Shown here in pieces: positions 1 to 64,000 of a stretch of 64,000 nt of DNA (its first letter is position 1; every line of letters starts with the position of its first letter). Made by a program: the position numbers and the translations under genes. Source of the DNA: Gemmatimonadaceae bacterium (GTDB lineage Bacteria > Gemmatimonadota > Gemmatimonadetes > Gemmatimonadales > Gemmatimonadaceae). The stretch spans positions 62,001 through 126,000 of the forward strand of contig JADZDM010000021.1 of NCBI GenBank assembly GCA_020851035.1, written 5' to 3'. The notes under the pieces are model-generated. The model had not been told where the DNA came from. It saw only the letters and a program-made list of their open reading frames with translations, and made no database searches.

Positions 1-3
1 CGC

Positions 4-474
4 ATGGCGCAGGTCACCCTGGTCGCCCTGGTGATGTTCCCGATGGCCGTCCGTCCCGCCGCGGCACAGCAGGTGGCGAGCAACGCGCCGGTGCGGCTGT
101 CGATCGAGGAGCTGACGGCGCAGTGGGCCTCGCTGGAGCGCCCCCTGCTGGGTGTCACCGAGCTGACGGACCTGCAGCGCGATGCGATCGAGCTGCTGGA
201 GGAGAAGTATCGCAAGCTCTTCAACGACGAGGCCGGCCCGATCCGCGCCGCACGAAGCGCGCTGCTGCAGAACAGCCAGAACTTCGCGCGGCAGGACGTG
301 GAGCGGGCGCTGTCGCGCATGGCCGCGCTGCGCAAGCGTGAGCTGGAGCTGCTGCGCACCATCCTGACCGACGCACAGCGGGTGCGGTACGACGAGAACC
401 TGAAGGTGCTGGACGCCGAGGAGGAGGATGCGCGGCTGCGTCGGGCGCGCGAGGAAGCCTTCTACACGCCGTGA
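4..474 (+). CDS. Spy/CpxP-like periplasmic protein
   Basis: A 156-residue product. A hydrophobic N-terminus ending in AAAQQ looks like a Sec signal peptide, so the mature protein is probably periplasmic. The rest is charged and helical, with two LT-x-x-Q motifs (LTDLQ near residue 55, LTDAQ near 121) as in the Spy/CpxP/heavy-metal-resistance family of periplasmic chaperones or sensors. The gene begins at the very edge of the window and the signal sequence looks short, so the true start may lie upstream. Family assignment rests on the LTxxQ pattern and helical composition only. Confidence 0.55.
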   Translation: MAQVTLVALVMFPMAVRPAAAQQVASNAPVRLSIEELTAQWASLERPLLGVTELTDLQRDAIELLEEKYRKLFNDEAGPIRAARSALLQNSQNFARQDVERALSRMAALRKRELELLRTILTDAQRVRYDENLKVLDAEEEDARLRRAREEAFYTP

Positions 475-483
475 CGGCGCCGG

Positions 484-1599
484 TCAGCCGGGCATCGTCC
501 GGGTGGCCCACTCCACCGCGTCGCGGGCACAGAGTCCGCCGATGATGTTGCCGGTGCCGCTGTAGGCGCCGATGGCGAACACGCCGTCGCGCACCTCCTC
601 GCAGATCGGCGCACCGTCCTCCGTGTAGGCCACGCTCGCGGCCCAGCGGTGCGTGATCGGTGCCGCGGTGCCGATATGCCCGCGCAGGAACTGCTCGATG
701 CGTGCCTGGATGGTGTCGGTCGGCACGTCGAGCGGCGTCCACTCCGTCTCGAGCTCCGTGTCCCGGAACCCGCCCACCGCCACGCACCCGTCGTCGAGCT
801 GGCGCCAGTACTCGAAGCCGTCGTGGAAGTAGATGGGTCGCGGGATGCTGACGTCGGTGGCCGGTGCGGTCGCGAGCATCTGCAGTCGCGCCGTCGTCAC
901 GCGCGGCTGCAACTCGGGGAGCACCAGCTCGATGCGGCCGTCGACGGCCACGATCACGCGGCGGCAGGTGATGGTGCCGCGATCGGTGACGACGCGGGTG
1001 CCGCTGATCGCGGTGGCGCGGGTGGCACCGTGGAGTCGCGCGCCGGCCGCGAGTGCGTGTCGCGCCATGCCGCGCACGCGCTGCAGCGGCTGCATCACGC
1101 CATCGGTGGGCATCAGCAGCCCCTCGCCATCCGGGCCGCGGTACCATTCCACCGGCAGTCCATCGCGCACCATCGCGTCGAACTGCACGCGGCAGTCGTC
1201 CAGCTCGGCCGGTGACGCGGCCAGCCGCAGCGATCCCGTGCGGCGCGTGCACTCCGGGAACTCGTCGAAGATGGCATCCATCTCGGCCAGCGTGCGACGG
1301 TACATCGTGACGGCGGTGTCGTGCCCGAGCAGGCGCACGGCATCGTGGTGGAAGTCGGCGAGGCCGGCGAGCAGCAGGCCACCGTTGCGACCGGCGGCAC
1401 CCGCACCGACATCGGCGGCATCGATGCCGATCACGTCGAGCTGCCGCGCGCGCAGCGTGCGCACGGCGACCAGTCCGCTGCCGCCGAGTCCGACCACGCA
1501 GACGTCGCAGGTGGCATCACCGGCGAGGGGTGGCGTGGCGATCCAGCCGCCGGCATCCCAGGCGGGGGTGTTGAACGGGACCGGGGCGACGGTGGCCAT
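484..1599 (-). CDS. FAD-dependent oxidoreductase, DAO family
   Basis: A 371-residue protein with an N-terminal Rossmann dinucleotide site (CVVGLGGSG around residues 34-42, then a downstream acidic residue in VIGIDAADVG) followed by AGAAGRNGG, typical of D-amino-acid oxidase/OrdL-type flavoenzymes. The C-terminal FAD motif is seen in FAIGAYSGTGNIIGG. Such enzymes oxidise amine or amino-acid substrates in the cytoplasm; the substrate here cannot be told. It lies downstream of the small membrane-protein and LOG genes on the same strand, about 10 bp from the former, and may share their transcript. Confidence 0.8.
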   Translation of the reverse strand: MATVAPVPFNTPAWDAGGWIATPPLAGDATCDVCVVGLGGSGLVAVRTLRARQLDVIGIDAADVGAGAAGRNGGLLLAGLADFHHDAVRLLGHDTAVTMYRRTLAEMDAIFDEFPECTRRTGSLRLAASPAELDDCRVQFDAMVRDGLPVEWYRGPDGEGLLMPTDGVMQPLQRVRGMARHALAAGARLHGATRATAISGTRVVTDRGTITCRRVIVAVDGRIELVLPELQPRVTTARLQMLATAPATDVSIPRPIYFHDGFEYWRQLDDGCVAVGGFRDTELETEWTPLDVPTDTIQARIEQFLRGHIGTAAPITHRWAASVAYTEDGAPICEEVRDGVFAIGAYSGTGNIIGGLCARDAVEWATRTMPG

Positions 1600-1608
1600 G
1601 GGGCGTCC

Positions 1609-1794
1609 TCAGCGGGGGCGGCAGGTCTTCGTGGAGTCCACGTACACGCGGCCCGCGGCGGTGCACTCCGCCCGCGGGTCCACGCGCAGCGACTTGCTGG
1701 CGACGATGCGCAGGCCGACGAGGGCGAGCGCACCGAGGGTGATCATGGCAATGAGCACCTTGATCGCCCGGTCCAGGCGCTGCATCGCGTCCAT
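1609..1794 (-). CDS. small single-pass membrane protein
   Basis: A 61-residue product with one hydrophobic segment (about residues 12-31) and two cysteines in the C-terminal part. Not recognised. Its ATG overlaps the TGA of the upstream LOG-family gene (shared bases around 1794), so it is probably translated by coupling from the same mRNA. The overlap supports it being real despite its size. Confidence 0.5.
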   Translation of the reverse strand: MDAMQRLDRAIKVLIAMITLGALALVGLRIVASKSLRVDPRAECTAAGRVYVDSTKTCRPR

Positions 1795-2861
1795 CAGCGG
1801 CCCTTGCCGGCGGGGCGGCTCTTCTGTGCCGCGTGGGCCTCGATCACGGCACGTGCGGCCTCGCGGGGATCGTCGGTGAGCAGGAGCAGGTCGAGGTCGC
1901 CGGGGCTGATCTTGCGTTCGCCGGCCACGCGCGACTGCAGCCAGCGAATGAGGCCAGCCCAGTAGTGGGTGCCGAAGAGGATCACGGGGAACTGGAAGAT
2001 CTTCCCCGTCTGGATCAGCGTCACCGCCTCGAACAGCTCGTCGAGCGTGCCGAAGCCGCCGGGAAAGCAGATGAAGGCATTGCTGTACTTGATGAACATG
2101 GTCTTCCGCACCATGAAGTAGCGGAAGCTGACGAGGGTGTCGACGTACGGGTTGGCGCCCTGCTCGAACGGCAGCTCGATGTTGCAGCCGATGGAGGGGG
2201 CACCGGCGAGGCGTGCGCCCTTGTTGGCGGCTTCCATGATGCCGGGGCCGGCGCCGGTGATGATGGAGAAGCCCGCCTCGCCGAGCAGCCGCGCGACCTC
2301 GGTGGCGGCGAGGTACTGGGGGTCATCGGGTGAGGTGCGGGCCGAGCCGAAGATGGAGACGCCCTTCTCGACGGCGGCGAGGGCATCGAAGCCCTCGATG
2401 ATCTCGCCGGTCATGCGGAGCACGCGCCAGGGGTCGGTGCGGGTGAAGTCGTCGCGCGGGCCCGGTGCCTGGAGGAGCTTGGCGTCCTCGGTGAGCGGCA
2501 CCTGGTCGCGGATGTCGGTATCCACGGTGGGGCGGATCAGCGGCGGCTTGCGCCCGTTCTTCGCCGCCGGCTGGGCGGTGCCCTTGAGCGGCTGCTTGGT
2601 GGGGGAGATGACGGTGCTGCTGGCGGGGGTCTCGCGACCGGCGCTGCGGTGCCCCTCCACGTGCCGTTCCATGGCGCCCTGCAGCGCCTCGGCTTCGGCG
2701 CGCTGCATGGTGGCGACGTTGGCGGTCTTGCCACCGGCGGTGGTGGCGCCGGCGGCGCGGGTGCCGCGGCGTGGCGCGACGGGCTTCGACCGTCCGGCGG
2801 CCGTGGCGGCGGGCGTCCTGACGGACGTGGTGGCGGGCGTCTTCGCGCGCTTTGCGGGCAT
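1794..2861 (-). CDS. LOG-family (TIGR00730) Rossmann-fold protein
   Basis: About 355 residues. The first 110 or so are low-complexity (Ala/Thr/Lys/Pro rich); the rest matches the LOG family, known for cytokinin riboside 5'-monophosphate phosphoribohydrolase activity. Visible motifs are GAGPGIMEAANKGA and the signature PGGFGTLDELFEA. Longer in-frame starts exist up to 3245, but they would run across the divergent phosphatase gene; I chose the ATG at 2861, which gives a lysine/arginine-rich N-terminus. The unusual N-terminal extension may be a DNA- or RNA-contacting tail; that is inference. Confidence 0.8.
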   Translation of the reverse strand: MPAKRAKTPATTSVRTPAATAAGRSKPVAPRRGTRAAGATTAGGKTANVATMQRAEAEALQGAMERHVEGHRSAGRETPASSTVISPTKQPLKGTAQPAAKNGRKPPLIRPTVDTDIRDQVPLTEDAKLLQAPGPRDDFTRTDPWRVLRMTGEIIEGFDALAAVEKGVSIFGSARTSPDDPQYLAATEVARLLGEAGFSIITGAGPGIMEAANKGARLAGAPSIGCNIELPFEQGANPYVDTLVSFRYFMVRKTMFIKYSNAFICFPGGFGTLDELFEAVTLIQTGKIFQFPVILFGTHYWAGLIRWLQSRVAGERKISPGDLDLLLLTDDPREAARAVIEAHAAQKSRPAGKGR

Positions 2862-2970
2862 GCTGGTGGGGACGAGGAGAGGCAGGGGCGACGCCGATGC
2901 ATCCGCGCCGGAGCCGCGCCGGGTAGAATTGTAGTGGCTGTCCCGTCCGGCTTCGTCCCCTTCAGCAGGG

Positions 2971-4383
2971 GTGGGGCCGTCCCCCCCGGCACTCCCCCCG
3001 GTCGCGTTGCCCCACGTCATCATCGTCGTCGCCGACGGCGCCCGCCCCGACACCCTCGCTGCCGCGATCGCCGCCGGCGAGGTGCCCGCACTGAAGGCGC
3101 TGCAGGACGCGCAGGGAAGCCATACGCTCACGACGGTGTTCCCGTCGGTGACGGGGCCGGCGTACGCGCCGTTCCTGATGGGCGAGCATCCCGGCCACGT
3201 GGGGCTGCCGGGGTTGCGGTGGTTCGACCGCAGCCGCCGCGACACGGGCTGGCCGCACTACACTCGCAGCTACATCGGCAGCGAGATGCGGAAGGTGGAC
3301 CGCGACCTCACGCCGGAGCGCCCGACGGCGTTCGAGCGGGCGGGGGGCGGGCTGGCGATGATGAACATGATCGGCCGCGGCCTGCCACACCGGAACAAGC
3401 TCACCAACAGCCCGGCGTTCGCGCTGCGGGCGGGGTACACCCACTTCCGCGGTGACGTGGCGGGGTGGCTGGACGTGGACCGGAGCCTGTCGCGGCAGAT
3501 GCTGGGCCGCGTGCTGGCCGAGCGCCCGCCGTTCACCTTCGCCAGCTTCTGCGGGGTGGACAAGACGAGCCACAGCGTGGGGCATGGCGCCCGGATCGTG
3601 CGCGATGCGCTCACGATCGTGGACGGGTTCGTGGCCGACGTGACGGCGGCGGCGACGCGCGCGGGGTGGATGGACGAGCTGGCGCTGTTCGTGGTGAGCG
3701 ACCACGGCCATGTGGGGGTGCAGGCCCACGACGACCTCGCCGACCTGTTCCGCGACGAGGTGGGGCTGCGGGTGCTGGCACATCCGAAGATCTTCGGCGT
3801 ACGTGATCCGGAGATGGCGGTGATGGTGAGCGGGAACGCGATGGCGCACCTGTTCGTGGAGCTGCAGTCGCGCACGCGTCCCTGGTGGCCGCGCCTGCGC
3901 GACCGCTGGGACGAGACGGCCGAGCTGCTGCTGGGCCGGCCGTCGGTGGACCTGCTGCTGCTGCCGCACGACGAGTCGCGGGTCGAGATCCGCGGGGGTG
4001 CGGGGCGCGGGGCGGCGATGGCGTGGCGCGAGGGTGACCGGTATCACTACACCTGTGAGCGTGGTGATCCGCTGGGGCTGGGCGAGGTGCACGGCATCAC
4101 GGCGGCGGAGGCGTGGGAACGGTCGATGGCGACGGACTATCCGGACGCGCTGGTGCAGGTGCTGACACTCAACGACTGCACCCGTTGCGGCGACTTCATC
4201 CTGAGTGCGACGCGGGACTGGGACTACCGGGGGCGGTACGAGCCGATCCCGCACCGGTCGTCGCACGGGGCGCTGCACCGGGAGCACATGCTGGTGCCGA
4301 TGCTGACGAACGTGCCGGCCGAGGGGCCGTGGCGCCGGACGACCGAGGTCTTTCACGCTTCAATGCGTTTTCTCGGGGTCTAG
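2971..4383 (+). CDS. alkaline phosphatase superfamily / type I phosphodiesterase
   Basis: Up to 470 residues. N-terminal VVADGARPDTL (metal ligand Asp) and FPSVTGPAYAPFLMG (nucleophile Thr or Ser region) followed by VVSDHGHVG (Asp-His metal ligands) are the arrangement of nucleotide pyrophosphatase/phosphodiesterase enzymes. No clear signal peptide, so it is probably cytoplasmic. The start is uncertain: GTG at 2971 or TTG near 3007, just before the first beta strand. It diverges from the LOG-family gene. Substrate unknown. Confidence 0.75.
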   Translation: MGPSPPALPPVALPHVIIVVADGARPDTLAAAIAAGEVPALKALQDAQGSHTLTTVFPSVTGPAYAPFLMGEHPGHVGLPGLRWFDRSRRDTGWPHYTRSYIGSEMRKVDRDLTPERPTAFERAGGGLAMMNMIGRGLPHRNKLTNSPAFALRAGYTHFRGDVAGWLDVDRSLSRQMLGRVLAERPPFTFASFCGVDKTSHSVGHGARIVRDALTIVDGFVADVTAAATRAGWMDELALFVVSDHGHVGVQAHDDLADLFRDEVGLRVLAHPKIFGVRDPEMAVMVSGNAMAHLFVELQSRTRPWWPRLRDRWDETAELLLGRPSVDLLLLPHDESRVEIRGGAGRGAAMAWREGDRYHYTCERGDPLGLGEVHGITAAEAWERSMATDYPDALVQVLTLNDCTRCGDFILSATRDWDYRGRYEPIPHRSSHGALHREHMLVPMLTNVPAEGPWRRTTEVFHASMRFLGV

Positions 4384-4401
4384 GTGTTCGTTTTCGATCG
4401 T

Positions 4402-4660
4402 TGAACGGCTTTGACGCAAAGGCGCAAAGGGCGCGAAGGACGCAAAGGGGTCTGGCGCTGGGCGGGCGGTGTAGGAGCTAGTCAGCCTGACTTTTTGGGG
4501 AACTGCGTGTGCGGGGCGGCGGTCGGTGCCACGACAGGCACTGCTGTTGCGGTTGCTCTTTACCAGAAAGGCGATGCATCGTGCCACACCGTCGGCGGCT
4601 TCGGTGTAGTGCTCTTTGCGTCCTTCGCGCCCGTTGCGCCTTTGCGTTGACGCTGTTCAA
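4402..4660. repeat. palindromic repeat element (A-rich G-rich arms)
   Basis: Left arm at about 4402-4449 contains GACGCAAAGGCGCAAAGG and GAAGGACGCAAAGG. The right arm at about 4612-4660 is its near reverse complement (CTTTGCGTCCTTCGCG). The arms flank about 160 bp without a gene. The same pair recurs at 5471-5614, so this is a non-coding interspersed repeat of REP/MITE type. Confidence 0.7.
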
Positions 4661-4704
4661 GATGCCAGAATCACAGCACACATTTCGAGACCGGAAACGA
4701 AACG

Positions 4705-5442
4705 ATGAGTGATGGCAGCAGCAGGAGCTCGAGTGCAGGACTGATCGCGGTGGCGGTCGGGATCGTGGCGGCCGCGTTCCTGGTGGCCGGCGCGGTGCGC
4801 GACGTGGGGCGGAAGAACGACGTGATCGAGGTGACGGGGAGTGCGCGTCGCCCGATCGTCGCGGACCTTGGCATCTGGAATGGCACGGTCACGGTGCAGT
4901 CGCCGACGGTGGCGGGGTCGTACGCCGAGGTGACGGGGTATGGCGACCGGGTGCGCGCGTGGCTCAGGTCGCGCGGACTGGCGGACAGCGTGATCACGGT
5001 CCGGCCGGTGGAGACGAACCGGATGATGGTGGTGAACAGCGAGGGCCAGCAGACAGGCCAGGTGGCCGGCTACAAGGTGTCGCAGACGGTGGAGGTACGG
5101 CTGTTCGACCCGCGTGCGATCGAGAAGCTGGCGCGCGAGGCGGGCGAGCTGGCCGGCCAGGGGATCCCGTTCGAGGCGGCGTCACCGCAGTACCTGTACA
5201 CGAAGCTGGCCGAGCTGCGGATCCAGATGATGGGCGAGGCGACGCGAGATGCGCGCGCGCGGGCGGACGTGATCTCGAAGGCGGCTGGGGCCGAGGTCGG
5301 CAACGTGCGCAGCGCGAACACGGGCGTGGTGCAGATCACGCCGCGGTTCTCGACCGAGGTGTCGGACTACGGCATGAACGACGTGACGAGCATCGAGAAG
5401 GACATCACGACGGTGGTGAAGGTGACGTTCGCGCTCAAGTAG
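4705..5442 (+). CDS. SIMPL domain (DUF541) protein
   Basis: A 245-residue protein with one N-terminal hydrophobic segment (about residues 12-32) followed by VIEVTGSARRPI and two alternating alpha-beta repeats, as in SIMPL/DUF541 proteins of the periplasm or outer membrane. Function in this family is poorly defined. The gene sits alone between two copies of the same palindromic repeat. Confidence 0.75.
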   Translation: MSDGSSRSSSAGLIAVAVGIVAAAFLVAGAVRDVGRKNDVIEVTGSARRPIVADLGIWNGTVTVQSPTVAGSYAEVTGYGDRVRAWLRSRGLADSVITVRPVETNRMMVVNSEGQQTGQVAGYKVSQTVEVRLFDPRAIEKLAREAGELAGQGIPFEAASPQYLYTKLAELRIQMMGEATRDARARADVISKAAGAEVGNVRSANTGVVQITPRFSTEVSDYGMNDVTSIEKDITTVVKVTFALK

Positions 5443-5470
5443 CTGGGTTCTGGCATCGCAACCGGAAGGT

Positions 5471-5614
5471 CAACTGCTTTGACGCAAGGCGCGAAGGGCA
5501 CAAAGGACGCAAAGAACCGCTGATTGGAATGGACTCCGTGCCTTGCCACCGCTGTAGAGCCCATTCCAGTCCCTTCTTTGCGCCCTTCGCGCCTTTGCGT
5601 CATGCTGTTCAAGA
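5471..5614. repeat. second copy of the palindromic repeat element
   Basis: Left arm at about 5471-5516 (GACGCAAGGCGCGAAGGG, then ACAAAGGACGCAAAG) and a right arm at about 5572-5614 (TTTGCGCCCTTCGCGCC) are reverse complements. The central part holds another short inverted repeat (TTGGAATGG / CCATTCCAG). Same family as 4402-4660 with a shorter core. Confidence 0.7.
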
Positions 5615-5641
5615 GCTTGCGCGAGGCTCTACGTTTCAGGC

Positions 5642-5893
5642 ATGACCTGGACGTCGCTGGTACTGGCGCTGGTGTGGCGATGCGTGCGGGAGCCGTCGCT
5701 GATCGGTCCGTTGCTGCTGGTAGGGTGGCGGTTCCGGCGGCGCAATTGGTACGCACGGTTCCCGTTCCTGCCGTTGCCGGCGTGGGACTACGTGCAGTGG
5801 CGCATGCACACGGCGTATGGCGACCACGATGCGGTGCCGCCGGTGGATGACATCGCGAACTACGCGCGGTGGACCTGGCACCTGCCGACCTGA
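5642..5893 (+). CDS. small unknown protein, possibly membrane-associated
   Basis: 83 residues, rich in Trp, Arg and hydrophobics, with a possible membrane segment at about residues 5-28. It ends 6 bp before queG on the same strand, so the two are likely co-transcribed. Not recognised; the motif FPFLPLPAWDYVQWRMH could be used for searching. The tight spacing to queG and sensible composition support it. Confidence 0.5.
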   Translation: MTWTSLVLALVWRCVREPSLIGPLLLVGWRFRRRNWYARFPFLPLPAWDYVQWRMHTAYGDHDAVPPVDDIANYARWTWHLPT

Positions 5894-5899
5894 CGTGAC

Positions 5900-7036
5900 A
5901 TGACGCTGGTGGCGCCGACGGGATTCGCGCACCGGTTGAAGGCCGAGGCGTATGCGCGGGGGGCGATGCTGGCGGGGGTGTGCCGGCTGGGGCCGATGGA
6001 GACCGCGCGCGCCTTCGATGACTGGCTTGCGAACGGGTACGCGGGTGAGATGGCGTATCTCGCGCGTGGGGCCGAGAAGCGCCGGGACTCGACGCTGCCC
6101 GTGCCGGGGGCGGTGAGTGCACTGGTGATCGGCGTGAACTATGGCGGGCGCGAGCCGGACGGGCCGGTGGCGCGGTATGCGCGTGGGGATGACTACCACG
6201 AGGTGCTGGTGCCGATGCTGCGCGGTGTCCAGGACTGGGCGTCGGCGGAGCTGGGCGTGGCGGTGCCCGGGAAGGCGTACACGGATACGGGGCCGATCCT
6301 GGAGCGGGACCTGGCGCGGCGGGCTCGGCTCGGCTGGATGGGCAAGAACACGATGCTGATCTCACCGCGGCACGGGTCGTTCTTCTTTCTGGGCGTGTTG
6401 TTGCTGGGGCTCGAGCTGGAGGTCGATGATCCGTTCGAGACCGAGCATTGCGGTACGTGCACGCGGTGCCTCGAGGCGTGTCCGACGGAGGCGTTCGTGG
6501 GGCCCCGGGTGCTGGATGCGACGCGGTGTGTGTCGTATCTGACGATCGAGTCGAAGTCAGAGGTTCCCGAGGCGCTTCGGCCGCGGTTGGGTGGGATGAT
6601 CTACGGGTGTGACATCTGTCAGGAGGTGTGTCCGTATAACCGTAAATTCTCGCAGGAGCTGTCGCTGGCTGCGTTCGCGGCCAGGCCGGTCCTCGACGGA
6701 CAGGACGCACGGTCCCTCGCGACACAGCTGCTGGGCATGTCGCAGGCAGAGTTCTCTGCCTCGTTTAAGGACTCTCCCATGAAACGGGCCAAGCGCGTCG
6801 GACTCAAGCGCAACGCGGCCGTGGTGCTCGGCAACGCGGGGATGGAGTCGGACGTCGGCACGCTGATCGGCGCCTTGGACGACGACGAGCCGCTGGTGAG
6901 GTCGCATGCCGCCTGGGCACTGGGCAGGCTGGGCGGCCCGTCTGCCTTTGCCGCGCTCGAATCGAGGGCCGCCGTGGAGGCGGCCCCCGAAGTCATCGCG
7001 GCCATCGCGTCGGCCCTATCCGGCATGGCGACGTAG
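5900..7036 (+). CDS. queG: epoxyqueuosine reductase QueG (chimeric 3' end)
   Basis: 378 residues. QueG reduces epoxyqueuosine to queuosine in tRNA using cobalamin and two [4Fe-4S] clusters. Cluster motifs are visible as CGTCTRCLEACP (about residues 184-195) and CDICQEVCP (about 237-245), with GWMGKNTML before them and HEAT-like repeats from about residue 310 to the end. Codon use changes near codons 237-245: before it the gene is extremely GC3-rich (gcg, cgg, ggg), after it usage is milder. The change coincides with a reconstructed serine-integrase site at 6615-6642. I infer that the 3' third was supplied by the integrated element whose recombinase gene lies antisense to it. Seven partial copies of this 3' region occur downstream. 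Confidence 0.95.
   Translation: MTLVAPTGFAHRLKAEAYARGAMLAGVCRLGPMETARAFDDWLANGYAGEMAYLARGAEKRRDSTLPVPGAVSALVIGVNYGGREPDGPVARYARGDDYHEVLVPMLRGVQDWASAELGVAVPGKAYTDTGPILERDLARRARLGWMGKNTMLISPRHGSFFFLGVLLLGLELEVDDPFETEHCGTCTRCLEACPTEAFVGPRVLDATRCVSYLTIESKSEVPEALRPRLGGMIYGCDICQEVCPYNRKFSQELSLAAFAARPVLDGQDARSLATQLLGMSQAEFSASFKDSPMKRAKRVGLKRNAAVVLGNAGMESDVGTLIGALDDDEPLVRSHAAWALGRLGGPSAFAALESRAAVEAAPEVIAAIASALSGMAT
6615..6642 (+). other. inferred attL core and right arm inside queG
   Basis: Core TCTGTCAGGAGG (6615-6626) followed by arm TGTGTCCGTATAACCG (6627-6642). The arm matches at 15 of 16 positions the reverse complement of CGGTTATACCGACACA, which precedes the displaced queG fragments downstream. 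Joining the two arms across the core gives a 44-bp near-palindrome whose central dinucleotide is CA (6620-6621), the layout of a large-serine-integrase attP. The left half of the present site belongs to host queG, so this is attL. Inferred from sequence symmetry, not tested. Confidence 0.7.
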
Positions 7037-8754
7037 CTCCCAGCCATCTCGAAATGGCGCGGCGCGTACGGATCCGTGCGCAGCACGACGACGGCCGTCT
7101 TTCGGTTCGCGCGGCGCATGCCCTTGATGGGCTCCACCGCGATGTAGACGGCATAGACCCAGTGATCGAAGATGGAGCGGCGCTCGGCCCCGCCGAGTCG
7201 ATCCCACGCGGCAGCGATGTTCCGCGTCTCGTGAATCAGCGACGAGAGCTTCTCGAAGGCTCTGACGCCCGATTCGGCATGTCGGGTCGCGGTCTTGACA
7301 TTCCCCTCGGCGACGGCCACCTGACGACGAAGCTGCGCGAGCTGCTCGGTCAGCACATCGTCGCCGACGACAGACGCTCCGGAATCGGCCATGACCGTCG
7401 CCATCATGATCTTCGCGGCACGTTCGTAGGCGCCGCGACGATCACGAAGGGTCTTTTCGGCCGCCGCGACGCTGTTGGACGATGACCGGCCAAAACTGTC
7501 CTTCTCGAGCAGGAACTGCCGGACCTGATCCTCGAACGCTTCGCTGGATCGCTCCCGTACGATCAGATCCTTGATCTTCGTCTCGATCTCCGCCGCATCG
7601 ACATACCAGACCTTGCAGCCGGCATCCTTGAATCGTTCGTGGGAGCGTTCACCGCGACGGTTCTTCGGCTTGCTGTGGGCGTACATTCGCGCGCCCCCTT
7701 GCGCTTCCTTGAGCTTGCCGCCGTTGTACTCCAAGCCGCAGTGCGCGCAGACGAGCGTCAATGGGAATTGCTCAGCATGACGACGGCGACGCGGTGCTCC
7801 CTCGACGCCGCGGCTCAACAGGCGCCGCTGGACCTGTTCGAAGAGCTCCACGTCGACAATTGGGGGCCACTTCGCGTCCACGATCATGACTGGGCGATTG
7901 CCTTCCTTCTCGGCAATGCCTTGAAATGACAAACGCCCGATCAGCGCGGTGTTGGTCAGTAGCTTGCGCAGAGTGCTGTGTGTCATCCGACCTCCACGCT
8001 TTCCGGATACGCCATCTTCGTTGTAGAGGACCCGCCCGACGCCGTCCAGCGACATACCGCCCACGATCAGGCGCGCCGCCTTGGTCCATTGGGCGACTTC
8101 GACGTCGTTCGGCAGGAGGATGGTGTTGGCGGATGCGGACGATTTTTCGCGATCCTTGAGCACACGGTCCGCGGCGACGTCCTTTCGCAGGGTGCCCCAT
8201 GGGGCTGACCCACCAGTCCACCAGCCTTGCGAGGCGCTCTTGATCATTCCGCGCGTGACGTTCAGCGACAGTGTGACGGAGTAGGCCGCCGCCATGTGCG
8301 CGTGAAGGACGAGCACAATGATGTCGCTGAGGCTATCACCGCTCGTCTTCACTGTGACGAACTGTGGCCGCCAGCCAAGCTTTGTGAGTTCCGCATGCAG
8401 CTGCTGAAACGCTGCCACGTCCGGCCGACCTTCGTCATCGAGAATGCGGCCGAACCGACTGGGATCATACATCTCGATACGGCCGGGATCGTTCCGCGGG
8501 CGAGGGTTGGCGCGACAGAACGCCAGTAGGTCCTGGAGCTGCGGGCGGACGAATGTGGTGCCCGTGTAGTTGTCGCACCAAACCCACTCGGGATCGATCA
8601 CTCCCCACTCGCGGTCGGCTGCCTCCCCTTGCTGCACGTGTGAGCCGATCTGACGCTCGCCAGATTCGGTGCTCTTCCTCGTGTAGCGAATGCGCGTCGG
8701 CACCTCCGCGTTGGCGGCGACGCGTTCCTGCCATTTGGCGAAGGTGATCATCAT
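6619..8754 (-). CDS. large serine recombinase overlapping queG
   Basis: About 711 residues from the ATG at 8754 (ATGATG, as in the neighbouring truncated copy). The N-terminal resolvase-type domain has RYTRKST with the likely catalytic serine near residue 28 and YDPSRFGR. A recombinase domain follows (GVSGKRGGRMTHSTLRKLL), then a zinc ribbon (CAHCG near 337) and a coiled-coil-like stretch. Residues from about 573 to the end are encoded antisense to the queG 3' end, and the TGA (6619-6621) lies on the attachment core, including the central CA. Family members usually end at 450-600 residues. In the circular element the frame would read through the core (TGG instead of TGA), so the C-terminus probably differs between integrated and free states. 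Proposed role: integration at queG. Confidence 0.85.
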   Translation of the reverse strand: MMITFAKWQERVAANAEVPTRIRYTRKSTESGERQIGSHVQQGEAADREWGVIDPEWVWCDNYTGTTFVRPQLQDLLAFCRANPRPRNDPGRIEMYDPSRFGRILDDEGRPDVAAFQQLHAELTKLGWRPQFVTVKTSGDSLSDIIVLVLHAHMAAAYSVTLSLNVTRGMIKSASQGWWTGGSAPWGTLRKDVAADRVLKDREKSSASANTILLPNDVEVAQWTKAARLIVGGMSLDGVGRVLYNEDGVSGKRGGRMTHSTLRKLLTNTALIGRLSFQGIAEKEGNRPVMIVDAKWPPIVDVELFEQVQRRLLSRGVEGAPRRRRHAEQFPLTLVCAHCGLEYNGGKLKEAQGGARMYAHSKPKNRRGERSHERFKDAGCKVWYVDAAEIETKIKDLIVRERSSEAFEDQVRQFLLEKDSFGRSSSNSVAAAEKTLRDRRGAYERAAKIMMATVMADSGASVVGDDVLTEQLAQLRRQVAVAEGNVKTATRHAESGVRAFEKLSSLIHETRNIAAAWDRLGGAERRSIFDHWVYAVYIAVEPIKGMRRANRKTAVVVLRTDPYAPRHFEMAGSYVAMPDRADAMAAMTSGAASTAALDSSAAKADGPPSLPSAQAACDLTSGSSSSKAPISVPTSDSIPALPSTTAALRLSPTRLARFMGESLNEAENSACDMPSSCVARDRASCPSRTGLAANAASDSSCENLRLYGHTS

Positions 8755-9311
8755 GACACGCCCTTCGGTGCGTGCTGCGAACTGCACCCGCGCCCCGCAC
8801 GGCTCGATTTACGCTTGGGCCAAGACGACTTCTTGGAACTGTTCACTGACATGAACGCGAGCAGGACAATCACTATTATGTCGCTCAGGCTCTCGCCGGG
8901 CGTCTTCACCGTGACGAACTGGGGCATCCATCCAAGATTCGTGAGTTCCGCATGCAGCTTCTGGTAGGCCGCCACATCCGGCCTACCCTTGTCATCGAAG
9001 ATGCGGCCGAATCGGCTCGGGTCGTACATCTCGATGCGGCCCGGATCATTCCGCGTCCGCGGGTGGGCGCGACAGAAGGCCAGCAGATCCTGCAGTTGCG
9101 GGCGGTCGAACGTCGCCCCGGTAGAATCGTCTCGCCACACCCACGTGGGATCTATCACGCCCCACTCTCGGTCGGCTGCCTCGCCCTGCTGCGCGTGCGA
9201 GACGATCTGGCCTTCGCCAGATTCGGTGCTCGTCCTCGTATAGCGAACGCGCGTCGGCACCCCAGTATTGACGGCGACGCGTTCCTGCCACTTGGCGAAG
9301 GTGATCATCAT
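8751..9311 (-). pseudogene. truncated second serine recombinase (catalytic domain only)
   Basis: About 186 residues starting MMITFAKWQERVAV from the ATG at 9311, with GGGAG about 8 bp upstream. For about 145 residues it closely parallels the neighbouring recombinase (RYTRTST, YDPSRFGR, SLSDIIVIVL). It then diverges into an unrelated basic tail and stops at 8751. Its TGA overlaps the ATG of the full recombinase as ATGA, so the two could be translated together. Most likely a remnant of an earlier or tandem recombinase gene; a functional catalytic-domain-only partner cannot be excluded. Confidence 0.7.
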
Positions 9312-9872
9312 ACGGCGTTCTCCCAAAGGTCATGCGAGATGATTTCCGCGCAGCGCCGGCGGCGCACGCGGTCTCCGGCGGCATCACTCAGCCGGTCGGA
9401 GAGTTTCTTGAAATGCCCTTCGACGACATGCATGCCGAAGAGGGCGGCGAGATGAACTGGCAGAGAGCTGGTGAGACTTGGGGGAGTGGCGGATTGGGGG
9501 ATTGTGATTGCTGCCGACGATTCCGGACCGCAGTCCGTCTTCGGGGGGGCATCCACAGGCACCGTCCGGGTAAGGGGGCGCCGCATCGGTGATGTTGGTG
9601 CGGCAGGGGAGAGCCTAAAGCGGCCACCACGCAGCAGCCGGTCCGCCGTGAGACCGGCCATCCCCTCGCACTCCCCCTACCGGCCAACATGCGTAAGCGT
9701 CTGAACCACAAGCAGTTACGCGACCGACGCGCGCTGGCGGCGAACCGTCGATGGTGTGCCTCGCGCCGGCCACCACTGATGCAGCGGCGGCGAACGCAGG
9801 CAGCGGGCTGCCGGTGATAGCCCTCGTGGCCATACCAGAAGGGCGCTGCGTACGGCCGCCGTCACTGTTCGA
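9312..9872. other. no gene seen
   Basis: About 560 bp upstream of the recombinase pair. Open frames here are overlapping, Arg/Pro-rich and lack ribosome-binding sites, so none is supported. The promoter of the recombinase pair probably lies at its left end. Confidence 0.4.
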
Positions 9873-10112
9873 TCAGGCTGCGCTTTTCACCTCGACCGCC
9901 TCTCCAACCATCTCGGGCGAAGTGATCGAGTCCATCGTCGACTCGTGGAGGGCTGCCCGGATGCCATGCTGCGCAGCGGCGTACCACGACGCCACATCCT
10001 CATTCGGGCGTGTCACCACGCCACTGACGATGGATTTCCAGAGGCGTGCATAACGGATGGTGATCTCTGCGTTCCGTGCGGACCGATTCGAGTTGCCATC
10101 GTGATTCTGCAT
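9873..10112 (-). CDS. small unknown protein
   Basis: 79 residues (starting MQNHDGNSNR) from an ATG at 10112 preceded by a strong GGGGGAG site about 8 bp upstream, which decides this start over the longer frame to 10172. Composition is balanced, with a helical middle (RYARLWKSIVSGVV) and an acidic C-terminus. Not recognised. Confidence 0.5.
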   Translation of the reverse strand: MQNHDGNSNRSARNAEITIRYARLWKSIVSGVVTRPNEDVASWYAAAQHGIRAALHESTMDSITSPEMVGEAVEVKSAA

Positions 10113-10423
10113 GTGCTCCCCCTTGGCATGGACAGGACGCGTGATTGCGTCTTGGCGCAGGCTGCGCGGCATGGACGGGGGGCGCCAAACGATTGATGGA
10201 GCTGCGACTGGAGCGACGAACAGCGGAAGACGGCGAGGCCGCGTTGCGGTGACCCCGCGTCGGGTCCTCTGGTCTCAACTCGAACACGCGAGCCTTCGGC
10301 TACGAATCATCGGGTCTGTCCGCCATCGCACCAGAGCGCACGCGATTTCGTGCCGGACGCCGGGTGAGCGACCGAGCTGACATCCGCTTCCATGCTGCAC
10401 CCCGTCGTGATCGCGCTCCCGTG

Positions 10424-10443
10424 CCGCCGCCCGTCAGCGGCGG
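10424..10443 (-). terminator. GC hairpin downstream of the 10522-11274 gene
   Basis: CCGCCGC and GCGGCGG form a 7-bp perfect stem with a 6-nt loop about 80 bp past the stop of the minus-strand gene. No T-tract is seen, so termination activity is uncertain. Confidence 0.3.
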
Positions 10444-10521
10444 CGGAAGGCGTGACGCGTGTCTGAGGTCCTGACGGACACGCACTGCCACGCGACCGAC
10501 GTAAGCCAACCGCCGGAGGCG

Positions 10522-11274
10522 TCAGAAGGGCAGGTCGATGCCCGGCCCGGAGAGCGCCGTGGCCCATCTCATGGCCGCATCAGGCGTTCCGCGCTCCGAG
10601 TGTTCGAGCACCGTCCGCCGCAGGGTGCGCGTGGCGCCCGTGGCATCGTCCAGACTGATGCACGCGGCGGCGCTGGCACGGCCGGCGACGGCCACCACGG
10701 CCGCAGGCGCGGTGACGGGCACCCACCGATGCCACTCCACGGCACGCAGCGTCTCGACGACGCGCGCCAACTCCGCTGCCTCGTCCGCAGGGAGGTGATC
10801 CGTGCGGTCCATGTCGTGCTCTGCCCTGGTGAGAAAACCGGCGGCCCCCGGAGGCGCTCCGTGGTCGATATGGGCGACCAACGTGAGCCCCGCAGGTGCC
10901 GTCTCCATGCACACGCTCATCTCGCGAAAAAACGCCGCGAGAATGGCGGTGTTGCGGTCCGTGGCTCGCACCCCGTCGGCCGCCTGCAGCGTGTGGGCGA
11001 CGATGCGACGAAGCCACCGATGCAGGCCGGGCAGCGCCGCAGGCACAGTGGTGCTGCCCTCGAGTGCTTCCCGAAGAGTCGCGTGGCCGTTGGCAACACC
11101 GAAAAATGGGAACTCCAACATCGCGAAGAGCAGGTCGGCGGCGCTGCGGCGCAGGATCAGCCGGGTTTCATCGATGAGCGCGGCGACCTCGCGCGCGGTA
11201 TTCACGGGCGTCTCAGGTTCCTGCGTCAGCGGTGGACCAGCGTGCATTCGGAGGTTCATTCTTGGGGGCTCCAT
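10522..11274 (-). CDS. unknown protein of the accessory block
   Basis: About 245-250 residues. Candidate ATGs are at 11274 (MEPPRMNL) and 11259 (MNLRMHAG); neither has a clear Shine-Dalgarno site. The protein is largely helical and Ala/Thr rich with motifs REVAALIDETRLILRRS and AAFFREMSVCMETAP. No family recognised. It lies in a series of minus-strand genes (10-19.7 kb) with no housekeeping functions. Longer in-frame extensions to 11961 look like Arg/Pro-rich read-through and are not supported. Confidence 0.55.
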   Translation of the reverse strand: MEPPRMNLRMHAGPPLTQEPETPVNTAREVAALIDETRLILRRSAADLLFAMLEFPFFGVANGHATLREALEGSTTVPAALPGLHRWLRRIVAHTLQAADGVRATDRNTAILAAFFREMSVCMETAPAGLTLVAHIDHGAPPGAAGFLTRAEHDMDRTDHLPADEAAELARVVETLRAVEWHRWVPVTAPAAVVAVAGRASAAACISLDDATGATRTLRRTVLEHSERGTPDAAMRWATALSGPGIDLPF

Positions 11275-11533
11275 TCGATGAGGGTGACGCGAGTGCGCCG
11301 GCGGCGGAGATGGCCGGCTGACGGGAGTGATGGCGGGAGGTTCGCGACATGCCCATCCACGCGGGCGCGGTTCTGACAGCCCTTGTGGCCGTAGATCCGC
11401 GGGAGCGGGATGGGACATATCGCAACCGACCTGTGCTGGATGTGCTACGGGCGGCCTCCGTAGTGCTATCGCGGAGGTGTTGCATTGACCCGCTCGATGC
11501 GAAGAACCGACGCATCGACCTACGTCGCGATGG

Positions 11534-11986
11534 CTACCAGAGGTCGTCGGTGTGACTATTGGTCGTTGACGCGGTCGCTGTGGGCACCGCCATCCGGTCG
11601 GCCCGGACGCGGATGGCGGCGCGCACCCTAGGTGGCAGGGTACGGTGCACGAGCACCGCGACCTGTCGAACTCGAGCGACTTCCTCGACCGTGAGCGCCG
11701 TCGTCGCGCCGGCACCGGCACGGAGGGCTGCGCCCAGCGCGACGACGAGCAATTCGGCGTCGCCCTCCGCCATGGTGACCATGGCCTGCTGTCGCGTGAG
11801 CACGGTGACCCGGGGAGTTGAATCCACCGCACGCAGCGCGTCCTGCGTGTCGTGCGCGCGCGCCTCTCCGTCCGAGCTGTCCTGCGGTGCTCCTGTCTGC
11901 ATGAGCAGCAGGGCCAGCGTGTCACCCTCTGGCATGACATTGGTCTGTGTGGACAAGCCACGCCGGGGGGCAGTCGGCGCCGTCAT
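11534..11986 (-). CDS. unknown protein, coupled to upstream gene
   Basis: 150 residues starting MTAPTAPRRG at 11986, where its ATG shares one base with the TGA of the upstream gene (TGATG), so translation is probably coupled. The middle holds a plausible helix (EGDAELLVVALGAAL) and a basic stretch (LPPRVRAAIRVRADRM). Not recognised. Confidence 0.5.
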   Translation of the reverse strand: MTAPTAPRRGLSTQTNVMPEGDTLALLLMQTGAPQDSSDGEARAHDTQDALRAVDSTPRVTVLTRQQAMVTMAEGDAELLVVALGAALRAGAGATTALTVEEVARVRQVAVLVHRTLPPRVRAAIRVRADRMAVPTATASTTNSHTDDLW

Positions 11987-12345
11987 CAGGCTGCCCGTCC
12001 TGCGGCACGCGTCACTGTCCGCAGGGTGGCGGCATGCTCGAGCACCGCCGCGGTTGTGCGAGACGACATCCAGGCATGCAGCGCGCCGTCCGTCTGTGCC
12101 GGGCAGCGGTCGAGCTCTGCGCAGATGGAGAGGAGCGAGTGCTCCGTCAGCTCCTCGACCGTGACCTCGACATGACGAAGGCCCGCATGCAACGGCGCCA
12201 CATATCGGAAGACGCGCGGCCGCCAGAACTCCAGCCATGCGGTCATGGACGGAACGCCCAGCTCTTCGACCTCGGATATCGCGTTTTGGAGCAACGCGAG
12301 CAGAGGAGTGAACGGGGGAATGGGATAGCTCCTGGTAGGGGCCAT
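11986..12345 (-). CDS. unknown small protein
   Basis: About 119 residues from ATG 12345 (MAPTRSYPIPP), which has GAGGAG upstream at 9 bp; this favours it over the start 21 bp further out. Balanced composition with several Leu/Glu-rich helices (LLALLQNAISEVEEL). Coupled to the 11534-11986 gene. No family recognised. Confidence 0.5.
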   Translation of the reverse strand: MAPTRSYPIPPFTPLLALLQNAISEVEELGVPSMTAWLEFWRPRVFRYVAPLHAGLRHVEVTVEELTEHSLLSICAELDRCPAQTDGALHAWMSSRTTAAVLEHAATLRTVTRAAGRAA

Positions 12346-12805
12346 GATGGGGTGCTCCTCCGGCAAAGGCCGGCGTTACGGGTCGTGTCGCCGCCGGAGG
12401 TCGGCGTCGACACCAGAGCATTCGGGCGTGCTGGCGGGGGCTCGGCCCTCTCCGCGACTTCATGCACGACGGCGAGGCACCACCGGCCTGCGCGTGGCTG
12501 CCATCTGGCCCTCCTGCGTGGGCGCGCAGCGAGGCGCAGCTGTGCGACGGCGGTCGTCGTCGCACCTCGATTCGTCTGTCGGAGGCAGTCGACGTGCGTG
12601 AGCGGAACCCGGCGCGGTCGAGTGTCTGGTCGCGGGGGCGAAAGAACCGTCGTCGAACGGACTGTCACGGCCATGTGGCGTCGGTGAGGGGAGGCGTCCA
12701 GCGGCCACGTGGCCGCTCCCCCGTATCGCGCCGGTGTTGCGTCGGACGCGCTGACAGTGCTGGAGACGGGCGGTGCACGCGCCCGGCGAAGCGTGGTGTC
12801 CGCGG
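12346..12805. other. no gene seen
   Basis: 460 bp between a small unknown gene and the sigma-like gene. The open frame on the minus strand here is Arg/Pro/Thr-rich and lacks a start context, so I regard it as chance. The promoter for the 12345-11534 pair probably lies at its left end. Confidence 0.4.
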
Positions 12806-13402
12806 TCACGGTGCGTAGTGGGCGAGCCGCGTGGCGAGGTGGCGCCGAACCGCCTTGACGTGGTGATGCACGGTCGTGCGATGGACGCCGAGTACAGCGG
12901 CGGCGTCGGTCTTCGTCCGCTGCTCCTCGATGACGACGCGCCAGCTGCCGGCCATGGCATCCGGAACCTCGGCCAGGGCCTCCTCGTACTCGTGGCGCAT
13001 CGGGTGCACGGTGTCGGCCTCGGCGTGCGCGTTCAGGGCGTACGTGGCGCGCAGGACGTCGGCGACCTCCGTATCGCAGGTGTCAGCGCGCCGTCGGGCC
13101 TCAGAGATCAGGCGACGGGAAGCGACGGTTGCCAGCCACCGCATGACACCGTCATTCCGAGGGTCGCGGCACGCGCCACGCTGGAGCGCCGGGATGGCGT
13201 CAACGAGGGTGTCTTCGGCGAGATCCTCCGGGGACTGCCACGTCGACACCGGTGCGGCACGCAAAAGGCTTGCGCAGACCGGTACGAGAGCGAGACGCGC
13301 AGCCGTGTAGAAGGCGACCTGCGCCGCCGCGCAGTCTTCCGGCGAGCGGGCGGTGGTGAGCGCGGCCAGTAGGGCGGCGAGGGTTGTCGAGCGGTCGGAC
13401 AT
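12806..13402 (-). CDS. sigma-70-like (ECF type) or sigma-fold HTH protein
   Basis: 198 residues from ATG 13402 with GGAG 6 bp upstream. The middle resembles sigma region 2 (WQSPEDLAEDTLVDAI, then RWLATVASRRLISEARRR). The C-terminus is a region-4-like helix-turn-helix (KTDAAAVLGVHRTTVHHHV). This spacing and size fit ECF sigma factors, which direct RNA polymerase to a small regulon. No anti-sigma gene is evident next to it. It may control the surrounding accessory genes; that is inference. Confidence 0.6.
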   Translation of the reverse strand: MSDRSTTLAALLAALTTARSPEDCAAAQVAFYTAARLALVPVCASLLRAAPVSTWQSPEDLAEDTLVDAIPALQRGACRDPRNDGVMRWLATVASRRLISEARRRADTCDTEVADVLRATYALNAHAEADTVHPMRHEYEEALAEVPDAMAGSWRVVIEEQRTKTDAAAVLGVHRTTVHHHVKAVRRHLATRLAHYAP

Positions 13403-13668
13403 GGATGCTCCGGCTGTCGGTGCGGAGCCGTTGGTGGCGTCCGCCGCGCGGTCTGAACCGCGATGCCGGACCGTGCGAGTTGTTCAGCGGGGGCCCGGCT
13501 CCGACTCCTCTGGGCGTCGACGCGGGCGCCGACCTACGCAGCCTGCGTCCTTAGCTGCGACCCGTGCTGGACGGACGCCGTTAGCGCCCGCTCAGCACGA
13601 CTCCATCGCACCCACGTCGGTCAGCGTCAGCGTCACGGCCGTGGATGCGGATGTGAGCAACGCTCGAC

Positions 13669-14259
13669 CTAGAGCATCGCTGGCACGAAGACATTGACGT
13701 CAGCGATGCTGGCGGTCTTGACGATGAACGGGCAAAACCGTTCCCGTTCCACCAGAGCCATCGGACCAATCGTGGCCGTCAGGTGCGCGACCAGCGGAAG
13801 AGTGAAAAACTCGTACACCTGCATCCGCGCAATCCGCTCACGCAGGGTGGCCGCGAGCGGCATCGAGTCCAACATGCTCGTGAAGAGTGCGTTGGAGAGG
13901 TCGAACGTCTGGACAAAGTCCAGCTGACCGAGCGTCGTCTGTCGCGTCGCTGACCAGTAGTTCGACGACGTGCGAGCAAACAGGTCTAGCATGACGAACC
14001 GGCTCGTCGACACACTGCTGGGCGTCGCGAGCTTTGCGAACCAGATCCCGTAGTCGGGCAGAAATCCGCGAGGGGCTCGACTCGCTCCACCGCGGATGGT
14101 GAACCGTTCCGACGCATCCTCGGCAAGCGCGGTCAGCACGGCGTCGAGCGTGAAACCGTTATCGCACATCCGACCCGCGGTGGCCCGCATCGCGGGATTG
14201 TCGACCTTGAATTGATGCAACAGCACGGGATACAGCGCGTCTTCTTTCACCTTCAGCAT
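13669..14259 (-). CDS. unknown protein
   Basis: 196 residues from an ATG at 14259 with GGAG upstream. It begins MLKVKEDALYPVLLHQF and has aromatic-rich stretches (YGIWFAKLATP, MQVYEFFTLPLVAHL), giving a well-balanced composition unlike chance frames. No family recognised. It stands alone with 260-360 bp non-coding gaps on both sides. Confidence 0.55.
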   Translation of the reverse strand: MLKVKEDALYPVLLHQFKVDNPAMRATAGRMCDNGFTLDAVLTALAEDASERFTIRGGASRAPRGFLPDYGIWFAKLATPSSVSTSRFVMLDLFARTSSNYWSATRQTTLGQLDFVQTFDLSNALFTSMLDSMPLAATLRERIARMQVYEFFTLPLVAHLTATIGPMALVERERFCPFIVKTASIADVNVFVPAML

Positions 14260-14624
14260 GGAAAAAACTCCGGTGTTCTCGCGCTGACCCGGGTGGGACA
14301 GCGCAGTGGCACCAAGCTCCCTGAACGGGACCCTGTGTGACGCCGGTGGCCGCTGCGGAGCGCAGGGGGTGGGGGCGTTGGGGCGAGCTTACAGGGGTTC
14401 GGAGCGAATGACCGTCGGCGGCCGGGGGGAGGTCCGATTCCACGCCCAAACACAGGCATCTGGGGCAGCGCCCGCCCCGTGTCTTGGTCATTCGGCGGGG
14501 CGAGAGACCGGGGCTTGGGAGCACGTGCCCTTGGCAGTTAGCCATGAGCGTTCATGGCGCGACCGGCGCGCCAGGTCGAGATGCCATCTTAAAAGCCGTA
14601 CCTCGTCCCCCCCCGCCCGCGACA
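14260..14624. other. no gene seen
   Basis: 365 bp with a C-run and GC-rich stretches. Frames crossing it are not supported by composition or start sites. It probably holds the promoter of the 13669-14259 gene. Confidence 0.4.
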
Positions 14625-14990
14625 TCACTTCATCAGGTCAGCCAGTGCACCGGCGGACGCGCTGGTTGCGCCCGGTCCGGAGAGCCGTGCACGAGGCGAC
14701 TTCAGCGGCAGTCCCGTCGTTCCGTCGGCAACCGCATACCAGACGGGGGCTCCGCTCCGACCGGCCAGATAGCAGGTGGCCATCCGGTCGACATCGGTGG
14801 GCAAGAACGTCCAGCCGACGCTTGCCCCTCGCCGCTCGAGGGTCGCGTTCCAATGACCAATCCATTCGACGCCGGGAGGAAGAAAAATCCGCCAGAACGT
14901 CGCACGCGACATGCTGATGCCGTGCCGCGAGTGCAGATACGCACGTGCTTCGCGGATGCTGAGTGTCGCCGTCGTCCGTTGCTGTGCCAT
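14625..14990 (-). CDS. excisionase-like helix-turn-helix protein
   Basis: 121 residues from ATG 14990 (MAQQRTTATLSIREAR). The pattern LSIREARAYLHSRHGI followed by MSRATFWRIF resembles the winged HTH of excisionase/MerR-type small proteins (HTH_17). Large serine integrases need a recombination directionality factor to excise, and this is the best-looking candidate in the element, though such factors are diverse and cannot be recognised reliably. It lies just downstream of the large 15049-17424 gene on the same strand. Confidence 0.45.
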   Translation of the reverse strand: MAQQRTTATLSIREARAYLHSRHGISMSRATFWRIFLPPGVEWIGHWNATLERRGASVGWTFLPTDVDRMATCYLAGRSGAPVWYAVADGTTGLPLKSPRARLSGPGATSASAGALADLMK

Positions 14991-15048
14991 ACGACGGGTG
15001 TACTCGGGACTGCGAGCCGGCCGCCAGAGGCAGGCGCCCGGCGGACGT

Positions 15049-17424
15049 CTACGCTGGACGGCGATTGCGTCGCGCACGCCAGCGGCGGGGGGCGGCGGAC
15101 GCCGACTCAGGCGGCAGGAGCCAAGCGCGAGCATGCAGAATCGCTACGACACGGGGGTCATCGCGGATCACGACATCACGACGCTGCCGAATGGCATCCA
15201 TCAGGTCGTCGAGGTGGTTGAGATGGCGCCAGTCGTCCCGCCGTCCCGCGAGGTGATCCATCACGGCGGCACTTATCTCGGAGGCGTAGTGCTCCTTGAG
15301 GGTCGTCGCGAGATCACCCGTCAGGTGTTCCGCGTATTGCCAGTCGCCCCGGGCACCGCCCCAATAGGTGCCGATGAGCAGCCGGATCCTGTGGAGCGTG
15401 CACGCCACCTTCTGTGCCCGCGTGAGCAGCGAGCGTCTCGCTGGCACGGCGTCGCCGTGGAGCAGTCGAATGATGTCATAGAGGGCCTCATGCACCCGGG
15501 CGGCGAACTGGCCACCGACCCGGATGCGGCGCCGTGAGCGCGGCGCACTCGGGAACAGCGCCAAACCGTCCAACGCCGCCGCGTTCGGGGGGAGCGTTCC
15601 CTCACAGACCGGCCGCTTGTACGTGAAACCATGGGAGACCTCGCGGAACCACCAGTCGAGCAGGTCGTGATCGACACCTGTGGGACTGAGCTGGTGGACG
15701 TGCGGCTGCACCGGCTTGCGAGCCCGCTGCGACCGGCGTCGCCGCTCCGAGATCTTTAGACTGGCTGGGTCCACCTGTCGGTTCGTACCAAACCGCACAT
15801 CCACGCGGACCAGACGACCATCGATGTAGGTGGTGGTCACGTGCCGACCATGCTGAGCATTCGCATAGTTCTTCCGGCGCATGCCGTCGTCGCAGACCAT
15901 GGCGACGGCGCAGTAGTCGTGCAGGAGGAAGGCATACCGGCGATACGCGGCAGCGCACACGGCGTCGCTCGCTCCACAGGAAAGCCGATGCTGCCACTCC
16001 ACCCGAGCGGCATGCGCACGGTTGGCCATCCAGGTCAGACCGACCGTGCTGAGCAGCGGCAGGCTGAGGTGGGTCACCAGCCAGACCTTGTCGATCCCGG
16101 TACCCTCCCTCACGTCCGGGCCGGGCTTGGAGGCGTGCAGCCACTCCATGACGAAACGACGTCTGGTCACCTGAATCGCCCAGTCGTTCGCATCCAGCGC
16201 CTCCGCGTACACCGCCGTCACGACCGACCACAGCGCACACTCGTTCCGGACGCAGACTTCCGGGATCCAATGCTCCGACGCGCCCTGATCACCTCCAAGT
16301 GCCGATGCGGTGCGTGCGGCTGGGCCATCCTCGAGCATCAGGCGCTTGATCAGGGGGCCGGACGCCCGCGCGACCTGCCCCACTTTCGCAATGAAGTCGG
16401 CGTGTCCCACCTCCCGCACTACACCCGGCAACGGTACATCGACCGCGAACAGGTGCCAGAGGCGTACCTCACCGCGGATGGGGAGATGCGACACGAGCTC
16501 AGGCCTGTCGTACAGCCCCTCAAGCAGGGATACGGTTCGAACCACGGCATCCATGATGGCCGTGTGCCAGGCGTCGGAGACGGCGCCCGACGCCGGGGTG
16601 CCGAGATACAGCGTCAGCTCCTGTGCGATGCTTGGGTACGTGCCGGAGAGCTGCTCCGCGAGTAGCCCGAGCCGGTCACGATGACAGGTCGTCACGGCGT
16701 CGCCAGACAGCTGGACGACACGGGCGACGCGGCTGCGCCAGTGGGGACGCCTGTCCAGCGAAGCGTATTTTCCAGCGTTGGCTGCGTCAGCACGGATTGC
16801 GTCTGCGCGAATGCGACGGTACGCGGAGCAGGCGTTGCGGATGGAGTTCGCGGCGTAAGGGCTCGGCTCCGTCCCGGCGTACGCGTAAAGCTCGTCCATG
16901 GACGGCATTTTTTCGGGGGCAGCGAACGCACCCATTGCCGCGCACGTCCGCGCGAGGACGACCAGCTTGCTCTGGTCTTGCCGCCGACGGGCGAAGCTCC
17001 GGAGCTCTAGGAACCCTGCGGACAGGAAGAGATGCGGTGAGTCGAGCTTGCGCGACGCGGGATCGATGCCGGTCAGCAGCCGCAATGCGCGCCGCGCGCG
17101 GCTGGCAGCCTCGCTGGGGTTCGCGTGACCGCGTCCCCGTGCCGCAGCCGCCGCGTGCTGCGGCAGGTCCGGCAATGCAACGCGGACATCGGCGGTGTCG
17201 ACCATGGCGTGCCGCAGGGCCGCACGGACGGTGCTCGTGAGGCCGTGTTCGACGCTGTCGCTGACGGCATCGGCGTAGGGCCTGCCGCCGGTTGGAGCCC
17301 GGCTTGCAGCGCAGATGGTCTTCAAGGCGCGAAGGCAGCCGTCCAACGAGAGCGGGCGCGTCAGGCATGGACGGAAGCGGGCCAGCCCTGCGGGCGGCTG
17401 CGTGGCGCGGAAATGTTTGGTCAT
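15049..17424 (-). CDS. large unknown protein, possible tyrosine-recombinase-like C-terminus
   Basis: About 791 residues from ATG 17424 (MTKHFRATQPP); the start is uncertain and a longer frame reaches 17478. The sequence is well balanced over its length. Near the C-terminus are LFPSAPRS, then LHRIRLL, then AEHLTGDLATTLKEHYA. This spacing (H-x-x-R, a later H, then Y) resembles the last boxes of tyrosine recombinases. The upstream arginine box is not obvious, so the match is weak. No other domain recognised. Confidence 0.4.
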   Translation of the reverse strand: MTKHFRATQPPAGLARFRPCLTRPLSLDGCLRALKTICAASRAPTGGRPYADAVSDSVEHGLTSTVRAALRHAMVDTADVRVALPDLPQHAAAAARGRGHANPSEAASRARRALRLLTGIDPASRKLDSPHLFLSAGFLELRSFARRRQDQSKLVVLARTCAAMGAFAAPEKMPSMDELYAYAGTEPSPYAANSIRNACSAYRRIRADAIRADAANAGKYASLDRRPHWRSRVARVVQLSGDAVTTCHRDRLGLLAEQLSGTYPSIAQELTLYLGTPASGAVSDAWHTAIMDAVVRTVSLLEGLYDRPELVSHLPIRGEVRLWHLFAVDVPLPGVVREVGHADFIAKVGQVARASGPLIKRLMLEDGPAARTASALGGDQGASEHWIPEVCVRNECALWSVVTAVYAEALDANDWAIQVTRRRFVMEWLHASKPGPDVREGTGIDKVWLVTHLSLPLLSTVGLTWMANRAHAARVEWQHRLSCGASDAVCAAAYRRYAFLLHDYCAVAMVCDDGMRRKNYANAQHGRHVTTTYIDGRLVRVDVRFGTNRQVDPASLKISERRRRSQRARKPVQPHVHQLSPTGVDHDLLDWWFREVSHGFTYKRPVCEGTLPPNAAALDGLALFPSAPRSRRRIRVGGQFAARVHEALYDIIRLLHGDAVPARRSLLTRAQKVACTLHRIRLLIGTYWGGARGDWQYAEHLTGDLATTLKEHYASEISAAVMDHLAGRRDDWRHLNHLDDLMDAIRQRRDVVIRDDPRVVAILHARAWLLPPESASAAPRRWRARRNRRPA

Positions 17425-17975
17425 TGGCAGGGTGTCACGAGGGATGCGCGCCGCAGGCAATGGGCGCACCCGCACCATGCCGCTCTGGCGCCGTGGGCGC
17501 GGAGAGCCTTACAACCCCTGCTGGTCTCGTGCTGGTCTCAGCGGCGTTCTCGCCCGATTCCTCCGGCATTTACAGCACGAGATCATGAACATCCTCGTCG
17601 GAAATGGCGGCATGATTATGCTGTAAGGTACGAAGATCGGTGTCACGTACTGGTCAAGTCTTGGTCTCATGGGCACTTGGCTACACCGCCCCGCTTGATC
17701 AGAACTGAGGGGAGTGGTCAAGCGGCTTGTAAGCGACGCCGGTGCGCCACGTCATCACGAATGGCAGCCCGGAGCCAGCGTCCGCTGAGATTCGGGACGC
17801 GCACACGGCACCCCATCTTGCCTCGTTCCGAGGCAGGTGCACCCACCGTGCATGTGCTCGGCCTATCGAAGGCAGACCCCAAATAGACGACGCCGTGTGT
17901 AACCACGCGAATCGCGTGGTAATCCCAGATCCGCGGCTCATCGTCGGTGTTCGCGCCAACCCGAGCCTCGCAGCA
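17425..17975. other. no confident gene; probable regulatory gap
   Basis: 550 bp upstream of the large unknown gene. GGTCTC-containing tracts recur (near 17525, 17535 and 17662), and short frames on the minus strand (17718-17906) lack starts with ribosome sites. I cannot support a gene. Confidence 0.35.
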
Positions 17976-18009
17976 CTGGACTTCGCGACCGTGAGGTCGC
18001 GAAGTCCAG
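17976..18009 (-). terminator. 15-bp perfect-stem hairpin
   Basis: CTGGACTTCGCGACC (17976-17990), loop GTGA, then the exact reverse complement (17995-18009). It lies about 15 bp past the stop of the minus-strand gene at 18024, a terminator position, but lacks a T-run. It could instead be a binding site. Confidence 0.5.
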
Positions 18010-18023
18010 TGAGCACGAGGAAG

Positions 18024-18629
18024 TCAGAACAGGCGAATCGTCGAAACGTTGTTGCCCGTGTCGCGATCCCACGTCGTTTGGATCTTCGGGTGTACCGGAA
18101 ACTCGGGCGAACGGATCGGGTCGAAGTCAGCTGACCGCAATGCGCACGCCCCCGCCTCGCCGAACACGCCGACGACCCGCTCGGCGAGATAGTCGGCAAC
18201 ATGCTGATCAGCGCGCTGGCCCGTGCCGAGCAGCATGCGGATGACATCCAGCGAGAAGGCCAGCAAGGACGGATGCACGTCCTGAGTGCCCCCTAAACCT
18301 GAGAGCACGTAGGCCAGCCGAAGCGGATGCCCGGTGCCACCAAGCGCGTCATCGAGCGCGACAGGTTCGACATTCGCGAGGGCTGCCGCGCGAAAGAGCG
18401 GAGTGAGCAATTCACTTGATCCGCCGTACAGGCGAATGATCAAGCGGGCATCAGGAATGCAATTGTGGAACCGCAAAGCGAAGAGCACCCGTGCCATCAC
18501 GGTGGCATCAAGCGTGGGCCATTCGGCACGGTCTGCGGGGAGCGGAATCGTCGGGAAGCTGAGCGCATTCCGTTCAGCCGGGACAGGCGGAGCGCCGCCG
18601 AGCTGCTGGCGCGTGATTCTGGGAGACAT
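18024..18629 (-). CDS. unknown protein
   Basis: 201 residues from ATG 18629 (MSPRITRQQLGG). Composition is balanced, with motifs MARVLFALRFHNCIPD and LLAFSLDVIRMLLG and a C-terminus DRDTGNNVSTIRLF. A longer frame to 18797 is Arg/Pro-rich and unlikely. No family recognised. It is followed by a strong hairpin. Confidence 0.5.
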   Translation of the reverse strand: MSPRITRQQLGGAPPVPAERNALSFPTIPLPADRAEWPTLDATVMARVLFALRFHNCIPDARLIIRLYGGSSELLTPLFRAAALANVEPVALDDALGGTGHPLRLAYVLSGLGGTQDVHPSLLAFSLDVIRMLLGTGQRADQHVADYLAERVVGVFGEAGACALRSADFDPIRSPEFPVHPKIQTTWDRDTGNNVSTIRLF

Positions 18630-18928
18630 ACGATGAGCTTGGGAAGAGGGCCGTCGACAGCGGGGCGGAAGTGCCCGGAGCACGCGTTCGCGTGTGCTGC
18701 CATGCCAACAGGCTAAAGCGGGAGGTGGGCCGGCCTGAATGCGGCCAATCGAGCGGTCTGGACAGCCGTGCGTGCGCCCTGCTGTGAGGGAAGCCAAGCG
18801 CGACAGCTACCCTCGGACGGCGCAAAAGAGGCGCGATGCAAAACCCCTTGATGACCAGCTGATTCCAGCCACGCCGACTGCAGCGCGGAGCGTGACCGGG
18901 ATCAGTGACCCGACATTCGTCGCGGTGA

Positions 18929-19690
18929 TCAGGACGAAGGAGCCTTTCGCGCGCCTAGGCTCCGCTTGCGCGCCACGACAATCCGCGCCCGCGACGTGGT
19001 CGCAGCAGCTTGGGCCGCCAGGGATGCCTCCAGCGACGCAACCCGGGTCTCTGCGACTCGACACCGCTCGGTCTCGACGCGAAGGGCTTCACGTGCCGCT
19101 GCCAGCGCCTGCTTGAACTCCGTGACGGTACCGCTCGCGAGCTCGGCTTCCCGACGAACGAACTCGACCTCCTTGCGCAGCACGCCAGCCTCCTCGCGGA
19201 GCGCTGATATCGCTGCGGCATGCATCGCTACGGTCTCCCGATGCGCACGCGTCGCTTCATCGAGCTGTTCCGCAAGCGTCTGTACCTGCGACGCCAGTTC
19301 CGCGGTGTCCCGCTGCCAGACCTCTGCCTCAGCGGCGCGAACCGTACGCAGGTCCTTCCACTCACGCTCCGCCGCGGCACCAGCGACGACGATTGCGTCT
19401 TTCAGGAGCGTCAGCGCGGCCGTCGGGATGCCGGTGACATCGTCGAACGGCGGCACCGGAGCGACCGCCGGTTCGACCAGCTCGACGAGGAAATCATCGG
19501 GCAGCGTGGCACGCAGGTGCGCGTTGACGCCGCGCTCAACCTGAACGGCGCGAAGCGCATAGCTTGCCCGGAGAGCGCTGCCACGATTCCGCGCAGCCTT
19601 GATAATCTCGCGCCCAGTCGGGAAGGCCTTGTTGTTGCAACCCACGAGGCCCCGAGCCACGGCCAGCAGTTCCTTGGTGGTGATATCCAT
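18929..19690 (-). CDS. KfrA-like DNA-binding coiled-coil protein
   Basis: 253 residues from ATG 19690. The N-terminal 60 residues (ELLAVARGLVGCNN, then PTGREIIKAARNRGS) resemble the KfrA N-terminal DNA-binding domain. Residues about 100-235 form a long heptad-rich coiled coil (EVEFVRREAELASG), and the tail is basic (KRSLGARKA). KfrA proteins organise or partition plasmid DNA, so it fits a mobile element that may persist outside the chromosome. The assignment is by pattern only. Confidence 0.5.
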   Translation of the reverse strand: MDITTKELLAVARGLVGCNNKAFPTGREIIKAARNRGSALRASYALRAVQVERGVNAHLRATLPDDFLVELVEPAVAPVPPFDDVTGIPTAALTLLKDAIVVAGAAAEREWKDLRTVRAAEAEVWQRDTAELASQVQTLAEQLDEATRAHRETVAMHAAAISALREEAGVLRKEVEFVRREAELASGTVTEFKQALAAAREALRVETERCRVAETRVASLEASLAAQAAATTSRARIVVARKRSLGARKAPSS

Positions 19691-20250
19691 CTGAACAACC
19701 TCCCTTCCGACGATGTGACCGAGGCCGCGCTCGCGGCTCGGACCGCCGGCGACTCCGTGAGGGGCAGTCGGATCGGCTGTGGCGAAAGCCTAGTGCGGTC
19801 GTGGGGGGGCTGCCGGTTGCGGCGCCGGAGGAGGCTGCCTGCAGACAATTGGGGGCTGCGACCGACGTTCCAGGCCGGGAGCGGACTGGCTCCGAGGGAG
19901 AGCGCTGCCCACGCGATCCAGCGGGGGGGCGGCTGCGATGGGTTCAGGCGTTGCACGACGTGGGCGGATCGTGCGGACGCTGGCTCACTCGGACGGGCGT
20001 CCCCGCGCGCATGCTCGGTTCTCGCACCTGCGCGCTGTCGCGCGGGTGCGCGATTCGTGCAGGCGCGCGGTTCGTTTCAGTCTAGGGGTCTCACCCCGCT
20101 GCGCACGCCTAAGCGCAGTTAGGCATGCGCAGCACTCTAGGCGGCGGCACCCGCCATGCGGTCTGCAGAGCTGCTCAGGGAGCAGGCTGCCGGTGTCAAC
20201 GCCGTTCGATATCGCTCACTTCTCCACACTGAGTGGGGAATTTCAGACGA
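19691..20250. other. no gene seen
   Basis: 560 bp between the KfrA-like gene and the methyltransferase. Frames here are short and overlapping. It includes G-runs (19805-19811, 19921-19930) but no clear palindrome, tRNA or promoter that I can support. Confidence 0.4.
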
Positions 20251-21714
20251 TCACTTACAGAGTCCAGATTCGTACTGCACGACGGATGAGGAATCATCGA
20301 GATCCACACCGAGTTCGCGGTCCAAAGCTGCCCGCAGGAAGCGCGCGAGCGGAGCGGCATGGTGTCCACGGGATTCGTCAGGTTCAGCGCTCGCCAAGCA
20401 CCGACGCAATTGCCAGCCGATGGCAGCAGCTAGAGGCACAGGCACGGCATTACCAATCTGGGTGTACCGCGGCGCCTCGCGCACCGTTTCACCACTGCGG
20501 ACGTCTCCCGCGCGACGGTCGCCGCCAGTTGTACGAGGCCCCTTGAACTGGTACCAGTCGGGGAAACCTTGCAGCCGGGCCCACTCGCGCACCGTCAACG
20601 AGCGTGATTGTGCGAAATGCACGTAATCATCTGGCAGCGACGCAACAGTGATACCCGGCGCCCTGTCGCCCCACGTTGCTGGAAGGGCGCGCTGCGCGAA
20701 CTTCTTCGTGCGCTGCGCTTCCGGAACTTCCTTCCCTTGTCGGATGAGCCCAAACCGCGCTCGCACATGTGCGGCGTGCCGGCTGTACGCTTGCTCCGCT
20801 AGAGGCGCACCCTTCCGAGTCGCGACACCGTCACCTGATACAGCCGCGCGCATGGCATGCTGCCAGCCTGCTCTCGCGGCAGCGGGGTACGCGCACGTCT
20901 CGAAGGCCCCCTTACAGCCGGCATGTGCCCACGCTTCCCAACTTGGATCAATGAGGTCGCCAAGGAGCTCCTCCATGTCCGGCAAAAATTCGCGCCGCCT
21001 CTCAGGCGATAGCGCAGGTGGCAGCAACAGCGCCTTTGTCGCAAGCTGTTCGTCACGCGCCGTGCAAGCGTTTATGGCCTGACGTGACAACGTGCGTACT
21101 GAAGGATGGGCAAGTTCACGTATTGCCTCCCACCGCTCCTCACGAAGACCGACCATGAGCACTCGCGGACGGTTCTGCGGCACGCCGAACTCGTAGGCCC
21201 GGACAACGTCGTACGCGATGACATACCTGTCCCCGAGCGTCCGTAGGAAGTGGCGACGAACCCGGTCCCAGACCTTTCGCGGGTCGTCCCGTGACCAGCG
21301 TGCGGACAGAAGCCCACGGACGTTCTCGAACAGGAACGCCTCCGGCTGCAGCTTGTCGATCACCGAAATCATGTCCTTGTACAGGTGGTTGGACGCGATT
21401 TCATGCTTCTCGACATCGCTATGCGTGCGTCGGTGACCGATGCCGGAGAACCCTTGGCACGGCGGCCCGCCCGCAACCAACGTCACGCGTTCGTTCCGGC
21501 CCAGTCCGGCAAGCCTCCGCAGCTTGCTGGGCTCGGCGTCTGCGAGCTGCCGCACGTCCGTCTCGACATGCACAGAGCCGTCGCGGTTGGCCACATAAGT
21601 GGCCCGCGCCGAATTGTTGAGCTCGGCTGCGAGCACAGGCACGAAACCGGCAAGCTCGAGGCCGAGGGATAACCCTCCGCACCCCGCAAACAGGTCTACA
21701 AGGGTGAGATTCAC
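20251..21714 (-). CDS. DNA (cytosine-5) methyltransferase
   Basis: 487 residues with the standard C5-methylase motif order: I (DLFAGCGGLSLGLE, residues 7-20), IV (GGPPCQGFSG, catalytic Cys about 86), VI (ENVRGLL), VIII (QNRPRVLMVG), a target-recognition segment, then IX/X (REWARLQGFPDWY, YTQIGNAVPVPLA). It transfers a methyl group from SAM to cytosine C5 in a specific sequence that cannot be predicted here. It diverges from a damaged vsr gene and lies at the head of a restriction-like operon, so it probably protects the element's own DNA. Confidence 0.95.
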   Translation of the reverse strand: MNLTLVDLFAGCGGLSLGLELAGFVPVLAAELNNSARATYVANRDGSVHVETDVRQLADAEPSKLRRLAGLGRNERVTLVAGGPPCQGFSGIGHRRTHSDVEKHEIASNHLYKDMISVIDKLQPEAFLFENVRGLLSARWSRDDPRKVWDRVRRHFLRTLGDRYVIAYDVVRAYEFGVPQNRPRVLMVGLREERWEAIRELAHPSVRTLSRQAINACTARDEQLATKALLLPPALSPERRREFLPDMEELLGDLIDPSWEAWAHAGCKGAFETCAYPAAARAGWQHAMRAAVSGDGVATRKGAPLAEQAYSRHAAHVRARFGLIRQGKEVPEAQRTKKFAQRALPATWGDRAPGITVASLPDDYVHFAQSRSLTVREWARLQGFPDWYQFKGPRTTGGDRRAGDVRSGETVREAPRYTQIGNAVPVPLAAAIGWQLRRCLASAEPDESRGHHAAPLARFLRAALDRELGVDLDDSSSVVQYESGLCK

Positions 21715-21719
21715 TTCGT

Positions 21720-22258
21720 GTGCATTCGGATCCGCTTCCTAAGGGCCGCAAGGATCACGGAAAGCTAAGGCCCAGTCACGTCACCTTCCAGGCGAGCACG
21801 ACGCGCGACCAAACCTTGCCAGCTCAGCAGCGCTCTGATCCTACCTTCGCAAGTACGCCAGAGGCTCGGCGTCGCATCTGGCGGGCGATACGGGGAGTGG
21901 GAAACCTCACTACCGAGGCTGCCTTCGCGGTCCTGCTCCGGAGGCACGGCCTCTCTGGTTGGCGGCGACACCAGCCGTACCCGGGTCGCCCAGACTTCGC
22001 GTGGCGCCGCGAAAAGGTCGTCGTATTTGTTGATGCGGTTGCTTTTGGCACGGCTGCCCCAGGCACTATCGGCCGCCGCGCGCAAACCCCGAATTCTGGG
22101 CCACCAAGGTTGCGACAAATCGTGCACGAGACCGACGAGTGACCAGGGCGCCGCGTGCTTCCGGCTGGCGGGTGGCGCGAATCTGGGAGTGCCGATTGCA
22201 CGAGCCTGCTACGTTGTCCCGTGTCGCCCGGGCTCTTGGACGCAATCTTCGGGAATAG
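21720..22258 (+). pseudogene. vsr: very-short-patch repair endonuclease, frameshifted
   Basis: Frame 1 encodes ARRRIWRAIRGVGNLTTEAA, then RPDFAWRREKVVVFVD as in Vsr. At 22035-22036 two extra bases (gc) break the frame. The next frame continues exactly with GCFWHGCPRHYRPP, NPEFWATKVATNRARD and GWRVARIWECRLHE and stops at 22258. Vsr nicks T:G mismatches created by deamination of 5-methylcytosine, so it partners the adjacent methyltransferase. As written it is inactive; a single sequencing error could also explain it. The start is unclear (GTG 21720 or a later TTG). Confidence 0.85.
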
Positions 22259-22351
22259 TCCGAGACAAACGCCCGCCGCACCCTGCCCCCTGAAGCCCGT
22301 GACATTTCAGGGCGGTGTGGTGAACGCCAAAAGATTATCCCGCTGGGCTGG

Positions 22352-22378
22352 TTGACTCCGCCGGGCATAAGGATAAAT
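22352..22378 (+). promoter_or_regulatory. possible promoter of the DptFGH-like operon
   Basis: TTGACT at 22352-22357 and GATAAAT at 22372-22378 lie just upstream of the operon. Spacing to the second box is short (14-17 bp depending on register), so the call is tentative. If correct, translation would start close to the RNA start or from a later codon. Confidence 0.3.
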
Positions 22379-22386
22379 CCGCTACC

Positions 22387-24648
22387 ATGAGGCGACTGTC
22401 AGGGCCTCGTGCTAAATGTTCGTGCGCACGTGCCATTGCCGAAAAGGAACGCGCGTCCGCGCACGCCCCCCCTCTGAAGAAGCCAGCCCGGGTCCCACCT
22501 GCTCATCTGGCATCCCCCTTTGCCCACACTGTGTCAGAATCTGCGCTGATTGCGAACACCTACCCACGGGGGCTCCTCGATTGGGCAGGACACCGGACCG
22601 GCGGTGTTCGCCGGCTGTTCTATGGCGCGACAGGCCGCCCGGCTGGGGACTTGATTGAGACACCTCTCTTGTCACGGCTTCGAGACTGGGCTCGCGACGT
22701 GGCTGGCCGTCATGCTGACGCTCCACGCATCGTGCTTCTCGTCGGCGGGCCGGGCAACGGTAAGACGGAGGCGGTTGAGGAGGCGATCCGCGCCTTGGAG
22801 CGTGAACTCGCGCTCGATGGCGAGCTTGAGGCAATTCTTGCCCCACGCTTCGCGCCGACCGACGGATCCACGGTTCCGCGACTTGTCCAAGTAGACATTG
22901 GCTCAGCGCTCCGCTCCGCGCGCGAGTTGGTACTCACTCTGGTGCAGGACGCGTCGGTTGCCGACCCTGCGTTAGCTGGGCAGAGCGCGGCCGCTCTGTT
23001 AGTTGATGATCTCGAGCGAGAGGTCGCAGCGGACAAGTCGCATGTCTACTTGGCGTGCGTAAATCGCGGCGTCCTTGATGACGCGCTCATCCTCGCAACG
23101 GAGAGTGGCCGGGAGAACGTTCGCGCCCTGATTGAGGCGGTTGTTCGAGCCGCCGGCACTGGTCTCGCGGCCCCCCGCTGCTGGCCACTCTTGGACTTTG
23201 CAGCGGTCGCGGTCTGGCCGATGGATGTGGAGTCCCTCTTGGTGACGCGCGACGTGCCAGAGGATGAGCCCAGCGACTCACCTGCGATGCAAGTGCTCGC
23301 ATTGGCCACGACGGCCGATAGGTGGCCAGCCGAGGGTACCTGCCCGGCGGGCGACCGCTGCCCGCATTGTAGCAGCCGCGGGCTGCTGGCCGGGGCGAGG
23401 CACCGGACATCGCTCCTGCAGGTGTTGCGATGGTACGAGCTTGCCTCAGGAAAACGATGGAGCTTCCGCGATCTGCTCTCCCTGTTGTCCTACGTGTTGG
23501 CAGGAGCACCAGTGGAGGCCGCGGGGACTGTCCTCGGGCCCTGCGAGTGGGCCGCGCGGCTGCTAGAGATGAATGCCCGCGGGTCCGGCAAACCAGATGC
23601 CACGCGGCTCGCGGCCCCCTTCCTCCTTGTGGCTGCCCAATACCAGCACGCGCTCTTCGGACAGTGGCCACGCCTCGGACGGGCAGGAATTCGGTCCGAC
23701 CTCAAGGAACTGGGACTGGAGCAGGACAGCACGCTGCTCGGACTGCACCACTTCCTCACCATGGACCGCACGGCGTCCATTCCTGGCACACTCCGCGACC
23801 AACTGGCGAGCATCTGTGCGTTGCTCGATCCCGCGCTCGCAGACCCCGATTCGGACGTGGACGTGAGTGCGCGCTCTAAGGTTCCTTTGCGTGAGCTTGA
23901 CGCCCGATTCAGCCATGGCGTACGCGAGGGGCTCACGATGATTCGTCGGTATCACAGCCTCTCACCGCTCGAGGTCGACCTCCTCACTCGCCTCGCTGAA
24001 GCTGATGAGCGAGTCGGTGCGTCAGACGTCCGTCGGCGCCGGCCAGCAACCGCGGCACGCATGCACATGCTCCTGCGCGATTTCGCGTGCCGCATGGTCC
24101 GGCGCAGTCTTGGGGCAGCAGCAGCGGTCGTGCGCGATGCGCAGGTGCTGCGCGACTTTGAGCACGTGATCGCTGGCGATGAGCAGCTCCTGTACAACGC
24201 GGTCAGGGAGGTAGAAAGACAGCTCAATGACCGAGAACACTTCGTGGTCGACCTGACAACGACGTTCGGGGAGCCACTGCCGCCAGAGACCAGGCGCGTG
24301 GTGCTTCGCACTGACCGGCAGAAGGTGCGCGTACCAACGGCCACCGGGGCAGGACGCCCACGGTCTGACCTTCGCTACCTGTCTGCCGGGAAAAACGCCG
24401 CGAGTCAGGCAATCCCGCTGACCTACGAGCTGTTTCGTTCAATTCGCGAACTGCAGGACGGCATGCTCAGCGCCTCGTTGCCGCGCGCAGTAAAGGCCTC
24501 ACTCGACGCGGTTCGTGCGCGTCTCGCGGGTCGCGTCGTACGAGATGAAGAGCAGTTAGATCAGGCAAGAATTTTCATCGGGATTCGCGATGATGTCATC
24601 GTCCGCGAAATGGGCAAATTCCTCGTACGCGACAGAGCCGAGCAGTGA
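22387..24648 (+). CDS. DptF-like P-loop ATPase of restriction operon
   Basis: Up to 753 residues; a GTG at 22531 is an alternative start that removes a low-complexity N-terminus. Walker A GGPGNGKT is at about residues 120-127. ACVNRGVLDDALILA follows, then a cysteine cluster CPAGDRCPHC at about 319 and WSFRDLLSLLSYVLAG. This order and the two following genes suggest the DptF protein of phosphorothioation-dependent restriction (DndFGH/DptFGH), which supplies ATPase activity. Its stop overlaps the next start (GTGA). No dndBCDE modification genes are nearby; a 5mC methyltransferase is instead. The family call is from motif memory and gene order, not a database search. Confidence 0.5.
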   Translation: MRRLSGPRAKCSCARAIAEKERASAHAPPLKKPARVPPAHLASPFAHTVSESALIANTYPRGLLDWAGHRTGGVRRLFYGATGRPAGDLIETPLLSRLRDWARDVAGRHADAPRIVLLVGGPGNGKTEAVEEAIRALERELALDGELEAILAPRFAPTDGSTVPRLVQVDIGSALRSARELVLTLVQDASVADPALAGQSAAALLVDDLEREVAADKSHVYLACVNRGVLDDALILATESGRENVRALIEAVVRAAGTGLAAPRCWPLLDFAAVAVWPMDVESLLVTRDVPEDEPSDSPAMQVLALATTADRWPAEGTCPAGDRCPHCSSRGLLAGARHRTSLLQVLRWYELASGKRWSFRDLLSLLSYVLAGAPVEAAGTVLGPCEWAARLLEMNARGSGKPDATRLAAPFLLVAAQYQHALFGQWPRLGRAGIRSDLKELGLEQDSTLLGLHHFLTMDRTASIPGTLRDQLASICALLDPALADPDSDVDVSARSKVPLRELDARFSHGVREGLTMIRRYHSLSPLEVDLLTRLAEADERVGASDVRRRRPATAARMHMLLRDFACRMVRRSLGAAAAVVRDAQVLRDFEHVIAGDEQLLYNAVREVERQLNDREHFVVDLTTTFGEPLPPETRRVVLRTDRQKVRVPTATGAGRPRSDLRYLSAGKNAASQAIPLTYELFRSIRELQDGMLSASLPRAVKASLDAVRARLAGRVVRDEEQLDQARIFIGIRDDVIVREMGKFLVRDRAEQ

Positions 24649-26186
24649 GCGTCGAATCCTTCCTTAGCAGCCCGTGGACATGCTCACACCCTGCCTACGA
24701 GAACTCGTCATTCAACCTGCGGCCCGCGCCTGAATTTGCGACGGCAGAAGTCGTGCTCGCGTCAACGTATCGTGCCGCTGGCTTCCTCGGCGTGACAGAG
24801 GGCCAGATTCCCGCGCAGGGTCGTGAGCTGGACAAACGCTCGCGCAAAGTCCGCAAGAGTGTAGCGGGGCCAAGACAAATCGAGCAGGACACGTGGAGAA
24901 CGATCCTACATGGGGCGCTTCAAAGCCCCAAACAGCCGCAGCAATCAGCGAAGAGATTCCTGCAGCTAAGTCCTGTGATCCCAGACACTGCGCTCTACTC
25001 TGGGTCAGCTCGCCTGAGCGGCAATTCCTGGAATCCTGGGCAGCTGGTGTCCGCGATGGTCGCCATCGGCTGCCCCAGCGATGAGGCGGCGCAGTCTCTC
25101 TGGAGTGAATTGCACGACGCTCTCAGCGTGGGCGAAGACGACGATATCTGGGCACGGTGGCTACAGCTCGAATTCGAGCGCCAACGATTTGTGACGGTTG
25201 ATTGGCAGCCGCGGTCCATCTCCGCACTATGTCGTTGGCCAGCGCAGGAGCGCGAAGGGCTTCATTTTCCTGCACGCCAATTCGTGCTTGACCTTCGTGC
25301 CGTCTTGCGAGCGAAGCGGCAAATGACGCGGCGCCAGTGGTCAAGCCTACTCGAGTCAGTTCTCCGCATCGGTGCGGTGGCTCACGTCATGTGGCTCTGT
25401 GAGGTCAGCGACCGCCTTTGGAGAGAACTGCGCGCCGTGCTTGGGGGCAGTCACGCACCATCTGCGGCGGCGCTCACGCGCACGCTCGTGGCTCCTGCCA
25501 GTCGCAGCCTGGTATATGGATCACCAGCGATACCCATCGTGCGTGATCGAGCATCAGGATACCTGAACGCGCGGCTCGGGATCAACCTGGTACTCCACGA
25601 GCTGGAGCTGCAGGGGATTTCGACCGGTTCGCTCGACTCACTCGCCGATGTCTCGGCATTTCTGGCATCAGTACAGTCCCGCTCCGCCAAGCTCGCGGAG
25701 CGCGATGTGCTCGGAGCGTTAGCCAAGCTGCAAGATGAACAAGCGCGCACACTCGCGTGCAAACGCGGAATCGGCTCCAACATCGCCGAGTTTTGCCGCC
25801 ACAGCCTCGGCCAGCGCCAGACGGCAGATGACAGCTTGCGCGGCTATGACCAGGGCTTCCACCTGAAGAAGCGAGGCGGATACGCTGCCGCCCCATGGGT
25901 GGTCTCGCTTGGCCCAGTTGCACTCCTGACGCTCGTTCACTGCTGCCTCGCGGAGGCAGCTGGTCCCAGGTCTGTACAGCGACTCTCTGAGCACCTCGAG
26001 TGCTACGGCCTCAAGGTGTACCCCGACAACTTCGCCACGGGCGAGATTGGGCGGAGCTTGCGGATGCTTGGCCTCGTTTTGGATAGCCCCGATGCGGAAA
26101 GCGGGATGTTACTTGTTCCGCCGTTCGAGATTTCACGAGACGTTGGCGCGCGCCGTCGTGACGTCGAGAATGGAGGCATTGAATGA
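24645..26186 (+). CDS. DptG-like middle protein of restriction operon
   Basis: 513 residues from GTG 24645, overlapping the previous stop. No catalytic motif is seen. The N-terminal part contains SSFNLRPAPEF and a lysine-rich KRSRKVRKS; the rest is helical and ends LRMLGLVLDSPDAESG. Position between a DptF-like ATPase and a DptH-like giant protein, and overlaps on both sides (GTGA, ATGA), make it the expected third component. Sequence alone would not identify it. Confidence 0.45.
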   Translation: MSVESFLSSPWTCSHPAYENSSFNLRPAPEFATAEVVLASTYRAAGFLGVTEGQIPAQGRELDKRSRKVRKSVAGPRQIEQDTWRTILHGALQSPKQPQQSAKRFLQLSPVIPDTALYSGSARLSGNSWNPGQLVSAMVAIGCPSDEAAQSLWSELHDALSVGEDDDIWARWLQLEFERQRFVTVDWQPRSISALCRWPAQEREGLHFPARQFVLDLRAVLRAKRQMTRRQWSSLLESVLRIGAVAHVMWLCEVSDRLWRELRAVLGGSHAPSAAALTRTLVAPASRSLVYGSPAIPIVRDRASGYLNARLGINLVLHELELQGISTGSLDSLADVSAFLASVQSRSAKLAERDVLGALAKLQDEQARTLACKRGIGSNIAEFCRHSLGQRQTADDSLRGYDQGFHLKKRGGYAAAPWVVSLGPVALLTLVHCCLAEAAGPRSVQRLSEHLECYGLKVYPDNFATGEIGRSLRMLGLVLDSPDAESGMLLVPPFEISRDVGARRRDVENGGIE

Positions 26187-29100
26187 GCAAGCTCATTGCC
26201 GAGCTCGCATCACGCGTCGAGGCACAGATGCGTGCGATGGTGCGCACGCTTCAGCGTCCGGATGCGGAGCTCCGCAGCGTGTTCCACGGACCTCCGGTCC
26301 ACTACATGCAACTCGTCCTCGAGCGGCTTGCTTCAGAGGATGGACTGCAGCTTGAGTTGGCGGATGGCACACCTGTGACGCTTCCAGTGCTCTTGCCCGC
26401 TCCATCTCTCGCCAACGGTCGTGGCAACCCTGCTGTTGGAGCTTCAGGACTTTGCGACCGCGACCACCTGATTGCGCTGCGTAATACGCCGGCCTGCCCT
26501 CGATTCTTGACGCTTGCGACTCCAGGCCAAGATGCGATCCTTTCCCTCGGGAACACGCGCGATGAGTTCGGCGTCGCGCAGGCAGCGAACGGCGGCAGCG
26601 CCACCGTTGATGATTGGTGGCACGACCGTTTTGTGCAGGAGATCGTGGACGCCGCGCTCTCGCGCACCGATTGGCGCGGTGAGAAAGAACGCGCAGATGC
26701 CGTGGCGCTCCTCGAGCGCGCAGTTCGAGCGGCGGATGCCGCAGATCAGCACAATGACCGGGAGAGACGCCGGTGCTGGGCCGCGCTGGCACGGGTCCTG
26801 GCAATCAGCGACCCGAGTGTTCCCTTCGCGACTCAATGGAGCCTTGCATGCGGCTTCCCGCCGACAGGCGCTGGAGTTGACAAGGACCAGCAGACCAAGG
26901 CTTTGAGGCATTTGGTTGAGTTGGTGGAGAACAACGGGTTCGCTCCCACGGCGGAGCGCCTTCGACAGGGAGCCAGCGAGGACGAACAACTCGCCATCGA
27001 CTTGTGTCTTCGGCACCTTCGCGACAATTGCGACCGAGCGAATGCGCTAACGACTGAAACGGCGCCATTCTATTTCGGACCGTGCGCGTCAGACGACCTT
27101 TCCGAGCCTCCTCGCTGGTGGAGCGTGCTCACTTCGGGTCGCCTCATCGAATTGATGGAGCAGGACAGCGATGGTCCCGCTCCCGGTGCGCTTGGGCTCG
27201 AATGCACGAACGCGCTTGTGAAGGCTGGCCGCGGACTACCCATTGTCGTCGCAGGTCCCGTTGAACTGCGGTTTTCGGGCCCAGCCGAAACCGATGGACC
27301 GCTCGACGGCACGGTGACCCGTCAGGCGCCGGGAAAAGGCAATCGCCGCGAGTGGATAGTGGACACCCTCGGCAACCCAGACGTGCGCGACGATGGCCTC
27401 CCGCCGCACGAGCGTCCCGTTCCGTATGTCGCACTGTCGGGAAGCCACAAGAAGGCGACCGTTCGTGTCGTGTCGCTCGCCTCATGGGGGGCGGGCGTGG
27501 TCGTGACCTGCAGGAACGCCGTGAAGCTGGAGCTGCCGCGTAGGACCAAGGCCGGAAGCCAAGTGACACACGAGTGCAACCTGTCATTGAGTGGCGAAGC
27601 GCGACACTTCTTGGACATCCACGTCGCGAGTGGGATTGCGCTCGGCCCTATAGCAACCGGCGAGGACGCGAGCACCGCCGGCGCAGCTCCACTCTCAGCG
27701 ATGGTGGTACCGCCTGTCGCGGAGTCGGGCGGGCCATGGGGCGTCGACTTGCTCGCGACAAGCGAGTGCTACTACGACCTCGCCGTCCAGTGGCCCGATG
27801 GCACAAGCGCAACACTACGGCTCAACATCACATGTGTGGAGGCGCCGAGCGAGGGGTGCCGCAGCGTGTTCGACCGGCTCGTGCGGGTCAATCGCGCGCA
27901 AGATCGCACTCGTGGGGGCTTGGTTGTGCAGATCGACCGCCAGTCTCGACTCGCCGACCTTCAGGCATGGGCTCTCGACGCTGACGCCGTGGCGCGCTCG
28001 TTCTATCCCGTCGTCATTTCCTCAGACTGCGCAGAGTGCTGGCGTCCGCCATCATGGGAGACGGAGGAAGGGACTGTCATCTCCCGAGGCCGCTTCCTTC
28101 ACGATCCCCGTCCAAGCTTCGACGAGCTTGTCCCACCCGAAGCGTTCGTCCTTGCGCGCACTGAACTGGCGGCTCGCATTAGAGGAGAGGATGGGCACGG
28201 GCTCATGGAAGCTGCGGAGCTCGGGTTGTGGCTGCAACAAGCCGAGTCTGCCGAGCTGCTCGACGCGTACGTGCGCGCGTACTTCTCATGGCTTTCCGCG
28301 GCACCAGACGCTGCGGCGTGGGTCGACCTCGTCGTCGTCACGGAGCTCGAACGGGATGGCCGCACGCTCGCACAGGAGCCCGACGCTGTTCTCGTATCAC
28401 CCTTGCACCCACTCAGGCTTGCCTGGCAGGCGCTTGCGCAGCGCGTGCTCCTTGATGCGTCCCGTGCGGGTATGCCATGTCCCGCCGGGAGCATTCTCGA
28501 TCCAGACGGTATCCCCGACATCCTCGCCCTCCCGCTGCGCACCGCGGGCGGAAGTACGCGCCGAGTTCCGATGTTGGCGACAGAGTGCGGCTCGGACTCG
28601 TGGGCTGTCCTGTGGAACGGCACGAGGGTTGGGCGGCTCGGCACGCATGGAGCGCTCGCACCGTTCGACAAGGAGCTCGGACTCCAACTTGGTGGGGTGA
28701 CGAGTGGCTTCAGCGCCTCGCAGGTCTGCCGCGCGCTCGACGATGTCGCGACGCTGCTCACAGCGAAGCCGATCCTGAACGTCTTGGTGGCAAGCAGCCT
28801 AGGGCAAAGTGAGGCATGCAACGAAGGCTTACTCGACTGGGCTCGCGACCGATTCTCGGTAACAGAGGCTGGCCCGCGTCCGCTGCTCGCGATGGGTTCG
28901 CGTGAGCTTCAGGTGTACGATGAGCGCAGCGACGCTGCACGACCGGAGGCGTCAGAAATCGCCAACTTGGCGGAAGACACGGATGCGGCGGTTCGCTGGT
29001 ACGCGGGCATGCCAGCCGGTCCGCGTCCGGACCTCGGGATCATCGCGCAGCTTGAGACGACGAACGCCGGAGCGGAACAGGTTTCGACAGCGTCGCCCCT

Positions 29101-31849
29101 GAGCACTGGGGCGCTCGTCCGGCACAGAATCAGGACGCAGCTCAGCGCGGGCGCAGGGGCCTTCTTGAGCGAGAGCCGAATGGCGACAGCCGGCCCTCCG
29201 TCTGGCGATGCGCTGGCCGACCACGTCGCGGCCACGACAGCCCTGCTCGAGAACCTCGGAGACACACGACAGGGCTTCACCTTCGCGCCAAGCGTTCAGG
29301 CGGTGAGCACCCTGGTCAACGACCGGAAGGCAGAGTTCACGGCGGTCTCCTCGAGCGCCGTGGATCCGGCGTGCTTTCTTGGTGGCTGGCTTGAGGGCGC
29401 GTACCTCTGGGACTATGAACTTCCGTCGTACTCCCACCGGGCAGGCGACACCAGCGGCTACTACCTCCTCTCGCGCGTCAAGGACGTCGACCGCGAGGCG
29501 CTGCGCGAGCTCCTGAAGCGGCTGCCCGGGTGCGACGGCATGGATGACGAAGCCGTATCCGGAATTCTCTTCGAGGTAGCACGGCGCGGCATCCCGACCG
29601 TGCGTGGCCTCTCCGCCGGACACTCAGGGGCTGCGGGTGACCTAGGGCTGTTCATGGCCGGGCGCCTGCTTCAAGACGAGTTCAGGGGCGCCACTGGTTC
29701 GGCAGGACTACTCCCAGTGCTGCGCAGCGATGGCGAGGTGCAGGAAGTCGCACTGGTCATCCCGGTAGACCCGTTCCGCGGCTACATGCAGGACCTGCAG
29801 CGCGCGCTTGGCATGTCGCAGCTGTTGCGGCCAGACCTCTTGGTCGCCGCGATGGTGATCACCGACTCATCCGTTCGGATTCGTGTGACGCCCGTCGAGG
29901 TCAAGTACCGACAGGAGGTCATGAGCACGTCGGATCGCCGAGATGCCCTCGCCCAGTCGGCTGCGCTCGCCGAACTCCTTGAGAAGGCACGCAGCCGAGG
30001 TACTGAGTCGGGCCTCGTGATCTGGCAGCTTGCGTTCCAACACTTGCTGCTGACGATGCTGGACTTTGGCTTCCGCGTCTACAGCCAACAACCCGCAGCC
30101 CTTCGCGCACCTGCAGACTGGTCTCGCCTCCACCAGCGTGTCAGTGCCGCGATTCTTGGCGATCTTGCCAGCGTCGAGATTGATGCCATTGGAAGGCTCG
30201 TGGTCTTTGATGGCTCACCGTCGAGTGCCCAACGCGATGTCAACGACGACGGGCATCACGAGTCGATCATCGTGAACACGCGAGACGGCGCAGAGATCGT
30301 GCATGGCCGCTCGGAAGCGCTGGTCGACGCAATTCGCACGGCTGTTGGCGATTGGGGTTTCTATCCGACTGGAACGTCACGTGTGCAAGCTGACATGCAA
30401 GCGGCTGACCTTGGTGCAAGCAGGCCTTCGTCGCCCGCACCTTCGGAGACCAAGAGCGAAAACCGACCAATGAGCGTCACAACGCCCGTTCAATCGCCTG
30501 AGATCCTGAAGGACGCGACGGAGCCCACCACGGGTGCGAGCACTTGGGTTGACTCCGATACGACTACTTCTGCGGTTGATGGTGACCCATTTGACGGCAC
30601 GTACGCTCCCATCTCAACGGGTCTTGAGAGTGCGGTGCGAGAAGTACCTGTGCCGAACGATCAGCAGTTGCCTGCAGCTCCACCTCCGATGCGACCGATC
30701 AGCAAGCCAGACGGCATAGGCGTGATCATCGGGAGCACTGTCGATGACTTCCGAACCGAAGAGAAGTTGCTGCGCCCGAGCATGACGCGACTGAACCAGC
30801 TGAACATGGGCGTCGTCGGCGACCTCGGCACAGGCAAGACGCAGCTCGTCAAGTCGATTGTGTACCAGATTGCATCTTCGTCGGCTTCCAACGACGGTAT
30901 CAAGCCGCGGTTCCTGATCTTCGACTACAAGAAGGACTACGCTGCTGCCGACTTCGTAGAGGCGGTGGGGGCAAAGGTCGTGATGCCGCACCAACTGCCG
31001 TTGAACCTATTCGACACCCGCGGCACGGTCGGCGTACCGCCGTGGATGCCACGCTTCAAGTTTTTCGCGGACGTGCTCGGCAAGATCTACAGCGGCATTG
31101 GGCCGGTCCAGCTAGGAAACCTGAAGCAGGCGGTGAAGACGTCATACGAACGTGCTAAGGCGGCGGGTCGCGAAGCCACGATCTATGATGTCCATGACAC
31201 GTACCACGCGCTCGTGCAGGGCAAGCTTGACGCTCCGCTGTCGATCATCAGCGACATGGTCGACATGGAGCTCTTCACAAAAGAGCCGCTCGAGGCTGGC
31301 GCCTTTGAGAGGTTCCTCGACGGGGTGGTGGTGCTCTCCCTTGACCAGCTCGGGCAGGACGACCGCACGAAGAACATGGTGGTCGCCATCATGCTCAACC
31401 TGTTTTACGAGCACATGTTGCGCCTTCCAAAGCGCCCCTACCGCGGAACCGACCCACAGCTGCGCACGGTGGACTCCTACCTGCTGGTCGACGAGGCAGA
31501 CAACATCATGCGGTACGAGTTCGACGTCCTGCGTTCGGTGCTACTGCAGGCGCGAGAGTTCGGCGTGGGAGTGATCCTCGCCTCCCAGTTTCTCCGCCAC
31601 TTCAAGGCGGGAGCTACGGACTACCGCGAGCCACTGTTGTCCTGGTTCATCCACAAGGTTCCGAACGTCACGGCGCAGGAACTGGCAGCACTCGGAATGC
31701 CGGGGAGCAGTTCGGAGCTTGCCGCGCGGGTGCAGCAGCTCGAGAACCACCAGTGCCTGTTCAAGACCTTTGACGTCCCGGGAGTGGTCGTGCAGGGGCT
31801 TCCATTCTATAAGTTGCTGCAGGAGCACCGAGGTCAGCCGGCACGGTGA
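26183..31849 (+). CDS. DptH-like giant protein: PD-(D/E)XK region plus HerA/FtsK-type ATPase
   Basis: 1888 residues. The first about 1200 residues have no motif I recognise. Near residue 1239 VEVKYR, following a strand with TDSSVRIRV, fits a PD-(D/E)XK nuclease core. A low-complexity linker covers about 1410-1510. The C-terminus is a HerA/FtsK-like motor with Walker A GDLGTGKT (about 1546), DYKKDYAAADF, PLNLFD and Walker B LLVDEAD (about 1767), then ILASQFLRHF. This matches the layout of DptH/DndH, the translocase-nuclease of PT-dependent restriction. ATG overlaps the previous TGA (ATGA), so the three proteins are made together. What it recognises here is unknown. Confidence 0.55.
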   Translation: MSKLIAELASRVEAQMRAMVRTLQRPDAELRSVFHGPPVHYMQLVLERLASEDGLQLELADGTPVTLPVLLPAPSLANGRGNPAVGASGLCDRDHLIALRNTPACPRFLTLATPGQDAILSLGNTRDEFGVAQAANGGSATVDDWWHDRFVQEIVDAALSRTDWRGEKERADAVALLERAVRAADAADQHNDRERRRCWAALARVLAISDPSVPFATQWSLACGFPPTGAGVDKDQQTKALRHLVELVENNGFAPTAERLRQGASEDEQLAIDLCLRHLRDNCDRANALTTETAPFYFGPCASDDLSEPPRWWSVLTSGRLIELMEQDSDGPAPGALGLECTNALVKAGRGLPIVVAGPVELRFSGPAETDGPLDGTVTRQAPGKGNRREWIVDTLGNPDVRDDGLPPHERPVPYVALSGSHKKATVRVVSLASWGAGVVVTCRNAVKLELPRRTKAGSQVTHECNLSLSGEARHFLDIHVASGIALGPIATGEDASTAGAAPLSAMVVPPVAESGGPWGVDLLATSECYYDLAVQWPDGTSATLRLNITCVEAPSEGCRSVFDRLVRVNRAQDRTRGGLVVQIDRQSRLADLQAWALDADAVARSFYPVVISSDCAECWRPPSWETEEGTVISRGRFLHDPRPSFDELVPPEAFVLARTELAARIRGEDGHGLMEAAELGLWLQQAESAELLDAYVRAYFSWLSAAPDAAAWVDLVVVTELERDGRTLAQEPDAVLVSPLHPLRLAWQALAQRVLLDASRAGMPCPAGSILDPDGIPDILALPLRTAGGSTRRVPMLATECGSDSWAVLWNGTRVGRLGTHGALAPFDKELGLQLGGVTSGFSASQVCRALDDVATLLTAKPILNVLVASSLGQSEACNEGLLDWARDRFSVTEAGPRPLLAMGSRELQVYDERSDAARPEASEIANLAEDTDAAVRWYAGMPAGPRPDLGIIAQLETTNAGAEQVSTASPLSTGALVRHRIRTQLSAGAGAFLSESRMATAGPPSGDALADHVAATTALLENLGDTRQGFTFAPSVQAVSTLVNDRKAEFTAVSSSAVDPACFLGGWLEGAYLWDYELPSYSHRAGDTSGYYLLSRVKDVDREALRELLKRLPGCDGMDDEAVSGILFEVARRGIPTVRGLSAGHSGAAGDLGLFMAGRLLQDEFRGATGSAGLLPVLRSDGEVQEVALVIPVDPFRGYMQDLQRALGMSQLLRPDLLVAAMVITDSSVRIRVTPVEVKYRQEVMSTSDRRDALAQSAALAELLEKARSRGTESGLVIWQLAFQHLLLTMLDFGFRVYSQQPAALRAPADWSRLHQRVSAAILGDLASVEIDAIGRLVVFDGSPSSAQRDVNDDGHHESIIVNTRDGAEIVHGRSEALVDAIRTAVGDWGFYPTGTSRVQADMQAADLGASRPSSPAPSETKSENRPMSVTTPVQSPEILKDATEPTTGASTWVDSDTTTSAVDGDPFDGTYAPISTGLESAVREVPVPNDQQLPAAPPPMRPISKPDGIGVIIGSTVDDFRTEEKLLRPSMTRLNQLNMGVVGDLGTGKTQLVKSIVYQIASSSASNDGIKPRFLIFDYKKDYAAADFVEAVGAKVVMPHQLPLNLFDTRGTVGVPPWMPRFKFFADVLGKIYSGIGPVQLGNLKQAVKTSYERAKAAGREATIYDVHDTYHALVQGKLDAPLSIISDMVDMELFTKEPLEAGAFERFLDGVVVLSLDQLGQDDRTKNMVVAIMLNLFYEHMLRLPKRPYRGTDPQLRTVDSYLLVDEADNIMRYEFDVLRSVLLQAREFGVGVILASQFLRHFKAGATDYREPLLSWFIHKVPNVTAQELAALGMPGSSSELAARVQQLENHQCLFKTFDVPGVVVQGLPFYKLLQEHRGQPAR

Positions 31850-31938
31850 GCGTATCCGACTTCCGTCACCCGACTGTATGGGGGTCGCGGAAAGAACAAT
31901 CCCGCTGTAGAGCCACGCTCATCAAGGCCTAACAAGAT

Positions 31939-33972
31939 ATGCGCGTAGAAAAGCTCGCGATTGAAAATTTCAGACTCTTGCTGAGCGCGGAGATGTCGCT
32001 CGAAAGGACGACAACACTGATTGTCGGGCGCAACAACAGCGGCAAAACTTCGATCACTGAGTTCTTCGCTCACATCATGGGCGAAGAACCAAAACGGCTT
32101 CGCCTTGAGGACTTCTCTGCCGCAACACGAGATAAGTTCCTGACCGCCAAGCAACTGCGTCAAGAAGGCAAAGACGATGACGACGTTCTCGCGGCGCTAC
32201 CGATCATTGCCGCTACGATCTTCGTTTCGTACGATCCGGACGAGCCACTTGGCGCGCTTGCGCCGTTCGTGGTCGACCTTGACCCTGATTGCAAGTCCGC
32301 CAAGATACGCATCGAGTACCGGCCGTCGCGTACATCCCTCGCACTACTGCTTCACCCGCCCTTTACAGCGGGTGGTTCAGAAGACACCGCGCATTTTTTC
32401 GGGAACCTGCGCGATGCGATTCCCAAGGCCTACGAGTACCACGTTACAGCCGTTGACCCAAACGATTCAACGAACGTACGCGCCGTTGAGCTGAGACAGC
32501 TCAGCATGCTCTTTCAATGTGGGCTCGTAAGCGCCCAAAGGTTTCTTGACCACAACAAGCGCGGCGAACCAAACATTCTTGGCAGGCTCCTTGAAGGCCT
32601 GTTCACGACAGCATCAAGCGCCACCGCGACGACAGCTGACCAGGCAATTGCGGCAGAGCTTAAAGTCGCGGTCGCGACAGTCGAACAAAGCATTCATGCC
32701 GGCTTCAACGAGAAGCTCACGGCATTGCTCCCGAGAATCAAAAGTTTTGGATACCCAGGTCTCAACGACCCAGACTTGCGCACACAGACAGCACTAAATG
32801 TCGCCAGTCTGCTCAGCGAGCACACGAAGGTCTTCTACACCGGGGCTCATGGCGTCCATTTGCCTGAGGGCTACAATGGCCTTGGCGCTAGAAATCTCAT
32901 CTACATCCTTCTCCAGCTTCTAAGCTTTCACAAGGCCTTTCGTGCGAAAGCGACGTTGCCTGGAGTGCATCTGATATTTATAGAAGAACCTGAAGCTCAC
33001 TTGCACCCGCAAATGCAGGAAGTCTTCATCAAGCAATTGAGTGCAGCAGTTCAGGCCTTCTCTGGAGAATATCCCGACCAAGAATGGCCTGTCCAGTTTG
33101 TCGTAACTACGCACTCGTCTCACATTGCAAACGCCGCCCCATTTGACTCGGTTCGCTACTTTCTTGCTAGAACCGCAAGCGATGAGACGTCACGGGAAAC
33201 CGTGATCAAGGATTTCCGGAAGGGAGCAGACGGAATCAACGCGACCGACCGGAAGTTCCTGCATCAATACATGACGCTGACAAAATGCGACCTGTTTTTC
33301 GCCGACAAGGCGATTCTCATTGAAGGTGCGACCGAACGCCTTCTGATGCCACGGATGTTCGCCTTTATTGACGCCGGACTGGAAGATTCCAAGAAGCTAT
33401 CGCACCAGTACGTCTCTACAGTGGAGGTCGACGGAGCGAATGCGAAGATCTTCACGCCGCTACTCGACTTTCTCGAACTGCGGTCATTGGTGATCACCGA
33501 CCTTGACGCCGTAAGGCTCGGCAACGGAAATCGCTACGTAAAATGCCCCTACTCGCAGGGAGAGCGATCCATCAACACGACGCTTCGCGACTGGTTCTCG
33601 GCGAAGCCGGACGAAGCGCTCACGCTCGAGACACTGAAAGCCAAGGCGCCTGAGGAGAAGATCCGCGGCTATCGTCGGATTGCATATCAGATCCACGAGG
33701 CCGGCTCACTCTACTGTGCGCGCACGTTTGAGGATGCGTTCATCCTCGCCAATCCCTCACTGTTCGACCTAAAGGATGGCGAGCACTGGGGCGACGAGTC
33801 ATTCGAGATCGCTGCAGATATGAGCAAAGTCGAAACTGCACTCAAGTACGGCCTCTCGGACGACGAGTGGCACGTTCCTGCATACATTCGCGAGGGGCTT
33901 CTCTGGCTTGCGGAGCCCACTCCGCTGCCCATGCCACAAACCTCTAGTGGGGAGGTGCTTCATGCCACCTGA
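31939..33972 (+). CDS. OLD-family ATPase/TOPRIM nuclease, GajA-like
   Basis: 677 residues. N-terminal ABC-type ATPase: Walker A GRNNSGKT (residues 30-37) and Walker B FIEEPEAHLHP (about 347). A C-terminal TOPRIM domain follows: ILIEGATE (about 459) and ITDLDAV (about 521). OLD nucleases of this layout paired with a UvrD-like helicase form the Gabija phage-defence system, in which the nuclease cuts DNA when nucleotide levels fall. The next gene is that helicase and overlaps by 11 bp. Codon use is less GC-biased than in flanking genes, suggesting separate acquisition. The 90-bp gap from the DptH-like gene suggests a distinct unit. Confidence 0.8.
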   Translation: MRVEKLAIENFRLLLSAEMSLERTTTLIVGRNNSGKTSITEFFAHIMGEEPKRLRLEDFSAATRDKFLTAKQLRQEGKDDDDVLAALPIIAATIFVSYDPDEPLGALAPFVVDLDPDCKSAKIRIEYRPSRTSLALLLHPPFTAGGSEDTAHFFGNLRDAIPKAYEYHVTAVDPNDSTNVRAVELRQLSMLFQCGLVSAQRFLDHNKRGEPNILGRLLEGLFTTASSATATTADQAIAAELKVAVATVEQSIHAGFNEKLTALLPRIKSFGYPGLNDPDLRTQTALNVASLLSEHTKVFYTGAHGVHLPEGYNGLGARNLIYILLQLLSFHKAFRAKATLPGVHLIFIEEPEAHLHPQMQEVFIKQLSAAVQAFSGEYPDQEWPVQFVVTTHSSHIANAAPFDSVRYFLARTASDETSRETVIKDFRKGADGINATDRKFLHQYMTLTKCDLFFADKAILIEGATERLLMPRMFAFIDAGLEDSKKLSHQYVSTVEVDGANAKIFTPLLDFLELRSLVITDLDAVRLGNGNRYVKCPYSQGERSINTTLRDWFSAKPDEALTLETLKAKAPEEKIRGYRRIAYQIHEAGSLYCARTFEDAFILANPSLFDLKDGEHWGDESFEIAADMSKVETALKYGLSDDEWHVPAYIREGLLWLAEPTPLPMPQTSSGEVLHAT

Positions 33973-35701
33973 GACGTTATCGCCTGCCCGGCAAGCCGCA
34001 GAGAGCGCCCAAGCCAGAGTCAACTACTGCATCGACAACAACATATCGTTTCGACTTGAAGCGGGAGCAGGAGCTGGAAAGACCTACTCTCTAGTTCATA
34101 CGCTGCAAAGACTCCTCACGAATCGCGGTGACACGTACATCCGCCGTGGCCAGAAGATCGCTTGTATTACCTACACTAACGTGGCGAAAAGGGAGATTGC
34201 GCTTCAAATCGACGACCACCCAGCAGTGATTGTTGAGACTATTCATGCGTTTTGCTGGGGATGCATGAGCCAATATCAATCCGCTCTGCGGACAGAGCTT
34301 GGGAGCCTAACACGTCACGCGGAGAAGATCGGAGAAGCGGGTGGTCTTGGCAACCGACGTATTGAGTACGACCTCGGCTTCTTCGGTGTTCATGAGGACA
34401 GGATCACTCTTCACCACGACGATGTCCCAGAGTTGATGGCCAAGTTTCTGGCAATGCCGAAGTTCCAGCAGATCTTCGCGAGAACTTACCCGGTAGTCCT
34501 TATCGATGAATACCAAGACACCAGTTCCGCTTTCATGGGTGCGCTGGCCACTCATTATCTGGAACCCAAGACCGGACCGCTGATCGGACTTTTCGGCGAT
34601 CACTGGCAGACGATCTATCGGGACGACTTCGACCTGGCGACGTTGCCAAACGTGGAGGGGATCAACAAGGGAGCGAACTTTCGCTCTGCGCGCGCTATCG
34701 TCGACATGCTCAATCGCCTTCGCCCCGACTTACCTCAAGTCGTCGATGATGAGACGGAGCAAGGGGAGGCTCGGGCATTTCACTTGAACACATACACGGG
34801 AGAGCGGTCGGATACAGCACACTCGAAGTTCGACACTCCACCGGATGTCACAAGAGCCTACGTTGCGACGCTACGTGCACGACTCGAGAAGGAGGGCTGG
34901 GACTTTTCCGCAGGCGTTACGAAAGTCTTGATGCTGACACACGCTTCACTCGGGGCTGAGCAGGGCTATCCCTCAATCGCTGAGATCTTCAAGTCCTATT
35001 CAGACGCGCTCTCAAAGCTTGACGATGTCACCCTTGATTTTCTCGGCAGAGTCGTCGAACCGATGTGTGCTGCATACAATTCAAAGGAATACGGGAAGAT
35101 GTTCGAAGTGCTCGGCCGCACGAATGTGCTGCGGGTGCCTTCAGAGAAGCAGGCCTGGGCAGACGACATGAAGTCTCTCGAGGTTCTGCGGGCAACTGGA
35201 ACGGTCGGCGATGTGCTGGATTTGCTGAAGACGACGCAGCGCCCTCGATTGGCTGACGGCGTGAGTCGGCGAGAGTGCGACATCGCGGTGTTTGATCCGA
35301 CTGCGGGTGAGCCAGAGAAACCTTCTGTTGACAGACATCGGCGATTGCGTGATGTCAAGTACCAGGAGCTCGTTAGTCTAGTTCGGTTTGTGGAAGGATT
35401 CACGCCCTTTGCAACTCAGCACAGCGTGAAAGGCGCCGAATTTGAGAACGTGTTGGTCGTATTTGGTGGAGGCTGGAACCATTACAACTGGCCACGAATG
35501 CTCGAGTACATGGTTGATGGCGCGACGCCTACGGCTGCACATCAGAAGGGATTCAGCCGGGCGAGAAACCTGTTCTACGTTAGCGTCTCCCGGCCGAGGC
35601 GCCGCCTAGCCGCCCTTTTCACACAGACGATGAGTGCCAAGTCCCTCACGGTGCTAGACAAACTGTTTGCCGGCAACGTCGCTGCTGTGAACATTCCTTG
35701 A
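33962..35701 (+). CDS. UvrD/PcrA-like helicase, GajB-like
   Basis: 579 residues from ATG 33962, preceded by GGGGAGGTG within the end of the nuclease gene; this rejects the longer frame to 33908. Walker A AGAGAGKT (about residue 34), motif Ia-like ACITYTNVAKREI, Walker B LIDEYQDTS (about 181), GDHWQTIYR and the C-terminal YVSVSRPRRRL are superfamily-1 helicase motifs. Paired with the overlapping OLD nuclease it corresponds to GajB, which senses DNA ends or nucleotides in Gabija. Confidence 0.8.
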   Translation: MPPETLSPARQAAESAQARVNYCIDNNISFRLEAGAGAGKTYSLVHTLQRLLTNRGDTYIRRGQKIACITYTNVAKREIALQIDDHPAVIVETIHAFCWGCMSQYQSALRTELGSLTRHAEKIGEAGGLGNRRIEYDLGFFGVHEDRITLHHDDVPELMAKFLAMPKFQQIFARTYPVVLIDEYQDTSSAFMGALATHYLEPKTGPLIGLFGDHWQTIYRDDFDLATLPNVEGINKGANFRSARAIVDMLNRLRPDLPQVVDDETEQGEARAFHLNTYTGERSDTAHSKFDTPPDVTRAYVATLRARLEKEGWDFSAGVTKVLMLTHASLGAEQGYPSIAEIFKSYSDALSKLDDVTLDFLGRVVEPMCAAYNSKEYGKMFEVLGRTNVLRVPSEKQAWADDMKSLEVLRATGTVGDVLDLLKTTQRPRLADGVSRRECDIAVFDPTAGEPEKPSVDRHRRLRDVKYQELVSLVRFVEGFTPFATQHSVKGAEFENVLVVFGGGWNHYNWPRMLEYMVDGATPTAAHQKGFSRARNLFYVSVSRPRRRLAALFTQTMSAKSLTVLDKLFAGNVAAVNIP

Positions 35702-36143
35702 GCATCGCAAGTGCGTACTCTCGCGCATATGTTTCTGTCGCCTCGCAGGCGTAGATCGCGAAGTTTGAGATGAATGTGCCGAGAGATGCGCCCCGTCAGT
35801 CGAATAAGACGTCCGAGCGCCGGCGGTCCGAGGTTGCGCAGGTGCCAGGCGTGACGTACGGTCTGCACGCGAATGGTTGTCTTGGTTTGCGACCAGCTCG
35901 GGTTCTTCAAAGTTGATTGCGCGTCACCATTGCGGTAGTCCTGTCCGCAGCGCCGGCCAGCGCATAAGCAACAGCGACAAAGTGCCACCGTTCGCTGAAT
36001 CGACTCTGTCTTGGTCCCGAGTCAAAAAAGGTCTATGCGATCTTGGTTCTTTGCCTGAACCTATGCGGCCTCTGGCGCACCACCGAGGGCCGATTCCGAG
36101 TCCTTAGACGCGCTACTGCTCTTCAGATACCGAGATTCGGACC
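35702..36143. other. no gene seen between convergent genes
   Basis: 440 bp between the helicase (plus) and the 36144 gene (minus). No clear hairpin terminator or small gene with a ribosome site is visible. Confidence 0.4.
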
Positions 36144-37271
36144 CTACTCCTCGGCCTGAATGTCCCGAAACGAGAATCGCTCGCCAGTCTGCACAACGTC
36201 CATCAGCACGCGGCGGTTGACCATCGGCCCGATAACGTCATCGAGGGCTTCACCCGCTTCGTGGACTCTGACATGAGACCCGCCCCGCTCGTCAAGCGCA
36301 ATCTCTAGCCAATCCTGGTCAAGGTGAACAGCGCGCAGCACGCCCGCCAACCGTCGCTCAACTGCCCCAGCAGGTGAGGTTGGCCTAGGGGGACGAGCCT
36401 TTCGGATTGCTTGATTCACGGCATCACGCGTATTGGAGACCATTGTGACTGTACGCGCGTCCGGACGGGCCGCATCACGGATGTCAATTTGCTCGTAACT
36501 CTTGCCGGTCGGTGCCAAGTTGCGCGCGAGCTTCAGGAAGACGTCCCGGTATCCTGCATCAGGGACGACCGTCGAGAGCGACTCAGGGTCTATCGCGCTC
36601 GCTCGAACGATTTCTAGGAATGTCGTCGCGACCTGCTCGATCTTCGGTCGCTGGGCGGCGAATAGGTCGCCCTGTGGCGGCTCTTGGACGCGGACGGCGA
36701 ACTGGTAACTGCCAGGAGGAGCCTGAAACAGCCACGGCCGACAGTACCCCTGCACTTCTTGGCTCGGATCGCCGCGACGGCGCAGCGGCTGATCAAGAAG
36801 CATCTCAATGGTGCGGAAGAAGAAGGCTTGGACCTCCTTCACTTTGCTCACGATGAGGTCTAAAGGGGCACCGCCTCGCACGATCATGCCACCCTTTACC
36901 GAGACAAGGACATCACCCTCCAAGAAATGGAGGCCAACCCGTTCCTGCTCCTCCCGAGACCACAGATTTATGAGGATGTCCTGCAGCTGGTCACAGGCGA
37001 AGGCGGGGAGGTAGCGCGTGGCCAGCCAAGTGTGCGCGAGATGCTGCGCACGTGCGTATTCATGCGCCTTGTAAAAAAGGGCTGTCGCGCTGACCGCTGT
37101 GATGCCGAGCGTGCGCTGCTTGTGCACGTCAAGATCATTGAGAGCGCGCTCCTCTGCCTCGGCAGCGCGTCGGTACAGATCTTCGGCGGCGGCGGCCCCC
37201 CGCGCGCGGGCTACGACCTCCGCCTCACTGGCTAGACGCTCGCTCTCAGAGTGGTGCGACGCCCAAGTCAT
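36144..37271 (-). CDS. unknown protein of defence island, TPR-like N-terminus
   Basis: 375 residues. The N-terminal 90 residues are Ala-rich helices (AEDLYRRAAEAEERALNDL, then YKAHEYARAQHLAHTWL) like tetratricopeptide repeats. The middle is strand-rich (GDVLVSVKGGMIVRGG, PGSYQFAVRVQEPP) and the C-terminus mixed. No catalytic motif recognised. Its start overlaps the stop of the upstream 182-residue gene (ATGA), so they act as a pair. The position between a Gabija-like system and a STAND NTPase makes a defence role plausible but unproven. Confidence 0.6.
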   Translation of the reverse strand: MTWASHHSESERLASEAEVVARARGAAAAEDLYRRAAEAEERALNDLDVHKQRTLGITAVSATALFYKAHEYARAQHLAHTWLATRYLPAFACDQLQDILINLWSREEQERVGLHFLEGDVLVSVKGGMIVRGGAPLDLIVSKVKEVQAFFFRTIEMLLDQPLRRRGDPSQEVQGYCRPWLFQAPPGSYQFAVRVQEPPQGDLFAAQRPKIEQVATTFLEIVRASAIDPESLSTVVPDAGYRDVFLKLARNLAPTGKSYEQIDIRDAARPDARTVTMVSNTRDAVNQAIRKARPPRPTSPAGAVERRLAGVLRAVHLDQDWLEIALDERGGSHVRVHEAGEALDDVIGPMVNRRVLMDVVQTGERFSFRDIQAEE

Positions 37272-37816
37272 GGACCGGAGATGACGTCGGAGAGCAGAAT
37301 CCGCTTTTCCAAGAAGCCCACCACGCCTGCAAAGGCAGGAAGGTTGCTTCGCCCGCGGCGCGTTTGCGCGATCTTCTCAAGCAGCAGCCGTTCGATGGCA
37401 GCGGCGTTGCGCTCGTCGGTTCCGCCGACCTCCAGCCGGTAGCAGTCCTCCAAGTCCTCCACACCCGATCCAACCGGACCTATGTAGTAGTCGGCGCCCG
37501 TGCCCTGCTCGGCACGCCGCACGGCGTAGAGCTGCTCACGAAGCTCGGCAGCAGCGATGACACACGCGCAGGCCCCCGCCTCAGTCGTGTCGGTCACGTT
37601 ATTCCATGCGTCGAGGCACCGTCGGTCGGGAACAGGCCAGCTGACATGCGTCGACTCCGATACGTCACGCGCGCGAACGACGAACTCCGTCGGTGGCGCG
37701 TGATGCCGGGCGAGGCAAACCGTGGCGGCCTCGTGAAAGCTGGCAGCGATAGCCGGTGTAAGGGCACGGTGCCGGGCATCCATGTTCTCAATGGGTAGAT
37801 CGCGCGGCACGGCCAT
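37268..37816 (-). CDS. unknown protein paired with the 36144 gene
   Basis: 182 residues from ATG 37816 (an inner ATG at 37783 is possible). Contains TEFVVRARDVSEST and YYIGPVGSGVEDLEDCYRL, which looks like a compact alpha-beta fold. Not recognised. The ATGA overlap with the downstream gene indicates a two-gene operon whose promoter lies in the 37817-38277 gap. Confidence 0.55.
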   Translation of the reverse strand: MAVPRDLPIENMDARHRALTPAIAASFHEAATVCLARHHAPPTEFVVRARDVSESTHVSWPVPDRRCLDAWNNVTDTTEAGACACVIAAAELREQLYAVRRAEQGTGADYYIGPVGSGVEDLEDCYRLEVGGTDERNAAAIERLLLEKIAQTRRGRSNLPAFAGVVGFLEKRILLSDVISGP

Positions 37817-38277
37817 ACAAGGGGGGGGCAGTCTCAGTCGGAACGGATTTCGTGGATGCGCGGAAGGCTAACGTACGTCCGGGCCTGTCCGCTGGCAATG
37901 TGAAATTCTCGCGGCGACCTATACGCTACCTCAGTCCGTCGGCGAGGCGGGGCCTCGCGACTGAGCACGGCCCCCACGCACTTATCGACCTTCCTCCGAG
38001 GTGCCCCGCTGTCGCTGCTTGGCAGACAGAGCGACCGTTGCGAGCATGGAGACCTCCTCGTAGAACATCGCGCTCACGCGCTCAACGGAGCGGTGAATAT
38101 GCCGATGTCGGTTTATTGATGGAGCCTGAAGGGAACGTCGAATGATGTGCGGTAGCGCCGCGCATGATCGACACGCTCCTGTCATCGGGGCTACTTCCGC
38201 GGTCCCGCATGAACGGTACGATCTTCAGATCCCGCTCGGATCTTTGGCAGCACCACCGAACCGTCTTGGGCGCCTCG
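37817..38277. other. no gene seen
   Basis: 460 bp between two minus-strand genes. A run of G (37822-37828) occurs near its left end. It probably contains the promoter of the 37816-36144 pair and the end of the STAND transcript. Confidence 0.4.
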
Positions 38278-40950
38278 TCACTCTAAGATGCTTGCGCGCC
38301 ACCTTTGAAAATCATCTCCATATGCGCTGCCCTCCGGCAAACGCTCGCAGGCATCGCGAGCTGTCGAACGGGCCTCGGTGATAAGATCCAGAGCGAGCTC
38401 AGCATTCGCGAGGTGTCGAAGAGTCCACGCGTGATCGTTCGCCCCAATCTGCTTCTCCAGAACTGCGCGCAGGCGCAACACAGCGTCGCCTGGTCGGCCG
38501 AGCTGAGTTTCAAGCCGCGCTGCGTGTCCTTGCCCATAGGGGTTGTCCGCTGCGGCGAAGAATGTCAATGCCTGAGTGAGATTTGCCTCGCGCCGCGCGG
38601 GGTCGTGTTCAGCGGCATTCTCATAGACTTCCGCCCAAGCTGTTCGCTCGTTCGCGTGGGTCACGTCCGTGAGCGACGGAGCAGGCAAGGCGTCGAATAC
38701 TCTCCAGAATGAGTCTCGGTCCACCGACCGCCAAACCTTTGCGAGGGCCCCGAATGCGAGAGGGCCGAAAGGTAGCCCACGGCGTGCGGCGCTCATGATG
38801 AGCGGTTCAAGAAGACCGATGAACTCCGGAAGTGTTGTGGCCAAGTCTACGCCGGCTGCGTGACGCCGCAGCAATTCGGCAGCAGCCAGCGTAGCTGGCA
38901 TACTGACCCGCCCCGGCTCGTCCCTCGCCTCCCGCAAGAGGCCGAGGAGTAGTTCGCGAGCCCGATCTCCCCCGTCAGGAACGCAAACACCGCGAGGAAG
39001 TTCAGTAAGCGTGCGCGCAAGGAGAAGCCGAACAACCGGCGGCCCTTCGTCCGGCTCCACACTGGCCAGAAGGCCTTCAAGATCTGCAACTGCCTCTTCA
39101 TGCCGACCGAGCAGCTTCAAAGCGCGCGCGCGATGGTGTCGCACATAGACCTTCTCCTCCGCAGGGACAAACGCGCTTGCGAGCAGAGAATCGAAAGGCG
39201 CGAGGAGCTCGGCGTCGGTCACAGCCGGAGCATCCAAGGTCCCCTTTTGCAAACGCACGAGCGCCTCGGCGAGTTCGCAAGCGGCACGAGCACCAAATGC
39301 ATCTCCGTCTGCAGCGACAGTGTTCGCAAGCTCAATCGCGCTGGGGAGCATGCTCGCTGTGACGTCACGCGGCACTCCGCTCTGCAGCGAAGCGTACAGG
39401 TGCCCGTATCGCCAGTTGCCGGAATGCAGGATATCCCAGAGAAGAGATTTGTGCACGCGAGCAAGGTGTTTCACCAACATCGCGCGCGCTTCGCTGTTCG
39501 CCAAACTTCGGACATATGCATCCAGTGCATTCTCTAAATCATTGACCGGAATCGTGAGTGCGGGAGTGAGTGCGGGCAGGCTTGACCAGATGAGGTCATG
39601 CAGGCGGAGTGTGTCTGGCTCATCGCCAGTCACGAGCCCGTACCTTTGGAGCGTCCGCGCCGCGTCTGTCCCAATCGCGCTACGAAAGAAGCCCGAATGC
39701 ACTCGCGGCGAGCGACACCACGCGAAGAGCGCGAGCGCTCTCTCAAGCACTGCCCGACGGTGGGAAAGGACAACGTCAACTAGGCGCTGAGCGCGCTCTG
39801 GCACCGTCAGCTCGCCAACGCGCGAAACTTCCGCGGCCACGTCTGCCCACTCCGCCCCATCGCGCGCAAGTCCATTCAGGAGTCGCAGTGCCATCGGGTG
39901 CCCTCCGACTGCAGACATGATAGCTGCAAACGCTGTATCGGGGCACCGCTCCGCCTGATACTCAAGCAGCTGTCTTGCCGCTGCGAGAGACATCGGCGGC
40001 ATCACTACCGTAAAAGGAGTTTTGATGAACTGCTGCGACGTCACGATCACACGAGCATCGACGAAGCGTGCGTCCCGAATCTGCTCAAGCACTTGCTCGA
40101 TTGAGGATTTCGACTGCAGATCGTCGAGAACCAGCAGGCATTGGCGAGAGCGGAGCATCGCCTCCAGGTTGATGCCCATACCCCGACGTGCGACGTCGAC
40201 GGCACCGAGGTCCTTCACGTCTGACACGGACAACTCTGTTGTCCAGATCGGCCAAGCGAACTGGTCTTGCAATTGGTGCGCAACAGAAAGCGCAGTCACG
40301 GACTTGCCGTCACCGCTTAGGCCTGAAATGAACGCGATTCCGTGTGCGTTTAGAGCAGCGACGACCGCATCCTCTACCTCAGCCCGCACAACCACACCGG
40401 ATGGCAGACTCGGAATGTTGTTTGTCGAAGCATAGAGATCACGAAGCTGTCGAAGTGGCTCTAGGTGACCGGCAAGCGTGTCGTATGCAGCCTCATCCTC
40501 GATAACGACGTCTGCAATGTGCTCAGCGAGGCGCCTCGCATCGTACACATCGAGGACGATCCCGTCTGATTCCCAGACTTGATCACGCCAAGCCGTGACC
40601 GCAGTGAATTCGGCTGCTGTCGCTTGTTGCGATGAGAGCAGATAGATCTTCTTGGCCATTGGAAGGAGTCGACGAACGTGGTCGTAATCCATCGCTGGCT
40701 TCTTTAGATCATCGAAATAATTATCTGCTGTTCCATACTGCGCCGCAACATCTCCCTCTGCGCTGTAGCTGTCGATGGTATAGCCTTGGGGATTGCCCTT
40801 GACACCTTGCCCGCGGTGCAGGAGAGGGATCTCGGCGAGGAATTCGGCGAGCAGATCACCTACAGGCTCCCAGGCCACCCCCGACAAAGGACGGATGACA
40901 CGCACAAGTTCGTAGATCAGGGTGTGGCGGGCGTCCGGATGGAGACTCAT
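38278..40950 (-). CDS. STAND NTPase, Avs-like, with N-terminal effector-like domain
   Basis: 890 residues. The first about 150 residues form a domain (YTIDSYSAEGDVAAQYG, KKIYLLSSQQATAAEF, then GIVLDVYDARRLAEHI) that looks like a restriction-endonuclease-fold effector; the catalytic residues are not clear. The NTPase core has Walker A GLSGDGKS (about 209), Walker B LLVLDDLQS (about 270) and GHPMALRLLNGLA, as in NB-ARC/STAND proteins. The C-terminal half is helical repeats (HRARALKLLGRHEEAVADL) typical of sensor TPRs. STAND proteins of this layout detect phage proteins and trigger the N-terminal effector. It lies at the right edge of the first island, 310 bp before displaced queG copy 1. Confidence 0.7.
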   Translation of the reverse strand: MSLHPDARHTLIYELVRVIRPLSGVAWEPVGDLLAEFLAEIPLLHRGQGVKGNPQGYTIDSYSAEGDVAAQYGTADNYFDDLKKPAMDYDHVRRLLPMAKKIYLLSSQQATAAEFTAVTAWRDQVWESDGIVLDVYDARRLAEHIADVVIEDEAAYDTLAGHLEPLRQLRDLYASTNNIPSLPSGVVVRAEVEDAVVAALNAHGIAFISGLSGDGKSVTALSVAHQLQDQFAWPIWTTELSVSDVKDLGAVDVARRGMGINLEAMLRSRQCLLVLDDLQSKSSIEQVLEQIRDARFVDARVIVTSQQFIKTPFTVVMPPMSLAAARQLLEYQAERCPDTAFAAIMSAVGGHPMALRLLNGLARDGAEWADVAAEVSRVGELTVPERAQRLVDVVLSHRRAVLERALALFAWCRSPRVHSGFFRSAIGTDAARTLQRYGLVTGDEPDTLRLHDLIWSSLPALTPALTIPVNDLENALDAYVRSLANSEARAMLVKHLARVHKSLLWDILHSGNWRYGHLYASLQSGVPRDVTASMLPSAIELANTVAADGDAFGARAACELAEALVRLQKGTLDAPAVTDAELLAPFDSLLASAFVPAEEKVYVRHHRARALKLLGRHEEAVADLEGLLASVEPDEGPPVVRLLLARTLTELPRGVCVPDGGDRARELLLGLLREARDEPGRVSMPATLAAAELLRRHAAGVDLATTLPEFIGLLEPLIMSAARRGLPFGPLAFGALAKVWRSVDRDSFWRVFDALPAPSLTDVTHANERTAWAEVYENAAEHDPARREANLTQALTFFAAADNPYGQGHAARLETQLGRPGDAVLRLRAVLEKQIGANDHAWTLRHLANAELALDLITEARSTARDACERLPEGSAYGDDFQRWRASILE

Positions 40951-41260
40951 GGCGAGCTTGGGTGAGTGCGTTTGAGCGCCCTGTTACCGAATCCTCGCGG
41001 GCGAACGAAGAAGTTGAAGTGCAACAGATCTTCGCCACGCCTTCTATCACGCGCCAGCGGAGGGCCGGGAACTGTGATTATTGGGCGCGAGCGGCGCTCA
41101 GAAGGAATTGGTCAAACCAGAACTTATGTATCCGGACGATCACGGCTGCAGGTCGCGGCAGCCACAATACGGAGAGAGCCCACACTCCCTTGCAAACTCC
41201 TGCGCGCCAAGTGCTTACGTCAAGTCGCTGCGAGCGTCCGGAGTCCTGTCGTTAGGTGAC

Positions 41261-41570
41261 CTCAAAGCGGTAATACGACACATCTCCCAGTCCTGCTGTC
41301 CATGGAATGTGAAGTTTTCTCAAGAGTTGGTGGAGAATTCGCCCTTCCGGGCGCGGATGTTCATGGCGGGCAAAGCCTCTCTCGAACTCGCGCGGGATAT
41401 TCTGGCGCTCGATCAGGACCAGTTCAGCGCGCTGTTCCGGAAGTCGCCAATGAAGCGAGCCAAGCACGGGGGGCTCAAGCGCAACGCTGTCGTGGTGGTC
41501 GGCAACGTCGGGGGCACCACGGACGCCTGTATGCTGGATGCCGCCCCGTCCGACGAGCCGCCGCCGACAA
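41261..41570 (+). repeat. displaced queG 3' fragment, copy 1 (attR-like)
   Basis: A diverged element end (CTCAAAGCGGTAATACGACA) is followed by core CATCTCCCAG and a queG 3' reading frame: CPWNVKFSQEL, FRKSPMKRAKHGGLKRNAV. It continues into the start of the HEAT region (TTDACMLDAAPSDEPPP) before losing frame agreement. It is the longest of the displaced copies and marks the right end of the first (recombinase-bearing) module. Confidence 0.8.
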
Positions 41571-41589
41571 GGCGGCGGGCGCTGGTCCA

Positions 41590-42020
41590 GTAGTTTGTCA
41601 CCACGTGCGCGACCAGCATCCAGCACGCGTGTCGGCTTGCAGGGCTCAGCCGGATGGCCTGCTACCGTTCAGGACCGGCAGCGGACCCGACCGTGCATCA
41701 CATACACAGCCGTAAGGTCGCGCTTGCCCGACCGCGCTATAGCGCGCCCCGGATTGGGATCTTCCTGCGACGCGAAGGGTCGCGGGTCAACCACGAGCGC
41801 ATCCTCCGCCTGTACTGCTTGGTAGGACTGCAGGTGCGGTTGCGGGTCAAGCGTCGGAGGCACCGCGGTCCAGCCCTGGTCCCGACCTGCTGCGGGCAGT
41901 GACGGAGCATGGATTTCTCTATGACGAGCTGATGAATGGTCGCGCCATGCGGTTGCTCTCCGTCTGCCCCGGCGCTGCGTGCGACCTCAGGCGCGGGGAC
42001 CGGGGGTGAAATCAACGAGG
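41590..42020 (+). mobile_element. IS3-family transposase (OrfB) remnant, copy A
   Basis: Broken frames encode LARPRYSAPRIGIFLRREG and VNHERILRLYCLVGLQV, the HTH_21 part of IS3-family OrfB (compare RRPRFGYRRLHVLLRREG). Past a frame change comes YDELMNGRAMRLLSV, the start of the DDE domain. Stop codons and frameshifts make it inactive. It runs up to displaced queG copy 2. Confidence 0.65.
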
Positions 42021-42130
42021 CCCGGCGCGAATGACAGGCGACTTACGATTCGGCGAAGGAAGGCGGCTCCCGAGTTTGGCGGACGCGTGAGCGTGTGGTT
42101 CTGAATCCCGTATCGAGTTCAACCATAAAA

Positions 42131-42184
42131 CGGTTATACCGACACATCTCCCAGTCCGTCTACCGCTGGAATGCGAAGTTCACG
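42131..42184 (+). repeat. displaced queG 3' fragment, copy 2 (short)
   Basis: Perfect arm CGGTTATACCGACACA (42131-42146), core TCTCCCAG, then only about 30 bp of queG-like sequence (CCGCTGGAATGCGAAGTTC) before similarity ends. The upstream 35 bp (ATCGAGTTCAACCATAAAA) match those before copy 3. Confidence 0.75.
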
Positions 42185-42297
42185 CACGGCCGCCGAAACG
42201 GTTTCAGCCCACCCATGTCCACCAACGATTCAGCGAACGCTGCGCGGATAGGCAGGCATGAAGGACGTACGTGAGGACGCTGCTGCAGTGTTAAAGG

Positions 42298-42807
42298 CTA
42301 GTCGCCAGCCGCCCGCACGCGGTTAAGCTGCTCCAGAGAAACGGTTGCAAATATGGGATCGTTTTCGGCGATAGGATCCGAGAGACATACTTCTGCGACG
42401 TACTTGATGGCCAGATCTGCACCGGCGACATCGAAGACGAGATCAACAGCCGCTCCATCCGCTCGATAAGCGCGAAATGAAGCGCGCCCGGCCGTCGCCA
42501 AGCGCTCCAAATAGGCTCCGGCGTCAAAGAGCACAACGTGCTCTTCCCAGTACGTCCACGCTGATTCTTTGAGGGGCTCGGCGTCGAATGAAAAGTCCAA
42601 GCGGCGCTTGTCAAAGTTGCCCCCAAATGGAGGCGATGTAAGGACGTCGATGTAGATGGAGTTCGGCCCAGCATTGTCACACTTGATGACAAACGAACTG
42701 CTTCCGTTCCGGGTTACGGCAACTGCACGAAGACCGTCCGGCCCGTTAATCGTCCTCATAATCCAACGGCTCGACGGGTCGCCGATCTCCGTATTGACCT
42801 GTGACAT
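42298..42807 (-). CDS. unknown protein
   Basis: 169 residues from ATG 42807, just past the stop of the upstream gene, so coupled to it. Strand-rich, with SRWIMRTINGPDG, SSSFVIKCDNAGPNSIYI and ASFRAYRADGAAVDLVFDV, a pattern like small beta-sandwich proteins. No signal peptide and no family recognised. Codon use is milder than in the chromosomal genes. Confidence 0.55.
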   Translation of the reverse strand: MSQVNTEIGDPSSRWIMRTINGPDGLRAVAVTRNGSSSFVIKCDNAGPNSIYIDVLTSPPFGGNFDKRRLDFSFDAEPLKESAWTYWEEHVVLFDAGAYLERLATAGRASFRAYRADGAAVDLVFDVAGADLAIKYVAEVCLSDPIAENDPIFATVSLEQLNRVRAAGD

Positions 42808-42813
42808 CAACCC

Positions 42814-43563
42814 TCAGCGGATGAAGGAGATATCGACGTAACACTTTCCACCGTATCCCGTGCCGCACCTCGTGCCGTTCAAGGCATCATGTGTGATGCG
42901 GAGTCGCCTCTTCCCGATTCGCGTGAGGCCCCACGCGGAGCAACCTTCAGTACGATTAATTACTGCCGATGTGATGTCACCGACGCAGTCGAAGTAGGCG
43001 TTAGTCGGATTACATGCAGCCCCCGAGCAGGGGATACTAATGACAGCGTACTCCTCGCCAGCGGACTTGCCGTCTCGTGCTTCGGAACTGTCCTTTAAGG
43101 TTCTCTGAAGCGCAGCCGCCAGCTGTGAAATCGTGACGACCTCTGGGCGGGCCGAGTCTAGCTCCATCCGCGCGTATGTGTTTGATCGACCGCCTCCCTG
43201 CATATTGCCGATGAGGCGAAAGTCCTTCACAATTGAAGAGGGAACGGCAATCTCATCACCAGTGCACAGCGTCACTACGTGAAAGTCACGCGTGACTTCG
43301 TTGACCGCGACGACAAACACCGGGTCGACCTGCTCGCGGCTAAGAATGGAGGCGACCTGATTGTAGTAGTTGCTTTCTGAAGCGGAGCGGCCCTCACCGC
43401 ATTGCTCATCGCACGCCATCTCAGCCAACATTCTCCCTTCAGTGTGATTGCTTGCGGTAACTTTCACGTCTTTGCCAGACGCGTTGCCGCAGGTGCACCC
43501 GTAGGTGTACTCCCACACTCCGAAACCGGAGGGAACTCGACTCTTGAACACGACGCTTGCCAT
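42814..43563 (-). CDS. unknown cysteine-containing protein
   Basis: 249 residues from ATG 43563, with about ten cysteines including CTCGN, CDEQC, CSGAACN and CGTGYGGKCYV. Spacing does not match a known zinc finger or heme site. No signal peptide is obvious, so disulphides would need export by another route. Followed directly by the 42298 gene. An AT-rich promoter region lies upstream. Confidence 0.55.
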   Translation of the reverse strand: MASVVFKSRVPSGFGVWEYTYGCTCGNASGKDVKVTASNHTEGRMLAEMACDEQCGEGRSASESNYYNQVASILSREQVDPVFVVAVNEVTRDFHVVTLCTGDEIAVPSSIVKDFRLIGNMQGGGRSNTYARMELDSARPEVVTISQLAAALQRTLKDSSEARDGKSAGEEYAVISIPCSGAACNPTNAYFDCVGDITSAVINRTEGCSAWGLTRIGKRRLRITHDALNGTRCGTGYGGKCYVDISFIR

Positions 43564-43620
43564 CGGATCCTCTAACTTTGAAGTTTAAAGGCATTGTGCG
43601 AGATTCCCTGAATTGCTGAC

Positions 43621-43650
43621 ATTATATATTGCGCAAAGCGACCGCAAGTA
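43621..43650 (-). promoter_or_regulatory. putative promoter of the 43563-42298 pair
   Basis: On the minus strand a consensus TATAAT (43626-43621) lies about 58 bp upstream of the ATG, with TTGCGG (15-bp spacer) or TACTTG (18-bp spacer) upstream. The surrounding 80 bp are unusually AT-rich for this window. Confidence 0.45.
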
Positions 43651-43714
43651 AGCGCGAGTATAGTGGCCGAGGCGCTCCGAAAAGAGCCTGAAGTCGTCAC
43701 GGCGGTGAGCGCTG

Positions 43715-44225
43715 GCCAAGTGGCTTGTCATCACGTTCAAGACCAGCATCGATCACGCGAGTCGGCTGGTAGTGCACAGCCGGACGGCTTGGCATCGTCC
43801 AGGACCGGCAGCGAACCAGACCGCGCCTCGCACGCGCATCCGTGAGATCGCGCATGCCCGACCGCGCTATGGCGCGACCGGGGTCGGCATCCTGCAGCGA
43901 CGCGAAGGGGGGGGGCAGGTCAACAAGAAGCGCACTCACCGCCTGTATTCCTCGGAAGGCCTGCAGGGTGCGGTTGCGGGTCAAGCGTCAGGCACCGCGG
44001 TCCAGCCCCGATCCCGAGCGGCTGCGGGCAGTACCGGGGCATGGATTTCGTCGTTGACGAGCTGATCGATGGACGCGCCTTAAGGGCGCTCTCCGTTTTC
44101 CCAGGCACTGCGTGCGACGTCAGGCGCGGGCACCGGGGGCGGAAATCCATGAGGCCCATCGCGATTGACAGCCGAGTCACGATGCGGGATCGGGAGGCGG
44201 CTGCTGCGTTAGCGGGCGCGTGAGC
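43715..44225 (+). mobile_element. IS3-family transposase (OrfB) remnant, copy B
   Basis: Encodes IREIAHARPRYGATG, VNKKRTHRLYSSEGLQ and, in another frame, MDFVVDELIDGRALRALSV, all IS3 OrfB pieces. About 500 bp align with copy A (41590-42110), including the sequence running into the attachment site, so the whole block was duplicated with the site. Inactive. Confidence 0.7.
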
Positions 44226-44263
44226 GCGTGGTTCCGAATCCCGTATCGAGCTCAACCATAAAA

Positions 44264-44515
44264 CGGTTATACCGACACATCTCCCAGAGCTGCTGCCCAT
44301 GGAATGTGAAGTTCTCGCAGGTGCTGGCGGAGGATTCGCCGTTCCGGGCGCGGGAGTTTCTTGCGGGGAAGGACGCGGTGACGCTGGCGACGGACATCCT
44401 CAGATTGGATCAGGAGCAGTTCAGCGCGGCGTTCCGGAAGTCGCCGATGAAGCGGGCGAAGCTGCGGGGACTGCAGCGGAATGCAGAAATCGTGTTGGAC
44501 AACATGGTTCCGTGA
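44264..44515 (+). repeat. displaced queG 3' fragment, copy 3
   Basis: Arm CGGTTATACCGACACA (44264-44279), core TCTCCCAG, then an open queG-like frame (CPWNVKFSQVLAEDSPFRAR, then SPMKRAKLRGLQRNAEIV) that stops at 44515. The HEAT part is absent. It opens the nitrite-reduction module. Confidence 0.85.
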
Positions 44516-44946
44516 AATCCGTTGAACTGACAGAGCTCGACCGAGGTGTGTCGATCGCAGCAGATGAGCGCCATGATCGGTGTCTGACGCGGGTTGTATT
44601 CGGTGCTCCGGCAGCGTTCCGAGCACCTCATCACCACGAGTCGGACCGAACGCGGAAGGCACACGCAGACTCTCAGACGCCGCTCGTCGATACGATCACA
44701 CTCCTGTCGGATCTCCAGCGAATTCCGAGCGCGCGCGTGCCACGCGTGCAACTGCCTGCAGGCGCGTGCCTTCACCACTCGTCACCCAACGCGGTGCCGG
44801 TAGGCCGCTGACTTTTGGGATCAGAATTTGCACGGATCGTGCACGAGCATGACATTCACACCGTCAGCGGTCGTGGTGTCACCGGCTCCCACTGACATGG
44901 CGGGTATTCCAGACCAGATCTGCGTCCCACAACCTGAGGCTCTCTC
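44516..44946. other. no gene seen
   Basis: 430 bp between queG copy 3 and the cupin gene. Short frames have no ribosome sites. The promoter of the cupin pair should lie at the right end. Confidence 0.4.
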
Positions 44947-45318
44947 ATGAGTTCACTTGACCGATCGCTTGCCGGTGCTCCGCTCCGGTTTGACCTCCCC
45001 GACGAGTGTGCACGCGTTCGCGATCCGGAGTCCTGCGCAGCAGGCGGCCGCGCTGCGCGCACTCTGATAAAGGAAGGGTCGCTACGGATGACGCTGATCG
45101 CGCTCGGCGCTGGCGGCGGCATGCCGGAGCACCACGCCGACGGGCCGATCGGCATTCACGTGCTCGAAGGCAGCATCCGCCTGCAGGTCGGCGAGGACGA
45201 GTATCTGCTCGACACCGGCGCCCTGCTCAGTCTTCCGAAGTCGGTGGTACACAGTGTGTCGTCGGCCGAAGGCGCGTCGTTCCTCCTGACCGTTGCATTG
45301 CCCGTTCCGGTGGGCTGA
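44947..45318 (+). CDS. cupin-domain protein
   Basis: 123 residues. Cupin motif 1 is visible as GGGMPEHHADGPIGIHVLEG and motif 2 as GALLSLPKSVVHSV, with His ligands in EHHAD and VVH. It resembles the cupin at 53789-54175 (both contain ARTLxKEG...L and PEHxxDGPxxIHxLxG), so the two are paralogues in neighbouring modules. Small cupins near nitrite/NO genes may bind metal; a function is not known. Co-directional with the next gene, 4 bp apart. Confidence 0.75.
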   Translation: MSSLDRSLAGAPLRFDLPDECARVRDPESCAAGGRAARTLIKEGSLRMTLIALGAGGGMPEHHADGPIGIHVLEGSIRLQVGEDEYLLDTGALLSLPKSVVHSVSSAEGASFLLTVALPVPVG

Positions 45319-45322
45319 CGCC

Positions 45323-45778
45323 ATGTACACGTTGGTCCGACGCTTCATCAAGACCGGTATCGCCTTCCTGTTCGTCGGCCTCGCGATCGGCGCTTGGATG
45401 GAGGTGCAGAGGGATCTGCTGCACGTATGGCCGAGTGCCTATCTCAAGTCAGCGCACATCCATGCACTGCTGATGGGTTTCGTGATGTTCCTGATCCTTG
45501 GCGTGGCACTGTGGCTGTTCCCACGCCCTGCCCAGGACGATCATCGCTACGCGCCCGCTCGGATCGCTGCAGCCTATTGGGTGCTCGTCATTGCGACGGC
45601 GACGCGCGTTTTCGGAGAGCTCGCACTCGCCAACAGCAAGTCGCAATGGGGCGAGTGGATGGCGATTGCCGGAGGGTTCGGCCAGGTGCTTGGACTCGCC
45701 ATCTACTTCTGGTCAATGTGGGGGCGGATCCGGCCCACGGGCAGCCAGATACGCGAGGCCCGCGGCGAGCGGTTCTGA
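45323..45778 (+). CDS. short heme-copper oxidase subunit I-like membrane protein
   Basis: 151 residues with four hydrophobic segments. The second holds SAHIHALLMGFVMFLILG followed by LWLFPR, resembling the His-containing helix II region of cbb3/NorB subunit I. The rest of a true subunit I (12 helices, copper ligands) is missing, so it cannot be an oxidase by itself. Its place near nirK, nnrS and nsrR suggests a role in NO handling or heme binding. Confidence 0.6.
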   Translation: MYTLVRRFIKTGIAFLFVGLAIGAWMEVQRDLLHVWPSAYLKSAHIHALLMGFVMFLILGVALWLFPRPAQDDHRYAPARIAAAYWVLVIATATRVFGELALANSKSQWGEWMAIAGGFGQVLGLAIYFWSMWGRIRPTGSQIREARGERF

Positions 45779-45894
45779 GCGCTGCGACACTTCTGATGTG
45801 ACCTGCCGGCGTATGGCCGATGCTTGATGCCAGCGGCTGCCGTCCATGCCTCGGCGTCGCCGAGCAATCTCGCGAACGACGACCCGCTCGGCGT

Positions 45895-47427
45895 TCAGAA
45901 CGTGAACGCACTCCCCACAAATGACCAACGTTCCGTCCGAGCACCAGCAGCCGTCCCGGTCAGGAAGGCACCGGGGCGTAAGACCGCTCCACCGGCAATC
46001 GCAACGAGATGACGAGTGACGCGCCAACTTCCTGTGAGGTCAACTTCGTCGGCCACGTGCCGCGCGGTGGATCCGTCAGCTGCTCGGAACACGGTGTTCT
46101 GCTTCGTCCAGGCACCATCCTCGAGCGAAAGGCGCGCGAAGTGATATGCGGCGCCGCGCAGTGAGAGCGTGCGCAGGGGCGCCCACGTGCCGATGAGATG
46201 CACTTCCCGCATGTTGGTGCGACCAATCACATCGGCATACCCGCCATGCGCATGCGCCGCAGGGTAGAGCGTGACGAAGCCTTCGCGGACGGTAGGGGAA
46301 CTGGATCGTTCGCCACTCGCTTCCTCCACTCCCAGCGCCAGCGACGGTACACCGTGCACTCGGCGCCACTCCACCGAGAATTCCGCGACCCAGAACCATG
46401 CGCGCAACGGGTTTATGCCTGAGCTGCCTCGCTGGATGGCGCTTTCCAGCTCAAGCGAATACTGATGCCGTCCACTGGTATCGCTCGCACGCCACACCGT
46501 CCGCCCCCCGACGGTCACTCGCTTCGTGGCACTGGCCGGGGCGCGCAACCGCTGCTCGATCACATACCCCTGCCACACGGCAGGTAGCCCCCGAGCGAGC
46601 GGTACGGCGCTGGCCGAACTGCCGACCGACACCATGTGAACCCGCGCCGCGGTGTCGGCACGATTCTTCAGTATCTGTCGCACCACCACTGGACGCACGT
46701 CGAGCAGTTCGAGCGTGAGTGCCCCCCTCGTGAGCTGCAGGTGCGTACCCTGCGATCCGCGCCGTGTGTTCGCCCAGTCAGGGACGCCGAACATCCGCTC
46801 GCGATTGATGGCGATCTCCTGACGCCCCAGACGGAGAAATGACGGTCCATACCCCACCTCACCGAACAGATTCTGCACATCGTGCCTGTCCTTGTCGGAG
46901 GGGCCCGCCCCGCCGGGTAACGTACGCCCGTAGCTCTGCGCGTCACGCCCCTCCACGAACGCCCGTGCACGCAGACCATTGCCTCGCCCCACCCGGAGGT
47001 CAGCACTCACGAGCAAACGCGACTGCGAATGATCGTCGTCCAGATCGCGCAGCGTGAATCCGCGAACGAATTCCTCGCGCCATCGCACTTGTCCACCCAG
47101 CGTGAGCGTGAGCGCCCCGCCTGGAGTGACAGGCATTGCCTTGATGGCGTCGCCCACGCCGCGGCTTCGGGTCACCTCCGTCCAGTCCTCGTCGAATCGT
47201 AGATTGCGAAAGTCGGGATGCGCATGGCGTGGCGCAGCAGGTGCGGTGCGCTCGTTCGAATCCGAGCGGGCGGGAGGCTGAGCCATGGCGGACGAAGCGC
47301 ATAGCAGTGCGAGCGCAGTCCCGCAGCGGAGCGCCAACCGAATCAGCCGCAGACCGACACGCGTCCGCTGGGCCTGCAGCACCGCGACGCATGCATGTAC
47401 CAGACGGGAGGTCGGGTGCATGATCAC
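45895..47427 (-). CDS. alginate-export-like outer-membrane porin
   Basis: 510 residues. A signal peptide ends near ASSAMAQ. The body is rich in alternating strands with LTLGGQVRWREEFVRGF, ARAFVEGRDAQSYGR and LRLGRQEIAINRERMFG, as in the alginate_exp family of outer-membrane barrels found beside denitrification genes. It probably passes small solutes such as nitrite or nitrate; that is inference. Its start overlaps the end of the SCO gene (47424-47427). Confidence 0.7.
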   Translation of the reverse strand: MIMHPTSRLVHACVAVLQAQRTRVGLRLIRLALRCGTALALLCASSAMAQPPARSDSNERTAPAAPRHAHPDFRNLRFDEDWTEVTRSRGVGDAIKAMPVTPGGALTLTLGGQVRWREEFVRGFTLRDLDDDHSQSRLLVSADLRVGRGNGLRARAFVEGRDAQSYGRTLPGGAGPSDKDRHDVQNLFGEVGYGPSFLRLGRQEIAINRERMFGVPDWANTRRGSQGTHLQLTRGALTLELLDVRPVVVRQILKNRADTAARVHMVSVGSSASAVPLARGLPAVWQGYVIEQRLRAPASATKRVTVGGRTVWRASDTSGRHQYSLELESAIQRGSSGINPLRAWFWVAEFSVEWRRVHGVPSLALGVEEASGERSSSPTVREGFVTLYPAAHAHGGYADVIGRTNMREVHLIGTWAPLRTLSLRGAAYHFARLSLEDGAWTKQNTVFRAADGSTARHVADEVDLTGSWRVTRHLVAIAGGAVLRPGAFLTGTAAGARTERWSFVGSAFTF

Positions 47428-48062
47428 CGTTGCGGTACGCGGTCTGCAGGGCTGGGCAGCATTGCACGCATGACCGCGCCGACCAACGCCGGCCGGTCCA
47501 CCGGAACGCGCTCGGTCTGGAAGATGCGCACCCCATGGGGATCGAGCACGCTGATGATATTCGAATGCTCGAAGTCTCCAGTCGGCAGGGCGCGATAGCG
47601 CACGCCGAGCAGGACGGCCAACTGGCGCACGTCAGCGGCCGAAGCGCGCATGGCCAGCCATCGTTCGTCGAGTGCCATCTTAGCCACATATGCACGCAGC
47701 GCGGCCGTTGAATCACGGGCGGGATCGAACGACGCCAGCACGAATCGCACCCGACCACGCGTCGCGGGCGGCAGTGCGCGCTGCACGGCAAGCATCTCGT
47801 TGGTGAGCAGCGGGCACGTCATGGTGCACGACGTGTAGACCATGGCCAGCACGACGACGTCCCCCCGCAGGTCGCGAAGCGGCATGGTCACACCACGCTC
47901 CGTCGTCCACATGGCATCAAGAGCGTACAGCGAGCCCGGCACCGGAGTCGAGCCGCGATCTCGTCTGGCTGATTGCTGAGCCCACACCGGCCGCACGAGC
48001 ACGGCGAAGATCAGCGTGAGCAGCACCCGAGCTATTCGACCACTGCGGTGGAGAGTCACCAT
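47424..48062 (-). CDS. SCO1/SenC-family copper chaperone
   Basis: 212 residues with an N-terminal signal peptide (VLLTLIFAVLVRPVWAQ). The thioredoxin fold carries the copper motif CTMTC in VYTSCTMTCPLL and the conserved His near FEHSNIISVLDPHG. SCO proteins deliver copper to CuA or other periplasmic copper sites; here the likely client is NirK, encoded two genes upstream on the same strand. Overlaps the SUMF1-like gene by 7 bp. Confidence 0.85.
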   Translation of the reverse strand: MVTLHRSGRIARVLLTLIFAVLVRPVWAQQSARRDRGSTPVPGSLYALDAMWTTERGVTMPLRDLRGDVVVLAMVYTSCTMTCPLLTNEMLAVQRALPPATRGRVRFVLASFDPARDSTAALRAYVAKMALDERWLAMRASAADVRQLAVLLGVRYRALPTGDFEHSNIISVLDPHGVRIFQTERVPVDRPALVGAVMRAMLPSPADRVPQR

Positions 48063-48925
48063 TGCTCCTGACGTGGTCGTGAACTGTCGCGTGCCACGCG
48101 GAAACCAAGCGTGGAGAGCGTATACGATCCGTGCAGGCTCCCACGCACCGCATACCGCATGAAGGCCGCATAATTCGACGGGTCGGTCGAGAAGGCAGCA
48201 CCACCCGCGCAGAAGAGGCCAGCCTCACCACCGCCGGCGCCGCCGCGCGATTCACCGCTCGCAACCACCCCGTTGAAGTCGTCCACCCACTCCCACACTA
48301 CCCCGTGCAGGTCGGTGATGCCGTCATCACTGATCATGCCACCACCCACGGCAGGGAGCGGCGCCTGCGCGACTCCATTGAGCGCCAGCACGCGGGTGTT
48401 GAGTTGCTGCAGGCGAGGGCCCACAGCGTGCCGGAAACGGCCGGCCGCCAGTTCCCACTCCGCCATCGTCGGCAAGCGCGCGTCGGCCCACGCAGCGAAC
48501 GCCGACGCAGCAAACCATGACACGTTGACCACCGGCGCGTCCGGCCGGACGTGCCCGCCGAGGATCAGGTCACCGGACCAGTGGCGAAGGTACGAGGCAT
48601 CAGCGACGATCGAATTCACGCGGGAGCGGCGCCACTGCGGCTTCTCGGTGACGAATCGCAGGTATTCGGCGTTGGTGACGGCGGTTTTCGCGAGCAGGAA
48701 TGCGTGGACCGGAACGCCGTCCACCGGAATGTCGACCGTGTACAACGGCTGATAGCGACCAGCAGCGACGGGCAGCATGTCGGCGTGCGCTCCGGTGCGA
48801 GAGCGCCGTGATCCAGACGCCCGTGACGCGTGCTGTGCGCTGACCTCCGCCGCCAGCCCACAGAGCGCCATGCACAGTGCGAGCAGGCTGTGCTGACGGA
48901 CGCATCGCCGCCGGAGGGGGCTCAC
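48056..48925 (-). CDS. SUMF1/EgtB-type formylglycine-enzyme-like protein
   Basis: 289 residues from GTG 48925, chosen because AAGGAG lies 7 bp upstream (inside the nirK stop region) and it gives a clean signal peptide (LLALCMALCGLAAEVSA). SUMF1 features are KTAVTNAEYLRFV, PVVNVSWFAASAFAAWADARLPTMAEWE (two parts, with the paired W and LPT-EWE), DLHGVVWEW and the C-terminal GFRVARD. The exported family members often act in cofactor assembly. It lies directly after nirK, so a maturation role for nitrite reduction is likely. Confidence 0.8.
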   Translation of the reverse strand: MSPLRRRCVRQHSLLALCMALCGLAAEVSAQHASRASGSRRSRTGAHADMLPVAAGRYQPLYTVDIPVDGVPVHAFLLAKTAVTNAEYLRFVTEKPQWRRSRVNSIVADASYLRHWSGDLILGGHVRPDAPVVNVSWFAASAFAAWADARLPTMAEWELAAGRFRHAVGPRLQQLNTRVLALNGVAQAPLPAVGGGMISDDGITDLHGVVWEWVDDFNGVVASGESRGGAGGGEAGLFCAGGAAFSTDPSNYAAFMRYAVRGSLHGSYTLSTLGFRVARDSSRPRQEQW

Positions 48926-48929
48926 GCTC

Positions 48930-50420
48930 TCACTCCTTCGGCAGCGGGCTGGTACGAACCTTCCGAACGTCGCCGACGGTGATGACGTCGGTCGCTGCAT
49001 TGCCGAAGCTACTGCGTACGTACGTGAGGACGGCGGCAATGTCCGTATTGGAGAGTTCCAGGCTGGGCATGACACCGTTGTACGGTGTGCCGTTCACGGT
49101 AATCGCACCGTTCTTGCCGTGCATAACGACACGGATGGCACGCGCCCGGTCAGCCATCAAGTAGTCGCTCTTCGCCAGCGGTGGAAATGCGCCGGCGACG
49201 CCCTGACCGGCGGGCTGATGGCATGCGGCGCAATTGGCCTTGTAGACATGCTCGCCGCGAGCCAACAGCTCAGCGCGTGGCAATTCACGCTCGGCCGCCA
49301 GGTTCGTGTCGACCGAGACAGCCTGGATGGCGCCCCCCTCCGGCAGATACACCACGTCATGCTGCTTTCCCGAGTACGTGCCGGCCACCGCTGCGCCCGA
49401 GACGTTGATCATGCCGAGCGCCCCCTTGTTGAACGCGCGAAAGATCGAGTGATCCACGAAAATGAGATCGCCCGGCACGTCGAGCTTCATCTCCACGATG
49501 GCGGCACCACCGGCGGGGACCAGAGTGGTCTGCACGTTCTGCTGGTTGACCATGGTGCCTCCCTCACCGTAGACACGATTGAAGATCTCGCCAATCACAT
49601 GGAAGCTCGAGATGTGATTCGGACCACCATTGCCGACGTATATCCGGACGGTCTCGCCGACGTTCGCCTGCAACGCGTTCTTCCCGGTGACCGCGCCGAC
49701 AGATCCGTTGAAGACGACGTAGTCCGGGTCCTCATGCAGTGCCTTCTCCATGTCAAAGGCCTGGAGCCCTGCAGCGCCGTAGCGCCCCGTCGTGTAAAAC
49801 TCACTCTGGAGCACGTAGAACTCACGGTCCACGGCCGTGAGGCCAGCCTTCGGCTCGACCAGGATCAGGCCGTACATGCCGTTGGCGATGTGCATGCCCA
49901 CTGGCGCAGTCGCGCAGTGGTAGATGTAGAGTCCTGGGTTGAGCGCCGAGAAGGTGAATTGCGAACTGTGCCCCGGGACCGTCAGCGACGACGCCGCACC
50001 GCCGCCCGGTCCCGTCACGGCGTGCAGGTCGATGTTGTGCGGCATCACGCTGGTCGGATGGTTGTTGAGGTGGAACTCCACCTCGTCCCCTTCACGGACA
50101 CGCATCATTGGACCAGGCACGCTGCCGCCGAAGGTCCAAAACGTGTACTCCACACCGTCTGCCAGCCGACGCTTGATCTCGCGTGTTTCGAGGTTGATCA
50201 CGACATGCGCGGGCGTCTTCCTCGCGATGGCCTTGGGCACACTGGGCGCGAATGCCACGGTGAGCGTCTCCACGGGCAGTGCGCCCGACGGACGGTCGGC
50301 CAGCGGATTGGGATCGGCCGACGCCGGCGTGCCGCAGCCGACGGCCAACACCAACGCCGTTGCGAAAACGGACGATCTGACCGCGAGGGCATGGTACGAC
50401 GTGCATGGAGCAGTGGACAC
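48930..50420 (-). CDS. nirK: copper nitrite reductase with C-terminal cytochrome c
   Basis: 496 residues from GTG 50420 (GGAG about 6 bp upstream; gives lipoprotein-like LAVGC). Two cupredoxin domains carry the expected copper ligands: H and H in MPHNIDLHAV, the type-1 set in YHCATAPVGMHIANGMYG and a later type-2 His in IFVDHSIF. A C-terminal heme domain has CAACH and an axial Met in GVMPSL. NirK reduces nitrite to NO in the periplasm; the fused cytochrome donates electrons. It diverges from nnrS and leads the SUMF1-SCO-porin operon. Confidence 0.95.
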   Translation of the reverse strand: MSTAPCTSYHALAVRSSVFATALVLAVGCGTPASADPNPLADRPSGALPVETLTVAFAPSVPKAIARKTPAHVVINLETREIKRRLADGVEYTFWTFGGSVPGPMMRVREGDEVEFHLNNHPTSVMPHNIDLHAVTGPGGGAASSLTVPGHSSQFTFSALNPGLYIYHCATAPVGMHIANGMYGLILVEPKAGLTAVDREFYVLQSEFYTTGRYGAAGLQAFDMEKALHEDPDYVVFNGSVGAVTGKNALQANVGETVRIYVGNGGPNHISSFHVIGEIFNRVYGEGGTMVNQQNVQTTLVPAGGAAIVEMKLDVPGDLIFVDHSIFRAFNKGALGMINVSGAAVAGTYSGKQHDVVYLPEGGAIQAVSVDTNLAAERELPRAELLARGEHVYKANCAACHQPAGQGVAGAFPPLAKSDYLMADRARAIRVVMHGKNGAITVNGTPYNGVMPSLELSNTDIAAVLTYVRSSFGNAATDVITVGDVRKVRTSPLPKE

Positions 50421-50633
50421 AGGTAACTCCGAATGAGACGAATCACAGGATTGCCGAGGCCAGACGACGAGGTCGGTCGCTCCCTTCCCACCACACGGCC
50501 CGTGCACGTGCCACATGGCGCCAGCGCCAGCCCGACAAATCGTCCGGCCCTCTCGCAACCGCTCGTAGCGTGTCTGCGAGCGCCTGACACACTGGCATTT
50601 CCAAACACATATGCTGGCTGTACCTTTGTCGAT
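50421..50633. promoter_or_regulatory. nirK/nnrS divergent promoter region
   Basis: A 213-bp gap between nirK (leftward) and nnrS (rightward), with the NO-responsive regulator gene nsrR after nnrS. Both promoters and any NsrR site should lie here. I see no clear FNR or NsrR palindrome by eye. Confidence 0.4.
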
Positions 50634-51824
50634 ATGCGCCTGCCACTCGTGACACTTCCCGCTCCTGCGCCGGAATCGCCGTCAGAACGATCCGCCCTAT
50701 TGAACGATCCGTTCCGCCCGCTCTATCTCGCCGGTACGGCATGGGCTGCGGTGGTCGCGGCGGTCTGGGTCTTTGCGCCACACCTCCTCGGCGGGCGGTT
50801 GACCGGCGTCGCGTGGCACGCCCACGAAATGCTCTGGGGCTTCGTCGCCACGATTGCCGTCGGCTTCCTTCTCACCGCCGGCACCTCCTGGACGGGGATC
50901 CGACCGATGAGTCGGCGTACCCTCGGCGTGCTCTGTGGGCTTTGGCTGGGGGCGCGAACTGGGTTTCTCATCCCCGGGCCGGCGGCCTTCTGGGTGGCCG
51001 CACTGGCCGAGGTCCTGCTGTTCCTGCTCGCCGCCGCGGCAATGGGCCGTGCGGTTTTCATTTCCCGCAACGCGCGCAATTACGGCGTCCCGTTTCTCAT
51101 CGCAGCACTCGGAGCCACGGACCTCGCGTTTCTCGGGGCCGTATGGAGCGGCCGCGACTACGCCGAGTTGATGTTCCGTCTGCATGTTGGCCTGCAGTGC
51201 ATGGCGCTCATCGCGTTGCTGATCTCTCGACGCGTGATTCCATTTTTCGCGATGCGCGCAAGACCGGGTCTCGTCATTCCTCCGCATGTGCGCACGGGGA
51301 TGTTGCAGGTTGCAGCCGCCGTCATCTCGATCATCGCATTCATGACGGCCTTTCGCACGCTGCACGTTGTTGCGCTGGGAGTCGCCGGCGCAATCGCGCT
51401 CTGGCAGGTCGTCGCGTGGCAACCAAACAGCGTGCGCGCCCACCCGCTGCTCTGGATTCTCTATCTCGGGTATGCGGGGCTTGGTGTCGGCCTTCTCGCC
51501 AGGGCGGCACAGGTGGCGGGGGTGCCGATGCCACGCGTGCTGCCGGTGCACCTGATCGCGATGGGAGGCTTCTCCGTGCTCATCATCGGCATGGTCACGC
51601 GTACCGCGCTGGGACATCTGGGTCGGCGCATGTCGCTCGACGGCAGTATGCGGTGGAGCTACTGGCTCATCGTCGTCGCGACTGCGCTGCGCCTTGGCGC
51701 CCTGTGGCAGGCCGCGTGGGCCGTGCATCTACTGCACCTGTCCGCCGCGGCGTGGATCGTGGCCTTCCTCATGTATCTTTGGCGTTTCGCGCCGTGGATG
51801 TTTCGTCACACACCAACCGCCTGA
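50634..51824 (+). CDS. nnrS: NnrS family heme-copper membrane protein
   Basis: 396 residues from ATG 50634 with about 12 hydrophobic segments. NnrS features include LLNDPFRPLYLAGTAWA at the start, WHAHEMLWGFVATIAVGFLL, RNARNYGVPF and MVTRTALGHLGRR. NnrS protects cells from nitrosative stress during nitrite reduction. It is 6 bp from nsrR and divergent from nirK, which produces NO. Confidence 0.9.
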   Translation: MRLPLVTLPAPAPESPSERSALLNDPFRPLYLAGTAWAAVVAAVWVFAPHLLGGRLTGVAWHAHEMLWGFVATIAVGFLLTAGTSWTGIRPMSRRTLGVLCGLWLGARTGFLIPGPAAFWVAALAEVLLFLLAAAAMGRAVFISRNARNYGVPFLIAALGATDLAFLGAVWSGRDYAELMFRLHVGLQCMALIALLISRRVIPFFAMRARPGLVIPPHVRTGMLQVAAAVISIIAFMTAFRTLHVVALGVAGAIALWQVVAWQPNSVRAHPLLWILYLGYAGLGVGLLARAAQVAGVPMPRVLPVHLIAMGGFSVLIIGMVTRTALGHLGRRMSLDGSMRWSYWLIVVATALRLGALWQAAWAVHLLHLSAAAWIVAFLMYLWRFAPWMFRHTPTA

Positions 51825-51830
51825 CCATAG

Positions 51831-52289
51831 ATGCGCCTGACCGTGATGACCGATTACGCCATGCGCCTCCTGATGTACGTGGCGCGCCACGATGACCGGC
51901 TGTGCACGATTCCGGAAGTGGCCGAAGCGTATGGGATCTCCGATGCACACCTGCGAAAGATCACGCACCGGCTCAGACAGATGGGTGTGCTGCAGACGGT
52001 TCGCGGCGTGGGTGGTGGCATTCGGCTGGCCCAGCCCGCCGCGCGCATCAACATCGGCGCCGTGATCCGCGAGATGGAGCCTGACTGGAATCTCGTGGAG
52101 TGTCAGGTCAGCACCGACAATGGTTGCGTGCTGTCCGGACGCTGTGGTTTGGCCGTCGAACTCGACGCGGCGTTGCTGGCGTTCCTCCATCATCTGGACC
52201 AGTACACGCTTGCCGATGTCGCGTCACCGACGGGGCCCCTCGTGACGATTGAACCTGCGCGGCGACGTCACTCGGCGGACAGAGGATGA
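51831..52289 (+). CDS. nsrR: Rrf2-family NO-sensing repressor NsrR
   Basis: 152 residues. An N-terminal winged HTH starts MRLTVMTDYAMRLLMYVA and a wing VRGVGGGIRLA. The Fe-S cluster cysteines are in ECQVSTDNGCVLSGRCGL, the NsrR spacing. NsrR loses its cluster on NO exposure and derepresses NO-detoxification genes; here it likely controls nirK and nnrS. Confidence 0.85.
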   Translation: MRLTVMTDYAMRLLMYVARHDDRLCTIPEVAEAYGISDAHLRKITHRLRQMGVLQTVRGVGGGIRLAQPAARINIGAVIREMEPDWNLVECQVSTDNGCVLSGRCGLAVELDAALLAFLHHLDQYTLADVASPTGPLVTIEPARRRHSADRG

Positions 52290-52315
52290 GTGGGACGCCC
52301 CTCTCTCATCGCTTC

Positions 52316-52378
52316 CTGCGCGCCTTGCGTGAGCCCCATCACGACCGCGATCGCGGTCGTGATGATGTCGCCTGGGGA
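52316..52378 (-). pseudogene. TetR N-terminal remnant
   Basis: On the minus strand this encodes SPGDIITTAIAVVMGLTQGA, which matches NPGDITTTAIAAEMGLTQGA of the intact TetR at 56315-56923 at most positions. Only about 20 codons remain. It sits just left of queG copy 4, as the intact TetR sits just left of copy 5. Confidence 0.65.
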
Positions 52379-52499
52379 CGCATGCCCGTGGACCGCGTCC
52401 GCACCACGTGTAGTGATCATCCGCAAGGGAATAGGGCCACTCGCCCGCGTACTCGCCCTGCTGAGCGTTCGAGTCCCAGTATCGAGCTCGACCTCAAAA

Positions 52500-52740
52500 C
52501 GGTTATACCGACATATCTCCCAGAGCGTGTGTCCGTGGAACCGGAAGTTTTCGCGGGAGCTGGCGGACGATTCGCCGTTCCGGGCGCGGAAGTTCATCGC
52601 GGGCAAGGATGCGGTGACGCTGGCGCGGGACATCCTGGCGCTCGATCAGGAGCAGTTCAGGGCGGCGTTCCGGAGGTCGCCGATGAAGCGTGCCAAGCTG
52701 GCGGGGCTACAGCGGAATGCGGCGGTGGTGATGGGCAACG
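52500..52740 (+). repeat. displaced queG 3' fragment, copy 4
   Basis: Arm CGGTTATACCGACATA (52500-52515, one change), core TCTCCCAG, then a queG-like open frame (CPWNRKFSRELADDSPFRAR, SPMKRAKLAGLQRNAAVV) ending near 52740 at VMGND. The HEAT region is absent. Confidence 0.85.
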
Positions 52741-52744
52741 ATAG

Positions 52745-53695
52745 TCACAGCGACCCTGTCGCTGCTCAAGACAGTGCAGGAGCACGGCATTCATGAATGA
52801 GAAAGCTCGCCGCACGAACCAGCGCCGTGAGGCTCCACCAGTCGCCTCCATCTTGGCCCCTGAGACAGTCCGCACACGCGACCTGCGCGATGGCGCCTGC
52901 GTGTGCGCTGCCGAACGTCTCGAACAAATCGGGGAACCGTGGCGGTCGCATCCCGCGGAGGGCGAGTGCTGTCGCTCGCACACCCTGCAAGCTCGCCGCC
53001 CCGCGCTGCACAGACGCCGGATGCATATGCAGCCCGAGTGTTTTTCGCGGCGACGCGGTGATGAATACGCGGATCGCCTGGATCGCACGCCGCTCAAGAC
53101 AGCCAAACAGATGTCAGGCTCATCGATCGTACCCAGGTTGCAGGATCTCCATCAGCGCAGGGCCGGACGGTGTCGACGCCACTCGTCGATACCGATCCTC
53201 CTCCCAGATCTCCACGCGGTTGGTGGGCCGACGCTGAAGCACGCGTACCGTGGCCTCGAGATGACAGGGTGCGACGGTCGGCAGTGGCCAGTCCGTTCCG
53301 GCGGCATGCGCGGCGTGACGCCCGTCGGCAGCCACGATGCGGTCGTCGCAGGAAAGGCTCTCACCGCCGATGGGCACGCGCCTGGCATTTAGATCCACGC
53401 TGGCAACCTCGTCGCGTACCACACGGCCTGCTGACACCGGCCGAGCTTGCCGTGGCGCGTGGGGAGATGGATACCGCACCATCGAGCATTGACCGTTCTG
53501 TTGCGAACGTCCTTGCAGCGAGATTCACCCAGAGGGAGATGAGCATCATCTACCCGGCCTGCACGATCTCGGGGCACCCGCAAGGTCGTCAATGCACGAA
53601 GTCACCTTCCTGTCGATGGAATACGACACGGCTACCACGCTCGATCTTCACCCGACCGGCGATAGATTGTCATCGAATCGCAAAGTGCACACGAT
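52745..53695. other. gene-poor, probably degenerate region
   Basis: 950 bp without a supported gene. One minus-strand frame (53120-53482) contains VVRDEVASVDLNARRVPIGG, which faintly resembles the NAD-binding part of FAD pyridine-nucleotide oxidoreductases, so a decayed flavoenzyme gene is possible. No terminators or promoters called. Confidence 0.35.
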
Positions 53696-53788
53696 GTGCC
53701 AAGATGCGTCCAGCGAATGTCGGGTGTGCAGGAAGGCCGCCGCATGAGCTGGACGGTGGTACTCAAAAACTATTCAGAGCCGAATTTC

Positions 53789-54175
53789 ATGTCATCGATG
53801 CAACGAACGGTGCAGGGCGATGTGCTGCTTCACCACCTGACGCAAGACGAGTCGACGCTCGGCGACGACCTTCTCGCGCGCAGCGGCCGCACCGCGCGAA
53901 CGCTCGTGAAAGAGGGACCGCTGCGATTGACGATGCTGGCACTGGCACCGGGCGGGGAGCTGCCGGAGCACAGCACTGACGGTCCGGTGAGCATTCACAT
54001 CCTCAAGGGCAGCGCGGTCTTTCACGCGCTGGAAATCGACCACGCGCTGGCCACCAACGACATCCTCGTATTGGCACCGGGCGTCCGCCATTCGGCGCGT
54101 TCTGCGGAGGGCTGTACGTTCCTGCTGACCGTCGTGCACACGCCGTCGGCGGGATCACCAGCTGCCGCAGCCTGA
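53789..54175 (+). CDS. cupin-domain protein, paralogue of 44947-45318
   Basis: 128 residues from ATG 53789 (in-frame ATGs at 53744 and further out are possible). Cupin motifs are GGELPEHSTDGPVSIHILKG and DILVLAPGVRHSARSAEG, with metal-ligand His in PEHS and VRHS. Similar in length and sequence to the cupin in the previous module. Neighbouring genes include a cytochrome of the c' type. Confidence 0.75.
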   Translation: MSSMQRTVQGDVLLHHLTQDESTLGDDLLARSGRTARTLVKEGPLRLTMLALAPGGELPEHSTDGPVSIHILKGSAVFHALEIDHALATNDILVLAPGVRHSARSAEGCTFLLTVVHTPSAGSPAAAA

Positions 54176-54513
54176 TGCAACAGCAGCACGCGACGCCTCA
54201 TGACCTGACAACGAAGGCCGGGTCGCACTGAAGAGGCACGGACGCCCGCGCATGATTTTCGACGCTGCCACGCGAGATGACCCGATGCCGTCTTGCACGA
54301 TGACGTTCGCTGGCAGGCCACTACTGCTCAGGTGACGGATGGCGCACGGTGCCGTCTGCCCGTGCCTGCGCTCCGGGCGTGAGAAGAGCTGGCGTGATCG
54401 TGCCGTGCGCCGTGTTAGTGCGTTCAACGAACGCGCCTCTCGGGAAGCCACTGCCGACGCAGCGTCTCACGCGAAACCGCGGTCATCGGCAACTGGTCGG
54501 CGCGATCAGCAAC
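54176..54513. other. no gene seen between convergent genes
   Basis: 340 bp between the cupin (plus) and cytochrome (minus). No convincing terminator hairpin is recognised. Confidence 0.4.
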
Positions 54514-55056
54514 TCAGCGTTCCACGTTGATCCGGAACTGGGCATGGCAGGCCACGCAGTTACCCATGATCGCCCCCAGGCGAGTGAGAGTTTTTCCGGT
54601 CGGTACGCCGCGGCTGACATCCACCGCCAAAGAATCCCACGCGGCATGCGTGCTCATCCCGAGACGCAGGAATTCAGCGGGCAGGCGCTGCTGCATGGCC
54701 GGATCCAGATCACGTGCCGCCGCCATCCCGGACGCCTGCGCCGCGGCCCGCATCCCAGCTGTGTCACCACGCGCCGCCGCGTCGACGTACCCTTGCACAG
54801 ACGTCAGCATTCCGCGCATTTCGGTGAGAACAAGGTGCCGGCCCTGCACCGGCAGCACGATCGCGGTCCGACCATCGGGATCCGACGCGATCGACGCCGA
54901 GGAACCAGGACCGGCATTGCCGCCCCGGACCGGCACGTCCTGCGTGCCGCCACAGCCTGATGCCGCGACCGTCAGCAATGCAATCAGTGCAATGCGGCGC
55001 AGGGCTCCGCCTGAACCCTGATGAGCCTGCGGTCCTGTCGTGAAGTGCTGCAGCAT
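54514..55056 (-). CDS. cytochrome c'-like lipoprotein (C-terminal heme)
   Basis: 180 residues from ATG 55056 with GAGG 6 bp upstream. The lipoprotein signal ends LLTVAASGCGG. The mature protein is helical with a single heme site CVACH about ten residues from the end (IMGNCVACHAQFRI), the position typical of cytochromes c'. This fold binds NO and can protect against it. It fits the nitrite/NO theme of the preceding module. Confidence 0.7.
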   Translation of the reverse strand: MLQHFTTGPQAHQGSGGALRRIALIALLTVAASGCGGTQDVPVRGGNAGPGSSASIASDPDGRTAIVLPVQGRHLVLTEMRGMLTSVQGYVDAAARGDTAGMRAAAQASGMAAARDLDPAMQQRLPAEFLRLGMSTHAAWDSLAVDVSRGVPTGKTLTRLGAIMGNCVACHAQFRINVER

Positions 55057-55159
55057 GGATGGCCTCACCCTTGGTTTGCGCGCCGCGGCAGGCGGCGGAT
55101 GCGTGAAGAAACAGTGATCGAACGAGGACCGGCGATGACGTGATATCTGCTTGCATTTC

Positions 55160-55573
55160 TCACTGCGCTCCGGACAACCGGGGCGGATCGGGGGCGTGGG
55201 CGAGCCAGACCCCAGCCAGGTACAGTACGAGCCAGACGATCGTCCGGAGGCTCATCGCACGGAGGCTATCGACGGCGACTGCCGCGCCACGTCGGTAGAC
55301 GATCACGATGCCCAGGAGCGCGACGAGATTGAGCACGAAGATCGCACCCGCAGCGCCCCGTCCCCGAACGGCACTGCGCCACATGGCGACGCCGGCTGCG
55401 AGATAGGCCACACCCATCACCATGTTGAACAACAGCAGAGGGCGGAACACCGTGTAGCCGGGATCTGAACCGAGCAGCACGCGACCGCCCGCGAAGAGCG
55501 TCGCGACACCGAACAGTCCCGCAACCGTGACCGCGACCACTCGGACAGCGCGTGCCTGCGGTGAGGCGGTCAT
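55160..55573 (-). CDS. four-helix membrane protein, unknown
   Basis: 137 residues from ATG 55573 with four hydrophobic segments (VVAVTVAGLFGVATLFAG, LLFNMVMGVAYLAAGVAMW, AIFVLNLVALLGIVIVY, IVWLVLYLAGVWLA). Not recognised. It lies 1 bp downstream of the truncated membrane fusion gene and may share its transcript. Confidence 0.6.
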   Translation of the reverse strand: MTASPQARAVRVVAVTVAGLFGVATLFAGGRVLLGSDPGYTVFRPLLLFNMVMGVAYLAAGVAMWRSAVRGRGAAGAIFVLNLVALLGIVIVYRRGAAVAVDSLRAMSLRTIVWLVLYLAGVWLAHAPDPPRLSGAQ

Positions 55574-55574
55574 G

Positions 55575-56318
55575 TCATGGCCAGCGCCTGACGACTTTGG
55601 CGCGATTCGCCCACCGGTTGGCATCACACTCTCTCTCCTTGCCAATCACCGGTGTCGTCGGCACGGGCCCCGCCGTGCCCCCGGCAGCCCGATCGTACTG
55701 GACGCTGTCGAACAGTCGCTGAGCACGAGCGGCGATCACATTGCTCTGCGCCTGTCGCGACTGCTTCCATGCCACGAGTACCTGCAGGTAGCCAACCGCA
55801 CCGTGCGCATGCTGACGCTCCGCGGATGTGTCTGCCGCCTGCGATGCGGCGTCGACACTCGCGAGTGCTGCGACCACTTCCTCACTGGTTGACCGCGCCG
55901 CGAACAGCTGCTCGTAGCGCTCGCCCTCCACGCGAGCGTACTGCTGTCGTGCCCGTGCCTCGGCGAGCGCCGCACGGTTGCGGCCGACCAACGCCTCCTG
56001 TGCGCGAATCCGGTCGTCGAGGTCCACCGGGTCGATTTCGCCCAGCAGCTGTCCGGCCGTCACCGCATCGCCCACGTCGACGAGGACTCGCTGCACGCGA
56101 CCGGGCGCGGTGGGCCCGATGCGGTAACTGAACCGCGACTGGATCGTGCCGATGCCGAACAGGGCGGGTGTCACTGCGCCGGAATCGACGCTGCCGATGG
56201 TCACCGGCACCGGCGCCAGTGGCCCGGAGCGAAGGGCGACGAACACGAAGACGGCCAGCAGGCCGATGGTGAAGGCGATCAGCCCGACGGTGCGCCCCCG
56301 GATGCGGACGCGGGTCAT
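55575..56318 (-). CDS. truncated HlyD/RND-type membrane fusion protein
   Basis: 247 residues. One N-terminal anchor helix (IAFTIGLLAVFVFVAL), first half of the barrel-sandwich (PGRVQRVLVDVGDAVTAGQL) and an alpha-helical hairpin follow. The second lipoyl half, beta barrel and membrane-proximal domain are missing; after about residue 190 the sequence turns into unrelated residues. Normal members have 350-420 residues. No transporter partner is present, so it is probably non-functional. Overlaps the TetR stop (56315-56318). Confidence 0.65.
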   Translation of the reverse strand: MTRVRIRGRTVGLIAFTIGLLAVFVFVALRSGPLAPVPVTIGSVDSGAVTPALFGIGTIQSRFSYRIGPTAPGRVQRVLVDVGDAVTAGQLLGEIDPVDLDDRIRAQEALVGRNRAALAEARARQQYARVEGERYEQLFAARSTSEEVVAALASVDAASQAADTSAERQHAHGAVGYLQVLVAWKQSRQAQSNVIAARAQRLFDSVQYDRAAGGTAGPVPTTPVIGKERECDANRWANRAKVVRRWP

Positions 56319-56923
56319 CGTGCAGTGGCGATGCCGCGCCGGTAGATCTGGAAGACGCGAGGTGCATCGGACAGGATCTGGCGCACGTCGCCATGCAGGA
56401 GCGACTGCATCACCAGCCCCTGAATGGTGCCGATGAAGAGCGTGGTCGCCGCCTCGACGTCGAGCGCGGCGTCGACCTCGCCTCGGTCACGGGCGTCTGC
56501 GAGCAACGCCGCGACGCGCTGTCCGTAGCGCCGCAGCATCGCCTGGACCATGCCCTTCGCGGCCGTCTGCCCGGCGTGCTGCAGCTGCCCGAAGACGATG
56601 CGGGGAACGCCGGGGTGCCGTGCGACGAAATCGATGTGCGCGAGGAACACCGCCTCGAGTGCCGCCAGCGGCGCGCTCGCCGAGCCGGCGGCCGTGTCGA
56701 CGCGGGCCATCAAGTGCTCGACCACCCACTCGATGACGGCCTCGATGATGGAGTCCTTGGTTGGGAAATGGCGGAAGAGGGCACCCTGCGTCAGCCCCAT
56801 CTCTGCGGCGATCGCGGTGGTGGTGATGTCCCCGGGGTTGGTGGACCCTGCGAGGGCAATGACGGTCTCGACCGTGGCCAATCGGCGTTCGTCGGCGGGG
56901 AGGCTGTTTGTGGATTTCCGCAT
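56315..56923 (-). CDS. TetR-family regulator
   Basis: 202 residues. N-terminal HTH: GDITTTAIAAEMGLTQGALFRHFPTK, in two parts, the canonical TetR layout (G-x-F-x-H-F). The C-terminal ligand domain ends RVFQIYRRGIA. It precedes the membrane fusion gene with overlap and is preceded by a palindrome 14 bp from its ATG, so it likely represses itself and the downstream genes. Confidence 0.9.
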   Translation of the reverse strand: MRKSTNSLPADERRLATVETVIALAGSTNPGDITTTAIAAEMGLTQGALFRHFPTKDSIIEAVIEWVVEHLMARVDTAAGSASAPLAALEAVFLAHIDFVARHPGVPRIVFGQLQHAGQTAAKGMVQAMLRRYGQRVAALLADARDRGEVDAALDVEAATTLFIGTIQGLVMQSLLHGDVRQILSDAPRVFQIYRRGIATAR

Positions 56924-56936
56924 GCGCGCCTGAATG

Positions 56937-56958
56937 AGTGAGTGATTAATTACTCACT
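56937..56958. promoter_or_regulatory. probable TetR operator palindrome
   Basis: AGTGAGT and ACTCACT arms separated by GATTAATT form a 22-bp near-perfect inverted repeat just upstream of the TetR start. Position and symmetry suit autoregulation. Confidence 0.65.
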
Positions 56959-57127
56959 GCTTTTAGGCGGACCGCAAGCCCTCTCAGGAACTGGAGTGCA
57001 CGTCGTCTGCGGCGTCACCGCGCCGCCATGGTCGCCCGTTGATCTCGGAGATACGCGGTGCGGGCACGGCTTCAGCGTGGGCTACGCCCGCAGCGTCCGT
57101 GCGCCCCCATCGAGCCGGATCTCAAAA

Positions 57128-57379
57128 CGGGTATACCGACACATCTCCCAGAGCGTCTGCCCGTGGAACGTGAAGTTCGCGCAGGAACTGGCGGGCGACT
57201 CGCCGTTCCGGGCGCGGGAGTTCATTGCGGGGAAGGATGCGGTGACACTGGCGACGGGCATCCTGGCACTCGATCAGGACGCGTTCAGCGCGGCGTTGCG
57301 GAAGTCGCCGATGAAAAGGGCGAAGCTGGCGGGGTTGCGGCGGAATGCAGCCGTGGTCCTAGCGAACGGTGGCGTGTAG
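57128..57379 (+). repeat. displaced queG 3' fragment, copy 5
   Basis: Arm CGGGTATACCGACACA (57128-57143, one change), core TCTCCCAG, then an open queG-like frame (CPWNVKFAQELAGDSPFRAR, SPMKRAKLAGLRRNAAVVLA) ending in a TAG at 57379. No HEAT part. Confidence 0.85.
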
Positions 57380-57569
57380 CGGACGAATCGCAACCTGTAG
57401 ACGCACGCGCATGACGCGCGCTTGTCGCCGCGCCGTCGCGACTGGAGCTATGCCCGCAGCCTGTACGGAGGTGCACACCGCGCCGCGTGCCGCGCGCACG
57501 ACTCGGCGAGATCTAGCCAATCGTGCCAACCCTGCGGTACCCTGCAGCGCGTAGCGCTCACGTTGCCTG

Positions 57570-59723
57570 TCACGGAAGTTTCCTGCCGTTGTCACACGCC
57601 AACTGAAAACCACCGTCGCACGCCTTCGCATACAGTCGTCGCGCCTCGTCGATGTTTCGGGGGGTGCCGAGCCCCTGCTCGAGGTGCCACGCCTGCTTGT
57701 TGCAGCTATCGAGATCACCGAAGCGGCATCCCTTCGTGAACTCGGCGACGGCGAGAGCACGATCATGCGGGAGCGTCGCGGCGTCGGCGTGCAGTATGCC
57801 GACGTTTCGGCACCCCACGCCGGTGCGGAGCGTACAGGCCTTCGCGTAGAAATCGAACGCCTTCCGCTCGTCGCGTGTCACACCGCTCCCCAGCAGATAC
57901 ATCGCACCAAGGTTGTTGCATCCGAGGCCGTACTCCATCGCACAGGACCGCGCGTTGGCGGTGAGGCCGCCCGTATAGTTCTGGGCCACGCCACGACCAT
58001 GATTGAGCGCATAGGCCCACAGCATGCACCCGCGACCGTCGTCGTACGTGCAGGCCTTCTGAAACAGGAGTGCACCACGGGGGAGATCGATCGGGACCCC
58101 CGTGCCGTCGGTCAGCGCGACACCGAGTTCGACGCAGGCGCGTCCGTTGCGCGCGTTACACGCGGCGTCGAGTGAGTCGACGGGCGCGGTGGCGCGTGCG
58201 GGTGCGACGGGAGGTGACGTCCGGCGGTCTGCTGGCACTGCGGCCCGCGCCACCTGCGTCGCCTGCGCGACCTGCGCTGGCTGCACGGCGCCATCCTGTT
58301 CGATGAGCGCCCGGTATCGCGCGCGCTCCGCCAACAGCACCGCCGCAGCCTGCGCGGCGATCTCGCGTGCCCGCGCATTTTCGGCCGGCAGCAGGGTGAC
58401 ATACTCCGCCCCGACCGTCAATCCGGTCGGCGTCACGGTGCCGTCGGCGGTGCGCATCATGCCGAAAATCTGGTACCCCGGCATGGCCGTGGTGCCCGTG
58501 ATGACGTCCCCATTGCTCCGGGTACGGATCACCGGCCCGACCCGTCGATCGTGCTCGAAGATGGCCTCGATGGCGCTTCCGTCCCTCAGCGCATCCACCA
58601 CGTACCCGTGCCGCCGCGTTGCCTCGTCGTAGAACCCTTCCGTGACCACGCCGTCGTCCTTCATCGTCACCCGACCGTAGCGCAAACGTCCGAGTGCGTC
58701 GTAGACGCCCACGTGGACCTGATCACCCAAGTCAATGGTGCCACGCGACCGCATGCCGTTACGATATTCACCCGTGTAGGTGAACGTCTTTGCGCGGTAT
58801 GTCCCGATGGACGGTGCACCACTCGAGTCGAACACGCCCTCGAAGACATCGTGCGTGTCGCTATGCTCGACGCGTCCGGAAACCTGCAGACCTCGCTCGA
58901 AACGACCGATGGCGACGCTCCCATCGGCCCACGTGAACTTGCCCTCACCCTCCATCCGGTTGTTCGCGGTGGCGCCCTCGTACACAGCGCCGTCCGCAAA
59001 TTCGATGCGCATCGGGCCGTTCATCTGTCCATCAGCGAACGTGCCGATGTACACGTCGCCGGAGGGACGCTGATACCGCCCGCGGCCATTCGGCGCACCC
59101 GCGCGAATGTTGCCGGTGTAGACAGAACCATCCGACGCGACGATCGTCGTGCTACAGGCGCCCTGACAATCGGGAGGGACCGGGCCTGACCGACGAGTTA
59201 CCGTGGGCTCCGGATTGAAGCTCGCCGCGATCATGGCCTGGCGAGCCGTGAACTCCTCTCGCGAATTGCCGAATCGCCGGGACGCCCAGTAGGCATCGAA
59301 CCCGGCGTCGAGTGCGGCCTGCACGAGGCGATCGAAGTCAGCGGGCACGATCTGCAGCTTCCGCTCCGCGATCAACGCGCGAAGGCGCGCGTCCTTCGCC
59401 TCATAGGCGGCGAGCCGTGCGTCCACTCGTGCACCATCCCGACGCTGCGCCGTGATGCGGCCGGTCATCGCCCAGGAGTTCGGGTCGGAGGCTGGCGTTC
59501 GCCCACCAGCCGTTCCGGCTGTACGCGCGCGTGGCGTGGGCGCGATCCGGGCGTAGTGCTCGGCCAGCGACGCCGCTGCCCGCGCGTCGGCCATCTGGCG
59601 CAGGCGATTGTAGTCAGGCGCATGGTAGGCATCGCCGTACTGTGCTGATGCCACTGATGCCGCTGCGATGGTCAACACCAGACCGAGCGCCGACGGGACT
59701 GCGTTGCACCGAAAGAACGGCAT
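57570..59723 (-). CDS. exported MORN-repeat and Sel1-like repeat protein
   Basis: 717 residues from ATG 59723, giving a signal peptide (ALGLVLTIAAASVASAQ). The middle (about 200-350) has MORN repeats such as YTGNIRAGAPNGRGRY, YIGTFADGQMNGPM and YEGATANNRMEGEGKF. The C-terminal about 200 residues have cysteine-paired Sel1/Hcp-like repeats (CVELGVALTDGTGV, CNNLGAMYLLGSGV). It is alone in its module. A periplasmic or surface binding role is likely; no specific function known. Confidence 0.8.
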   Translation of the reverse strand: MPFFRCNAVPSALGLVLTIAAASVASAQYGDAYHAPDYNRLRQMADARAAASLAEHYARIAPTPRARTAGTAGGRTPASDPNSWAMTGRITAQRRDGARVDARLAAYEAKDARLRALIAERKLQIVPADFDRLVQAALDAGFDAYWASRRFGNSREEFTARQAMIAASFNPEPTVTRRSGPVPPDCQGACSTTIVASDGSVYTGNIRAGAPNGRGRYQRPSGDVYIGTFADGQMNGPMRIEFADGAVYEGATANNRMEGEGKFTWADGSVAIGRFERGLQVSGRVEHSDTHDVFEGVFDSSGAPSIGTYRAKTFTYTGEYRNGMRSRGTIDLGDQVHVGVYDALGRLRYGRVTMKDDGVVTEGFYDEATRRHGYVVDALRDGSAIEAIFEHDRRVGPVIRTRSNGDVITGTTAMPGYQIFGMMRTADGTVTPTGLTVGAEYVTLLPAENARAREIAAQAAAVLLAERARYRALIEQDGAVQPAQVAQATQVARAAVPADRRTSPPVAPARATAPVDSLDAACNARNGRACVELGVALTDGTGVPIDLPRGALLFQKACTYDDGRGCMLWAYALNHGRGVAQNYTGGLTANARSCAMEYGLGCNNLGAMYLLGSGVTRDERKAFDFYAKACTLRTGVGCRNVGILHADAATLPHDRALAVAEFTKGCRFGDLDSCNKQAWHLEQGLGTPRNIDEARRLYAKACDGGFQLACDNGRKLP

Positions 59724-59978
59724 GAAGGCGACGACGTGACGGGGTGGACGGCGCGTGCGGGAGACGAGCACAGCGGTGAGAATACTGCCGCGCCTGTTGC
59801 ACGTCATCACTCGAACGGGTGAGGCAGGCGGGACTCGACAGGCATGCAGGGCTGGTGCTCGCCAAAGCCGAGGCATCATTTCGGTGAATGAAGGCCGCGA
59901 GGGCCACACCTGTCGTCACACGGTGACGGCGTGCGTCGACGGACGGTCTGCGCGCCGACGGCGAGCGCGATCTGGAAA

Positions 59979-60254
59979 CGGTTATACCGACACATCTCCC
60001 AGGACGTTTGCCCGTGGAACGTGAAGTTTTCGGTGGAGCTGGCGGAGGATTCGCCGTTCCGGGCGCGACCGTTTCTGGACGGGAAGGACGCGGTCACACT
60101 GGCGACGGACATCCTGGCGTTGGATCAGGAGCAGTTCAGTGCGGCGTTCCGGAAGTCACCGATGAAGCGGGCGAAGCTGGCGGGGCTCAGGCGGAATGCT
60201 GCGGTGGTACTTGCCAACGCGCGTCCGGCCGCAGTGCCCCAGCGAGACGCGTAG
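59979..60254 (+). repeat. displaced queG 3' fragment, copy 6
   Basis: Arm CGGTTATACCGACACA (59979-59994), core TCTCCCAG, then an open queG-like frame (CPWNVKFSVELAEDSPFRAR, SPMKRAKLAGLRRNAAVVLA) ending at 60254 after AVPQRDA. Similarity to copy 7 continues about 75 bp beyond the stop. Confidence 0.88.
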
Positions 60255-60418
60255 GGCGCGAGTACCCGCCGGGCATGGGCGGGGCGAGGCCGCTGCGGCC
60301 CCCAAGTGAGCCTCGCCGCCGACGAATGTGATCGTGACTGCGCGCTGCGTTGCACGCCGTGCGGCTAGAATGAGGTTCCCAGCAGTCGCGCCTGCACCCG
60401 AACGCTGCGAGCCGTCGC

Positions 60419-61048
60419 ATGGCAGTCACCCGCGCAAAGAAGCCCGCCGCCCGTCGCCCAAAGCGCACACCGCAGGACGTGGTGCTGCGGATCACGCTCG
60501 AAGACATCGAGCCTCCGATCTGGCGCGAAATCGCAGTGCTCGACGCGACGACGCTGCCAGAACTCCACCGCGCCATTCAGATCGCGTTTCAGTGGTATGA
60601 CTACCATCTGCATCAGTTCACGATCGGCGAGGAGCGATACACCATCCCTGACGAGGAGCTCGATGACTTTGGCGTGCCTGCCCGCAGTGCACTTGGCGTG
60701 ACGCTCGCGCAGCTGGGCCTGACCGTCGGCGCGCACTTCACCTACGAGTATGACTTCGGGGATTCGTGGACGCACCGCATCGAGGTGCGCGCGATCTCGC
60801 CAGCGGCCGACCACACCGAACGGATACCAGCGCCGCTGCTCCTGGACGGTCGACGTGCGGCGCCGCCGGAAGACTGTGGAGGGCCTCCTGGGTACGAAGA
60901 ACTGCTGCGCGTCCTCTCCGACCCATCCGACGCGGCTCACACCGACATGCGCACCTGGATCGGACCGGATTTCGATGCCGAGCGATTCGACGCGCGCGCC
61001 GCACGACATGCATTGATCATGGCCGCAGTGTGGGGAGCGCTCCGCTAG
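60419..61048 (+). CDS. plasmid pRiA4b ORF-3 family protein
   Basis: 209 residues. The N-terminus is lysine/arginine-rich, then LRITLEDIEPPIWREIAV, LHRAIQIAFQWYDYHLHQF and EYDFGDSWTHRIEV are the hallmarks of the pRiA4b ORF-3 family. The family is widespread on mobile elements; its biochemical role is not settled. It converges on the nucleotidyltransferase gene with a 4-bp overlap of their ends. Confidence 0.85.
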   Translation: MAVTRAKKPAARRPKRTPQDVVLRITLEDIEPPIWREIAVLDATTLPELHRAIQIAFQWYDYHLHQFTIGEERYTIPDEELDDFGVPARSALGVTLAQLGLTVGAHFTYEYDFGDSWTHRIEVRAISPAADHTERIPAPLLLDGRRAAPPEDCGGPPGYEELLRVLSDPSDAAHTDMRTWIGPDFDAERFDARAARHALIMAAVWGALR

Positions 61049-61749
61049 ACAGCCAGCTCCCGAAGGCGCCGCACAACGGCGTCCACCAATCCCGGTACGC
61101 GTCGCGCGTCCGGGAGATTGCCTTCGAGAATCACCGACGCCCACTCCGCTGCGAGTAGCGCCGCGGTCTGCGTGCGAATGAAGTCGCTGATCTCGTCCGG
61201 CGCTGCCTGGACGTCCGCAACGATGCCGGCACGACCCGCCACGACAGTGATCAGGTCCTCGAGATCGTGACTGCTCATCGGGTCGGCAGCACCGCGGGTC
61301 GAGAACGCCTCCCACTTCATCGCGAGGAACGCCGCAGCCGAGGCGATTCGCACGTCCAGTCCACGTTCGAGCGTCACCGTGGCCGCGCTCACAATCGCGT
61401 ACGGATACCAGCGGTTGCTGAACCCGAGGATTCCTTCGTCGAGCGGCATCACGTCGAGAATCAGGTCATCCGCCGTCCGCATGCGGCAGACCGGAGCACC
61501 CTCGCGATGGTCCGGCGTGAATCCCAGCGCCATCAGTCGTTGCTGCAGCGCGTCGTATGCCGAGCGGGTGGTGATGGGCACCACCACGTCGACATCATCG
61601 GTCGGACGGACACGAACCGCGGCCGGGTCAGTGACGAGCAGTTCGGCGACCTGCCCGCCGACGAACACCAGCTCACTGAGCAGTGGTCGGAGCAGGCGTG
61701 CCGTGCGGAGGAGACGATCTCGGTTCGGGCTGCGCGGAGTCTCGGTCAC
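61045..61749 (-). CDS. nucleotidyltransferase, AbiEii/minimal NTase type
   Basis: 234 residues. The motif VFVGGQVAELLV followed by RPTDDVDVVVP supplies the G-G/S-x-D-x-D core of minimal nucleotidyltransferases, and DDLILDVMPL gives the third Asp. Its start overlaps the stop of the HTH gene upstream. The HTH-then-NTase order resembles AbiEi/AbiEii-type toxin-antitoxin systems, though lengths are smaller. Confidence 0.7.
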   Translation of the reverse strand: MTETPRSPNRDRLLRTARLLRPLLSELVFVGGQVAELLVTDPAAVRVRPTDDVDVVVPITTRSAYDALQQRLMALGFTPDHREGAPVCRMRTADDLILDVMPLDEGILGFSNRWYPYAIVSAATVTLERGLDVRIASAAAFLAMKWEAFSTRGAADPMSSHDLEDLITVVAGRAGIVADVQAAPDEISDFIRTQTAALLAAEWASVILEGNLPDARRVPGLVDAVVRRLRELAV

Positions 61750-62273
61750 GCTGGCGTCTCTGATGGCGCTGCTGCCGCAGCGATCCGCTCTCGCAGCACC
61801 TGTTTCGCTCGCGTGCGTTCGCGGGCGCGGCCAAGGCGCACGGCATCGACCAGTGCGAGCAATTCGTAGAGCGCCGGGTTCCGCGCCGCCGTCGCTGCCG
61901 CTCCGTCATACAGCGGGACGACACTGGCGCCCCGCACACGGCCCTCGACACTGGGCCAGACCAGGGACTCCGCGGTGCTGAATCCCGCGCCGAGCACGCT
62001 GGCCGCATGTGCCGTCGGCACACCGCGGGACTCCGCACCAGCCTCCGCTGGGAACGCGTATGGCACGCCAGAGCCCAGAAACTCCAGCAGTGCCGGACCG
62101 TGGACCTGCGTCGCGTTCGCCAGTACCAGGCGAGCGCCGCGCAGGCGGCGGACGGCATTGTGCACCTCGCCCTGGCTGATACCGGTCGCGGCGGCGAGCG
62201 CGGCGTACGTCAGCCTGGGCGTCAGCGCCAACTGGAGCGCGACGGCAATATCCTGAGGCTTGAGCGGCGGCAT
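61746..62273 (-). CDS. winged-helix regulator or antitoxin-like partner
   Basis: 175 residues. The N-terminal HTH (LTYAALAAATGISQGEVHNAV, in two parts) resembles MarR/AbiEi-type wings. The remainder includes AFPAEAGAESRGVPTAHAA, similar in character to the region after the HTH in AbiEi-like antitoxins. ATGA overlap with the NTase gene indicates coupled expression. Confidence 0.65.
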   Translation of the reverse strand: MPPLKPQDIAVALQLALTPRLTYAALAAATGISQGEVHNAVRRLRGARLVLANATQVHGPALLEFLGSGVPYAFPAEAGAESRGVPTAHAASVLGAGFSTAESLVWPSVEGRVRGASVVPLYDGAAATAARNPALYELLALVDAVRLGRARERTRAKQVLRERIAAAAAPSETPA

Positions 62274-62480
62274 CGATCAGGCGGACGAGGGGGCGAACGA
62301 AACTCTTCACATTTCATGAATCTTGAACAAACGCCACGAGCTGTCAATAGCAACGCTCGTCAGTCACGCGGGGGGCGGACATTTGGCTAGGGAGCACAAA
62401 GCCCGCAGCGGAAAAGCTTCGAGCGCTCACCGGCGGGCCTGACGACCGTCCGCCAACCCGCTTCGAGCGGAACCTCAAAA

Positions 62481-62756
62481 CGGTTATACCGACACATCTC
62501 CCAGGACGTGTGTCCGTGGAACGTGAAGTTCTCGCAGGAGCTGGCAGAAGACTCGCCGTTCCGGGCGCGACCGTTTCTGGACGGGAAGGGCGCGGTGACA
62601 CTGGCGAAAGACATTCTGACACTCGATCACGACGCGTTCAGCGCGGCGTTCCGGAAGTCACCGATGAAGCGGGCGAAGCTGGCGGGGCTCAGGCGGAATG
62701 CTGCGGTGGTACTTGCCAATGCGCGTCTGACCGCAGTGCCCGAGCCAGACGCGTGA
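62481..62756 (+). repeat. displaced queG 3' fragment, copy 7
   Basis: Arm CGGTTATACCGACACA (62481-62496), core TCTCCCAG, then a queG-like frame (CPWNVKFSQELAEDSPFRAR, SPMKRAKLAGLRRNAAVVLA) ending at 62756 after AVPEPDA. Closest to copy 6 but with about ten synonymous and several non-synonymous codon differences. Confidence 0.88.
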
Positions 62757-63216
62757 GGCGCGAGCACCCTCTGTGCATGTTCCGGGCGAGGCCGCTGCGG
62801 ACCCGTCGCCTGCCTCGCCGCCGACTGTCGACGCCGATTGAGATCGGACACTGCGATTGCACCCTTCTGCTGTTCGAAATTGTACATTCGGCAGGGGCTG
62901 GCGAGCGGGAGCGGTCAGCGCTCCTTGCGGCGGCCGGACCGCCGGCCGGCGTCGGACGCGGTCCGGTGCATGGGCAGAGTCCGGTGCTGCCGCATGCGGT
63001 AGCTGTTGCTGCGGATGTCGACGATGTGGCAGTGATGCAGGAGCAGCCCATCACGCCCGGCCGCTGAACGCGACGATCGAGTTCCTGCGGGCGCATCACG
63101 CCTGCGCAGAGCCCGTGTCGAACAGTTCGGGCCTTGCGCCCGTCGGCAGTGAGTGTCATGTCAGCGCCGGTGACGTCGCGAACGGTATGAGCCAACCGAC
63201 GGCGACCGCGCGCCTG
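62757..63216. other. no gene seen
   Basis: 460 bp. The first about 70 bp resemble the sequence after copy 6. The remainder contains frames without ribosome sites; no gene supported. Confidence 0.4.
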
Positions 63217-63825
63217 CTACACCGGCAATGGCGGTCCGAGCAGCTCCATGCCATGCGCTCTCCAGAGTGCTGGGTCCTGGACCGGCATCGAATTGCCCTT
63301 CGATACCAGGCGGAAGAAGTCTTCCATGGCTCCCGGTGGCGTGAACGTGATCAGCATCCGGCCGACTGTGTGCCCCATGTACGCCCAGACGTGCGGCACG
63401 CCTCGCGGCGCCATAATCGTGTCACCAGGCTTCAGGTCGAATCGCTGATCACCAATCATGATCACGTATTCGCCCTCGATGACGCAGAACAGTTCGTCCT
63501 GAGCGAGGTGCAGGTGTTTCGCTGGCCCGCCCCTGCCACGGTTCGTGTTCTCGATGGCGAGCATGGCTCCGCCGGTGTCAGCCGACGTCACCTTGAAGTC
63601 GATCGTGCTGATGCCCAGCGTCTTGTGGACGCCATCGCGATCCGTGCCCGCGCGAACGTACACGGGTTCGGACGGCGGTGACGGGCGGGACCACTGTGGC
63701 AACCGATCGTTGCCGTGGCGGTGTGGCAGTGGCAGTGGCAGTGGCAGTGGCAGTGGCAGTGGCAGTGGCAGTGGCAGTGCAGCGAGGGCGATCCCAACGA
63801 ACGTGCGGCGCTCGATCGGCTGCAT
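63217..63825 (-). CDS. Tat-exported cupin with Leu-Pro repeat signal
   Basis: 202 residues. The N-terminus MQPIERRTFVGIALAAL looks like a twin-arginine signal, but its hydrophobic region runs on as an LP dipeptide repeat encoded by a hexanucleotide tandem repeat. The C-terminal domain is a cupin: GPAKHLHLAQDELFCVIEGE and GDTIMAPRGVPHVWAYMG, with HLH, E and H metal ligands. A small-molecule oxygenase or sensor role is possible. The unusual signal may vary in length between strains. Confidence 0.75.
   Translation of the reverse strand: MQPIERRTFVGIALAALPLPLPLPLPLPLPLPLPHRHGNDRLPQWSRPSPPSEPVYVRAGTDRDGVHKTLGISTIDFKVTSADTGGAMLAIENTNRGRGGPAKHLHLAQDELFCVIEGEYVIMIGDQRFDLKPGDTIMAPRGVPHVWAYMGHTVGRMLITFTPPGAMEDFFRLVSKGNSMPVQDPALWRAHGMELLGPPLPV
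63724..63777. repeat. TGGCAG hexanucleotide tandem repeat (9 copies)
   Basis: Nine perfect TGGCAG units inside the signal-peptide coding part of the cupin gene, read on the minus strand as repeated CTGCCA (Leu-Pro). Unit length is a multiple of three, so slippage changes length without changing frame. Confidence 0.95.
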
Positions 63826-64000
63826 GACGAGCCTCGGTCAATCAGAGGGGAGACGTTGTGCACCCCGGCGGCCAGAAGGGATGCGACCCGCGGGGAGTGA
63901 GACGATGATCGATTCGGGTTCAGGCAGTATGCCACGGTGGTATGCGAGCTGAGAAGTCCGACCAGCCCACGCACGACAAGGCTCTGCAGATCCCGGCTCC

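Follow-up and report, generated by a model that had tools for sequence, protein, structure and literature searches.

In a 64,000-nucleotide stretch of DNA from a Gemmatimonadaceae bacterium (hereafter, the window), three overlapping genes encode proteins that, judged from profile comparisons and predicted folds, form a remote sister of the restriction complex DndFGH (DptFGH). Homologues of this F-G-H trio lie next to a gene for a C5-cytosine DNA methyltransferase (C5-MTase) in 61 of 62 usable loci, frequently in the company of a gene for the mismatch repair enzyme Vsr. The arrangement MTase-F-G-H-Vsr is a real cassette, usually encoded on one strand, and it probably represents a restriction-modification-like system in which 5-methylcytosine (5mC) takes the place of phosphorothioate as the self mark.

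Results

Gene organization of the window locus

The open reading frames previously placed in this region, namely a methyltransferase, an ATPase with a Cys cluster, a middle protein and an EVK nuclease combined with a HerA/FtsK motor, were all recovered in our analysis (Table 1). The C5-MTase gene is divergent to a three-gene F-G-H operon, whose reading frames overlap by 4 bp at both the F/G and the G/H junction. Since the homology of F to its relatives begins near residue 50, its true start is probably located at about position 22528 rather than 22387. The vsr named in the earlier note corresponds to a genuine similarity to Vsr between the MTase and F, but the gene itself is not intact. The window Vsr has decayed: its C-terminal half contains an in-frame stop, and tblastn places the N-terminal part just upstream, in a different frame.

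Table 1. Features of the MTase-F-G-H locus in the window
Feature	Position	Strand	Evidence
C5-cytosine DNA methyltransferase (P0004), 487 aa	20251-21714	minus	Pfam PF00145 DNA_methylase, 2.4e-52
vsr pseudogene, C-terminal half	21974-22252	plus	tblastn with rhizobial Vsr, 42% identity
F-like ATPase (remote DndF/DptF homologue), 753 aa	22387-24648	plus	hhalign to DptF, E 9.3e-5
G-like protein (remote DndG/DptG structural homologue), 513 aa	24645-26186	plus	AF2 model, PDB fold match
H-like protein (remote DndH/DptH homologue), 1888 aa	26183-31849	plus	hhalign to DptH, E 1.8e-39

The region is a defence island, since a complete Gabija system adjoins H directly downstream (31939-33972 and 33908-35701; PADLOC GajA 2.7e-265, GajB 1.9e-235). 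An 890-aa protein encoded at positions 38278-40950, which shows a weak nSTAND3 match (9.6e-4, below the cut-off) and no match in PADLOC, is possibly another defence gene. Upstream, a Recombinase-domain protein (6619-8787; Pfam Recombinase, 1.1e-10) may mark the edge of a mobile island.

Predicted relationship of F, G and H to DndFGH

The likeness to DptFGH suggested in the earlier note could be traced for all three proteins, but the homology is remote, emerging from hhalign comparisons for H and F and from the predicted fold for G. The curated models recommended for this purpose did not capture it: there was no match to the NCBIfam Dpt families, and PADLOC recognized the motor of H only.

H combines a nuclease motif of the PD-(D/E)XK type (RPD-1218...E1239-V-K1241) with a HerA/FtsK motor at about residues 1535-1878. 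The PADLOC DndH models match the C-terminal motor (1e-59, residues 1513-1878), and a comparison with the solved DptH motor (PDB 7es4) yielded 8.6e-47. A profile of the H family (63 sequences) aligned with canonical DptH over both nuclease and motor (probability 100, E 1.8e-39, columns 1210-1817), pairing the RPD...EVK motif with the DD...EVK motif of DptH. This motif is kept in all 63 H proteins, in 60 of them by the strict pattern and in three with one neighbouring residue changed.

DndH starts with an inactive SF2 domain, an HTH and two beta-sandwiches, and its nuclease is preceded by a target recognition domain and an inactive adenine methylase. In profile comparisons with DndH/DptH, the N-terminal 570 residues of H had no match; an N-terminal match obtained with the linker included was rejected, because the reversed control scored too. 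The middle of H gave a model with a pLDDT of 89, whose fold matches were weak (none below E 0.001); many of them were methyltransferases (such as 4g67, 3kr9 and, at rank 19, M.BseCI), and the Hachiman nuclease HamA was also among them. These matches are compatible with the DndH layout of inactive methylase plus nuclease, though no proof of it. The HerA motor of H was also matched by the mad8 profile of MADS (4.6e-14). An assignment of the trio to MADS was rejected, as the match is limited to the motor and the tested proteins matched none of the remaining mad components.

F and G lack matches to NCBIfam, PADLOC or Pfam families, except for weak generic AAA matches to F. The window F protein contains a Walker A motif (GGPGNGKT) and a Cys cluster. 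Its comparison with the DptF profile gave an E-value of 9.3e-5 over the P-loop, versus 0.59 for the reversed control, and the alignment pairs the Walker A motifs as well as a strand ending in N-x-G, the hydrophobic-N-x-G form of Walker B. Within the family, GxxGxGK[ST] is found in 61 of 62 F proteins, and an NRG motif, aligned to the N-x-G of DptF, in 56 of 62. An asparagine in place of the Walker B aspartate is a peculiarity of DndF, which in some cases also carries a zinc-chelating insert in its lid (PMC10853773); the conserved cysteines of F (Cys 319/325/328) are compatible with this optional insert.

For G, sequence and profile comparison with DptG produced no match (E 0.2). Structure prediction, one of the checks proposed in the earlier note, bore out the relationship: the AF2 model of G (pLDDT 90.8) has DndG (7exx) as its sole significant fold match in the PDB (E 1.6e-4, probability 1.00, TM 0.37/0.42), so that the predicted fold of G corresponds to the triple-wHTH fold of DndG.

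Distribution and composition of the cassette

A tblastn search of plasmids with H retrieved full-length relatives in Shinella, Sinorhizobium fredii, Rhizobium leguminosarum and Pseudoalteromonas, and a genome scan, for which H without its motor (A2) served as the query, added 63 further loci. Loci were analysed by ORF calling and phmmer and considered usable if F and H were present with usable flanks. The scan loci are mostly from Pseudomonadota, including P. aeruginosa PA7; other records are titled Phycisphaerae, Verrucomicrobia, Gemmatimonadetes, Chloroflexi, Acidobacteriaceae and a Bacteroidota genus.

In this survey, which the earlier note had called for, a C5-MTase gene was located at most 0.9 kb from the trio in 61 of the 62 usable loci (60/61 plus the locus L014 described below), whereas dnd modification genes accompanied none of them. 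The linked loci are spread over some 14 divergent H clades and, beyond Pseudomonadota, include MAGs or genomes titled Phycisphaerae, Gemmatimonadetes, Chloroflexi and Bacteroidota. In a 5 Mb genome with a single C5-MTase, this gene would by chance come to lie less than 1 kb from the trio with a probability well below 1%. The PPCQ and EN[VP] motifs are present in all MTases (62/62). At about 50 loci, the C5-MTase gene immediately precedes F in the same orientation, at a distance of up to 100 bp. The divergent MTase that had been described at the head of the operon is unusual; relatives normally have the MTase as a same-strand first gene. An intact Vsr is encoded in 42 of the 62 usable loci (41/61 plus L014).

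The rhizobial loci carry C5-MTase, F, G, H and Vsr, all on one strand. The order in Pseudoalteromonas (L009) is F, G, a small gene, H and C5-MTase; an HNH protein and a small SAM methyltransferase are encoded upstream. L014 (positions 339-11531 of this locus; from the same order as the genome of the window) shows the arrangement MTase-F-G-H-Vsr with very diverged F, G and H, such that the link is visible mainly by profile methods; a simple pattern search found no E[VILT]K motif in its H protein. The sole exception to the linkage is a verrucomicrobial locus (L074, 1251-14974) in which FGH is intact but neither the 4.6 kb upstream nor the 8.5 kb downstream contain a C5-MTase. There, FGH is preceded by a reverse transcriptase gene and followed by a gene whose 409-aa product carries an HNH domain at its C-terminus. 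At one further locus, from a MAG (L036), the MTase is split, perhaps by a sequence error.

At four loci (L030, L064, L034 and L040), a second C5-MTase adjoins the cassette, possibly reflecting an ongoing replacement or the gain of a further specificity. Solimonas (L054) and Bordetella hinzii (L057), which belong to different orders, have practically identical FGH, suggesting a very recent transfer or contamination. An H-like protein with 50% identity is also encoded on an unannotated 10.8-kb faecal contig deposited as 'Bacteriophage sp.' (MT836369.1, 6323-8833), which may be a bacterial fragment.

Sulfur-modification genes and canonical dptFGH loci

The earlier note had regarded a usual association of the homologues with dndBCDE as evidence against its proposal. 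At an E-value threshold of 1e-3, homologues of dndB, C, D and E were absent from all 62 loci, and DndC was absent genome-wide from all eight genomes searched, including that of the window; an Aliivibrio positive control was detected. The proposed arrangement with a C5-MTase instead of dnd modification genes is therefore strongly supported by 61 of the 62 loci. In six of the eight genomes, among them that of the window and P. aeruginosa PA7, the cassette MTase is the only C5-MTase, and the remaining two show either a single MTase split into halves or a surplus fragment of 31 residues. Seven canonical dptFGH control loci, drawn from plasmid records, have neither C5-MTase nor Vsr, and three of the annotated ones carry dndBCDE alongside. 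Searches with TIGR03237 over 394 genomes of the class and with DptH over 395 genomes of the phylum gave no match.

Exchange of methyltransferases between cassettes

The evolutionary distances of F, G and H correlate with each other at ~0.99, compared to ~0.55 for MTase versus FGH, all values exceeding those of 500 permutations. The lower correlation with the MTase suggests that the complex is not adapted to any single MTase lineage. At least ~11 changes between the five MTase core lineages have to be assumed on the FGH tree; this number is approximate, since the tree was built quickly and contains some long branches. In every replacement, the new enzyme is another C5-MTase. Two pairs of loci illustrate such swaps. 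L035 and L045 are 91% identical in FGH but carry unrelated C5-MTases, with 18% identity in the target-recognition region, and no part of FGH is unusually different except a disordered linker. Conversely, the target-recognition regions of L068 and L015 are about 92% identical and their H proteins only 31%. When F, G and H were screened for segments covarying with the target-recognition part of the MTase, the correlations were weak throughout (highest 0.36, G residues 1-60), and no clear specificity segment emerged in the three proteins. The swaps indicate either that FGH reads 5mC in several sequence contexts or that the replaced MTases share a target.

The M1 lineage, to which the MTases of the window, L031 and L035 belong, is always transcribed separately from FGH, and the nearest plasmid relatives of the window MTase lineage adjoin MvaI/BcnI-type restriction enzymes. 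Both features suggest that M1 was probably recruited from ordinary restriction-modification systems.

Discussion

The conserved linkage, the homologies, the intact active-site motifs and the absence of a sulfur-modification pathway form the basis of the restriction-modification-like model that we favour. In such a system, the C5-MTase would mark cytosines in the host DNA. The F-G-H complex would bind DNA and translocate along it by means of its HerA/FtsK motor, and the PD-(D/E)XK nuclease of H would cut unless the complex meets the 5mC mark of the host. By homology, the complex should translocate on and nick mark-free DNA, with G, given its predicted DndG fold, as the likely discriminator of DNA or modification and F as a nucleotide-binding regulator. 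Vsr, where present, would repair the T:G mismatches that arise by deamination of permanent 5mC marks. The cutting of unmarked DNA, its inhibition by 5mC and this division of labour are inferred, and the genetic linkage, the presence of Vsr and the repeated MTase replacement argue well for a restriction activity blocked by 5mC. Moreover, the genetics look like those of a restriction-modification system, with the writer first in the operon, the nuclease complex next and an enzyme that repairs the mutagenic consequences of 5mC; the window copy has an MTase of a different, separately transcribed lineage. DndFGH itself can be toxic without its modification, whereas modified DNA is protected (reviewed in PMC12707154). 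On the other side of the balance are the L074 locus without C5-MTase, the split MTase of L036 and the looser coevolution of MTase and FGH, as well as the N-terminal half of H, in which no match to DndH was detected, and the weak fold matches of its predicted inactive-methylase region. It is possible, and here we are more tentative, that base methylation has replaced backbone sulfur as the self mark of a translocating nuclease of the DndFGH type, and that this nuclease reads 5mC with no dependence on any one sequence, as suggested by the L035/L045 and L068/L015 swaps.

Alternatively, FGH might be a standalone defence complex triggered by invader signals such as nucleotides or modified bases, as proposed for DndFGH (PMC10853773), with MTase and Vsr travelling along as a separate solitary methylation unit that, for instance, shields the cassette or the host from other restriction enzymes. 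DndFGH has indeed been argued to be decoupled from modification genes (PMC10853773), solitary pairs of C5-MTase and Vsr exist (PMC12907096), and MTase and FGH are freely exchanged. However, a near-universal linkage over some 14 divergent clades and the repeated replacement of the MTase by another C5-MTase are hard to explain for a passenger, which makes this scenario unlikely. We consider it rather improbable that 5mC licenses or activates FGH instead of inhibiting it. Effectors that sense modification and are stimulated by the host mark are known, as described for SspE of sulfur systems (PMC8092258) and for DndI (PMC11662687). For DndFGH, the closest homologue, it has instead been described that the mark averts its action and that the complex is sometimes toxic when the mark is missing (PMC12707154).

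The physical link to 5mC is all that speaks for FGH as a 5mC-dependent, type IV-like nuclease directed against methylated invaders. With a resident MTase acting on the same genome, such a nuclease would be suicidal, and Vsr, from what is established about this enzyme, implies stable genomic methylation, so that this idea is very hard to uphold. Finally, as homologues of DptFGH, the three proteins could belong to a canonical phosphorothioate-dependent restriction module with dnd genes elsewhere in the genome and a coincidental MTase; the lack of DndC throughout eight genomes and of dnd genes at all 62 loci largely refutes this explanation, leaving it next to no credibility.

The cassette shares features with several known systems. 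Like DndFGH/DptFGH, it has three consecutive genes F-G-H, an H protein with a nuclease followed by a HerA/FtsK motor, a P-loop protein F with an asparagine in Walker B and a G protein with a predicted DndG fold; unlike them, it is remote in sequence and joined to C5-MTase and Vsr, never to dndBCDE. DndFGH has been described as a standalone system without a built-in modification module (PMC10853773, 2024), a statement repeated more recently (PMC12839542, 2026), and cytosine methylases were reported to replace phosphorothioation only together with a DndDE or CxC-DndE core (PMC10853773). Those CxC-DndE/DndDE systems resemble the present cassette in that cytosine methylation replaces phosphorothioation in a Dnd-related setting. 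However, the methylase of those systems is associated with the DndD/CxC-DndE modification core, whereas that of the present cassette accompanies a restriction module of the DndFGH type and has neither DndD nor DndE in its vicinity. With type II restriction-modification systems containing a V gene, the cassette has in common the combination of C5-MTase, Vsr and a PD-(D/E)XK nuclease, the intact motifs of an MTase adjoining the nuclease gene and, for the window lineage, an MTase also found beside MvaI/BcnI enzymes. In contrast to these systems, the restriction partner is no simple restriction enzyme but a translocase-nuclease set made up of three proteins that together comprise about 3,100 residues. 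ScmA/VsrA of Caulobacter was considered as a relative and dismissed: the MTase is solitary, Vsr is unlinked and no FGH is described (PMC12907096). Within the article texts covered, our literature search yielded no description of an MTase-F-G-H-Vsr cassette and no text linking DndFGH with Vsr or with a C5-MTase. The main text of PMC10853773 does not mention Vsr; the present loci may be among the DndF homologues counted in that study.

The frequent lack of a modification partner has made DndFGH difficult to explain. An FGH lineage tied to C5-MTase and Vsr in several phyla offers a clean case, in which mark, writer and restriction machine are united in one cassette. PADLOC and NCBIfam recognize only the motor of H, and the cassette thus represents an unannotated defence system for inclusion in catalogues. 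If our interpretation is true, this large translocating nuclease is able to change its coupling from one chemical mark to another.
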